Of a DNA stretch of 45,975 bases, positions 1-45,975 are shown piece after piece. The stretch comes from Planctomycetaceae bacterium. GTDB taxonomy: Bacteria; Planctomycetota; Planctomycetia; Pirellulales; Pirellulaceae. Below the pieces are notes generated by a model that ran no database searches, had not been told where the DNA came from, and saw only the letters and a list, made by a program, of their open reading frames with translations. The stretch's first letter is position 1, and the number at the start of each line of letters is the position of its first letter. The position numbers and the translations under genes are program-made. The stretch spans positions 1-45,975 of the forward strand of contig CANHVO010000012.1 of NCBI GenBank assembly GCA_947463915.1, read 5' to 3'.

Positions 1-3000
1 TCGAGCAACGTCGCCGCGCTAACCATCACGAGTCCTTCGTATTTATCGGTGACGTAAATGTAGGCATATAAGGGGTGAACCTTGGATTCGAAGTTCTCTG
101 GACGATGCGTTCGAGTTGGATCGGGAGCGATTGTCGTCGGAGCAGCCACGGAGGTCGCAAATTTGGTACGCACGTAGAGCTTTTGCCCAAGCGGTGATAC
201 AGGAGCTGTCGTGATCCGCTCCGAGAACGCTTTGTGATCGATGAAGGCAATGTCAAACACTCGCAAGCCACCCTCTCCGCAGGCCGCATATAGAAACTCT
301 CCGCGGTGCTGCAATGAAAGAATCTCTGGCTTGCGATACATCGGACTCAGTGTCTCAATAATGTCGCGACCAGGATGTTCGTGTGCGTGTTCAAGTTCGC
401 GGTGGTGATGGACGTGTTCTTTGTAGTTTTCCGGATAGGCAATCGAGTGAAGCGTACTGCCGATGACAGCCTGTGGCTCACTTTGTTCCGTGACTACGAC
501 TCCTTCTAGCCCGTGTTCCCCGGCTCCGACCCAGCAATATTTGCCTACGAAGTTCGTGTAGCCAGTTCCTTGCATGAGCAATTGCGCGGTGATTGCGTTG
601 TTGTCATTGTTGACGGAAACGTGGCAATCCGTGCAGGATTTGGTTTCTGAGATTCCAGGGAGTGCATGGGGTGCGGATTGATTCCAGTCTGGACCGCCTC
701 GTACGGTATGAGGCACGTTGGTGCTGAACGCAATTCCGCTCAGCCCTTCTCCGCTTATGGTCTGTTGTTGAACGTAAACAGACTCGCGGTTGCCGTTGTA
801 GCTGCCAACGTGAATTGCGCAGGAGCTTCTAGCCGGACCGATGCGATTCCCGGTGACGTTCCCGTCCCGTGCGAGCATATAGACATCGTCACGCAACGTT
901 TGGAAGTTATAGGAGATTCGATTTCGCGAGACTTCGCCCAGTCCGTGCAAATTGGGAGCTTTCACGTTTGCTTTTTGAGGCAGGTGGCAGCCAAAGCAGC
1001 TTGGGTTCCAAGAGCTATGGCAGGCGATGCAGCTCATATTGCTATTCTGATGAGCACATTTTTCGTCGGGCAGCTGGTCGCCCCAGCGCATGATTCCATC
1101 GCCATCCATGCGCACGGTTTTAGCCATATGGCTTTTGGGATTGTATTCGTCGCTTCGAGGATCGATCGTGTCTGCGGTTTGTGTTACCTCCCAGGATAAG
1201 TTCTTTTCGACATTGCTGCGTTGAATCAACTTGGGTTTCTTACCGGGCTCGGTTTTGATTTCAAAACGAGGCTGGCCGAATGCTGTGCGCAGTGCCAACA
1301 GATTGGTTGGCTCTTTTGCGGACGCTGGTCCGCTCGTCGGGAGTTTTGCAGGCTGGCCAGCTCGGACCAGTTGCTCTACTTTGGAAACGAGCGATTGCTT
1401 TGCGTCGCCGTGGCAGTCAATGCATTGGATTTCGATCGCAGCTCGCACTTCACCATAGAGTTTGGTATCGCCGTGGCCATCTTGATAGAAATGGCAGTCG
1501 ACGCAGTGCATGCCCTTTTCCATGTGAATGTCCATCATATGTACAGGCACACCATCTCGTTGCTTGCCGTGAATTTTTTCAAATTCATTGGATGGTGCGA
1601 CAGAGGCCATCAAGTGTTGTGTGGTTGGGTTCTCGATCTTGGCTCCTTGATAGTCTAGAAGAGCGCCAGTGCGGTCTTTTTTGAAGACGGCCCGAAACAC
1701 CCAGCCGTGACCATGGAAATCGGCGAATTGCGTATGTTTTAGGCTCGGGTTCAGATCGGTCACATTGTTCAAAAAGTTGGAATCGCCCCATAGTCCGCGG
1801 GCAGCTGACTCCTCTGGGTTTGACATCGAGGCTTGGATCAACTCCTCCGCGGTTGGATCTTTTTGTTTTTTGGGGTACATGCATTGTCCATCCGTTTCGT
1901 TGTCCCACCACATATAACCAAGGTAAGAATTGAGAACGTTTGTACCTGGGTGCATATGGCAAACCATACACTGACTGGTTGGCATGCTGTTGGTAAACGT
2001 ATGCTGTATGGGGTGGCCCGATTCATGTTTCGGAATGGTTGGATCGACCACTTTTACCCAATCGTCCGTCTCCGCTGCTGCCCGGCCCATGTTTCCGTAT
2101 TTCGCAAAGGGACCGGAGGATGTTGGCGAACGATCGTTTGCATAGACAACGTGACATGCGCTGCAACCGCTGCTTCGGTAGTCGCCTGGATGGTCATTGG
2201 TACCTAGGAAATTGAGAGTTGGATCAAGCAGTCGAGTTTTCTGCAAACCGATGAAGACTGGGTCCGTTCGGTTTTCGGTACCAAGGCCGCGAGTACTCAG
2301 CCGCTCACGTGGCCGTCCTGGCTCTTCCAATCTTTCAGGTATTCCAATTTCCGATTTAAAGCGGCCGCCACGTTCGAAGATACGAAGAATGTTTCCGGGC
2401 TGAGAGGATTCAAATCGGGGCAACGGATCGAGGAATGGCACCATGCCTTTGCGATCGATTTCGTACGGCGTCGGGGGAGGGACATTTTGCATTCGCTGAG
2501 GCTTGCCGTGCATTGAATAGCTTTCTCCATAGCGAGCCGCCTTCTCTGGCGAGCCACCATTGTTGTAGATTGCAGCACCCCAAAGCATGCAACCGTGCGT
2601 CATCATGCTTTTCCGCAACTGTAGCACTTCGTTTGCGTGGCATTGTCCGCATGCGATATGGGCCACTCGAAGATCGCCCGGATTTACGAAACGGACGAAT
2701 TCAGGACTTTCATGATTTAGCAAAGCGTAGCTTCGAACGGGATTACCAGACGAGGACCACATATCCGGATATCGTGGATGAACGTGCGAGCCCTTCTTGG
2801 AGAAGTCATTCGGATTACCTCCATGACAGTCCACACACCCGATAGCCACGGTGTTGGGTGGATGCATATTGCCAACGTTGGAGTGGCATGTCACGCACGA
2901 AGTGCTTTTGTTGCTTTCATCTTGTTTCGATTGCCGGAAGAGATCGACGCGAGCGAGTTCATCCGGAATTGGGTAGGATTCATTTCCCGCGACTCCAAGA

Positions 3001-3212
3001 TTTTTGGCGGGACCCCACGGATCTTCGCCATTTCGTACGGGAACGCTAGGTGCGTGAAACTTGCCGTTCGGCTGCAACGCAGCTTTCGCAATCGGAGCTT
3101 GGGCGAAACATCCTAATGGCCAGCATTCCGCCAAGCTAATTGTAATGGCCGTAGCGAAAAACCAAGTTGACACCGCCCGACGAATCAAGGTTCCGGAAGG
3201 GCAGTTTGTCAT
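1..3212 (-). CDS. multiheme c-type cytochrome, 3' end beyond window
   Basis: The frame is open from an ATG at 3212 through the left edge (over 1,070 codons), so the gene is partial. The N-terminus has a signal peptide ending near CFAQA. Ten CxxCH heme-binding motifs are all in this one frame: CVTCH (first base 2897), CVDCH, CGQCH (2651), CSACH (2165), CMVCH (1970), CVDCH (1505), CIDCH (1424), CIACH (1031), CFGCH (998) and CTDCH (635). The part after the last heme is rich in His and Glu and then reads like a repeat or propeller domain. The product should be exported and hold about ten covalently bound hemes, acting in periplasmic or outer-membrane electron transfer. It starts 3 nt after the stop of the porin-like gene, so the two are probably one transcript. 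The substrate and electron partner cannot be told from the sequence. The multiheme call is firm; the exact role is inference. Confidence 0.9.
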   Translation of the reverse strand, partial: MTNCPSGTLIRRAVSTWFFATAITISLAECWPLGCFAQAPIAKAALQPNGKFHAPSVPVRNGEDPWGPAKNLGVAGNESYPIPDELARVDLFRQSKQDESNKSTSCVTCHSNVGNMHPPNTVAIGCVDCHGGNPNDFSKKGSHVHPRYPDMWSSSGNPVRSYALLNHESPEFVRFVNPGDLRVAHIACGQCHANEVLQLRKSMMTHGCMLWGAAIYNNGGSPEKAARYGESYSMHGKPQRMQNVPPPTPYEIDRKGMVPFLDPLPRFESSQPGNILRIFERGGRFKSEIGIPERLEEPGRPRERLSTRGLGTENRTDPVFIGLQKTRLLDPTLNFLGTNDHPGDYRSSGCSACHVVYANDRSPTSSGPFAKYGNMGRAAAETDDWVKVVDPTIPKHESGHPIQHTFTNSMPTSQCMVCHMHPGTNVLNSYLGYMWWDNETDGQCMYPKKQKDPTAEELIQASMSNPEESAARGLWGDSNFLNNVTDLNPSLKHTQFADFHGHGWVFRAVFKKDRTGALLDYQGAKIENPTTQHLMASVAPSNEFEKIHGKQRDGVPVHMMDIHMEKGMHCVDCHFYQDGHGDTKLYGEVRAAIEIQCIDCHGDAKQSLVSKVEQLVRAGQPAKLPTSGPASAKEPTNLLALRTAFGQPRFEIKTEPGKKPKLIQRSNVEKNLSWEVTQTADTIDPRSDEYNPKSHMAKTVRMDGDGIMRWGDQLPDEKCAHQNSNMSCIACHSSWNPSCFGCHLPQKANVKAPNLHGLGEVSRNRISYNFQTLRDDVYMLARDGNVTGNRIGPARSSCAIHVGSYNGNRESVYVQQQTISGEGLSGIAFSTNVPHTVRGGPDWNQSAPHALPGISETKSCTDCHVSVNNDNNAITAQLLMQGTGYTNFVGKYCWVGAGEHGLEGVVVTEQSEPQAVIGSTLHSIAYPENYKEHVHHHRELEHAHEHPGRDIIETLSPMYRKPEILSLQHRGEFLYAACGEGGLRVFDIAFIDHKAFSERITTAPVSPLGQKLYVRTKFATSVAAPTTIAPDPTRTHRPENFESKVHPLYAYIYVTDKYEGLVMVSAATLL

Positions 3213-3215
3213 ATC

Positions 3216-5204
3216 TCAGTACTCGAAGGAGGCCTCAAAAAAACCAGCCGCCAAGTTATTCACACGTCCCTCAAGCGGCTGATACAAGTCCCTAAATCCA
3301 TTGCCAACAATGAGCCCCGAAAGACCGCCAACAAAGGATACGTTGTTATTAAGGAGCGGACGATATTCAAATCCACTACTCAAGTCCAGACCGATTTGAT
3401 TGCGGATGGGACTCTGAAATACTAACGTTTCCAGTGAGGCCGTTTGATTGAACCACAGATAGTTAGCGTTGTTGATCCATTTCAGTTTGGTAGTCAAGTC
3501 CGCATCAAAGCCTGCATTTACTAGCTGGATGCCAGGGTTGACGAAGTTTGTTTGGCCCTGGAATTTGCTGCTTCGGAGATTCGGGACAATGCTTTGGCGA
3601 TTAACGAGATTGACACCAAACAATTTGATCTGCTGACGATTCCAATAGCTAAACTCCCCCCCTGCGAAGTTAGGGTTATCAAAAATCGCATCAAATCCAG
3701 TCGCCCGACCATCGTTTGGATCGCTGTCGCCAGAAGCATAGAAATACGAACATCGGAACCGAGCCCAATCGCGGTCGTACGATAACTCGAGTGCACCCAT
3801 AAAAGCGCTGATGTCTTGCCGAGTTCCGGCAATCGGATTCAATTCGTCTGTGCCGGTCGCATAATACATCGCATGGCTGACGTTGTAGCGGTTGATGTGG
3901 CCATTGCCAGCCCAGCCCAGATAGTATGCGTCGACTTGATGGGGTGCGAAAACGCCAACAGGATCCGGACGCACGAGGAAACGATTGTTGTCGAACTTCG
4001 TGCTTGCTTTGTCTTTGTTGTAATGGAAGCTTAGCTCAGTGTTGTAGCCGGGGAAAATGAAGTCTTGGCGGTAGTAGTTCGCAACGAGCGTGTTTTGATG
4101 CCGGTCGTCGAAGGTGTTAAGCAAACTGTTCGTGTCTTTTTCTGTTTGGTCAAACCAAACCACGTTGTATTGATCTTGATTGCTCAATCGATTTCCAAAA
4201 ACGCGAACTCCGCGATTGGTATCTGAGAAGATAAAGCCGCGGAAATCGCTCGTGAATGGTTGAGAACCAGCACGCACCGACAGAAAGTCGTAGTTTGGGC
4301 TCATGTCAGCGATCTTCGCTTCGTAAAACCACTCCTCGAGAGCCCAAAAAGTTCGGTGCCGGTTCTTTCCGTCCCGGACATCCGGGGACACGACAGCCAA
4401 CTCCTCAACATGGAGGTAATTTTGATTGAAGATGGCGTTTAGCTTGAGACGCCAATCAACGGGCTTAAAGGCGGCGTCACCATGAAAGAGATCGAAGCCT
4501 ACCGAGTTGTACTGGGCAAACAGGAACTGATTGGGGTTTCCAAAAAATTCATTTTGGAATGGATTCTGCGTTGCTTCGAACGGAGTAGTTGGAATGGGGG
4601 TTTGCCGATACTCAAACAAATTGAGCTGTTTGATTTGCAACTTCAGAAATGTCTCCTGTCCTGCGATCGGAAAGTCACCTTTGAGAACATTCTGATTGTA
4701 TGGATCGAACCAGGCACCTTTCACAAATGGGTAATCGTTCCCGACGGGATGGCCTTTGCCGTAGCGATCCCAATCGGGTGAGCCGATGCGCCATCGATCT
4801 TCGAGCGGGATAAAATGACTCGTGTTTTGTGATTCGGTCGGCGTAACGGTAGAGGGGCCAGTGAAACCCAATGGCGATTGAAAAGTACTCAGTTGGTAGG
4901 GACGTGCTTCTGGAGGGAAATCCCTTTCCGGTGGGAGCGACAATCCGTCGAGTTCGGGTCGCGCAATGCTCTTTGGCTCGGAATCGTTGTCAAAAAAAGA
5001 GAGTCTCTCATCTCGCAACGCTACACTTTGAGGCTGGATGGGTAGTTTTTGAGTTGGCTCCGACTGCCCACACGCAAGGCTAGCAAAACCTAACGCTAAA
5101 AACGTCAAGATTGCTTTTGGATAGGCATGAGGAGAAATCTCGAGCACAACTCGCCCATTTACTTCATGTTGTATGTGAAAAAGGAAGGACTGTATCGATT
5201 TCAT
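3216..5204 (-). CDS. outer-membrane beta-barrel (porin-like) protein
   Basis: This 662-aa protein has an N-terminal extension of about 28 residues, then a hydrophobic segment ending LACGQ, which fits a signal peptide. The true start may be internal. The mature part is rich in Asn, Phe, Tyr and Gln with alternating hydrophobic strands and no long hydrophobic helix. It ends in an aromatic residue (FEASFEY), as expected for the last strand of an outer-membrane barrel. Stretches such as the DFRGFIFSD region recall large alginate-export-type porins of planctomycetes, but this is a resemblance by eye. The multiheme cytochrome gene follows after 3 nt, which suggests co-translation and a porin-cytochrome conduit. 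A cytochrome-independent solute porin is the main alternative. Confidence 0.75.
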   Translation of the reverse strand: MKSIQSFLFHIQHEVNGRVVLEISPHAYPKAILTFLALGFASLACGQSEPTQKLPIQPQSVALRDERLSFFDNDSEPKSIARPELDGLSLPPERDFPPEARPYQLSTFQSPLGFTGPSTVTPTESQNTSHFIPLEDRWRIGSPDWDRYGKGHPVGNDYPFVKGAWFDPYNQNVLKGDFPIAGQETFLKLQIKQLNLFEYRQTPIPTTPFEATQNPFQNEFFGNPNQFLFAQYNSVGFDLFHGDAAFKPVDWRLKLNAIFNQNYLHVEELAVVSPDVRDGKNRHRTFWALEEWFYEAKIADMSPNYDFLSVRAGSQPFTSDFRGFIFSDTNRGVRVFGNRLSNQDQYNVVWFDQTEKDTNSLLNTFDDRHQNTLVANYYRQDFIFPGYNTELSFHYNKDKASTKFDNNRFLVRPDPVGVFAPHQVDAYYLGWAGNGHINRYNVSHAMYYATGTDELNPIAGTRQDISAFMGALELSYDRDWARFRCSYFYASGDSDPNDGRATGFDAIFDNPNFAGGEFSYWNRQQIKLFGVNLVNRQSIVPNLRSSKFQGQTNFVNPGIQLVNAGFDADLTTKLKWINNANYLWFNQTASLETLVFQSPIRNQIGLDLSSGFEYRPLLNNNVSFVGGLSGLIVGNGFRDLYQPLEGRVNNLAAGFFEASFEY

Positions 5205-5428
5205 CGGCTTTATCGGACGCCCGCCTTGGTTAAATCGATTACAAATAAGTTGATTAGTCCAATTAGGCAGGTTTTTCCTTGTTAAACTGGCGTTCCGAAT
5301 AGGCGGACTTTAGTTGATTTTACGCTTGCAAGGCGCGACCGCGTTTGATTGGTTTGATTCTGCCGGCGGTGACGATTCTTTCAACGGTCTTGATTGCAAT
5401 GGATGTGTCGAAGTGTGAGAACGCAAAA

Positions 5429-6005
5429 ATGCCGACGAAATGCTGTCAGCTCCTGGTTATAGCCTTGCTCGCGATCCAATCATCCATGGCAGCCCAAGCC
5501 TCCGATCCTCATCCCAAAACACGATCACCCAATGACCGTAAGCTGCACTCAGAGGAAGCAATTCGAGAGGTGCGGGCTCCAGTCGATTTCAATGGGCAAA
5601 CGGAAAACACCAAAGTGGAATCCAACTTGTTCCTAAGCGAATTGCCTCTATCAGGACCGAGGGGGAAAGAGACACCGAGCGGTACTCGACAAGGGCGATA
5701 CTGTGAAAACGACTTTCGACGATCTGGATTTCCGTTCTGCATTGGACGCTTTGCTATGCCCAGTACCGATTCATTTCACCAAGTGGGATACGTCGGAGGT
5801 GGAACACTCTTTGGCGGATCAGGCCGGCGGAGCAATGAAGGAACATTTGGGATGGACTACTCAGGATTCCTTTTTTCCCGAAAGACCTGGCTCAAATGGA
5901 GTCATGGTGAAAGGTCCCAAGGCGGCGCAGGCCGGTATGAAACCGAGGGACCACGGCTATTGCCCGAATAAAGCGGACCTGAGCAAATTGTGCGTTTTTT
6001 CGTGA
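5429..6005 (+). pseudogene. possible small secreted protein, probably frameshifted
   Basis: An ATG at 5429 opens a frame whose first residues (MPTKCCQLLVIALLAIQSS, then MAAQA) look like a signal peptide. That frame runs to 5971. Beyond about 5690 its translation becomes Gly/Arg/Ser-rich and unnatural. The overlapping frame that passes through a GTG at 5703 and stops at 6005 reads more like protein (DDLDFRSALDALL and after). One frameshift near 5690 would join the two into a protein of about 190 aa. No family is recognised. It is divergent from the porin gene; the 5205-5428 gap should hold both promoters, but no clear promoter boxes were found. It may be a decayed gene, or chance open frames. 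Confidence 0.3.
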
Positions 6006-6096
6006 GTCCGCAGGTACTTTGACTCTAATGCGCAACTCGAAGGTGTTGAAACATCCTTCTATGGTCATTTCCTACCGATTTTAAGGAGTTGTTTAA

Positions 6097-6468
6097 GTGA
6101 AGTGCAGCAAATGCGGGGAACCAGTTTCCCTTTGGAAGCGGGATCTCTCGAAAGGTCTTTGTCCGACGTGCCTAACCGCGGAGAAAGCGGCAGCACAGAA
6201 GGCAATTGAGGAACACGCGAACGAGTTTCGGCACCGTCAAATCCACCGGAATTGTACCCACTGTCAAAGTGAAGCAATTGTGGATGGAACGATGTCCGGC
6301 ACCAAACTCTCTTTGCGTTTGGGTAGTCTTTCATCTTGGTTGTTCCCCCATGAAATTCGAATCGTTGTTTGCTTGGATTGTGGCCATATTGGGCAATATG
6401 TGTCCTACGATGTTGCGTTCTCGAATGCAAAGGCCCAAATGACTATCCGCCCGGATTCGAACGACTGA
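6097..6468 (+). CDS. small zinc-ribbon protein
   Basis: This 123-aa protein starts at a GTG preceded by the ribosome-binding sequence AAGGAG at about 6082. Four CxxC pairs are visible: CSKC and CPTC in the first 30 residues, and CTHC and CLDC in the second half, where CLDCGH ends a typical zinc ribbon. It therefore probably has two zinc-binding folds, the first rubredoxin-like and the second like small nucleic-acid-binding ribbon proteins. There is no signal peptide or membrane segment, so it should be cytoplasmic. It stands alone between the doubtful secreted ORF and the large kinase gene. Its role is not known. Confidence 0.75.
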   Translation: MKCSKCGEPVSLWKRDLSKGLCPTCLTAEKAAAQKAIEEHANEFRHRQIHRNCTHCQSEAIVDGTMSGTKLSLRLGSLSSWLFPHEIRIVVCLDCGHIGQYVSYDVAFSNAKAQMTIRPDSND

Positions 6469-6646
6469 CCAGCATTCGATAATCTTTTCGGCTGGGCATT
6501 TTTTCTGTTGTTGGGATTGGCCGATCCGTCGCGGGCCGAGTTTCGTTCGCTCGCAATATGTCGAGGCTTTACGCTACAATGGCGATTTTAAGTAACAGCC
6601 ATATTCGGTGGTTACTGTACGCTAGTGATTCAATTGTGCGATTTTT

Positions 6647-9600
6647 ATGCCCAACGATTTACTCCGTGAGTTTCAGCATCTTCAGAGCGAAAGCCCCATC
6701 GATCTCGTTGCGTTTCTATCTTCTCGTCCCCAATCATCCGCTGAGGCTAAGCTAAAAGTCATCTTGCATGATCTGCAAGAGCGTTGGAAGTCCGCACAGC
6801 CATGGAAAGTCGAGGATTACCTCGAGCGATTCCCGGAGTACGCTAATGATCCTGATGCGATCATCGCCCTGGTCAAAACCGAACGAAAAGCTGAGCTAGA
6901 TAGCGAAACGACGCCAGATATACCGGAGCTCGTTCATCGGTTCCCACATCTGGCCAGTCACCTTCTGGAACAGATGCATACGATCGATTCTAAGGCGCCT
7001 GAATCGCCCGATCCATTTCGAACAGTGAGTCGCGATCCCAATTCTTCCAGTGAAGTAATGCTGGCGTCTCGATACCGGATGTTGCGTCTGCTAGGCCAAG
7101 GCGCGTTTGGACGCGTTTACTTGGCAGTTGATATCGAACTGGAACGCCAAGTAGCGATCAAAGTGCCGCAGCCGGAGCGCTTTCAAGGTTCCTGTGATGC
7201 CGATACGTATTTGGCAGAGGCTCGCACTGTTGCCAGCCTGAACCATCCGCATATCGTCCCGGTGTATGACATGGGCCGAACTCCCGAGGGAGCCGTCTTT
7301 GTCGTATCGAGATTTATCGAAGGCACAACTCTGGAAGACAAGCTGAAATCGAATAGTCTCCAAGTGACTGATCTAGTCAGCTTGCTGAAAACGGTCGCCG
7401 AAGCCTTGCACTATGCGCATGGACAGCGGTTGATCCATCGCGACGTAAAGCCCGCGAACATCTTGATTGAGGAGAGCACCGGATCGCCGTTTGTTGCGGA
7501 CTTCGGCCTGGCAATTCGTGAGGAAGATTACGCTAAGCAGGGAGGCATAGCTGGTACACCAACATACATGAGTCCCGAACAAGCACGTGGTGAGGGACAT
7601 CGACTGGATGGCCGCAGCGATGTTTTCTCATTGGGTGTGATCATGTACGAAGCGTTAACAGGCCAGCGGCCGTTTCGCGGAAGTACGATCAATGAACTGC
7701 TCCATCAAATTGTCTCGGTCGAAGCTCGTGCTCCACGATGCCTGCGTGAAGACACTCCTGCCGAGCTCGAACGCATCTGCCTTAAATCACTGAACAAGCG
7801 TGTATCGGATCGGTACAACAACGCGGCAGCATTGGCCGAAGATTTGGCAGCTTGGTTACAGCCCAAAGCGCCCCAGTCAACTCATTCGCAGCGCGAAGAA
7901 CAGATCGTGCCCAAGGGCTTGCGATCGTTCGACGCTAGTGATGCAAGCTACTTTTTAGATCTTTTGCCGGGCCCACGCAATCGAGAAGGATTGCCAGAGA
8001 GCATTGCGTTTTGGAAGCAACGCATCGAACAAACCGATCCAGAGGAGACGTTTAATGTGGGGCTGATCTATGGCCCAAGCGGTTGTGGGAAATCTTCGTT
8101 GGTCAAAGCTGGGCTGATCCCGCATTTGGACAAAGAGATCGTGGCGGTTTACGTCGAAGCCACTCCCGAGGATACCGAGGCCCGCATTCTACGAGGCTTA
8201 CGAAAACGATTTCCCGAACTGTTAGAAGAAATGGGACTCGTCGACTCTTTGACTGCTCTTCGACGCGCACAGGGGCTTAAAGTCGTCATTATTATCGACC
8301 AGTTTGAACAATGGCTGCACGCGCATCGAGCGGAGATAGACTCCGAGCTGGTAACGGCATTGAGGCAATGCGATGGTGGCCGGCTGCAAGCGATCGTCAT
8401 GATTCGCGACGACTTTGCGATGGCTGCCGCACGGTTCATGAACGCACTGGATGTTCCAATCGTACAAGGCGTAAATTTCGCGACGGTGGATTTGTTCGAC
8501 GTCGACCATGCGGCGAAGGTTGTCATTCGGTTCGGTCAGGCATTCGGCAAACTGCCAGCAAACGCAGGTAATCTGTCGCTCGAAGAACAGCAGTTTGTTA
8601 GAGAAGTGTCTCAAGGACTGGCTCGCGACGGCAAAGTTGTTTCTGTGCGATTATCGTTGTTTGCCGAAATGGTGAAAGACAAGCCCTGGACGCCGGCAAC
8701 ACTACGACAGGTTGGAGGCACCGAAGGTATCGGAGTCAATTTTCTGGAAGAAACATTCAGTTCCCCACAAGCGAACCCTCGCCACCGATTGAATTCCGTT
8801 GCTGCACGCCGTGTATTAAATGCTCTGCTACCGGAACTCGGGACCGACATCAAGGGACACATGCGATCCCAGGCAGAGTTGCTGGATGTATCAGGCTACA
8901 GGGAACGGCCATCTGACTTTAATGATCTGTTACGGATTCTGGATGGAGAGTTGCGGCTTATCACGCCGACTGATCCTGAGGGACATGATTCGCAGTCCAA
9001 GGGCGATCTCGCTCGCCAATACTATCAGTTGACCCACGACTATCTGGTACCGTCGCTTCGCGAATGGCTCACTCGCAAACAGCGCGAAACCAAAAGGGGG
9101 CGCGCTGAGTTAAAGCTTGCGGAGCGATCAGCGACTTGGAATGCAAAACCAGAGAACCGATATCTGCCGTCGTTGATTGAATGGTTTAGCATCCGCACAC
9201 GGACTGACCGCAGAAATTGGACAGCCCCCGAACTGGAAATGATTAATCGGGCGACAAGAGTGCACTCTCTACGATCAGGAATTGCTGTTGCTTCCTTACT
9301 GGCCTTGATGTCCGTTGGATTTGTCGTTCGTCAGCAAGTACTTCATCGCCAGGAAACCACCCGCATTGAAGGCTTGGTGAAACAACTTGTCAGCGCCGAT
9401 CCAAATCAAATTCCATCGATCGTCAAACAATTGGATATCAATCACAATTTGGCCAACAGCTATGTATTACCCCTGTTGTCTGCGGATGCCAAAACCGTAG
9501 ACGAACAACGGTCTCGGTTGCACGCACGTTTGGCGTCTGTATCGCATCACAAATCACTCGTCGAGCCACTACTAGAGGAGTTGCTGACGAATAAGGTTGC

Positions 9601-11461
9601 ATATATTGCTCCGATCCGTCAGCAATTGCGTCCATACGCTGGTGAACTTATAGGGAAGCTGAGAGCCATTCTACGGGAAGAGAAAGCCGAGGCTAATCGC
9701 CGCTTACGTGCAGCGATGGTGTTGGCAGATTTCGTTCCTGATTCAGAGGCGGCGTCGTGGACCGACGCAGACTTGCAGTTTGTGGCTGGGCAGCTGGTTT
9801 TGGAAAATTCCGAATTCCAGCCGCTACTGCGTGACAATCTGCGACCGATTAGCAAACGTCTCCTGCCGAATTTGGAAACGATCTTCGGTAACCCGAAGAG
9901 TACGGACGCACAGCGACTGAGTGCCGCAAATGCCTTCGCAGATTACGCGGCAAGCGACATCGCGAAGTTGTCTCGGTTGCTTGCGGTGGCAACTCCGGAA
10001 CAGTATGCGGTTCTCTTTCCGTTGGTCACAGCGACTCCTGCACCGTCGACTGTAGACGATCTTGCCAAGATTGCAGCGACGCTACCCCCTACGGAACTGG
10101 GTTCGGCGGAACGTATCTCCTTGGGCCAGCGTCGCGCCAGCTCGGCGGTTTCATTGTTGCGTCTCGGTGAGCGAGAAAAAGTGCTTCCGGTATTTGACAT
10201 GACCGATGACCCAGAAGCGTTAACACAGTTCATATTCCGCTGTCGCGACCGCGGCGTACGAGTAGTAGAACTACTGGATTTGTTGTCTATTGCAACCCGG
10301 AGCGTAGGCGAGGGACCAAGGCCAAATGCTCGCGTGCGTTACGCACTACTGCTTGCGCTCGGCGAATACAAAATCGATGATATTCCAGCAACGCAACGGG
10401 ACGCACTTTTTAAACAACTTGGCGATTGGTACCGCAATGATCCCAGTTCGGGTGTGCATGGTGCTGCGGGTTGGCTGTTGCGGCAATGGGACCAAGACGA
10501 GATCGTGCGGCACGTGGATCAAACTCCGGTCGCGTACTCGGTAGATCGCGAGTGGTTTACACTTTCCATCGAAGTCACATCGAAACCCAACTCGTTTCTC
10601 GGTGTTCTTACGGGTTCTTCGACGAAAAAAACTTTCTACTACACGTTCATTGTCTTCCCATCCGGAGAATCAACGATTGGCTCGGTCGAAGATGAGCCGG
10701 ATCGGATGAAGGATAGGGAAATGCGTCATGCGGTGAAACTTACGAGCCCCTTTGCCATACTTGATCGCGAAGTGACCTTCGAGGAACTGATTGCGTTTTC
10801 TCCAGATGCCATGGGAAATATGAAAGAGTCTAAAGCTCAGCTTTCGGATGCAGCCTTTGCCGTAAATTGGTACGAAGCGGTGTCGTTTTGTCGGTGGTTG
10901 TCAGAGCAGTCCGGATTCTCGGAGTCGGATCAATGTTATGCGGACCCGGAATCGCTGAACAAAAAGACCTACCCCCGCGAACCGAACCCTGAAGCGAATA
11001 TTTTCCCTCGCGATTGGCCGCTAGAGTTGGGACGACGTGGCTTTCGGTTGCCGACGGAATCGGAGTGGGAGGTGGCATGCCGCGCAGGAACGCGTACGGC
11101 TTATGGCTATGGCAGCGATGTGAGTATGCTGGCTCGATTTGGATGGTTTGTGGAAAATAGTGGCAAGCATGTCCATCCCCCGCGTGAATTGCGTCCGACG
11201 ATTCGAGGTGCGTTCGACCTTCATGGCAATTTGTTTGAGTGGACACATGATTGGTTTGCAAGGTACGGCAAAACCGCCGTGACGGATTCGCTGGGTGCGA
11301 AAAGCGGCTCGGACCGGATGGGCCGTGGCTCCGCTTGGAACAGCGACGCGAAGTATTGCCGGACGGCGTGCCGCGCCCCCTTCGCCCCGACGTTCCGCGG
11401 GTACGGCATTGGGTTCCGCGTAGCCATGAGTCCGTCAGAGAAGGTAGAAGAGCGAAGGTAG
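6647..11461 (+). CDS. Ser/Thr kinase - nSTAND NTPase - TM - FGE-domain protein
   Basis: This intact 1604-aa multidomain signalling protein starts with about 140 residues of the type that precede planctomycete kinases. A Hanks-type kinase follows at about 143-405, with glycine loop GQGAFGRVY, VAIK lysine, HRDVKPAN near 264, DFG near 285 and a GTPTYMSPEQ activation segment. Next is an nSTAND1-like NTPase, with Walker A GPSGCGKSS near 475 and Walker B VVIIIDQFE near 547. One membrane helix lies near 876-893. An alpha-helical HEAT-like region fills about 900-1300. The last 270 residues are FGE/SUMF1-like (RLPTESEWEVACRAGT, DLHGNLFEW, GFRVAM). The kinase and NTPase should be cytoplasmic and the C-terminal part beyond the membrane, so an outside signal could gate kinase activity. 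Catalytic FGE cysteines were not verified; the domain is more likely a binding or C-lectin-type module. The start is ATG at 6647. A decayed paralog lies at 13033. Confidence 0.9.
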   Translation: MPNDLLREFQHLQSESPIDLVAFLSSRPQSSAEAKLKVILHDLQERWKSAQPWKVEDYLERFPEYANDPDAIIALVKTERKAELDSETTPDIPELVHRFPHLASHLLEQMHTIDSKAPESPDPFRTVSRDPNSSSEVMLASRYRMLRLLGQGAFGRVYLAVDIELERQVAIKVPQPERFQGSCDADTYLAEARTVASLNHPHIVPVYDMGRTPEGAVFVVSRFIEGTTLEDKLKSNSLQVTDLVSLLKTVAEALHYAHGQRLIHRDVKPANILIEESTGSPFVADFGLAIREEDYAKQGGIAGTPTYMSPEQARGEGHRLDGRSDVFSLGVIMYEALTGQRPFRGSTINELLHQIVSVEARAPRCLREDTPAELERICLKSLNKRVSDRYNNAAALAEDLAAWLQPKAPQSTHSQREEQIVPKGLRSFDASDASYFLDLLPGPRNREGLPESIAFWKQRIEQTDPEETFNVGLIYGPSGCGKSSLVKAGLIPHLDKEIVAVYVEATPEDTEARILRGLRKRFPELLEEMGLVDSLTALRRAQGLKVVIIIDQFEQWLHAHRAEIDSELVTALRQCDGGRLQAIVMIRDDFAMAAARFMNALDVPIVQGVNFATVDLFDVDHAAKVVIRFGQAFGKLPANAGNLSLEEQQFVREVSQGLARDGKVVSVRLSLFAEMVKDKPWTPATLRQVGGTEGIGVNFLEETFSSPQANPRHRLNSVAARRVLNALLPELGTDIKGHMRSQAELLDVSGYRERPSDFNDLLRILDGELRLITPTDPEGHDSQSKGDLARQYYQLTHDYLVPSLREWLTRKQRETKRGRAELKLAERSATWNAKPENRYLPSLIEWFSIRTRTDRRNWTAPELEMINRATRVHSLRSGIAVASLLALMSVGFVVRQQVLHRQETTRIEGLVKQLVSADPNQIPSIVKQLDINHNLANSYVLPLLSADAKTVDEQRSRLHARLASVSHHKSLVEPLLEELLTNKVAYIAPIRQQLRPYAGELIGKLRAILREEKAEANRRLRAAMVLADFVPDSEAASWTDADLQFVAGQLVLENSEFQPLLRDNLRPISKRLLPNLETIFGNPKSTDAQRLSAANAFADYAASDIAKLSRLLAVATPEQYAVLFPLVTATPAPSTVDDLAKIAATLPPTELGSAERISLGQRRASSAVSLLRLGEREKVLPVFDMTDDPEALTQFIFRCRDRGVRVVELLDLLSIATRSVGEGPRPNARVRYALLLALGEYKIDDIPATQRDALFKQLGDWYRNDPSSGVHGAAGWLLRQWDQDEIVRHVDQTPVAYSVDREWFTLSIEVTSKPNSFLGVLTGSSTKKTFYYTFIVFPSGESTIGSVEDEPDRMKDREMRHAVKLTSPFAILDREVTFEELIAFSPDAMGNMKESKAQLSDAAFAVNWYEAVSFCRWLSEQSGFSESDQCYADPESLNKKTYPREPNPEANIFPRDWPLELGRRGFRLPTESEWEVACRAGTRTAYGYGSDVSMLARFGWFVENSGKHVHPPRELRPTIRGAFDLHGNLFEWTHDWFARYGKTAVTDSLGAKSGSDRMGRGSAWNSDAKYCRTACRAPFAPTFRGYGIGFRVAMSPSEKVEERR

Positions 11462-11463
11462 AA

Positions 11464-11867
11464 GTGAGACGTATAGAGCAGAGTCGGCGAGATATTTTGG
11501 AGAGGACATTTAAGTTTTCTGTGCGGATCGTAAAACTTTGCCTGGCTCTTGATGAACAGCCTGGTGATGGACGGACGCTGGGGCAACAACTACTTCGGTC
11601 TGGAACGTCGATCGGCGGCAATGTGGAAGAAGCCAAAGCTGGCCAAAGTCGAACTGACTTCGTTGCCAAATACTTCATTGTGCGCAAAGAAGCGTCGAAA
11701 TCCGACAGCAGAAGCATCGACACTTGTTGCGAGACGCACTATAGGTATGTCTCGTCGCAGCATCCAGCATTCTTCCCAAGTTAAGGCTTTACGAAATGAC
11801 AAAGGAATGCGACTAGTTGGTTGCGATACTGTCGACCAAAATCAAGAACGCTAAAAAGCACTGTTGA
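11464..11867 (+). pseudogene. four-helix-bundle protein (S23/Avd-like), broken
   Basis: A GTG at 11464, 2 nt after the stop of the 1604-aa gene, begins a frame that reads as the four-helix-bundle family (TIGR02436/PF05635 type): SVRIVKLCLALDEQ, LLRSGTSIGGNVEEA and DFVAKYFIVRKEA. After about 11700 the match leaves this frame. The C-terminal half (LPKLRLYEMTKECD, then LVAILSTKIKNAKK) continues in another frame and ends with TGA at 11867. That part is interrupted by two TAG codons, one before VCLVAA and one between ECD and LVAIL, where the family usually has Trp and Glu. So there is one frameshift and two nonsense codons. Members of this family include Avd, the accessory protein of diversity-generating retroelements, but most members are not linked to them. 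Confidence 0.8.
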
Positions 11868-11922
11868 CCTCTGACTTGATTTTTCCAACTTCAGCAGTTG
11901 CAAAAACGACGCAACCAATTCC

Positions 11923-12060
11923 CGGACGGCGTTCTGCAACCCGAACCTCACGACTCACCGTGGAACTAGTTTTGGCTTCCGCGTGGCGCTGAGAAAGTCT
12001 ATGAAGGAGGGGAATAGCGAACAAGTGAGTTTGACGATCAGCGACACTAACCGAATATGA
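11923..12060 (+). pseudogene. orphan FGE-domain C-terminal tail
   Basis: A short open stretch ending in TGA at 12058-12060 encodes RTAFCNPNLTTHRG, then TSFGFRVAL. This matches the last residues of the 1604-aa protein (RTACRAPFAPTFRG, then YGIGFRVAM) at 12 of 23 positions with no gap. No FGE body precedes it. It is a displaced or duplicated 3' end of an FGE gene, or a repeat used for sequence exchange. Codons that differ between the two copies at tail positions 4, 5, 6, 8, 9 and 12 all end in C in both. Confidence 0.7.
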
Positions 12061-12165
12061 TTTACATATCACTGCGAAAACACTGGATGGTAGATAGTTT
12101 TGAACCTGCCGCTCGCACAAAGGCGAACTTAGTCACTGCTCCCCATTGCCAAGTCATTCTGCGTT

Positions 12166-12459
12166 CTACTCTTCCTTGGCATTCAAATCTTGAGGTTTTT
12201 TGACTGGTTTTTCCTTTTCATCGTTCTCCAAAAGGTCATCAATATCTACTATCGCCCCTGTTGCGGCTTCGACTTGTCGTTGTGTCTTATCTCTAATAAC
12301 ATCGGCTGAACTTTTAGGTACTGTGTCGATTTTCTGGACACCTCTAGTACTGATGCCTATTCCAACCACTCCCGCAACAATGATTCCAACTAAAAGGAAA
12401 CATCCAAACACTGATTTTGGAATGGATTGATCGGATTCTTTATCCCTAATTTCAGACAT
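12166..12459 (-). CDS. small single-pass membrane protein
   Basis: This 97-aa protein has a polar N-terminus of about 17 residues, one hydrophobic helix (VFGCFLLVGIIVAGVVGIGI), and a charged tail ending in Asp, Glu and Lys. The helix and the acidic-basic tail are what one expects of a small anchored protein with its C-terminus outside the cytoplasm, but topology is not certain. No family is recognised. It is encoded opposite to the kinase genes on both sides and has no operon partner. Confidence 0.55.
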   Translation of the reverse strand: MSEIRDKESDQSIPKSVFGCFLLVGIIVAGVVGIGISTRGVQKIDTVPKSSADVIRDKTQRQVEAATGAIVDIDDLLENDEKEKPVKKPQDLNAKEE

Positions 12460-13032
12460 TCCAATGACTTCCGTTCAGACAAGTGTTTGATCGCAACTAA
12501 CTGACGATTTTACATAGCTGACAGAATCGATGCAATGAAGATATTCAAATTACGAAGGTACTGCCAATATTCTTGTCTATTCGGACTTAAGCAGTCCGCC
12601 TCGTGCACATTGACGGCAACAAATGCGAGGCGAGTTTTCCCGATAACGCTTGTTCAGGCCAAGTACGATCTGTTTTATGCACGCCTATCGGCCTATCGTC
12701 AGTAAGTCCTGACGGCAGGAGGCAATTGGAAACTACTCATTGCTATGTCGGCAAACCCATTTGCGATAAGTTATATCTGTAATTGAACCGTTCGTGCGCT
12801 AAATACCCGCCGGATGCAAACCAAATCATCGTGCGCCAGGCTCGCACTAGCCGCTCAAAACGTAACCCAAACCGTCCACCGTGTTCCGTTCAACCAACAC
12901 GAACAAACTTGACTGCTACCTTTAGTCGGCTGGGTTCAATAGTGAAAGCGGGGGCGTTTTCTGCTATCATTCTAGCTGATCTGAATGTGACACTTCCTTT
13001 ATCTTTTGCTCCCGCAAGTTTGTTAGCCTGCA
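12460..13032. other. intergenic region between small membrane gene and decayed kinase gene
   Basis: No convincing gene was seen here. A small open frame at 12783-13046 has no recognisable protein character. A perfect 6-bp hairpin with a 6-nt loop lies at 12697-12714 (CGTCAG / CTGACG) and has no T-tract. The region should hold the promoters of the divergent genes. Confidence 0.5.
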
Positions 13033-16000
13033 ATGCCCTCGTTTGACGACTCAAAAGATGATCCCAACGTCGGCGAAACTGCTTCGTTACAGCCCACCGG
13101 ACCTCTCGATCCCTACACCACGCTTCCGCATAATCCGGAATCCCGAACTCCGAGCACTCTGGGACGCTTTCGCGTCGACAAATTACTTGGCCGGGGTGGG
13201 TTCGGCGAAGTCTACCGGGCATTTGATACCGACTTGCAGCGGACCGTTGCGATCAAGCTGATATTCCGAGAGTCGATTGCGTCTTGGGACCAGGAGGAGT
13301 TCCTCAAGGAAGCACGGATCCTCGCATCGCTAGATCACCCGCACATTGTGCCAATCAACGAAGTTGGTCAGTCGCCTGCGGGGGACCATTTCTTGGTCTC
13401 TAAGCTTATCGATGGCTCCGATCTATCGGCCCGCATCAAAGAGGAACGCCTGGAGAGGACGGTTGCTCTGGAAATTGTCGAGACAATCGCCAACGCGTTG
13501 CTCCATGCTCATACCAAGGGGCTGATCCACCGCGACGTCAAGCCGGCCAACATATTGCTCGACCGTTCCGGAACACCATACCTAGCCGACTTCGGCATCG
13601 CGCTACGCGAGGTTGATCGGGGCGGCCAAGTGCAAAATAGTGGCACGCCGGCATACATGAGCCCAGAGCAAGCACGCGGTGAGAGCCATCGCGTGGACCA
13701 TCGCAGTGACATCTATAGCCTTGGCGTGGTTCTATATGAGCTTTTGACGGGCCGTCGGCATTCCGTACCGAAGACACGATGCAACTATTGCCCCGCATCG
13801 CCACAGAAGATGTACGCACCCCAAGGATGTTCGACCATTCAATACCTTCGGACCTGGAACGGATTTGTCTGAAGGCTCTGTCTCGACGGGCCACAGACCG
13901 ATATCAAGTAGCCAAGGACCTGGCCGAAGAGATCAGGTGGCTACTCGACAATAAGGCGGCTAAAAACAGCGAGCCTGAGAAGGTTCGAGCCGCCGGCACA
14001 GCGTCGCCTGCACCAGCCACACCGAGTTCGAGTGAACTTGCTCGCGGAATTAGCGACTCACAGCGAACAGGGCCAACACGCGTCGTGCCCAAGGGGCTAC
14101 GATCTTTTGATGCCAAGGATTCTGATTTCTTCTTGGAGTTGCTACCTGGGCCACGCGACCGGGACGGGTTGCCAGACAGCATCCGATTCTGGAAGTCTCG
14201 GATCGAAGAAATAGAAACGCAGCAGTGCTTTTCGGTAGGTTTGATCTACGGCCCATCCGGTTGTGGCAAGTCCTCGCTCATCAAGGCAGGGCTACTGCCG
14301 AGACTATCCCCACGTATCCTCCAGGTCTACGTCGAGGCAACCGCAACCGACACTGAGCAACGGCTGTTACGGGGTGTCAAAGCTGCAATTCCGGACGCAC
14401 AAGGCAAAACACTCCACGAGTTGCTAGCATCCGTGCGTCGCCATCGCTTGCTCCCTAGCGGCGGCAAGCTGCTATTGGTGCTGGACCAGTTCGAGCAATG
14501 GCTGCATACCGATTCTAACTATGCCAAGGCCTCTGTAACAGAGGCTCTACGACAGTGCGACGGAGTTCACATCCAGGCCATCGTGATGTTACGCGACGAC
14601 TTCTGGCTTTCGGTCAGCCGTTTCCTGAGAGAGCTTGAGGTGCCGATCGTCGAGGGCGAAAACAGTGGATTGGTCGATCTCTTTGACAAGGACCATGCAA
14701 CCAAAGTACTCAGCTTGTTCGGAAAGGCGTTTAGCAAGCTGCCAGACAGTTCGACCGAGTTGACCGAAGATCAAAAAGCGTTCCTCAGTTAGGCGATAAC
14801 AGGGCTATCACAAGAAGGCAAAGTCATCTCGGTACGATTGGCCGTATTCGCAGACATGATGAAGTCGCGAGATTGGACTACAGCGGCGTTGAAGGACGTT
14901 GGCGGGATCGACGGCATTGGGGTAACTTTTTTGGAGGAAACTTTTGGAAGTCATGCCCCCCTGAGCACCGCCCACATCGCGAAGCCGTAAGAGGGTTGCT
15001 TACAGCCTTGTTGCCATCCGCTGGCACGGACATCAAGGGGAAGATGCGGACACTTGCCGAGCTACAAGTTGCAGCCGGTTATGAAAACAAGCGACGAGAG
15101 TTTGATGAACTCGTCCAGTTACTAGATCGCCGGATGAGGTTAATTACCCCGGTAGACAATGATCCGCAGGCGGTAGCAACTACCCCTGATAGATATGACA
15201 ATACGGACACGCTAACCGAAACGCAGCTACCGCCATCGGCTCAGGAATACCAACTAACCCATGATTATATGGTTCCCTCGCTTCGCGATTGGCGAACGCG
15301 AAAACAGCGTGAGACACGCAGAGGGCGAGCGGAGTTGAAACTGGCTGAACGCGCCGCGACATGGAGCAACAAACGCGAGAACAAACAACTCCCAACCGTG
15401 AGCGAATGGCTTAGTATACGCACCCTTACCGATTCGAAGAAATGGACCGAGTCTGAGCGAAATGTAATGAAGCGCTCTGCCCGTGTTCATGGGAGCCAGT
15501 GGTGCGGACTCGTGCTGACGACTTTAGTTTTGGGTTTTGCCATTCAGCAGTGGATTTCATCGGAGCGTTGGAAGAATCTCCAGGATCAGACAAGAGTTTT
15601 TGCCGAGTCACTGCAGCACACGCTCGGACGGAGCGTCCCAGTCAATCTGAAAGAGCTAGGGAGTTTGCCTAAGGAATTAGTCGTGCAGGAACTGCAAAGC
15701 CGTTATGCGTCTGCGACGAATCCTCGTAACAAGCTTTCACTTGCCTTTGGACTGGCAAAATATGATCAATTGGATGCTGCCTATTTGGTGTCGAGGATCG
15801 ATGACATTTTGGAGTCCGATACAGGAAACTACATCACAGCGATGCAATCCAATGTATCTGCCGCGATTGGTTCGATCCAGGCTGAGGCAGTCAAATGCAT
15901 CGACAAATCCTTGTGGCGTCGCAAAGCAAAATTGGCGATTGTGGCATTGAATCTAGGTGATACGAAGCTCGCCACTGATGTCTGTGCCTTTGAAGATCGC

Positions 16001-17633
16001 CTTGATTCAGAACAGCGAACACTGTTTATCGATGAATTTCCAAGATGGGAGAATCAACTTAAGGGATCCATGATTTAGTGATCAACAGCGATAGCCCCGC
16101 TCTTCGCTCAGGCGTGTGTTTAGGAGCAGGCCAGATAGCTGTCGCGAAACTTTCCGATGCGGACATGGAACTTTGGCAAGGGCTCGCATCGCGCTGGTTT
16201 GTCGAAGAGGAAGATAACACAACCCATAGCGCTGCAGGTTGGCTTCTGCGTCGTTGGGGAATTGCGGAGCCCAAGGCAACGGAAAGCGACAAGATCGTTT
16301 CGGGACGCGATTGGTTTGTCAATTCGGTCGGAGCGACCATGCTTAAGATACGTGGCCTTGAGCCGACGACAGTCAAGATGGTGGATCCCATGGAAAAGTA
16401 TCGAAAGCAATTAGCTGATTTCTCGAATCTTTCCAAGGAAGAGTTGGATAAACCCGAAAGCCGCATGACTCGAGCAGAAGCACACTATCAGGTCGGGAAC
16501 ATCGAATCGGCTTTGGAAGATCTAGATTGGCTGCTCCCCAAAGGCAACAATGAAATACTCGCCAACGTCCTTATGTATCGGACACTTGTCCTATCGCGTA
16601 TGGGCAAAACCGATGAGGCGAAAATATCGCTGTCAAAGTATCTTGAGCAGAAAATACCGAAGTCATACGCGCCGTATATGCAGATTCAGTTGCTAGCCTG
16701 GCTTGGGGACTATGCCGAAGCAACCCGGCAACTGGAACTCGCGATATTAGACCCATTCAACGACGCGGAAGCTCACTATAACCTTGCCTGTGCTGGATCG
16801 CTTTGCGTCAAGGCCGCTCTCGCGAAAAATCCGGAGCACGCAGAATATTTCGCTAACCTAGCTATGCAAAACTTGCAGAACTCGTCAGCCAAGGCTACAA
16901 AAGCAAAGATCAGCTTTATACTGATCCGAATTTTGAAAGTCTCCGCAATCGCGAGAGTTTTACAACATGGCTCAACGGCCGAATCTCCGTGTTTTGGGTA
17001 GCGGATCGCGAAGTGAGTTGCGGACAGTTTGAACTGTTTATGAGCGACGCAACTTATCCTGACAAAGAAAAGCCAGAGAAGTGGAAGGGTGTCGATAAAT
17101 TCATAAGTCCAACTGCGGAACATCCAGCGCAGATGGTCTCATGGTACGACGCGGTGATGTATTGCAACTGGCTGAGTCTGCATGAAGGCCGCAAACCGTG
17201 TTATGAGAGAACGGGAACGAAGGAGAAGGGGTTTCAAAATGACGAACATGATGGTTGGCGATTGACTCCAGGAGACACGGGGTACCGACTGGTGAGTGAG
17301 GCGGAATGGGAGTACGCATGCCGAGCAGGTACCCAGACTGTGTTTTCAATGGGTAGCGATGAAATGATGCTTACTAAATATTGCCAGATGTTTCCTTCGA
17401 AGCTGGCGGCGGTTTGTGGCACAAAGATTCCAAACGCCTGGGGGCTTCACGATGTTCACGGAAACGTTGAAGAACGGATCGAAGGCCAAAAGCTTTATGG
17501 TGGGAGCTGGATGCACAGTGCTGAAAGTTGTTCGTCGGGGCAGTGGGCGGGGTCCTCTTCTAGCAATCGCAATAATTGGGGTGGCTTCCGCGTGGCTCTG
17601 AGTCCGTCTGTCAAGTCGCCGGAGGCGGAGTAG
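13033..17633 (+). pseudogene. kinase - nSTAND - TM - TPR - FGE gene, multiply disrupted
   Basis: This is a second, decayed relative of the gene at 6647. From ATG 13033 it encodes a kinase (GRGGFGEVYRAFD, VAIK, HRDVKPANIL, DFG, GTPAYMSPEQ), then an nSTAND NTPase (GPSGCGKSS near 14257, VLDQFEQWL), a membrane helix near 15500-15550, a TPR-like region, and an FGE domain ending GGFRVALSPS. Joining the frames needs five repairs: a 1-nt loss near 13757 after TGRR, TAG at 14790-14792, a shift in the C run near 14957, a shift near 16062 (restoring GIHDLVINSDS), and a shift near 16868 (restoring LAELVSQGYKS). Within the FGE domain the segment after HGNV is about 20 residues short. Several lesions make true decay more likely than sequencing error, though the C-run shift could be an error. 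It has no N-terminal extension. Confidence 0.85.
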
Positions 17634-18119
17634 CCGGCGAAGCCATTAGACGCAGGCACGGAGCGAGGGAGTGGAACGACGAAATAGATGCCGTAGCCTG
17701 ATGGTTTAAGTAACGGCGGAAGAGTAGCGGAAAAAGCACGAAGAGTGGAAAAGAGGCGTTAGGATATTCTGACGAGTACATTCCTATATTTTGTGAGGTT
17801 TTTAAGCCCCGGACAGGCGCCTCGTGACGATTTTGAACAATCCTACACGGACGCAAACCTACTGCGTAGGGGCGGCGTCTCAAATGCAAAATGCCTTTCG
17901 AATCGCCGCTTCCATGTCCAATTACCATCGACAACTAACTTGGTTTTTGCTCTAATCAAAATTGTGCTAGGAGGGGTTTAGAAGAGAGTCAGTTGATTCA
18001 TAAGCTGGCTGATTCGATCCGCTTTAGGAGAAGGTCGACTGGAACGGTTTTTAGAATAAACGTGTATGGGTGAATTCGTTGCGCAGCATTCTTTTTCCAA
18101 CCACTGAGAGGGCGTTACA
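17634..18119. other. intergenic region, no gene seen
   Basis: Open frames here are short and show no protein-like composition on either strand. The sequence right after the FGE stop (17634 to about 17700) is purine-rich. A ribosome-binding-like purine stretch at about 18107-18113 precedes the next start. Confidence 0.5.
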
Positions 18120-18404
18120 ATGAAAAGACGAGTAGGGCTGTTTTCCAAATATCATGTTCGCACCAAGTCTGAAAATCCACTTGATAGCGGTACTGTGGTT
18201 CTAAGGCCCTTTAATCGCGACGGTACAGTAAGAGACCCAGCAGCAGTATTAGCTCTCAATGCATATGCCGAGGCGACGCAAGATCGATCCCTAGCTCAAG
18301 CCATTATTCACTGGATAGTTAACCCAACTGATAATCCCGCAACCACTTCGCTGAACATTCCAGACGTGACAGACGCAGCTGTGCCTCCTTCTGAGGTAAG
18401 TTAA
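18120..18404 (+). CDS. small conserved hypothetical protein
   Basis: This 94-aa protein starts with MKRRVGLFSKYHVRTK and carries the pattern VVLRPFNRDG, then DPAAVLALNAYAEA. It recalls a small family of bacterial hypothetical proteins that read 'KYxVxRxDG ... FVLRxD ... DPAAxxALxAYA'. It has no signal peptide or membrane helix. It lies 47 nt before a radical SAM gene on the same strand, so the two may be co-transcribed. A peptide substrate for that enzyme is a possibility, but the family resemblance argues for an independent protein. Confidence 0.65.
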   Translation: MKRRVGLFSKYHVRTKSENPLDSGTVVLRPFNRDGTVRDPAAVLALNAYAEATQDRSLAQAIIHWIVNPTDNPATTSLNIPDVTDAAVPPSEVS

Positions 18405-18451
18405 CATGATGTCGATGACACAGATGAAAACATGGAACGATCGGACATGTC

Positions 18452-19966
18452 ATGACTGATTGGGAAAAACCCTCTAGTGCCGATGAAAAAAAGCTTTGCT
18501 TGCAGGAGATCTTTGAGTCTGGCCAGCGAAATCATCATATTTCAAATACGGCATACCCTATCGCACACTCGCAGACATGGAAGCCGTATCGCATAGGCAA
18601 GCAAAAGTATGAGCAAACGATTTCAGGTGCTTTTTCCGAATTGCCGCAAATCGCACTTTACTCGCATATTCCATTTTGTGAATCGAGATGCTATTTCTGT
18701 GAATATACAGTTGTAGGAAAGTCCGAATTGCACCTAACCGAACGCTACATGCAGAGTCTGGATCAAGAACTGGCGTTGTATTCGTCAATTCTTGGACCAA
18801 GAGAGTTAATTGGATTTGACATTGGAGGTGGAACACCCTCTTTTGTGGATGCAAGACTCATAGATCGCCACATCCAATCGGTGCAAAATTACTTTTCATT
18901 AACGGAGGGATTCGGAATAAGCATAGAAACGACCCCCAAGATAGCAGCAAGTGATCCGCAAAAGATTCGTGAGTACCAAGCTTCCGGCATTCGCAGAATC
19001 AGCATGGGAATACAAGTTACTCAGCCCGATTTGCTAAAGATTTTGGGACGTGACGCGAATGGAACAGAACAGCTTGATAGGGCTGTCGAGAATATTCGGG
19101 ATGCACAGTTCGACAGACTAAACATTGATTTAATGTATGGTTTTGCAAAACAAAGCCTAGCGTCCTGGGAAGCCACACTAAAGTACGCAATCAAATTGAA
19201 CCCCGAATACATTACTCTCTATCGAATGCGATACAAACTTACTCGTATTTCAGATCAAGCTTCTCAAGTAGATTTAGACCAAGTCATAGTCCAGTCTAGG
19301 ATGGCAAAAGAAATGCTGACATCGGCGGGGTATTGGTCAAATCCAGGAAAGAATACGTTCAGCAAAATCGCCAATGACACTGGAACAAGTGCGTACCTGA
19401 CGAGTCGCGTTATTCAAGGATCGCCGTATCTAGGAATCGGTTTAGGAGCACAAAGTTTTACGAACTGTACCATCAGTTATAATTCAGGCGCAATTGGTAA
19501 AAACCTTGCTCCGTATTTTTCAGCTTTGGGATGTAGTGAGTTACCGATTCAAGATCTATATTTGCTACCTCGAATTCAAGTAATGGCCAAGATGGTGGCG
19601 GTTAGCTTCTATTTCGGCGAAGTTAATCTGTCCTATTTCCAGGCAAAATTTGGTATCGCATTTGAAGAGGCTTACGGTGACGCGGTGGAATTCGCTTTGA
19701 AGAACGGTCTTATGCAATATACTGATTCAAAAAACGGAATGGAGTTCCGCTGTAATTCCAATCAGCATTATGGACTTCATTGTTCTCGATGTCTGTCACT
19801 AACAGAGAAGGGAGCGGAGAGTTTCAATGGAACTATTGCGCTTTTTTTTGCTCCTTCTGTTCAAGCCTATCTGATAGAACGTGATCCTACGACAGCAGAG
19901 GATATGCACATGAATCAAAGGTTCGCCGAGAGAATTGTTTCGCGGTCATGCCAAGACGGATCTTAA
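18452..19966 (+). CDS. HemN-like radical SAM protein
   Basis: This 504-aa protein has the radical SAM cluster motif CESRCYFC (a CxxxCxxC) near residue 74, preceded by LYSHIPFC as in oxygen-independent coproporphyrinogen III oxidases and their relatives. FDIGGGTPSF, the ETTPK strand and RISMGIQ with DLMYGF follow the HemN order, and YLGIGLGAQSF is the glycine-rich late motif. A C-terminal HemN-type domain is plausible. It should bind a [4Fe-4S] cluster and S-adenosylmethionine. HemN relatives include heme-chaperone HemW and radical methylases, so the substrate is not fixed. It is not next to heme genes; the partner upstream is the 94-aa protein. Confidence 0.85.
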   Translation: MTDWEKPSSADEKKLCLQEIFESGQRNHHISNTAYPIAHSQTWKPYRIGKQKYEQTISGAFSELPQIALYSHIPFCESRCYFCEYTVVGKSELHLTERYMQSLDQELALYSSILGPRELIGFDIGGGTPSFVDARLIDRHIQSVQNYFSLTEGFGISIETTPKIAASDPQKIREYQASGIRRISMGIQVTQPDLLKILGRDANGTEQLDRAVENIRDAQFDRLNIDLMYGFAKQSLASWEATLKYAIKLNPEYITLYRMRYKLTRISDQASQVDLDQVIVQSRMAKEMLTSAGYWSNPGKNTFSKIANDTGTSAYLTSRVIQGSPYLGIGLGAQSFTNCTISYNSGAIGKNLAPYFSALGCSELPIQDLYLLPRIQVMAKMVAVSFYFGEVNLSYFQAKFGIAFEEAYGDAVEFALKNGLMQYTDSKNGMEFRCNSNQHYGLHCSRCLSLTEKGAESFNGTIALFFAPSVQAYLIERDPTTAEDMHMNQRFAERIVSRSCQDGS

Positions 19967-20385
19967 TTTGACGCGACAGGCCGCGACCGACTGGGATACT
20001 CCGTGACCGACGGCACTCCAAGACCGACGCGGATGCCCCGCGGACACCATGACTTAGAAGGCTCTTGGGGACACTGCACTTTTAAATACTCGCCCTAAGC
20101 AATATTGTTCAGTGGTGCATTATGGCCCCAAGCATCACAGAACCCAGACGGGACAAATTGGGTTCGTATTCGAATGAGCCTTTCGCCGAATAAGGTACAG
20201 AAGCGTCAAAACGCTCAGAGTTTGCTACTTTGACGCGATTATAGAATGCGTTTTAACAGAGTTCAAGATTCTTGCAATTAGCCAGTTGCTTCGGTAACAT
20301 GTACGCGAATCGACGACGACGAATACGTTGGGAACAATCTAGCTGGTGGATCCAACGAATTTGGACACTTGTAGGACCGCAAAAC
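19967..20385. other. intergenic region with a short GACCGAC repeat
   Basis: No gene was seen. At 19983-20043 a unit of about 20 nt beginning GACCGAC occurs three times in a row with much divergence (spacing about 19-20 nt). No promoter or terminator could be assigned. Confidence 0.45.
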
Positions 20386-21726
20386 ATGAACGAAGCACGT
20401 AAGTTGTTCCCAAGAAGATCTTTAGGCGTGCTGTATTTTCTGGGATGTCTTGGTGTGACTTTGGCGTGCATTTGGGTCTTCACGGGGCTGTATTCTGGTC
20501 GACTTAAGTTTGAACAAGATTCAAATCGAGCAATCTGGGTGCCTTTAGTCATGGGTATTCTTTCCCTGTGCGGCACTATCGCTTTCGCTTTCGATTTATG
20601 GCCTGGTTCCTGCTGGCTTTCACTTGATAGCGAAGGATTTACAACATGCTCCTCCTTTCGTGAGGATCGCTTCTTGTGGAGAGAAATCGAACTGTTTGGC
20701 TACTACCAAAACACCGTTGGATTCAAAATGTTATGCGAGTCACGGCAGAGTAGAGCACACAGAATCTACTGTGGATATGATTACTCGTTGACCAACAATT
20801 TTGGCTACTCAACCAAAGCGCTAGTAACGCTCTTAAATCAGTACAAAGACGATGCTTCAAACGTAAACGCCCTGACACCGAAACTGGAGGTTAAAGCCTT
20901 AATGGGCAAGGCAAGCAGATCAATTGGAAAGGGGAGAATAAAGGCCCTGGCCCTGCGATCATTCCTCTTGATTCTTGAAACTGCATGTTTGCTAGCGGTT
21001 TGTATAGCAATCGTCGCGTATGCATTCGGGTACGAACGAGCTTTTGCGTTAAATCAGAGGCTGCTCTACTTCTCATTACTTGCCTTTCCTGCGGGCGTTT
21101 CTCTTTATGCGATCGTGTCCGGTAAATGGCGCAAGTTTGCAAGAATCGCGACGATCGCGGTTATCCCGTCTACTTTGCTGTACTTTTGGATTGCGAGTCC
21201 TCCGTACTTAATTCTAAGATCGAGTAATGTCCTTAACGCAATCAAGAACCAATCTGCATTCGTAAGAGGATATAGTATAAATGAAGACGATATTAATTGG
21301 CTAACTTTAAAAATCCCCTTTTTTCAAAGCGCGGTGAACGAAGGCTGGGCTGAATTCCTTTTAAGCAAGACAAAGAACTATCGAACTGAGATAGCGCTGG
21401 ATGAATTGATTGGTTTGCTCAACGAGTTTGAGTGGGTGCAAGGAGCCAACTCGTCGCGACTTGCTCGAGAGCAAAATTTGGATTGGTCGTTCATCGAGCA
21501 TGAGTTGAATTGCATTCGAGAGATTCGCCAAGTCGATTTTGCGTTCAAAGCAGCTTTATCAAAGAGTGATTTTACGAATGCCAAGTTAGTGATAGAGCAA
21601 CTTGTTAAAATGCAACAGCGATTGCCGACTGAATCCAGGTGCCGTGACATTGTCGTACATTTGATTGACGACTATTCTCTCTGTCTCAGTGTCGAGGACT
21701 TTGAAAAGGCGACAAAACCTGAGTAA
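20386..21726 (+). CDS. polytopic membrane protein with C-terminal helical domain
   Basis: ATG at 20386 is preferred over upstream starts because the first hydrophobic helix (LGVLYFLGCLGVTLACIW) then lies near the N-terminus. The protein has about 446 aa. Five membrane helices are visible: near residues 13-33, 50-70, 190-213, 225-245 and 255-275. The second half is soluble and helical. Its last 80 residues (VIEQLVKMQQRLP, CRDIVVHLIDDYSLCL) resemble the C-terminus of the lipoprotein-like protein at 27724-28374 (QLIDDLNLYEKL). It is the first gene of a same-strand run toward the kinase-CHAT pair. Function is not known. Confidence 0.7.
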   Translation: MNEARKLFPRRSLGVLYFLGCLGVTLACIWVFTGLYSGRLKFEQDSNRAIWVPLVMGILSLCGTIAFAFDLWPGSCWLSLDSEGFTTCSSFREDRFLWREIELFGYYQNTVGFKMLCESRQSRAHRIYCGYDYSLTNNFGYSTKALVTLLNQYKDDASNVNALTPKLEVKALMGKASRSIGKGRIKALALRSFLLILETACLLAVCIAIVAYAFGYERAFALNQRLLYFSLLAFPAGVSLYAIVSGKWRKFARIATIAVIPSTLLYFWIASPPYLILRSSNVLNAIKNQSAFVRGYSINEDDINWLTLKIPFFQSAVNEGWAEFLLSKTKNYRTEIALDELIGLLNEFEWVQGANSSRLAREQNLDWSFIEHELNCIREIRQVDFAFKAALSKSDFTNAKLVIEQLVKMQQRLPTESRCRDIVVHLIDDYSLCLSVEDFEKATKPE

Positions 21727-22030
21727 CACTTGTTTTTCACCGAAACTCGTTCTGCCTAGCCTATCTCGGATGCCTTGCCGCAGAGTGGTAGCAAGGCGGA
21801 ACACCGGCACCAGATGATTGCGACTACAGCGAAGCATCCATTTTTCCGGTAATTTGGATGGTGCTGCTGCGATGCAAACAAGAGTTCGGTATACTTTCAA
21901 TCGCGTCTAGCTCCCTTCGATCAGACGCATTCAGATTTTCGCGAATTTCGAATGCTGAAAAAAGGTGGCGTTGCGATCGCATGCCTCTGCGACCCGAGCC
22001 CCAAAATCTTTAAAGAAATGCCCTGAAACA
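21727..22030. other. intergenic region, no gene seen
   Basis: A hairpin at about 21772-21796 (CCTTGC ... GCAAGG) follows the preceding gene. It has no obvious T-tract, so it is only a weak terminator candidate. Nothing else was recognised. Confidence 0.4.
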
Positions 22031-23638
22031 ATGAGAAGTATTTTGCCGTATCAAATGCAACAAACTAAGCAAAAAAAGCTGGAATTTCGCATGCAGGCTG
22101 GTACCGGCACTTCAAGTAACCCTGTTACGAAGTGTTTTCTGCTCCCACTATTGTTCATCATTTTGATCTGTTCGATTTTTCCTGCGAGCGCTAGTGGGCA
22201 AATTGGCAAGGCAATTCGCCATGCTGCCGAAGCAGCCGCCAAAGTAGCGGACGACGCAGCGAAGGCAACGAAGGCAGCGAAAAAGCTACCTGATGATACG
22301 GTAGCTCGAAGGCTGGGTAAGGTAGATTCAAAAACCCCACCTACGAAACCGAGTAATCTGAGTTCATCGAACAAACGATTGGAAAGCGAGTTTAGGGAAC
22401 TGGACACGTCCTTAGAACGACTGCCTGGACCTACAGATGCATTGCAGATTCAACATAACTTGGAGTTGCGTCTTCTGGAAACTGGTAAGTCCCCCCTGGA
22501 TGAAGTTCCAGTTTCTGAGCTGAAGGAAGCGATTGAAGAGTCAAAGTCACTCGCTAGTTCCATCGAATCGAATAAAAAGATCGTCCGCGATTTGCTAAAG
22601 TCCGACCTAGTTTTTTCCCAAATTGATGAGTTGAAGCGATGGAGAGTTATCAATGCTGCACCCGAGCAAGAATTGCTACTAGTCCCTGAATTAATCAGAC
22701 GAACCGAGATAGAGGATTCGCTTTTGAGTGGACTGCCTGGGCATGAGGAATTTCTTAATAAAGCGAGGGAGATGAAGTTGCTAACCAACCAAGCGTCACA
22801 GGTTGCACCTCTGGCATCAAAAAGTAGGGTCATGCGATTGGCGGCCGAAGCATTTACCGACGTGTCACGTAATAATTCTGCCCTCGCTCAAGAGACTGAA
22901 ACGGACAGAGAAGCAACGATTCGATCAATTGAGAGGATGGACAAGATACTTTCATGGAAACTTGCGAGAATTGGTCAACTTCGGTCAACAGTTATGGCTG
23001 CAGAAAGTTACATTCGATTGATTGGACCGGCACGACAGACAGACACAAGCAACGGCGCCGATATAATCTTCGGCAAAAGCACTGTGGATGTGTCGGATCG
23101 AGTTAATGCTTGGGATTTGGCTATCGATGCCGCGGACCTTCTTGTCAAGCAGATTATCTCGTTGTCAGAGCGACTTTATAAAGCAGACTTCAAGTACGAA
23201 TATGAATTCGATGAGATAGTATGCGGAACGATGTCCGGAAGCACTGGGCTGCGTCTTTCGGATTTGCATATCGATATCGCGGTATTACTCGTTCGTAGCG
23301 GGCACTCGAAACGTGCTCATGAATGGATCACGAACGAACTCGCAAATGGAGCAGGATTGGAGCGTGTTCGAGACGCATTAAACGAAAACCCAAAGCGTTT
23401 GGGGTTTACTCCGATGAAACCAACTAACTTTGAATCGATCAATATTCGAACGTTGTTTGAACGCGAATTCGCGGAGTTAGAAAGGTCGATTTTACAGTTG
23501 GAGACCTATTTAATCGTAGAAGCGGTAGCTGTTCATAGCGTTGCGACCCAAAGACTGAAGCAGCTAAATAGGCAATTCAATGTTGTAAGTCAGTCGCCAG
23601 TAGAGAAGCTTCTGGAGCAATTAACGAATACCAAATAA
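22031..23638 (+). CDS. secreted helical protein with GLPGH motif
   Basis: The ATG at 22031 gives about 535 aa. A charged N-region then a hydrophobic stretch (CFLLPLLFIILICSIFPASA) looks like a long signal peptide or membrane anchor. An Ala/Lys-rich linker follows (AAEAAAKVADDAAKATKAAKK). The rest is helical and probably coiled-coil. A block GLPGHEEFL near residue 238 and a block near LSERLYKADFKYEYEFDE recur in the protein at 28376-29644 (GLPGHAKYLE and the KAFRKANFHFDE region), so the two are paralogs. The kinase gene starts 84 nt downstream. A role as envelope partner of the kinase-CHAT pair is inferred from position only. Confidence 0.75.
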   Translation: MRSILPYQMQQTKQKKLEFRMQAGTGTSSNPVTKCFLLPLLFIILICSIFPASASGQIGKAIRHAAEAAAKVADDAAKATKAAKKLPDDTVARRLGKVDSKTPPTKPSNLSSSNKRLESEFRELDTSLERLPGPTDALQIQHNLELRLLETGKSPLDEVPVSELKEAIEESKSLASSIESNKKIVRDLLKSDLVFSQIDELKRWRVINAAPEQELLLVPELIRRTEIEDSLLSGLPGHEEFLNKAREMKLLTNQASQVAPLASKSRVMRLAAEAFTDVSRNNSALAQETETDREATIRSIERMDKILSWKLARIGQLRSTVMAAESYIRLIGPARQTDTSNGADIIFGKSTVDVSDRVNAWDLAIDAADLLVKQIISLSERLYKADFKYEYEFDEIVCGTMSGSTGLRLSDLHIDIAVLLVRSGHSKRAHEWITNELANGAGLERVRDALNENPKRLGFTPMKPTNFESINIRTLFEREFAELERSILQLETYLIVEAVAVHSVATQRLKQLNRQFNVVSQSPVEKLLEQLTNTK

Positions 23639-23722
23639 TGTAAGAAATCGCTAGAGCGATCTTTACTATCTGTTTTCAATAACGCGACTGTCCCCCTTAC
23701 CCATCTGCTCCCCAACTATCCG

Positions 23723-25102
23723 ATGATGCAAAACAAAGACCCATTCGACACACAACCAATGCTGTCACAAACGTTGTTTCTCGAAGACGATTTTGAGTTT
23801 GTTGAGGTCCTAGGGAGTGGTGGATTCGGTGAAGTATGGAGGGCAATTGACAGAAATCTGCATCGATCGGTCGCAATCAAAATGATTCGGCCTCCACGCA
23901 TTGATTTGATCGAACAATGCATTAATATGCTTGCGAGAGAGTCTCAAATTCTTGCCAAGTTTCAACATCCGAATCTGATTTTGGTACACGCACTTAGACG
24001 ACAAGACGACAAGCTCGCGATCGTTTCCGAATATATCGATGGAGGGTCTTTGAGAGACCGGGTAGAAGCTTGTGAGCTGAGCGTAAACAAGGCTCTCCGA
24101 TATATCGCCGATGTATCTGGCGCTCTCGCAACAATGCATTCAGAAAATGTTGTTCATTGCGACATCAAACCCGCGAATATTTTAATACGCTCAAAAACGG
24201 ATGAAGCTGTTCTTTGCGACTTTGGATTGGCGTCGATCATTGGCCAGAAAGGCCCGACTGGTGGTACTCCTCTATTCTCGGCGCCAGAGGTCTTTATGGG
24301 AGTTCCCTGTCCCGCAAGTGATGTGTACAGCTTGGCTGCAACTCTCATCTACGCGGTAGCGAGAACCGAATTGCCACAGTCCTTCCCAATCGGAAAAGCA
24401 TATATCCCAACCGACGACGTGCTCGACGCTTTTCCAACTTCTCTAGAGGTTTTCCTACGAAACTGCTTGTCGCCGGATCCCAAAAAACGCCCGTCTCTTG
24501 ATGAGTTTGCGGAGCATGCAAGAACCAATCTGAACCAATCCATTTTGGATCAGCTTACGTTTGATCTGAGTCAAAATTCGACCTCAACAGGCCCTTGCAT
24601 TGTCACTATCGAATGTATTGCATCGCCAAACAAGAGCGTTGCGCGCAGGTCAGATTCGAGGAACTTGAATTCTCGAGCAGTTCGCGATCTTAAAAAAGTA
24701 ATTCCGTCAAGTTTGCAGGCAAAAACTGGAGAGCATGTGCTAATTCGCGTTACTGCGAATCAGATTGGATACCTAACAATTTTAAATGTTGGCCCATCTG
24801 GCAATCTCAATGTTCTCGAGGAAAACCTTCCTGTCACGGCCCCTGGAAAAAACTGGGAATGTGAAACGATTCTCGCACCTCCACAGGGACGAGAGCGTGT
24901 TTTTGCCATCTGGACGAAAACGCCATTCATTCGTACTGCGGATCTGAGGGACGAGACTTTGCCTAAAGAAGGTTCATTGGACGATACAAAAAGTCTTCCG
25001 AGACGTGCCACTCGAGATTTAGTTCGAATCGACCAATCTGCTCGCAGTCATCAAGAAAAAGAAAAAAGTGTCGCTGTGGTAGAGATCGAGCATGTCGGAT
25101 GA
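23723..25102 (+). CDS. Ser/Thr protein kinase with DUF4384-like tail
   Basis: This 459-aa protein has a Hanks-type kinase domain (residues about 28-275): GSGGFGEVWRAID, VAIKM lysine, and DFGLAS near 166. The catalytic loop reads HCDIKPAN (His145, Cys146, Asp147), so the usual Arg of HRD is replaced by Cys; the Asp and Lys are kept, and activity is likely. The activation segment is short (GGTPLFSAPE). The C-terminal part, about 325-420, has VRVTA-type strands, GYLTILNVGPSGNLNVL and RERVFAIWTKTP, which recall DUF4384, a domain often seen with caspase-like and CHAT proteins. The gene overlaps the CHAT gene by 11 nt, a sign of translational coupling, so the kinase and protease probably act together. 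No membrane helix is present. Confidence 0.88.
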   Translation: MMQNKDPFDTQPMLSQTLFLEDDFEFVEVLGSGGFGEVWRAIDRNLHRSVAIKMIRPPRIDLIEQCINMLARESQILAKFQHPNLILVHALRRQDDKLAIVSEYIDGGSLRDRVEACELSVNKALRYIADVSGALATMHSENVVHCDIKPANILIRSKTDEAVLCDFGLASIIGQKGPTGGTPLFSAPEVFMGVPCPASDVYSLAATLIYAVARTELPQSFPIGKAYIPTDDVLDAFPTSLEVFLRNCLSPDPKKRPSLDEFAEHARTNLNQSILDQLTFDLSQNSTSTGPCIVTIECIASPNKSVARRSDSRNLNSRAVRDLKKVIPSSLQAKTGEHVLIRVTANQIGYLTILNVGPSGNLNVLEENLPVTAPGKNWECETILAPPQGRERVFAIWTKTPFIRTADLRDETLPKEGSLDDTKSLPRRATRDLVRIDQSARSHQEKEKSVAVVEIEHVG

Positions 25103-27608
25103 AACCTGGTTGACACATGAGCAATGTCTACAAATTGAGAGGCAGATTGATGCCCTTTGCCGAGCAAGCGAGCACTTTCAAGCTGCCAACTTAGCCGAGG
25201 CATATGCAGACAAGGTACCGCCCTTAAGTGAGTTTCATTCTCGGGCAATCTATCTTCATGCTTTTTCGTATTTTCTTGGCGGATATTACACCAACGCATG
25301 GGAAACAATCCAGGTTGGGTTGTCTCTCGTAAATCAATTGCCACCTCCAGTTTTACCGCGATTGTACCTATTGGCCTGCGAGATTGCCATTGCTTGCCGC
25401 AGAACGGAAGACGCAAACAGTGTTCTCAATGAATACCATCGATTGCCAAAGAAGCTGAAGTCTGAAGTAATCCTGGAAGTTAAACTCATTCGAATCGAAC
25501 TGATTTTGAAGAACTCCAAGGAGATTGCCTTGGCTGCAGATCGCATGGTGCGTCGCTTGATTGCGTCAGGTAAAGATAGAGAAGCGGCTTTTGTGCTTTG
25601 TGATTTGGGTTCAATGTACTTGCGCAACGGAGACGCCGAAAAAGCCGACAAAAACTGGCGACGCGGATTGCAGGTAGGCAATGCGGTTCCGGCGATACAA
25701 TCCGATCTGCTTATCCACTTAGGCCGTAGCCAGCAATTGAAGGGTCGACTTCAATCAGCAATCAATCTCTACATGCAAGCAGCAGAATTGGCCACCAATT
25801 CTGTGCAACGTTGCGACGCATTGATCAGGAAATCACTTGTTCGCTTTGACCTAAATCAAATCGAAGATGCCAGCGAAGAACTACAAGTTGCAATTAGTTC
25901 GTTGGAAAAGCCCTATCCTGAGTCGTTACTGCCATTGATACGATTCGCGTCAAAGAACATTGACGGCCGCGAAATCGAGTGGGAAAACAATAACGACATG
26001 GGATGGCTCGATTCATTGAACAACGATTCACTGAGCACAGACAACGAGGTGTCGCGAAAAGCCTACCGTCGTGGAAATGAACTTTGGATCGCAGGCTTAG
26101 AGAACGATGCGGAGTCTTGGCTTCGCACAGCTTGGAAGTATGCGCAAGAGAATTCCAATCTAGAAGTGGCGTGGCGGTCCGCTGTTTTCTTGGGACGCAT
26201 CACTGGTAAGCGTGACATTCAGAACAGTTGTACAAAACAGTATTCTCAGCACCCTGAGTCGCTTCTGTGGTTTAGCCGAGCACTGGATATTTTGGAAAAG
26301 CAGTCAGAGACAATCGATACACCAGTCAATCGCGCTCACTATCGCTTTCAATTGAGATCAATTGCGTTAGAGTTGTTTGAAGGTTCGGTCAGATCTGGCG
26401 ACGTTCAAAATGCATTCAGATACTCGGAGTTACTCCGAGGAAGGTTACTCGCTGATTTTTTTTCTCAAAATGCAAATGCGAAGAGCGGAAAACACTCGTT
26501 TTTGAATTGGTTAGGCATTGGGGGGGCTTTCCGCAAATCGACAGAGGGAGTTGAGGCCATTAAGAAACGGCTAGGTCACGGCGAAGTATTTATCTCACTA
26601 GCCGAATTGGACTCATGTGTTTCGGCAATTGTAATTACGAGCGATGGTGAGCCTGAACTGAGAACCAAAGAGCTTGACGGAGAATCACTACAAATAGCAA
26701 AAAACAACCTCGAATGTTGCTTAGAGGATCAGCTTTCCGCTTACCGGAACGGGGCTGAGCTGGATACACTAAAACAAGATTTTTGCAACATGCTTACGGA
26801 CATTTCCAAATCGGAACTTGGAAAACTAATTGGAGATATTCTTCGCAAATTTAAACATAAAGTAGTCTTATTGAGTTTGGACGGCAGACTGGGGAACATT
26901 CCCGTCCACGCCCTTCCTTTCAATGGCAGATTTCTGATTGAAACTCGAGAAGTTGCGTATGTCCCAATTGGTAACTGGCTAAGCCGGGACCCAGTTTTGC
27001 GACAACTAACCAAACATTCAAGAGGACTGCTAATTTCTGAAGCTGAGGAATCACTTCCGAACGCCAAGACCGAAGCACTTCAAATCCAATATCGCTTTCG
27101 TAGGTCGTTCCACTTGCACGCAATGGAAGCTAATACAACGAATGTAGAAAACGCCATCAAACAATGTGATTTCTTGCATTTTGCATGCCATGGTGAGACC
27201 AATTCGGATTCACCGCTAAACGCCTCACTACAACTCCCCTCCGGCCAGGAATGGACCGCAGGTTTCGTTGCAAAGTCTTTGAATTTGAATGGTAAACTTT
27301 GCGTATTGAACTGTTGCAAGACTGGAGAACAGCGCAAACAAGTCGCGGGAGAAACATTCTCTATTGCAACTAGTTATCTCGCAGCTGGTGCAGCCAGCGT
27401 TGTTGCCGCACTATGGTCATTGCCCGATGAAGAATCTGCCTTTCTGATTGGGAAATTCTATGATTATCTGCAGAGCGAATCGCCCATACATGCAATAGCA
27501 AGAGTGCAACGAGAAGCTATTGCTTCGGGCATGCATCCGCTATTTTGGGCACCATTTGTCTACATCGGAACATCTCGCGAAAAGCAATTGCGTTTCGGAT
27601 TTATTTGA
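25092..27608 (+). CDS. TPR - CHAT-domain caspase-like protease
   Basis: This 838-aa protein has a helical N-terminal half (about 1-430) with TPR-like repeats (AFVLCDLGSMYLRNGD, LLIHLGRSQQLKGRL). The C-terminal CHAT domain spans roughly 560-838. The caspase-like dyad is visible: HFACHGE, with His near 700, and VLNCCKTG, with catalytic Cys near 742 (the second of the two Cys aligns with the Cys of the usual SAC-TG motif). AAGAASVVAALWSLPDEES and the FWAPFVYIGT ending are also family features. Its TPR half probably senses or binds a partner and controls the protease. It is the last plus-strand gene of the run; it converges with the paralog pair on the other strand. Signal peptide and membrane helices are absent, so it is cytoplasmic. 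Confidence 0.92.
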   Translation: MSDETWLTHEQCLQIERQIDALCRASEHFQAANLAEAYADKVPPLSEFHSRAIYLHAFSYFLGGYYTNAWETIQVGLSLVNQLPPPVLPRLYLLACEIAIACRRTEDANSVLNEYHRLPKKLKSEVILEVKLIRIELILKNSKEIALAADRMVRRLIASGKDREAAFVLCDLGSMYLRNGDAEKADKNWRRGLQVGNAVPAIQSDLLIHLGRSQQLKGRLQSAINLYMQAAELATNSVQRCDALIRKSLVRFDLNQIEDASEELQVAISSLEKPYPESLLPLIRFASKNIDGREIEWENNNDMGWLDSLNNDSLSTDNEVSRKAYRRGNELWIAGLENDAESWLRTAWKYAQENSNLEVAWRSAVFLGRITGKRDIQNSCTKQYSQHPESLLWFSRALDILEKQSETIDTPVNRAHYRFQLRSIALELFEGSVRSGDVQNAFRYSELLRGRLLADFFSQNANAKSGKHSFLNWLGIGGAFRKSTEGVEAIKKRLGHGEVFISLAELDSCVSAIVITSDGEPELRTKELDGESLQIAKNNLECCLEDQLSAYRNGAELDTLKQDFCNMLTDISKSELGKLIGDILRKFKHKVVLLSLDGRLGNIPVHALPFNGRFLIETREVAYVPIGNWLSRDPVLRQLTKHSRGLLISEAEESLPNAKTEALQIQYRFRRSFHLHAMEANTTNVENAIKQCDFLHFACHGETNSDSPLNASLQLPSGQEWTAGFVAKSLNLNGKLCVLNCCKTGEQRKQVAGETFSIATSYLAAGAASVVAALWSLPDEESAFLIGKFYDYLQSESPIHAIARVQREAIASGMHPLFWAPFVYIGTSREKQLRFGFI

Positions 27609-27723
27609 ACGCGATCGCATCGACGTACTAAGGCAAGACTGTAATCGCGGAATTCAGTTGCATCTCGCTCAACCAGTACCAACAAACGTCTTTGTTTACA
27701 ACTTAACCTAAAACCCAATACTT

Positions 27724-28374
27724 TCAGGATTCAGGTTTTATCGCGAGTTTCTCGTAAAGATTAAGATCGTCAATCAGCTGTTGGCAAGGTAATCGGCATG
27801 GCGAAACAACACCAAGCCTCTCAATGATTGACGTTAGGCGCGGCAGGAGTTCTTTTAGAGGCAATTCCTCATCCCTTCGAAGTGTGTCCGCAATCAATTG
27901 CTCAATAACCTGAAACTTCGCGAATTCAGACATGTCAACTTTATAAAAACTGACTGCAATACTGTTTTCGGAAACAACCTTTTGGAAACTTGGAAGCTCT
28001 TGGATCTGTCTTAATCTCACGAGGCATGAAACCGTGCTAGAACAATCAATCGAATCCCTTGCACGCCGCCATTCTTGCAGGAAAAAGTCCTCACAGCCCT
28101 TATCAAAAAGCTTAGACTCTTGAGGGAATTCTTCGCGTGCGATCATGATTATGCGATCAGCTTCGACCAGAGAATGTTGAGAAAAGAATTGATTGTTCCG
28201 AAGGGCCTCAACACAAATGAGTCCTTCCTGCTGTTTTGCTGTGGGAGTGCAGCCAAAACACACAATTGCCAAAACGATGCTGTTAAGTCTGCAGCGCCAG
28301 ATTTGATTGGTTTTATGCGCCATTGTTGCCATTACATCTCTGAGTTCAACCACACTTTGATTTGCATTGCTCAT
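27724..28374 (-). CDS. lipoprotein-like protein, paralog of 20386 C-terminus
   Basis: This 216-aa protein starts 1 nt after the stop of the GLPGH paralog, so it is coupled to that gene. After a charged stretch, SIVLAIVCFGCTPT looks like a lipoprotein signal with the Cys as anchor. An internal start at the MATMAHK stretch would give a more normal signal length. The remainder is helical. The C-terminus, with QLIADTLRRDEELP, CRLPCQQLIDDLNLYEKL and its neighbours, resembles the C-terminal part of the membrane protein at 20386-21726. It should be at the envelope and pair with the GLPGH protein. Confidence 0.7.
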   Translation of the reverse strand: MSNANQSVVELRDVMATMAHKTNQIWRCRLNSIVLAIVCFGCTPTAKQQEGLICVEALRNNQFFSQHSLVEADRIIMIAREEFPQESKLFDKGCEDFFLQEWRRARDSIDCSSTVSCLVRLRQIQELPSFQKVVSENSIAVSFYKVDMSEFAKFQVIEQLIADTLRRDEELPLKELLPRLTSIIERLGVVSPCRLPCQQLIDDLNLYEKLAIKPES

Positions 28375-28375
28375 A

Positions 28376-29644
28376 CTAATTTAGCTTTGAAGACTCACGC
28401 CATGCAATCGCACGAACTGCCAGAAGTTCAGTTACGATTAGTAACTGCGATTGATCTAAAGCATCTCCAAGGATGTCTATTTCATGGGAGAAGAGATCGA
28501 CTCTTTGTGATCTCGCCCCAGTAGCTACATCATTACCTTCATACTTTGCAGTCGGATTAAGAAGCTTTTGCTCTATACTCTCGCGAAGTTTTAGCGCGGA
28601 AGTGTGCTCGCATCGAATTGGCAACCACTCAATCGCTTGTCCGGAATGTTCAGACAGAAATAATGAATTGGCCATTCGCATCTTGAAACGATCTACTGAA
28701 TCATGTGAATCCTTATAGAGCCTACTGATACCTGCGGCCATGCTTTCATCGAAATGGAAATTTGCTTTGCGAAATGCCTTGTCCATCACGATTATTTGCG
28801 AAAGTTGATCCCGCAACTTCATGAGCATATCGTTAATGCCACGGGAATCTGATGCGTTTTCTTTCGAGATTGCTTGCAGCGTTGACTCAGCGCGAAGAAC
28901 GTCTCTTAACCTTAGATACTCAAGTGCCTTTTGCAGAGTTGCAATTGTGGCGACATTGTTGCCGAGGCGACGATCGAGAATCCGCAATCGTTCTGTCTTT
29001 TCTGATGTTGACTCGTTTTCCGAGTTGTCACCTGAAGGCAAGTTTGCGGAGAAGAGAACATCGAGAATGCTTTTGACATAAAACTCGCCGAAGACAATTT
29101 TCTTTTTTGGGTCCAACTCAGAATTGGTCAACATTGCTTCCAGATACTTGGCATGACCTGGCAGACCATCTAGCACAGATTCTTCAAGTTGTGCACGATT
29201 TTGGAATCCAAATACTTCCAAAATTCCATACTGGTTTCCCTGCATCGTTGCCTGTCCTTCTTCCTCTAATGCGAAGTCTGACAATGACAGTGCCATGCGA
29301 CCTTTGCCCCCCCTATGTGGAAAGGGCTTTTGTTTGAGAATCTTCAGGTCCCGAAGAATCTGGTTGTTCTTAAGAAGCACCAAGTCAATTTGCTCTGAGT
29401 ACGAGAGCGGCGAGGAACGGAGTTCCAATCCACCTAACTCGATTGCCTCTAAATCAATTTCCAAATTTCCTATGTTACGCACAGCTTCTTTTGCATTCGC
29501 AGAAGTGTCTTTCGACAAGTTTGTATTGGGTTTAGAGTTGGGATTCGCGCGAAAGTTCAACTTGCTTTGCGCTAAGGTGTAACCACAAACGTTTGCCACT
29601 AAAATAATGGCTAATGCGATAATGCTGAAGGATCGATTGAACAT
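28376..29644 (-). CDS. secreted helical protein, GLPGH paralog
   Basis: The start at 29644 (MFNRSFSIIALAIIL) gives a normal signal peptide ending near TLAQ; an ATG at 29704 would add 20 residues before it. About 422 aa. A central GLPGHAKYLE matches the GLPGH block of the 22031 protein, and the later KAFRKANFHFDES, HSGQAIEWL and LIVTELLAVRAIAWR blocks match its end (KADFKYEYEFDE, GHSKRAHEWI, LIVEAVAVHSV). The rest is helical with coiled-coil character. It is on the minus strand, coupled to the lipoprotein-like gene, mirroring the pair upstream of the kinase. Confidence 0.75.
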   Translation of the reverse strand: MFNRSFSIIALAIILVANVCGYTLAQSKLNFRANPNSKPNTNLSKDTSANAKEAVRNIGNLEIDLEAIELGGLELRSSPLSYSEQIDLVLLKNNQILRDLKILKQKPFPHRGGKGRMALSLSDFALEEEGQATMQGNQYGILEVFGFQNRAQLEESVLDGLPGHAKYLEAMLTNSELDPKKKIVFGEFYVKSILDVLFSANLPSGDNSENESTSEKTERLRILDRRLGNNVATIATLQKALEYLRLRDVLRAESTLQAISKENASDSRGINDMLMKLRDQLSQIIVMDKAFRKANFHFDESMAAGISRLYKDSHDSVDRFKMRMANSLFLSEHSGQAIEWLPIRCEHTSALKLRESIEQKLLNPTAKYEGNDVATGARSQRVDLFSHEIDILGDALDQSQLLIVTELLAVRAIAWRESSKLN

Positions 29645-29841
29645 GCTATTTGTCCAGCCAAGATTTGGAATCGCAAAATTTTTGGTTATTGTAACTGCCG
29701 CCAAACTTCTGTAAACGACAAAGGGCCACTATTAGGCTGCTAGTTGCAGCCTCTGGCCAGATCTGTGCGGAGAATACTCCGCTGCCCGTATTTGACCTCG
29801 CCACACCTACAAACTGAAGAACGAATTGTTGAAGACTAGTG

Positions 29842-30471
29842 CTAGTGGGGATTCAGTGAAAAGCCAATGGGCGCAGGATCATCCCAAAAATCTCGAGAAA
29901 TGTATTTTCGGTCATCGTTACGGAAAATGGCCCATCCCCCAGCATCGCCGAATCGACTGTCTGTATCGAAAATACAGTGGAGCTCCACACTATCATGCTG
30001 AACGTGAAAACACCAAACAAAATTGTATTCGCTTCCTCCATGCACTCCTACCCGCAACAATTCTACCATACTCGTAATGCTACGCGTTTTATATTCATGC
30101 TGGTGGTAATTGATAAAGCTTTTCTCAACCAGCTTAATGCAATGTTCCTGAAGCGGAGTAAATTGCAAAAGTGAATTATTGCGGACATTCGCTTTCCACC
30201 AGAGGCGGCATCCGCGACCTATCCATTCTTCCATTTCTTCGGCACAAAGTATACTAACGGAGAGCCCTCTACTAGACTGCAGGATGATTGTTTTATCAAG
30301 AAATGTCCCTAGAGATTCTTGGACAAATCTTTCATCCAGAATGTTGTCGCGTCTTAAAGCTCGAAGGTCAATGATGAGCGGCTGGCGATTGATTTCGATT
30401 TCCGCCATGAGACGATGGAAATCTACTCTTTCGGATGACCAAAATCCCGGCTGAACGCTAACTTCCAACAT
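29842..30471 (-). CDS. hypothetical protein, possible STAS-like N-terminus
   Basis: This 209-aa protein starts with ATG after GGAG, 10 nt upstream. The first 85 residues contain PLIIDLRALRR, then LSVSILCAEEMEEW, an alternation of strand and helix that is at most weakly like STAS-type regulators. The second half has no recognised pattern (GGSEYNFVWCFHVQHD). No signal peptide. It lies upstream of the GLPGH paralog on the same strand, separated by about 200 nt, so it may be part of the same locus. No function can be assigned. Confidence 0.6.
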   Translation of the reverse strand: MLEVSVQPGFWSSERVDFHRLMAEIEINRQPLIIDLRALRRDNILDERFVQESLGTFLDKTIILQSSRGLSVSILCAEEMEEWIGRGCRLWWKANVRNNSLLQFTPLQEHCIKLVEKSFINYHQHEYKTRSITSMVELLRVGVHGGSEYNFVWCFHVQHDSVELHCIFDTDSRFGDAGGWAIFRNDDRKYISRDFWDDPAPIGFSLNPH

Positions 30472-31018
30472 TTCTAAATCTCCAACATCAATTTCAATCG
30501 TAGTTCTGAAACCGCTGAAAAAATAGTCTCGATTTCATTATGAAAAATTACGCGTCAATCGTTCCTTGTCAACATTGCATAATATTTGACTGCTTCGTTC
30601 CTCTTATGTGAAGGGTCGGTGACTTTATTTGGGCAGAATTTGCTTTCTTCAAAGCCTTCAAACGTCACACGCGAAAGGCGACACACCTCCTTTGCTTGGG
30701 GCAGACCGGGTCGCACAACGCGTTTATGTTTCAAGTTGCTGCCTTCGGACGGCAACGTCACCAAGAAAAAGTCGAGAGAGTATTGATCGGGCTCTATGGT
30801 CTCTCCGATTTCAAGAGACTTTGGCCTCTCTGTTCTTGGCTTCGATTTTGCAATTCAGATCACAGTCAATATGTTCAGGTCTACGAAGCCCCATGGTGCA
30901 GTTTATCAATCAAAAATACCTGACGAGGCCGCTGGTGGTTGACATTTGAACCGTTGATGTTTACCCTGTCCGATATTGTTCAGCTGTGCAAGATCATGAA
31001 TCGACGAATGGAAAGGCA
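30472..31018. other. intergenic region, one doubtful small frame
   Basis: Short open frames exist (30696-30923, plus), with a cysteine- and tryptophan-rich translation that matches nothing known. A purine-rich ribosome-binding site (GGAAAGG) lies just before the ATG at 31019. Otherwise nothing was seen. Confidence 0.4.
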
Positions 31019-32800
31019 ATGAAAATGAAGCGAGTGTTACAAACTTCGGTAATCCTCACCATCATGGTGAACGGAAACGGTTTGATTTATGGCCAGGATT
31101 TCTTAGGGCAACTTGGTGCTGCGATCGGCCGCGAGATTCGGAACGACGTCCAAAACAGTGGTAACCCGCAAGCTATTCGCGAATTTAATCAAATGGGAGC
31201 CGCAATCGATAGATCAGGATTGAACCCAAATTCGAATCAACACTTCAAGCCGCTAGAGGTCCGGCCGCAACAGATTCCCGGAAACAACCAGAATTATCCT
31301 CAGCAAATCCCTGGGTACAACCAGAATTATCCTCAGCAAATCCCAGGCAACGGCCCTTACTATCCCCAGCAGTTCTCGAATACCGTTGTTCCCAATCGAG
31401 TTGTGCCAAATGTGATTCCAAGCAACTCTTCCTTCAATTTCGCAGTGCCATCGATCTCGATTCCATCAATTTCAAACATATCGCCCACTGTTCCCACAAT
31501 GCCGGTTGTGCCTAACAGCCTACCATCCTTTTCCTCAAGTATACCAATTGGAGAGTCGGATAAAGTTAAGCCAAAATCGAATGACTTATTTATCCCGAAA
31601 TCCCTTAAGATTTCGGGTGTTCAGCAAGAGAAGAGCATAGAGGCTATGCGTAAAAAAGCTTTGCGAGATTTCGAAAACGTTGAGTCTGAGCTAATGCCCA
31701 AAGCAGATATTACAAAGGTGGTGGCTGGCCTTCCAGAGCCTTACGATACAGAACTAAAGCAGAAGTTATTAACTGCAGTATTGGCAGGTGACAGGATTGG
31801 AATGAGTGGATTGCCGGAAATAAAATCGCCGCTCTTCGAGTCTCTGAAGTCTCAAATGGCAGCGAGAGAGGCTATTTATGATTTAAAGGATAAAGTAAGG
31901 AATGGAAAAGCGAGTGACGAGGATTTTCGAGGTGCGACGAATATTATTAAGTCGCTTGTTCCTGCATCACGCGCCGATAAAATTTCGTCATTAATTGACA
32001 TACTTCGGGTCAAAAACCAAATTATTGATCTACTAGACAAAGCAACACCTGGCACTGGAATTGGCACGTTACCGTCAAGCAGTGATTTTTGGGTAATTCA
32101 CGTCCCTAGCATGCCAATAGGTACAATCATCGACCTTGGAAACGGGGCATACATGGTTGGCGTCGTACCAACAACACCGCTTTCGGTTCAGACAGGCTCC
32201 TTTGAAACGCTTCTTGGAGCAGCAACTTATTCGGAAAAGCCCTTTAATGGTTCGGACGTGAAGTTAGGGAAAAAGGAGATTTTGATAAGGAATTCAATAG
32301 ATGCCACTTTTGCATATTCATTGAACGGCTCTCCCTACACGATGCAAGCAAATTATGAACAGTCGCTTGACGGAAGCACGCCATGGACGATTACATATGA
32401 TCAGGGTGGTGGAAAAGGCACGAAGACCGAGCAGCTTGTGCCCGGAATTTATGAAATTACAACAAGCCCAGGGTATTGGGCCATTCAGCGCATCGGTGCG
32501 AAAATTGAGATCAACAACTCCAGTAACGCGAGGGAATTTAACTACCTTGTGGACGGAGTACAACACACGATTTCAGGGCATGGCAAAGCAAATCACAGCA
32601 GCGACACTAGAATTAGTATTGTTTTTGATGACGGATCGGGACAAGTCAAAAGGAAAACAATGCGCCGTGGAGTGGTTTATGTCGGACTTGTACACGGGAA
32701 AAACGAAATCGATTTATTCACGGAATCAATTCCCTCCTCTACGGCGACTCCGGGGGCCCCGACTCCTTCTGCAGAAGCATCGAATCTTTTTGGTCCCTGA
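31019..32800 (+). CDS. secreted protein with PQQIPG repeats and duplicated beta domain
   Basis: The ATG at 31019 follows GAAAGG; the upstream ATG at 30986 would lengthen it by 11 residues. About 593 aa. The signal peptide (MKMKRVLQTSVILTIM, then NGLIYGQD) is clear. A tandem of three PQQIPG-NxQNY units follows, then a Pro/Ser-rich linker, a helical middle, and two copies of a beta-rich domain near the C-terminus (TFAYSLNGSPYTM through PGIYEI, and EFNYLVDGVQHTI through GVVYVGL). The protein should be exported or at the surface. A GLPE block in the middle recalls the GLPGH block of the neighbouring locus, but weakly. No enzyme motif. Confidence 0.75.
   Translation: MKMKRVLQTSVILTIMVNGNGLIYGQDFLGQLGAAIGREIRNDVQNSGNPQAIREFNQMGAAIDRSGLNPNSNQHFKPLEVRPQQIPGNNQNYPQQIPGYNQNYPQQIPGNGPYYPQQFSNTVVPNRVVPNVIPSNSSFNFAVPSISIPSISNISPTVPTMPVVPNSLPSFSSSIPIGESDKVKPKSNDLFIPKSLKISGVQQEKSIEAMRKKALRDFENVESELMPKADITKVVAGLPEPYDTELKQKLLTAVLAGDRIGMSGLPEIKSPLFESLKSQMAAREAIYDLKDKVRNGKASDEDFRGATNIIKSLVPASRADKISSLIDILRVKNQIIDLLDKATPGTGIGTLPSSSDFWVIHVPSMPIGTIIDLGNGAYMVGVVPTTPLSVQTGSFETLLGAATYSEKPFNGSDVKLGKKEILIRNSIDATFAYSLNGSPYTMQANYEQSLDGSTPWTITYDQGGGKGTKTEQLVPGIYEITTSPGYWAIQRIGAKIEINNSSNAREFNYLVDGVQHTISGHGKANHSSDTRISIVFDDGSGQVKRKTMRRGVVYVGLVHGKNEIDLFTESIPSSTATPGAPTPSAEASNLFGP
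31268..31372 (+). repeat. tandem 33-bp coding repeat
   Basis: Three adjacent units of 33 bp encode PQQIPGNNQNY-type peptides in the secreted protein. Units one and two differ at a few bases; unit three is more divergent (PQQIPGNGPYY). It lies just after the N-terminal third of the signal-peptide-containing region and probably forms a flexible linker. Confidence 0.85.
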
Positions 32801-32935
32801 TTTTGTGCGTCGAGACAACTTCTGCAGTTTCGGAAAGTGGCAGTCTTGGATAGTGTCTGCCACTTCCACTCGGGGGTGCATTGGAAACGCTTGCACACCC
32901 TCTGCTTCACCCAGATTCGACGACCCAATAGCTAA

Positions 32936-32975
32936 AAAAGACGACATGGTGGCGTAAGCTACCATGTCGTCTTTT
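32936..32975. terminator. bidirectional intrinsic terminator
   Basis: A perfect 15-bp inverted repeat (arms 32936-32950 and 32961-32975) with a 10-nt loop has an A-run on the left arm and a T-run on the right, so it could terminate transcription both ways. It lies 136 nt after the stop of the secreted repeat protein. Confidence 0.85.
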
Positions 32976-33414
32976 ACGGGCGGTCTTCAATGAATCGTCG
33001 CTGTGCTAGGTGCTATTGGGGAACTAGATAAACACCAGCGCCTTGTCTGGAGCGTTCCTTTATTGCACGAAGGTTCGAAGCGAAGGCAAAGCGACTCTTG
33101 CCGTCCAAGATAAAGCGCTGCAAGCATGTGTCGATCGCAATATGTTGATCCGGTTTGGTACTGGCGGTTCGTGGATATCGTCTAGCGCGATCGATGCGTG
33201 TATTCGACTTCGAGACTGTCGTCACAAGTGGCTTGAAGGTGGCGATCTAACACCAATACTACCGCGCTTTAATATTCCGAAGGATTGGAGAGCGGGAAAA
33301 TAAAAATAGCAAAAAATGTCCGGTCGCTGATCCGCCCCCCGTTTAAGTATCAGCGAGATAGACCGACGCCACTTTGAACTTGGTAATCCGCCTACTTCTC
33401 AAGGAGACTTTTCC
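32976..33414. other. intergenic region with a doubtful 86-aa frame
   Basis: A plus-strand frame at 33043-33303 (TTG start, ending in IPKDWRAGK) and an overlapping minus frame exist. The plus frame has somewhat protein-like composition, but no family is recognised. Only the region before 33415 is clear: AAGGAG lies at 33400-33405, 9 nt before the VWA gene's ATG. Confidence 0.35.
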
Positions 33415-34074
33415 ATGACACGCTCAAACCTGACTGAAATCATCATCGTTCTCGATCGTTCTGGTTCGATGGGGTCTGTTCAAGACGCTACCATCGAGGC
33501 CTTCAACAGTTATTTACGATCCCAACTTGGTGGAGTTGGTGATGTAGTGATGACTCTGATTCAGTTTGATGACCAATATGAACCCCATTTTGTTGCTCTG
33601 CCAATTGCGCGAGCCGTAAAGTTGACGCGAGAATCTTACCTGCCACGCGGTAGCACAGCCCTATTCGACGCTATCGGAAGAACGATTCGAGATTCCGGAG
33701 AACGTTTTTCACAAATGCCGGAGCCGCATCGACCCGGTAGTGTCATATTCGTTATTCAGACAGATGGTTTCGAAAATGCAAGTCGTAAATACTCTGAACC
33801 AGAGATCAACAACATGATCGCAGAGCATCGAGATAAATATTGCTGGCAGTTCGTCTTCTTGGGAGCTAATCAAGACGCCATTTCTTCGGCAGCGAAGTTT
33901 GGTATTGAAGCCGATGCAGCTTTGACTTATGACAGCGACGCCGCTTGCACAAGAGCAGCCTGGGATTCTATGGAAAAGTGCACTCTAGGTTTTCGTGCCG
34001 CCCGCGCGACCGGGAAAACTCCAGGAACCCGATGGCAATTTAGCGAAAGCGATCGAAGGCGTTCCGCGAATTAG
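33415..34074 (+). CDS. von Willebrand factor A domain protein
   Basis: This 219-aa protein consists of one VWA domain. The MIDAS motif is DRSGSMG at the start (after IIIVL), with the TxxxxD positions plausibly at GSTALFDAI and IQTDGFENAS. No signal peptide or membrane helix is visible, so it is cytoplasmic. It is preceded by a strong ribosome-binding site (AAGGAG). Proteins of this short type act as metal-dependent scaffolds with ATPases or chelatase-like partners, but no partner is adjacent. The next gene, in the opposite orientation, is the tandem kinase. Confidence 0.85.
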   Translation: MTRSNLTEIIIVLDRSGSMGSVQDATIEAFNSYLRSQLGGVGDVVMTLIQFDDQYEPHFVALPIARAVKLTRESYLPRGSTALFDAIGRTIRDSGERFSQMPEPHRPGSVIFVIQTDGFENASRKYSEPEINNMIAEHRDKYCWQFVFLGANQDAISSAAKFGIEADAALTYDSDAACTRAAWDSMEKCTLGFRAARATGKTPGTRWQFSESDRRRSAN

Positions 34075-34219
34075 TAAACGCCAATTTGGATCGGTTATGA
34101 TCGCTGCGCTCTGTTTCTTGAAAGGTGGCTGGGGCATCTTGCCACAGTGAACGAATATGACTTCTGCGGCTTGGAGCCTTAGCCACTTACTGTTTGCCGA
34201 ATCTTGAAACAGAGCGTAG

Positions 34220-36901
34220 CTAGTGATCCTGGCCAAACATACGACGTAAGCGTTGGCTAAATGAAAGTTGATGTTTTTTTTGTTGATTCGAGTTTTCTCC
34301 AATAGCCGATTCGCCTGGATTCTCCGCTTTTGTAAGCTCAACAATCTGGCTCAGTTGCTGAACTACTTTAGCGGCCGTTTGCGGGCGAGCTGACATATCG
34401 ACGCTAGTCATCGAATCGACTAGTTGATTCCACTCCACTCTCCAATCGCGAGCCACGCCCTTTGACCAGGAATTTATCGATTGAGGTGATTTCCGAGATT
34501 CTTTGGCTCTACTTGGTAAAACAGATGATTTGCTTAGTGGCGAAAAGGGCAGATTGGTACGATCCATTTCGCTCAACTTCAGCGACTGAAATGGAAAATC
34601 ACCAGTCATTAAGAATCGAAAAACTTGTCCCAACGCAAAAATGTCTGAAAGGGTGCCAACGTTTTGTAGGTCTTGCATTAGCTCAGGAGACAACACGGGT
34701 GGCAGGCCGGCCGATCCCGGCATATCTTTCCACTGCTTACTCATCAACAGATTGGCCCAGCCCGCGTCTAGAAGACACCATTGACCGCTCTGTCGCTTTA
34801 TCCATCGATCAGGACTTAAATCCAAATGGAGACATCCCTGCTCATGAAGGTATTGCACTCCGCAGGCAAGCTCGATTGCGGTTGTTGGCATAAAAGGGTT
34901 CATCCAAGTATTATTCGGATGGGAGTTTTGAACGGCTTTTCTCAAAGAGTCTCCCCGCAAATACTCGCTTGCGATCAACAACCAATTGCCTCGTTGCTCG
35001 AAGCGATAAGTCTTTGCTAAATTGGGATGCTCCAGCCGCTCTAAGGATGCACCGATTTGCTTAACTGCAGATTCAAAGTCTGTCTCAGATGCCAGTCCTC
35101 GCAACTGCTCAATAGGCAACATTCTTAGTGTTTCTTGGCGATTGAATTCTGTGTCGCGAGCGAGAAACACTTCGCCTTTCCAACCACGATTCATCGAATC
35201 GCAAATGAGGTGCTTTCCCTGTCGAAGCGTTCGAGCCTTTCCGGCCAGAATCAGTTGCACCTGATATTGAGTTAAGATAAACTCGCTAGTTGGAGGATAG
35301 AAAGTTTCCGTCAATCCGAACAAGAACTGCAGCGCAGGCGTTGGCTCGCGACTGCTTTCGCGGTTCCGGCCAAGGCTGAGAGTAGTGAACGAGTCTCTCG
35401 ACGCATCTTTACGGTCTTCCGCAAAATCCCATTGGTCTTCGGAGACTACCTGGAGTTCAAGAAGTTTCCGTTTGAGCTGCGATAAATCGTCGGGATCGGG
35501 CTTCCAAGAACGGCCAAGTTCGAAGGCAGCATCGATAGCATCCATAACATGCTGCATGGATTCCAATCGATCCTTGGCCTTCCGGGCGAGCATCTTGCCA
35601 AGCAACTTTCTCCATTGTTCGCAAATGCCCTCGAGCGGAAAATCTGACCATTCCGCATCTGAGATCAATCGGCCAAGAATTTCGCTTGCCGATCGACTAC
35701 CATGAATTGACCGACTTGTAAGTAAGAAGTAAGCCGTGCATCCCAACGAAAAAACATCATTGCGAACATCTGCAACGCCTGGATTGATTGCTTGCTCGCG
35801 CGACATGTATCCTATAGTACCCAGGATTGACCCCACGTAGGTCAAACGACCATCATGAGTGACCAGATCGTCGCTAGGTTTTTCCAGCTTCTTGCGCCAG
35901 TCGTTTGCTGCGCCGTCAGAATTACCTGAAGATGCTTCACCGTCGAAATTCCCCAACAATTTAGCTAGCCCTAGATCCAGCACTTTGACTTGATCATCAT
36001 CGGTCAGCATTAGATTTTGAGGCTTAACGTCGCGGTGAATAATCCCTCGGGAGTGAGCGTACGCAAGTCCTTCTGCGACCTGGCGAACGATGTTGGCTGT
36101 TTCAAGCGAGTTCATCGGGCCGCTTTGGTTCACTCGTTCGCCAAGATGACAACCCTTCAAAAGCTCCATCGTCATGTACAAGCAATCGTCATGTTCATCG
36201 ATGTCAAACGTTCGAACGAGGTTGGGATGATGAAGCCCAACACAGACTTGAGCTTCCTTTAGGAACCGCTTTTGAAGGTTTGGATGTCCGACGAGGTCAG
36301 GCAACATCAATTTGAGGGCCACATGGTGATCGATAAGGGAATGGGAAGCCCGAAATACTGTGCCCATCCCGCCCTGTCCCAACTTTTCCACCAATCGATA
36401 TTTGCCAACCTTCATCCCGCACTCTGGTACCATTGCCACTTTCGATCCAAAGCGGCTCGCCGGGCGCGTCGACGTTTGTTCGCTTGCTTTCGTTTCGTAG
36501 AGTTCCTGATTTAAGCTCTCTTGTGATGATTGTTCCGAAAGATCGTCGGGCCGTACAGCGACGACTGATGGCGATTGTTTTGGTTCAAAATTAGTCTCCA
36601 ATTGATCGGCAAGCGCCAACAATGAGGGCAGACGATCCTTAAACTTTGGAAAACGCTCGATGTACCCCGCGACTACAGGACGGTCCCCCAACCGCTTCCT
36701 AAGATCATACTCAGCCACTATAAGCTCCAGAAAATCATCTTCGCTTAGACTCAGGGCAGCAAAATGATTGGAGCAAAGCTGTTCCACTGGGGTCCAGAGT
36801 CCTTTCCCCCACTGGGAGACTTGCATCTCACGAACTTGGTCGACCAATCGCTCGCCTAGTACCTGCTGATGTGGGGTTAAAATGTGTTCAGACTTATCCA
36901 T
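34220..36901 (-). CDS. tandem Ser/Thr kinase with C-terminal pseudokinase
   Basis: This 893-aa protein begins with about 165 residues typical of planctomycete kinases. The first kinase domain (about 167-460) has GQGGMGTVFRA, VALKLML lysine, HRDVKPQN near 289, and DLG in place of DFG near 310. A second kinase-like domain (about 570-860) has lost key residues: the glycine loop is degenerate, the catalytic loop reads HLDLSPDRW, and the metal-binding motif is DAG. It is therefore probably a pseudokinase that regulates the first domain. No membrane helix is evident. It follows the ECF sigma gene by 57 nt on the same strand, so the two are probably one operon, a common sigma-kinase arrangement in planctomycetes in which the kinase may control the sigma factor. 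Confidence 0.9.
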   Translation of the reverse strand: MDKSEHILTPHQQVLGERLVDQVREMQVSQWGKGLWTPVEQLCSNHFAALSLSEDDFLELIVAEYDLRKRLGDRPVVAGYIERFPKFKDRLPSLLALADQLETNFEPKQSPSVVAVRPDDLSEQSSQESLNQELYETKASEQTSTRPASRFGSKVAMVPECGMKVGKYRLVEKLGQGGMGTVFRASHSLIDHHVALKLMLPDLVGHPNLQKRFLKEAQVCVGLHHPNLVRTFDIDEHDDCLYMTMELLKGCHLGERVNQSGPMNSLETANIVRQVAEGLAYAHSRGIIHRDVKPQNLMLTDDDQVKVLDLGLAKLLGNFDGEASSGNSDGAANDWRKKLEKPSDDLVTHDGRLTYVGSILGTIGYMSREQAINPGVADVRNDVFSLGCTAYFLLTSRSIHGSRSASEILGRLISDAEWSDFPLEGICEQWRKLLGKMLARKAKDRLESMQHVMDAIDAAFELGRSWKPDPDDLSQLKRKLLELQVVSEDQWDFAEDRKDASRDSFTTLSLGRNRESSREPTPALQFLFGLTETFYPPTSEFILTQYQVQLILAGKARTLRQGKHLICDSMNRGWKGEVFLARDTEFNRQETLRMLPIEQLRGLASETDFESAVKQIGASLERLEHPNLAKTYRFEQRGNWLLIASEYLRGDSLRKAVQNSHPNNTWMNPFMPTTAIELACGVQYLHEQGCLHLDLSPDRWIKRQSGQWCLLDAGWANLLMSKQWKDMPGSAGLPPVLSPELMQDLQNVGTLSDIFALGQVFRFLMTGDFPFQSLKLSEMDRTNLPFSPLSKSSVLPSRAKESRKSPQSINSWSKGVARDWRVEWNQLVDSMTSVDMSARPQTAAKVVQQLSQIVELTKAENPGESAIGENSNQQKKHQLSFSQRLRRMFGQDH

Positions 36902-36958
36902 AGGATGACTTTCATCGGAAATCAGGGGGCGATCAATGAGAAGAAGACGATCGTAGTG

Positions 36959-37543
36959 CTACTCGTTGTCAATTCCCAACTCTATAACAATACGATCGAT
37001 TGCCCGAGCAAACTTCTTGCGAATGGCGTCGGCATTGGCGTTCAGAGAGTTGCCGATTTCTTCCCAATTCCTATCCAACAACCTGCGCTCGAGTATTTCG
37101 CATTCATCATCTGTCATACGCTTACGGACCTCGTCTACGAAATCCTTAGCAGCCAATAAACTAGCTATGGAAGGCTTTGAATCAACCATGAGGGCACCAT
37201 CAAGGTCACCTATGTCCTGACTAACTTGACGATGAGCCTGTCGGCTTTGGGCCTGTGAACGTCGCGCGTAGTCAGTAATTTTGTTTCGCACCATTTTCGA
37301 GAGCAGCTTCTTGAGCTGTTCAGGCGAATCTATATCGAATTGACCTGCGTAAGCGCGAGCAAAAAAATTCCCGAAGATCGACTGGCATATATCCATCGAG
37401 TCGACAAATTGTCGCAACCTCGGATCGAATAATCTTGCACGCGCAATGATTCGCAGATCGGCTTCGTACAGACGGACCAATTCTTCAGCGGCGCGAGCGT
37501 CACCGCATCTCATGCGCCGTACGAGCAATTTAAAATTCTCCAT
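36959..37543 (-). CDS. ECF-type RNA polymerase sigma factor
   Basis: This 194-aa protein fits the planctomycete ECF-like family. The N-terminal region-2 part reads LLVRRMRCGDARAAEELVRLYEADLR and then DSMDICQSIFGNFF; the C-terminal region-4 part has ILERRLLDRNWEEIGNSL with a helix-turn-helix. It should bind core polymerase and direct transcription of a small regulon. The kinase downstream is a likely regulator. No anti-sigma gene is next to it. Confidence 0.9.
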   Translation of the reverse strand: MENFKLLVRRMRCGDARAAEELVRLYEADLRIIARARLFDPRLRQFVDSMDICQSIFGNFFARAYAGQFDIDSPEQLKKLLSKMVRNKITDYARRSQAQSRQAHRQVSQDIGDLDGALMVDSKPSIASLLAAKDFVDEVRKRMTDDECEILERRLLDRNWEEIGNSLNANADAIRKKFARAIDRIVIELGIDNE

Positions 37544-37758
37544 GCTTTCTACCTTATTTCAATCCGTCGAACTGCCGTTTCAGTGAAAAATACACTGAGC
37601 GTTGTTCCATGTTCTCATTCTCCCAAAATCGTATTCATTCGCAACAACACTCGGCCATCTATTGTAGTCCTTGGCGAGTTTGAGGATCGGCTTCCTAAGA
37701 ACTGCATCGGTATGCGGTCTACAGGGATCCAATCCGAAACGAGAAGGGGGAGAAACTG

Positions 37759-37960
37759 TCACCTCCTTTTTAGCCGAGCAAAAGTTTCGTCAAGCCAAAA
37801 GAAATCTACCATTGCGGAGTCTATTGCGTATTCACCATCACCATCACCGCCACCGCTGCTGGAGTTAATCCAGTTGATTACGATGAGATCATCGAGCGGA
37901 GTGAGATAATCATCACCGTAAGGGGCGAGAAAATACGAATCGGCTTCAGGCAGGAATGTG
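37759..37960 (-). pseudogene. C-terminal dockerin-like tail of a lost secreted protein
   Basis: In the minus frame that ends at 37759, the residues YGDDYLTPLDDLIVINWINS, followed by SSGGGDGDGE, match the dockerin-like ending 'DGxVSPLDxLxVINxLN' common at the C-terminus of large planctomycete surface proteins. Only about 60 residues match; nothing like the body of such a protein lies upstream. It is a remnant, left after deletion or rearrangement. Confidence 0.6.
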
Positions 37961-38129
37961 ATCCGTCTAAGCCAAGAAGAAATCATTTCCCTATTTTTGA
38001 TTCGAATGAGGTCGGTTGTTTTTATCCTGCTCAGCGATCGGTTCGTCGTGCGAGGTTTTGCCCCGGTTTCGGGCAAATCGTCAGAACGTCGTTACGTCGT
38101 TACGGTCATTCTTCGAAGCGACGCACAGA

Positions 38130-38560
38130 AGTGTTGGCGAGCGATCGATGCTGGGAGTCGTTCAAGAAGTTGCGATCCAAATCGCAGAAAAGTACCTTCG
38201 GCGAACTCGCGACGTTCGATCTGCTAACCAAAGGCATCAGCTCGACACTCGAGAGCCACCCTCTGTCTGTTCGTGCCGCAGAACGCAATCTCGACAACGA
38301 ACTTGCCGTACGCCTGCTCAAGGCACTGTTGCTTGTAAAGCACGTGAAGGAATTAAAAACATCGGTTTCCAATCTTCGCGTCCTGATGAGCAGTCGATTG
38401 GATCAACGCTTAACCCAACTGCGCAAGGACGTTGAAGAGTCGCTCAGACTGCTTGAGAACCAAATCTACATTCAACGCAACGGTGAGTACTGGAAATTTT
38501 TGACTGACGATGAAAAAGGACGTCGAGCAGGAGATCAAGAACACCGAGCGGCGGTCCTAA
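38130..38560 (+). pseudogene. brxC: brxC fragment (BREX P-loop ATPase), frameshifted
   Basis: Three frames must be joined to read one BrxC-like stretch: SVGERSMLGVVQEVAIQIAEK (38130-38192), then GELATFDLLTKGISSTLES to YIQRNGEYWKFLTDDEK (from about 38193), then DVEQEIKNTE to a stop at 38560. The junctions are a frameshift near 38192 and a second in the A/G run near 38517. The blocks LLKALLLVKHVKE, RLDQRLTQLRKDVEESL and YIQRNGEYW with FLTDDEKDVEQEIKN are characteristic of BrxC/PglY proteins of over 1,100 aa, of which only about 145 residues remain. The Walker motifs are not in this fragment. No other BREX gene is seen nearby. The family call is from memory of its motifs. Confidence 0.7.
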
Positions 38561-38665
38561 CTACTCGCGTCGGCGGGAATACAAGCAGTTTTTTAGTATA
38601 GCTCCAAAGGTACTTTAATCGAGCTTGGTCGTTTGCTACAGTTGCTATTTCGAACCGTCGCCGTC

Positions 38666-39160
38666 TCAATTGTCTAAAGCAAGTTGTCTTTTACTGTAAA
38701 ATCCGCCGGGACTAGGAGAGTTCTCTTCGAAGAGAACTCTAATTCTAGCCGATGTTTTTGCAACTTGATCTTGAGAATCTTCACGAGGCATCGCCGAAAG
38801 TTGCTCGGAATAGATTAACTTTAAAAGTAACTGAGTCATGTAACGCACCTCGTCGTTAGCTTTTGCAAATGGATATTCCGATGCCTGAAATCCCATAAAT
38901 TCGACGGTTTCGTACAACAGCTCATCAAAATTCTGAAACTTTAGCCACCCGCCCTGTATTGCACCGTAAAGTGTCGCCAAGCAGCATAAGTTCGCTTCAA
39001 TGGGGCAATCGTTACTGCCCTTTTTGAGCCATTGCCTGAGTATTTCAGCAATAGTACTCGGTTCGATTGGCGTATGTTTTAGGCCGAGTAGACTTTCATA
39101 GTTTCTTTGGAGCAATGCGTCATCCAAAATTGAATGTAATTCTAGATTTTTAGCCGTCAT
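38666..39160 (-). CDS. hypothetical protein
   Basis: The start at 39160 (MTAKNLELHSILDDAL), after AGAAG, is chosen because the open frame upstream of it is the tail of a dead hydrolase. About 164 aa, helical, no signal peptide. Blocks such as IAEILRQWLKKG and VRYMTQLLLKLIYSEQ are amphipathic. No family is recognised. It sits among gene fragments and may be a passenger of the same accessory region. Confidence 0.5.
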   Translation of the reverse strand: MTAKNLELHSILDDALLQRNYESLLGLKHTPIEPSTIAEILRQWLKKGSNDCPIEANLCCLATLYGAIQGGWLKFQNFDELLYETVEFMGFQASEYPFAKANDEVRYMTQLLLKLIYSEQLSAMPREDSQDQVAKTSARIRVLFEENSPSPGGFYSKRQLALDN

Positions 39161-39167
39161 GATGACA

Positions 39168-39675
39168 TCTTCTTTTTTGGCGGTGGTATTTGGATTTAGG
39201 CGATTGACATTGGGTGCGGGAATGAAAAGAAAAGGGTAGCTGTCGGGGCGAATCGATCGGATCAAATTTAGGCAACTTTTACCAATAATCAAGTCGCCTG
39301 CAGCTTGAATATACAGAACGGATATAGGGCTGTTTTGAGATCGGATGTCACATCTGCCACTGCTACGGATTTAGCCCTTACAACAAATGTCTTGGGCAAA
39401 AACGATCGAATCGATTCACGCAACAGTCGGCCGAGAAGCCCCCATGTATGCCTTCCAAGGAGCGCCATTGCAACCAACCATTTTGTCTGGAAGCGGAACA
39501 TCCATGAGCGGACCATCCCACCCCCTTTTTTCTAGAACCGAAAGTTGGAACCGCAAAAACGCGGCGTATAGCACACGACTCTTCGCAACCTAGCCGGATT
39601 TCTAGCGGCAAGCGTGAGAGCGAGAGGGCCCGAAAACGATTCACCAACCACCATCCGATACAACGATGCATAAAT
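39168..39675 (-). pseudogene. alpha/beta-hydrolase remnant
   Basis: On the minus strand, MVVGESFSGPLALTLAARNPARLRRVV (39655 downward) contains the GxSxG nucleophile elbow (GESFSG) of an alpha/beta hydrolase. After FRF, an in-frame TAG interrupts it; the same frame goes on with MFRFQTKWLVAMALLGRHTWG and ends DLKTALYPF. A frameshift near 39290 leads to the terminal part (GKSCLNLIRSIRPDSY, then APNVNRLNP). The N-terminal third is missing. It is a dead gene with one nonsense codon, one frameshift and a 5' deletion. Confidence 0.65.
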
Positions 39676-40164
39676 GATCATGCCGTTGGGGCAAAGACAA
39701 TAAGCGGAGCTCGGATTGCCACACGATTGCCTAGAATTGATTCAAGCTCGTTGTCAGTGTCGACCCTTGTTGAATTTTCAAAACTCGATTGACGACCTGC
39801 CAACATAATGTCGTCTCCGACGGTGCTCAATACGCTTCTCGTGTCTAAGGCGTCTATAGTTTCCTGATCAAACGGCTAATAGCAAAAAAACGACTACCCT
39901 GTGGGCTAGCGCCACAAGCACTCTTTAGGAGGAACCTTTGCAGTTAGCTCGATTTGGCAGCGATTTACAACGCCGTTGGTCGCCTTCTTTCCCCGTCGAT
40001 TTCCGTCTCAGTGCTTTTCAGCATCCGTACCATCCGCTGTTCGATGGTTTGCCAAGCTAAATCCGGCGTCCTTCCCCCTTCCCGGTCGCTCTCTCTTAAG
40101 CCCGCATTAGCTATATTTGCGACTGCCGGGGATTCTCTTTACTGCCGAACAGCTAAAGAAAAGC
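39676..40164. other. intergenic region between remnants and minus-strand operon
   Basis: No intact gene was seen. A minus-strand open stretch of about 60 codons (about 39690-39873, ending APLIVFAPTA) lacks a start and is probably another fragment. Nothing else was recognised. Confidence 0.4.
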
Positions 40165-40188
40165 TAGCAGGGCCTGGATGCCCTGCTA
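40165..40188 (-). terminator. intrinsic terminator of the 40205 operon
   Basis: A perfect 9-bp hairpin (arms TAGCAGGGC and GCCCTGCTA at 40165-40173 and 40180-40188, 6-nt loop) is followed, read on the minus strand, by a T-rich stretch (CTTTTCTTT). It lies 17 nt past the stop of the small membrane protein. Confidence 0.85.
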
Positions 40189-40204
40189 ACTTGCCGTGGC
40201 TGAA

Positions 40205-40435
40205 TTAGTCTTCCGACCCTTTGTCACCTCGCAATATCTTTGCCGCGTCTGTTATCGCCTTCGCGATCGTGTCTACCACGTATTGCCCGCAAATGAACAC
40301 AAACAGCAGGGCAAACGCGACGAATAGCCAGTTGAAACCGAAGTAAATCGATATGCCTGCGACAATCACTATGAACCCCACAACATATCCAAAGATCGTC
40401 ATTACCCTCTCCACAACATCCGTCTCGTCACTCAC
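40205..40435 (-). CDS. small membrane protein
   Basis: This 76-aa protein starts at GTG with AGGTAGG about 8 nt upstream. Two hydrophobic segments (VMTIFGYVVGFIVIVAGISI and LFVAFALLFVFICG) flank a short turn (YFGFNW), so it is a two-pass membrane protein; the tail is charged (KILRGDKGSED). It is the last gene of the minus-strand operon, before the terminator. No family is recognised. Confidence 0.7.
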   Translation of the reverse strand: MSDETDVVERVMTIFGYVVGFIVIVAGISIYFGFNWLFVAFALLFVFICGQYVVDTIAKAITDAAKILRGDKGSED

Positions 40436-40457
40436 AGCGCACCTACCTATCTAAGGC

Positions 40458-40742
40458 TCACGCCAAGCTGCCGGCTTGTTCGGGGAACCGTAAGTTGCTT
40501 CCACTTAATATGACTCGAAAATGGCCTGGATTTAGCGGTTCAGCAATCGCCCCGGCCAAACGAATGAAACCAAGAGACTTTTCCCGATAGCTAAAAAAGA
40601 TCAGCCAATGGCTTTCGCCAGCGAATGATCTTTTGCAACGCTGCCAAATGGAAACGAAACAGCGAACGCCCCCCGCTTGAAGCTCGGTCCGTGACGAGGC
40701 TACACTTACTGCTCTACCAACCGCTCGTCGATAGTGTGCCAC
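40458..40742 (-). CDS. possible small hypothetical protein
   Basis: A 94-aa open frame overlaps the previous clamp-like gene's end by 37 nt. No family match, signal peptide or membrane helix is visible, and no ribosome-binding site stands out. Composition (many Arg, Ser, Gly) is only weakly protein-like. It may be an artefact. Confidence 0.3.
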   Translation of the reverse strand: MAHYRRAVGRAVSVASSRTELQAGGVRCFVSIWQRCKRSFAGESHWLIFFSYREKSLGFIRLAGAIAEPLNPGHFRVILSGSNLRFPEQAGSLA

Positions 40743-41119
40743 GCTAAGTCTCGAAGCAAGTGATACTCTGGCAGGTCCTGAACCGGGTAACTACTCTCAC
40801 ACGGTGCTATCCCATCGCTCCAATTGGCGGCAACATGGCTGTCGCCGTTTTCGACAACCTCGCACAACTCAACAGTGCCTCTCCCTTTTGAGCAATCCTG
40901 CAAAAGCTCAAACGGAACGGCAATGACTTGCTCGTTGGTTTCGGAGTCAACCCGATTGCAAAGGTAGGTCAGTAGTAATCCATCCCGTGCCATCTCGATC
41001 GAACAGCTTCTTTCGGTACAGGTGAAGACAACTACTCGTGAATCGCCTTCGTAGCTCGATCCCCACATCTTGCACGCAAGCTGGAGAAATCGACCAATCA
41101 CTGATCGTTGGATCTTCAT
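40706..41119 (-). CDS. small clamp-like protein
   Basis: The 137-aa protein starts at ATG after AAGGAACC. Its VPFELLQDCSKGRGTVELCEVVENGD stretch lines up with the FFEELAQSTGDIEFGRVESTENG stretch of the DnaN-like protein just upstream in the operon, and WSDGIAP with WQTGLAI there. It looks like a paralog of the N-terminal region only, about a third of the length. It follows that gene by 28 nt. Confidence 0.55.
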   Translation of the reverse strand: MKIQRSVIGRFLQLACKMWGSSYEGDSRVVVFTCTERSCSIEMARDGLLLTYLCNRVDSETNEQVIAVPFELLQDCSKGRGTVELCEVVENGDSHVAANWSDGIAPCESSYPVQDLPEYHLLRDLAWHTIDERLVEQ

Positions 41120-41147
41120 GGTTCCTTTCTTCTACTTGGTTGGGTTA

Positions 41148-42317
41148 TCAGCTTGCCCTGCGACTTTTTGAGGACGCTACTGTACTGGTACGGACACACT
41201 GCGTTTGGGCCAGATCGACCGAAAGATCTTGGTTGAGAAGCGGCATCCAGACGTATTGGCTTCTGGGACCACAGGCTAGGATCGGCTTCTCCTTGCCATA
41301 GAGGAATAAGCTGTCAGTGCCGATCTTGGCCATGTACGCGAGGTTATGTCGCGGTGTGCCTGTACGCAGGTCTGGGCCGAGATGCAACGAGCGATCTAGC
41401 TCCAGGCAGACGGTGCATGTTGTGCCCTGATTGGATTTACCAACCACCGCAACGTGGCCGTTTAGGTCTAGGATCACCGGCTGAAGTTCATCCGAGTTGC
41501 CCGGCAATTGCGATAAGCAACTGCTTAATGCATCGCGATCGCCAGGATCGAGCTGAACTCGGTTAGTTGATCTCTGCCTGTCAGGCATAACTTGAGCAAC
41601 ACTCGGGAACCGTGCTTCCGCTTCGACAGGCATCGTGAATCGCCAAGGTCCGGACGCGATTACGATTGTTTTATCTTGGACTCCACACGAAACCGTGTTG
41701 AGCTTTGTGAAATCCTTAAGTGCAAACAGACGACTTTTTCTGAAAAGAATCGCTTCCGATTTCCACGGGAAATCAAATCCGTCGAAGACCACCAAGTGAC
41801 TACCATTCGTGGCTGCCATGGTTCCATCGCGACCGTCTAACAGGATACAACCTAGCGCATATCGTTTCGAAACCTCATCTGCCACCTCAACGGCGTTGGC
41901 CAAACAGGGCAGGAACCGATCGTCGACATTAGTCAAAGGTATGCTGGCGCCCAATAAAACTGGAGGCTCTCGCGAGTCCAATTCCGCGTGCCGAATAGCC
42001 AGGCCGGTTTGCCAGCGAACGATGAAGCGGCTTCCATTCTCGGTCGATTCAACCCGACCGAATTCGATGTCGCCCGTTGACTGGGCTAGCTCTTCAAAAA
42101 AATCGCATGAAATGCTTACCGACTCGGCCAACCGTTCGTCGCCATTTTTACAGGCAACCGAGTAGCCTACGGACTTCGCTGCGTCGGAAACTTGAAGGGT
42201 ACAGCCGTTGGCGTTGGCGTGAATCCCGATGTTGGAGGCGAGCTTCCGAATCGGTCTGTCTAAAAAGGCATTCGTAAACTTGCGAAACGCCTGGATTGCT
42301 GTTTTGGGGATAAACAT
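41148..42317 (-). CDS. DNA polymerase III beta (sliding clamp)-like protein
   Basis: This 389-aa protein has the length and order of a beta clamp (three repeated domains). The strongest points are TMAATNGSHLVVF in the second domain, which matches the ATDGHRLA motif of DnaN, and the AEARFPSVAQVMP segment, like the GKFPDYxxVIP element. The final domain ends with ILACGP near YVWMPL, like the PVLIRP ending. It is a divergent, second clamp rather than the chromosomal one, which would lie near dnaA. It probably belongs to the element's own replication or repair set. It is followed by its short relative, and preceded by the RadC-like gene. Confidence 0.65.
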   Translation of the reverse strand: MFIPKTAIQAFRKFTNAFLDRPIRKLASNIGIHANANGCTLQVSDAAKSVGYSVACKNGDERLAESVSISCDFFEELAQSTGDIEFGRVESTENGSRFIVRWQTGLAIRHAELDSREPPVLLGASIPLTNVDDRFLPCLANAVEVADEVSKRYALGCILLDGRDGTMAATNGSHLVVFDGFDFPWKSEAILFRKSRLFALKDFTKLNTVSCGVQDKTIVIASGPWRFTMPVEAEARFPSVAQVMPDRQRSTNRVQLDPGDRDALSSCLSQLPGNSDELQPVILDLNGHVAVVGKSNQGTTCTVCLELDRSLHLGPDLRTGTPRHNLAYMAKIGTDSLFLYGKEKPILACGPRSQYVWMPLLNQDLSVDLAQTQCVRTSTVASSKSRRAS

Positions 42318-42424
42318 GATTTTTGATTTCGTTTGTTGAAAGGTATTGGATGGGACGAGCGGGCATGGTTGGCCTCGCTCGGTAATTCGTTGAGCCCGAA
42401 GCTTGGCTCCGTAGTACGACGATC

Positions 42425-42859
42425 TTACGAAGAAGCCCGTAAATCGTCTGGCAGTGACTCTGCAAAGCTGAACCGTTTGCCGTTCATCCCGATTATGAGA
42501 TGGTCATGTAGAGGAACACCCAAGACTTTGCCCGCGTTGGCAAGAGACCGTGTTACAGCCCTATCCTGGATACTTGGCTGTATATCGCCCGAGGGATGGT
42601 TGTGGCCGATGATAAGCGATGCAGCCCCTTGCATGATCGCGAAGCGAAAGACCTCGCGTGGATGCACAAGGCTCGCGTCAAGCGTGCCAATCGTGACCAC
42701 CTCGACGTATTTCACGACCAGCTTGGTATCCAGTCCGATGGACCAGAAGTGCTCCTTGTCTCGGTCTGTTTTGCATCGGCGACGAAGCCAGATTTGCAAA
42801 ACGCTTGCCACCTTTTCAACACTGTTAACGGGGCCATCTATTTTGGTTCGCACAAGCAT
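42425..42859 (-). CDS. RadC-like JAMM-domain protein
   Basis: This 144-aa protein has the RadC/JAB1-MPN signature: SLIIGHNHPSGD, a conserved Asp after it (SIQD), and LVHPREVFRFAI. Two His and the Asp form the zinc site of the JAMM fold. It lacks the N-terminal helix-hairpin-helix part, as is typical of RadC-like proteins on plasmids, prophages and integrative elements. It is the first recognised gene of an operon that continues to the clamp-like genes. Its exact biochemical role is not settled for the family. Confidence 0.9.
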   Translation of the reverse strand: MLVRTKIDGPVNSVEKVASVLQIWLRRRCKTDRDKEHFWSIGLDTKLVVKYVEVVTIGTLDASLVHPREVFRFAIMQGAASLIIGHNHPSGDIQPSIQDRAVTRSLANAGKVLGVPLHDHLIIGMNGKRFSFAESLPDDLRASS

Positions 42860-42981
42860 TTATCGTTTCATTCGTTTTGTTGGAGTATTGGAGGAAAAGA
42901 GTACACCTCTGTGCAACAAGCCATCGGGCGGCGATAGCGTGTCACAGCCCGCGAGACTTGTCGTAATTCCGGCAATGCCGG

Positions 42982-43182
42982 CTAGTCTGTCAGCTCGTCG
43001 ATGAAGCGGGCCAAGAGATACGGCTCGGCACTGTCCCAGTCGATAACCTGGGGCGGACGCAAATCATCGGGCTCAAGTTCGAACTGCACTCGATTTAACA
43101 TCGAAAAGCCGCAACGACGCACCGTGCCGACCGTATCACCCATAGCTGCTGAAACTTCTTTGTCAAATTCAGAAATGGACAT
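42982..43182 (-). CDS. small hypothetical protein
   Basis: This 66-aa protein starts at ATG with AGAGG upstream. The EVSAAMGDTVGTVRRCGFSML segment looks like a short helix-turn-helix, resembling small planctomycete proteins of unknown role, but no family can be named. It is separated by a terminator from the next gene to its right and lies about 120 nt before the RadC gene. Confidence 0.5.
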   Translation of the reverse strand: MSISEFDKEVSAAMGDTVGTVRRCGFSMLNRVQFELEPDDLRPPQVIDWDSAEPYLLARFIDELTD

Positions 43183-43257
43183 GGAATACCTCTTACTTAG
43201 TTGGATTTAAGAACCTGATGAACTTGTGTTCACATGGCAATCAACCAATGCGAAAAC

Positions 43258-43283
43258 GAAAAAGCCCAGGTGTTTATCTGGGC
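43258..43283 (-). terminator. intrinsic terminator of the 43319-45975 operon
   Basis: A hairpin with arms GCCCAG and CTGGGC at 43264-43269 and 43278-43283 and an 8-nt loop is followed, on the minus strand, by a run of five T. It lies 35 nt after the stop of the 43319 gene. Confidence 0.85.
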
Positions 43284-43318
43284 TAGTTAGCGATGTAGCG
43301 ATCTTTGGATCGACCGGC

Positions 43319-43588
43319 TTAAATGATGGCGGGCTCAAGCCAGAATTCCTTCAGCCATGCAATCTCGGCCTCGACAGCCTTTGATCGAATGGTGTACGGG
43401 CCAAGTCTGGGGCCATTGCAAGGGGACAAGTCCGCCCACCAGAATCCGTTCTGGTCTGGTTCGACATGAGAACCACGTTCAATAGTTGGTTCACCCAACG
43501 CATGTGGCTCTACGAGTTCCGAGTAGATCATGCGTACCTCTCCGCCAAGCCCGATGATCAGCTCAGCCGTTTCACACACTCGGCTCAA
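43319..43588 (-). CDS. small hypothetical protein
   Basis: This 89-aa protein starts at TTG in the overlapping TTGA that also forms the stop of the upstream gene (4-nt overlap, so translation is coupled). WWADLSPCNGPRLGPY and AVEAEIAWLKEFWLEP are the visible features; the latter is amphipathic. No family or motif is recognised. It is the last gene before the terminator. Confidence 0.7.
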   Translation of the reverse strand: MSRVCETAELIIGLGGEVRMIYSELVEPHALGEPTIERGSHVEPDQNGFWWADLSPCNGPRLGPYTIRSKAVEAEIAWLKEFWLEPAII

Positions 43589-44544
43589 GATGCAGGCCTC
43601 CTGATAATGTTCCGCCGTGGCCGGTCGGTCATGTAGCCGTCAAGACTGGCCTCGATCCTTGTCAGCCCGTTGGAAATCTGCTGTCGTAGGGATTCTCGTT
43701 GACGTAGATCCTCTGGAACGACACCAGCGACAAGGCTTCGTGCCTGGTCGACTAGTTGCTCCAACGATTCATCCGTACCGATACTGAGCCTGCGAAACCG
43801 TTCGAGGAACTCGTTTAGATTAGTGACCGCCGTGTCGCGAAACACTTTGGGCTTGCCATCCGATTCCCCGCTAAGCCGTTCAGCCAAGTGGGAAACAAGA
43901 CTTCCAAGCTCTTCCGCAAACGCCGTCTCGGCGATTTTGACCGCTTCCGTGAAACGCTCACGTACCCGGTTGCATTCCGATTCGTAGATCTCGGGTGCCA
44001 CCGATCGCAAGTAATCTGGAGGCGTAGTGGCAGGATAGTCCCAGCTGATCTCAAACTCATCAGCAATGCTTGGCAAATAGTCCGTGACATCGAACAGGTC
44101 GCCCAAGCGTTTGCGAGCTTGATCAACGAGTTCGCCCCAGCAGCGATCCAGGTTCCTTACCGTGTCACGAAGCTCGACCTGAGCTTCTCGCAACTGCGTT
44201 TCCAGCGTTTCCACTGTGTTACGCCTTACCAGCCGAATACCTGGTTCAACATATGGCAGGGTTTGGTCACGCCAGCAGGCTACTGCCTTTGATTTCACTG
44301 CTGACACTGTTCGAAAAACGGGGTGGGTCGTATCGAATAGCTTCTTGCCGGCAGAGAGTACTTTGGCATCAGCGCTAAACGCGCCGGCAGCAAGCTGACG
44401 TTGGCCCTGGCTGAGCGTCTTGCGAACCCCCGGCCATCGCACATGAAGACGGATTGCAGTAGTTGCCGACTGCAACTGCTCACCAACGGTGCTCCGCTGC
44501 AGAGCCTCTCGTTCTTGGGTTGGCGGTTCTAAAATGGTGGACAT
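43585..44544 (-). CDS. helical coiled-coil hypothetical protein
   Basis: The start at 44544 (MSTILEPP) follows AGGA by 8 nt; the longer frame beginning at 44598 adds 18 residues without a good site. The product of about 319 aa is mostly helical with coiled-coil runs (TLETQLREAQVELRDTV, RERFTEAVKIAETAF). The tail is Arg/Pro-rich (RPRRNIIRRPAS), which could bind nucleic acid. No membrane helix is present. It may be a structural or partition-associated protein of the element. Confidence 0.65.
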   Translation of the reverse strand: MSTILEPPTQEREALQRSTVGEQLQSATTAIRLHVRWPGVRKTLSQGQRQLAAGAFSADAKVLSAGKKLFDTTHPVFRTVSAVKSKAVACWRDQTLPYVEPGIRLVRRNTVETLETQLREAQVELRDTVRNLDRCWGELVDQARKRLGDLFDVTDYLPSIADEFEISWDYPATTPPDYLRSVAPEIYESECNRVRERFTEAVKIAETAFAEELGSLVSHLAERLSGESDGKPKVFRDTAVTNLNEFLERFRRLSIGTDESLEQLVDQARSLVAGVVPEDLRQRESLRQQISNGLTRIEASLDGYMTDRPRRNIIRRPAS

Positions 44545-44578
44545 ATTTGGTTTCCTGGGTTGTAGGTGGTTGGGTAAA

Positions 44579-44614
44579 CGAAAAACGGCGGACAACATTG
44601 GCCGCCGTTTTTCG
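44579..44614. terminator. bidirectional intrinsic terminator
   Basis: A perfect 13-bp inverted repeat (CGAAAAACGGCGG at 44579-44591 and its complement at 44602-44614) with a 10-nt loop has A and T runs in its arms. It lies 24 nt past the stop of the lipoprotein gene and before the 43585 gene, so it may set their relative expression. Confidence 0.85.
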
Positions 44615-44638
44615 GAATGGTTAGAAACTTATGAACTA

Positions 44639-45259
44639 TTACGCGTCGTGCGACCACGCGTCGTCAGCCAGCACTTCCGGCAAATACCGGCCTTTTGAGA
44701 TCGAGACAGGCTTCAGGTTTTCCCAAATCCCGTCCGTCGAGACCTCCTCCGGCGGAAGGTTTGCTTCATTGGCAGTCGCGATGATCATCGTGTCGATTTC
44801 TGGCACCGAGTCCGTTTGCCATTGTCGATGTATGATCCATCCCAGTAACAAAAGCGGAACAAGAACAGCCAAGATAATGCCAACGGCTTCGATCGAATCC
44901 GATAGCAAGATATCTAACACCCTTTGGGCAGCGATGGACTTCCGTTCTGTTTCCAGTCGGTCTAGTCCTGATTGGATGTCAGTCTGTTGTTGGACGATCG
45001 ATTTACGAGTCTGCTCAAAGGCTTGCTGAGCCTCCACCCAGCCTCTTCGGGCTTCTGCGTCTGCGGTGATGAATTCTCTTGACGCTTCTGTTACCTGCCG
45101 CTGCATCGCGTTGACGTGCTCGCGTTCGCGACGAGCGGCTGCGCTTTCTTCGCAACCTGTGATAATGGGCGCCAGGATGAGCAGCAATACGCCCCATCGC
45201 TTGAGCAGCGCCTTGATGGTCGGCCATGCGACTAACAATACGCGAATAATTTGAACCAT
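44639..45259 (-). CDS. lipoprotein-like coiled-coil protein
   Basis: This 206-aa protein starts at ATG after a strong AAGGAGA. A hydrophobic segment ends in ILAPIITGC, a good lipobox with the lipid Cys at about 36. Then comes a charged coiled coil (AQQAFEQTRKSIVQQQTDI), a second hydrophobic helix near 120-142 (AVGIILAVLVPLLLLGWII), and a charged cytoplasmic or periplasmic tail. It may be a membrane-anchored structural protein. The 5' untranslated part overlaps a smaller open frame that I do not accept. Confidence 0.75.
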   Translation of the reverse strand: MVQIIRVLLVAWPTIKALLKRWGVLLLILAPIITGCEESAAARREREHVNAMQRQVTEASREFITADAEARRGWVEAQQAFEQTRKSIVQQQTDIQSGLDRLETERKSIAAQRVLDILLSDSIEAVGIILAVLVPLLLLGWIIHRQWQTDSVPEIDTMIIATANEANLPPEEVSTDGIWENLKPVSISKGRYLPEVLADDAWSHDA

Positions 45260-45446
45260 TGTTTTGTCTCCTTACGAGTCGTAGTGTGAAAGTGAGTAAT
45301 TGTTCGAATCGGCGTTGACGGTGAAAAGCCAAAGCCAGAGATGCAGCCGCAACGAGCGAGCTACACAGTAGGAATGCAATAAACATGATCAGCCCTTAGA
45401 AAATGGGTGATACGAGAAGAGTTGAAACGAAAAGCGAAAGGCTGAC

Positions 45447-45737
45447 TCAGCCAACAACCGTTCGAACTTGCCAGCGCCCAGTAGCAGGTTGGAGCTTAGG
45501 CACCTTGCGAAACAATCGAGTGTTGATCGCATGGTTGGTGTCGCAATCGACCACGATGTAGCGGACGTTATCAGGTGCCAGCTTTTCGATCAATGCCACG
45601 ATGTCTTGTTTTGTAAACTCGACCTGTGGCTCAAAGATTGCAGGGCCTGCAGTAACGGAGAGCTCTAGGCCTACTGCATGCCGCGTCCAATATGCCAACG
45701 CTTCTCGCAGTAAGTTGAGATCTTGCGGAGATAGCAC
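45447..45737 (-). CDS. small hypothetical protein
   Basis: A GTG at 45737 follows GGAGG by 7 nt, which supports this start over the longer frame from 45797. About 96 aa, with FTKQDIVALIEKLAPDNVRY and VDCDTNHAIN as the more regular parts. No family is recognised. It lies 10 nt downstream of the partial gene at the right edge, so the two form an operon. The stretch to 45260 (187 nt) carries no gene. Confidence 0.6.
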   Translation of the reverse strand: MLSPQDLNLLREALAYWTRHAVGLELSVTAGPAIFEPQVEFTKQDIVALIEKLAPDNVRYIVVDCDTNHAINTRLFRKVPKLQPATGRWQVRTVVG

Positions 45738-45747
45738 AGTGCACCTC

Positions 45748-45975
45748 CTAGTTGGCTGACGGGCCGCGACCGATTTGGCGACGGATGGGGGCACCATTCG
45801 CTGCTTTACCTGTCGCCTTGGTACTGTAGATACCGCCGACTTCAGCGTCTAAGCATCGACCGACAGCCCACTCTCGCAATCGCTGGACGGATTCCGCAGA
45901 CGTTACCGCCACCGGAACCACGTTCTGGGCAGCTTGGCCAAGTGGAATATCGAGCAAAGCCGCTAGTCGACAGCA
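45748..45975 (-). CDS. partial hypothetical protein, 5' end beyond window
   Basis: The frame that ends at 45748 is open to the right edge without a stop, so the start is probably outside. The visible 75 residues include PVAVTSAESVQRLREWAV and a Gly/Ala-rich ending. No family is recognised. Its stop lies 10 nt before the next gene's GTG. Confidence 0.55.
   Translation of the reverse strand, partial: CCRLAALLDIPLGQAAQNVVPVAVTSAESVQRLREWAVGRCLDAEVGGIYSTKATGKAANGAPIRRQIGRGPSAN

Follow-up and report, generated by a model that had tools for sequence, protein, structure and literature searches.

Gene content and setting of the locus

The window analyzed here is one whole contig (C12) of 45,975 bp from a planctomycete assembly of 7.6 Mb in 618 contigs. 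All six genes of the module under study are present in its list of open reading frames (ORFs). A membrane protein (M), a GLPGH protein (G1), a kinase (K) and a protease (C) are encoded on the forward strand, and a small exported protein (L) and a second GLPGH protein (G2) on the reverse strand (Table 1). The gap between the end of G1 and the start of K is 84 bp, the first 11 nt of C lie within K, and L is separated by 1 base from G2, which lies upstream of it. The ORF coordinates bear out two statements of the preliminary description, namely that the kinase and TPR-CHAT genes overlap by 11 nt and that a polytopic membrane protein and a GLPGH protein precede the kinase on the same strand.

Table 1 Genes of the module, their positions in the window, and the basis of each call
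Gene product	Position	Strand	Basis
M, polytopic membrane protein	20386-21726	+	Hydropathy; L-related C-terminus
G1, exported GLPGH protein	21965-23638	+	Signal segment; G2 paralog
K, Ser/Thr protein kinase with C-terminal DUF4384	23723-25102	+	Pfam; catalytic motifs
C, TPR-CHAT protease, predicted cytosolic	25092-27608	+	Pfam CHAT; TPR
L, small exported protein with short hydrophobic N-terminus	27724-28374	-	Homology to M C-terminal domain
G2, exported GLPGH protein	28376-29704	-	G1 paralog; signal segment at residue 26

The GC content of the module is 45.7%, compared with 51.8% +/- 0.75 elsewhere in the genome (25 overlapping 9.3-kb windows). The locus is AT-rich, as had been judged by eye, but the AT-rich stretch runs from about 18 to 34 kb and is not confined to the module. 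Acquisition of the module is plausible. At the left edge of this stretch is a gene for a HemN/STM4012-like radical SAM protein (18120-19966) with a 94-aa ORF ahead of it. An imperfect 27-nt direct repeat (78%) is found on either side of the six-gene module, at 20093-20119 and 30964-30990; since repeats of similar quality recur in the same scan, it may be due to chance and is not taken as evidence of insertion. The window contains neither tRNA genes nor Rfam RNAs. Between 13033 and 17633, a kinase-STAND-FGE protein related to that of an intact gene (6647-11461) is split over several ORFs, reflecting either a pseudogene or assembly errors. The end of the window (40000-45975) is a mobile-element-like repeated segment with genes for RadC (42425-42859) and a sliding-clamp-like protein (41148-42317); further copies lie on two other contigs (C422 and C33) and in two sister species (G615 and G609).

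A kinase and a CHAT protease predicted to be cytosolic

K has a protein kinase domain (Pfam Pkinase, E 5.9e-44) in which the catalytic motifs GSGGFGEV, VAIK, HCDIKPANI, DFG, and APE are intact, with HCD in place of HRD. The DUF4384-like tail that had been proposed for this kinase is found by Pfam at E 1.3e-5; its 25.6 bits fall short of the cut-off (27) but rise to 32 when neighbours in the frame are included. DUF4384 is known from orthocaspases and kinases (PMC7475262, PMC6426788). In orthocaspases it is tied to a caspase-fold peptidase (PMC7475262), as in the window, but here the domain belongs to the kinase, and a separate gene encodes the peptidase, a CHAT protein.

The CHAT domain of C (PF12770) is recognized at E 1.3e-33, with 117 bits against a cut-off of 24, and contains a putative catalytic dyad, H700/C742, within the motifs FACHGE (at 697) and LNCCKTG (at 739). 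The combination of TPR and CHAT is shared with Csx29, the TPR-CHAT protein of the type III-E CRISPR effector Craspase, whose His-Cys dyad aligns with that of C at equal spacing and whose CHAT cysteine is essential for cleavage (PMC9729208). However, C falls outside the Csx29 family (40.9 bits against an NCBIfam cut-off of 300), its partner is a kinase instead, and no gRAMP/Cas7-11 gene is present among the window ORFs examined. Full-length relatives of C were found neither in the genus nor in 118 genomes of the order. A scan of genome contigs returned only two weak matches, both from Fibrobacteres, and a comparison with plasmids only distant CHAT proteins.

By hydropathy, on which all compartment assignments made here are based, K has no membrane helix between the kinase domain and DUF4384 and C has no N-terminal signal peptide. 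There is scant open frame upstream of the C start (841 open codons, of which 838 are used). The pair is therefore predicted to be cytosolic.

Two pairs of predicted exported paralogs flank the kinase and protease

Comparison of the flanking genes identified two pairs of paralogs. The alignment of G1 with G2 covers about 300 residues at 25% identity (BLASTP E 2e-9; shuffle z 15.2, with none of 150 shuffles as high; Gumbel p 5e-9), and the C-terminal part of M aligns with the body of L over 168 residues with 23% identity (BLASTP E 3e-5; shuffle z 10.9; Gumbel p 2e-6). Both resemblances had been suggested in the preliminary description, and the lack of similarity within the pairs that would have spoken against it was not seen. 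No other pairing among the six module genes rises above noise in the shuffle test. A secreted protein encoded at 30986-32800 was considered as a third G-like member and dropped, the alignment being gapped and weak (p 0.005). The two pairs had also been described as inverted with respect to each other across the kinase and protease genes. While their paralogy is confirmed, the layout is not a mirror image: M is followed by G1 on the forward strand and G2 by L on the reverse strand, and this difference in gene order rules out a simple inverted duplication.

The predicted layout of M consists of two transmembrane (TM) helices, a cytosolic region, three further TM helices, and the exported C-terminal domain common to L. 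Its hydropathy peaks are at residues 13, 49, 193, 226, and 251, the last of which is borderline (1.59). The loop charges follow the positive-inside pattern with the C-terminus out, which places the domain shared by M and L outside the cytoplasm in either protein. M is predicted to be the only membrane-spanning protein of the six-gene set. Its N-terminal part resembles STM3941 (bacterial PH-like) over residues 15-108 at a sub-threshold level (NCBIfam E 0.015), and its 15.2 bits leave it outside that subfamily (cut-off 40). L has an export-type N-terminus (hydropathy 1.41 at residue 28), in keeping with the earlier label of a lipoprotein-like protein, but its lipobox (CFG|C) is non-canonical. 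G1 likely starts near residue 43 and has a signal segment at about residues 54-72 (hydropathy 2.51 at residue 54). Neither G1 and G2 nor L have a match of useful score in Pfam, NCBIfam, PADLOC, or PHROGs. Structure predictions from two-sequence alignments are too poor for a fold search (pLDDT 42 for M and 35 for G1).

Judged from these comparisons, M/L and G1/G2 are two ancient pairs of putatively exported paralogs that flank K and C, with a predicted membrane-associated domain protein (M or L) and a predicted soluble GLPGH protein (G1 or G2) on each side. By these predictions, the membrane separates the protease from the envelope proteins.

The kinase-DUF4384/TPR-CHAT pair recurs in planctomycetes

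To look for similar gene pairs, we searched 297 genomes of the order and 294 of the phylum for DUF4384 and took 60 regions, in which ORFs were scored with kinase, DUF4384, and CHAT profiles (with Pfam confirmation for a subset). In these planctomycete samples, a CHAT gene lies within two genes of a kinase-DUF4384 gene in 14 of 25 cases outside the window (L074, L075, L077, L080, L082, L083, L084, L086, L122, L123, L125, L131, L133, and L145). This proportion describes a sample and not a census, as the regions were chosen from kinase-sized frames and L074 was picked with both domains known beforehand. The two genes are directly adjacent at 10 of the 14 loci, and 8 of these 10 have the kinase followed by CHAT in the same order and strand as in the window. 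With 3 matches in the window's own genome, CHAT genes are rare, so chance poorly explains this rate of pairing. The kinase-DUF4384/TPR-CHAT pair is a recurrent planctomycete unit, for which no published name was found in the literature searched. K has the kinase domain and C-terminal DUF4384 of this unit, and C, as at the 8 other loci, is encoded directly downstream on the same strand. These findings suggest that a Ser/Thr kinase coupled to a caspase-like protease is a standard unit in planctomycetes.

Most of the other pairs differ from that of the window in their predicted compartment. A TM helix precedes DUF4384 in 13 of the 14 kinases, and by inspection at least 12 of the 14 CHAT proteins have a signal-like start, so that the protease and DUF4384 are predicted to be outside the cytoplasm in most pairs. 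Loci L080, L083, and L086, for example, have the same domains as the window, with the kinase first and CHAT directly downstream and often overlapping, but the window kinase lacks the TM helix and the window CHAT protein the signal peptide. C is also shorter (838 aa) than the CHAT proteins of the planctomycete kinase-TM-DUF4384 pairs (935-1584 aa), and those pairs, unlike that of the window, are not flanked by exported paralog pairs. The majority form is not universal. L122, from outside the order, is a second pair with neither a kinase TM helix nor a CHAT signal, and the window pair is accordingly classed as a variant.

In quick phylogenetic trees, K is placed with the paired kinase of L131 (support 0.89) and C with the CHAT proteins of L145, L102, L123, and L142 (support 0.57-0.88). 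The CHAT genes of L145 and L123 are near kinase-DUF4384 genes. These groupings make it plausible that K and C were inherited as a unit, which is left unproven by the long branches in both trees.

The envelope families were not found outside the locus in the genomes sampled

In contrast to the kinase and protease, none of the four envelope genes was found in the relatives. No relative of the G or M/L families is present among the 749 ORFs of the retrieved regions. Profiles built from G1/G2 gave nothing significant outside the locus in 343 genomes of the phylum, those from M/L nothing in 100 genomes of the family, and neither profile anything in 26 other species of the genus; as each profile consists of two rows, its reach is limited, and distant relatives could have escaped it. 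A scan of genome contigs with G1 and a search for the G family in viral and plasmid sequences gave no match. The preliminary description had proposed that both envelope pairs belong with the kinase and protease, to be confirmed by the same gene order in relatives. The K-C type pair does recur there, but at 14 or more planctomycete loci it does so without these partners, an outcome that the description itself had named as counting against its proposal. Since the pair recurs and the four envelope proteins do not in the genomes sampled, the latter are a local addition. The full set was seen in no second genome, and conserved neighbourhood therefore cannot be used as evidence for its function.

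Possible functions of the module

The envelope pairs are linked to K and C by gene position only, and the most economical reading of the locus makes them the inputs of this pair. We tentatively favor, at less than even confidence, a trans-envelope relay in which the window's pair is a cytosolic variant of the recurrent unit that receives an envelope signal via M. G1 and G2, acting with the exported domain of either M or L, would sense the state of the envelope, and M would relay this signal across the membrane to K. K may in turn control C, either by phosphorylation or by contact via DUF4384, and C would cleave a cytosolic substrate. This proposal builds on the gene anatomy, the paralogy of the flanking pairs, the recurrence of the K-C type pair at other loci, and the finding that K and C have neither TM helices nor signal sequences; that the envelope proteins act with K and C, in which direction signaling runs, and what the protease output is are points we infer. 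Against a relay, most of the related pairs would need none of their own, as their kinase crosses the membrane and their CHAT protein has a predicted export signal. The location of G2 and L on the opposite strand also speaks against it, as they need not be coexpressed with K and C. An analogous arrangement is PknG-GlnX-GlnH of actinobacteria, in which a cytosolic kinase receives its signal from an exported protein via a membrane protein (PMC11032199). The window likewise combines a predicted cytosolic kinase with a polytopic membrane protein and with exported proteins that are the proposed input, but the actinobacterial relay as described has no protease, and the likeness is one of analogy only. 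The contrast between the window's cytosolic form with separate exported partners and the majority form could reveal the role of DUF4384 and the origin of the signal. An elaboration that we regard as improbable is that M-G1 and L-G2 are alternative sensor pairs that compete for, or jointly control, one K-C unit; if true, duplicated sensors would feed one caspase-like output in a bacterium.

Alternatively, K and C may be self-contained and the four exported orphans unrelated cargo of the AT-rich, probably acquired region. This explanation, which we consider possible though doubtful, is consistent with the occurrence of similar pairs elsewhere without the four proteins, with the absence of the G and M/L families from the other sampled genomes, and with the low GC at 18-34 kb, which spans further unrelated genes. 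Chance association is harder to reconcile with two separate paralogous pairs on either side of K and C, with an identity between the duplicates of 25-29%, which indicates that they have probably been close together for long, and with the location of M and G1 on the same strand as K and C, with the end of G1 84 bp ahead of K.

A role in defence, with C as a suicide protease of the Craspase or caspase type, K as its regulator, and the exported proteins detecting phage at the envelope, is unlikely. CHAT proteases do act against phage, as in Craspase (PMC9729208), the window has the mobile-element-like region with RadC and the sliding-clamp-like gene at 40-46 kb, and K matches kinases of the PADLOC models mad6 and PD-T4-6. 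However, these matches are to the kinase domain, which is common to planctomycete kinases, and another protein of the window, of the kinase-STAND type, matches both models more strongly. K scores 129 bits against NCBIfam MADS6 (the MAD6 equivalog), far from the cut-off of 460. The association with defence genes that had been raised for this locus was not found: no known defence gene was recognized within the module, and the envelope proteins have no PADLOC match.

The exported proteins had originally been put forward as sensors or substrates. Sensing via M is compatible with the predicted topology, but direct cleavage of one or more of them by the CHAT protease is unlikely, and we give this reading very little credence despite the precedent of Csx30, a genetically linked substrate of the Craspase CHAT protein (PMC9729208), because C lacks a signal peptide and has next to no unused frame ahead of its start, while export is predicted for G1, G2, L, and the M domain, leaving only the cytosolic loops of M within reach.

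Apparently exported proteins are also encoded at two of the other paired loci. In L122 (5411-13293), the kinase and CHAT genes are separated by the gene for a 218-aa protein whose N-terminus is of the export type, and next to the pair is a gene for an apparently exported protein of 731 aa, with all genes on one strand. In L125 (7071-11389), the kinase-DUF4384 gene is flanked by genes for two apparently exported proteins that are similar to each other over 48 aa (33%, E 5e-4), perhaps a distant parallel to the layout of the window.
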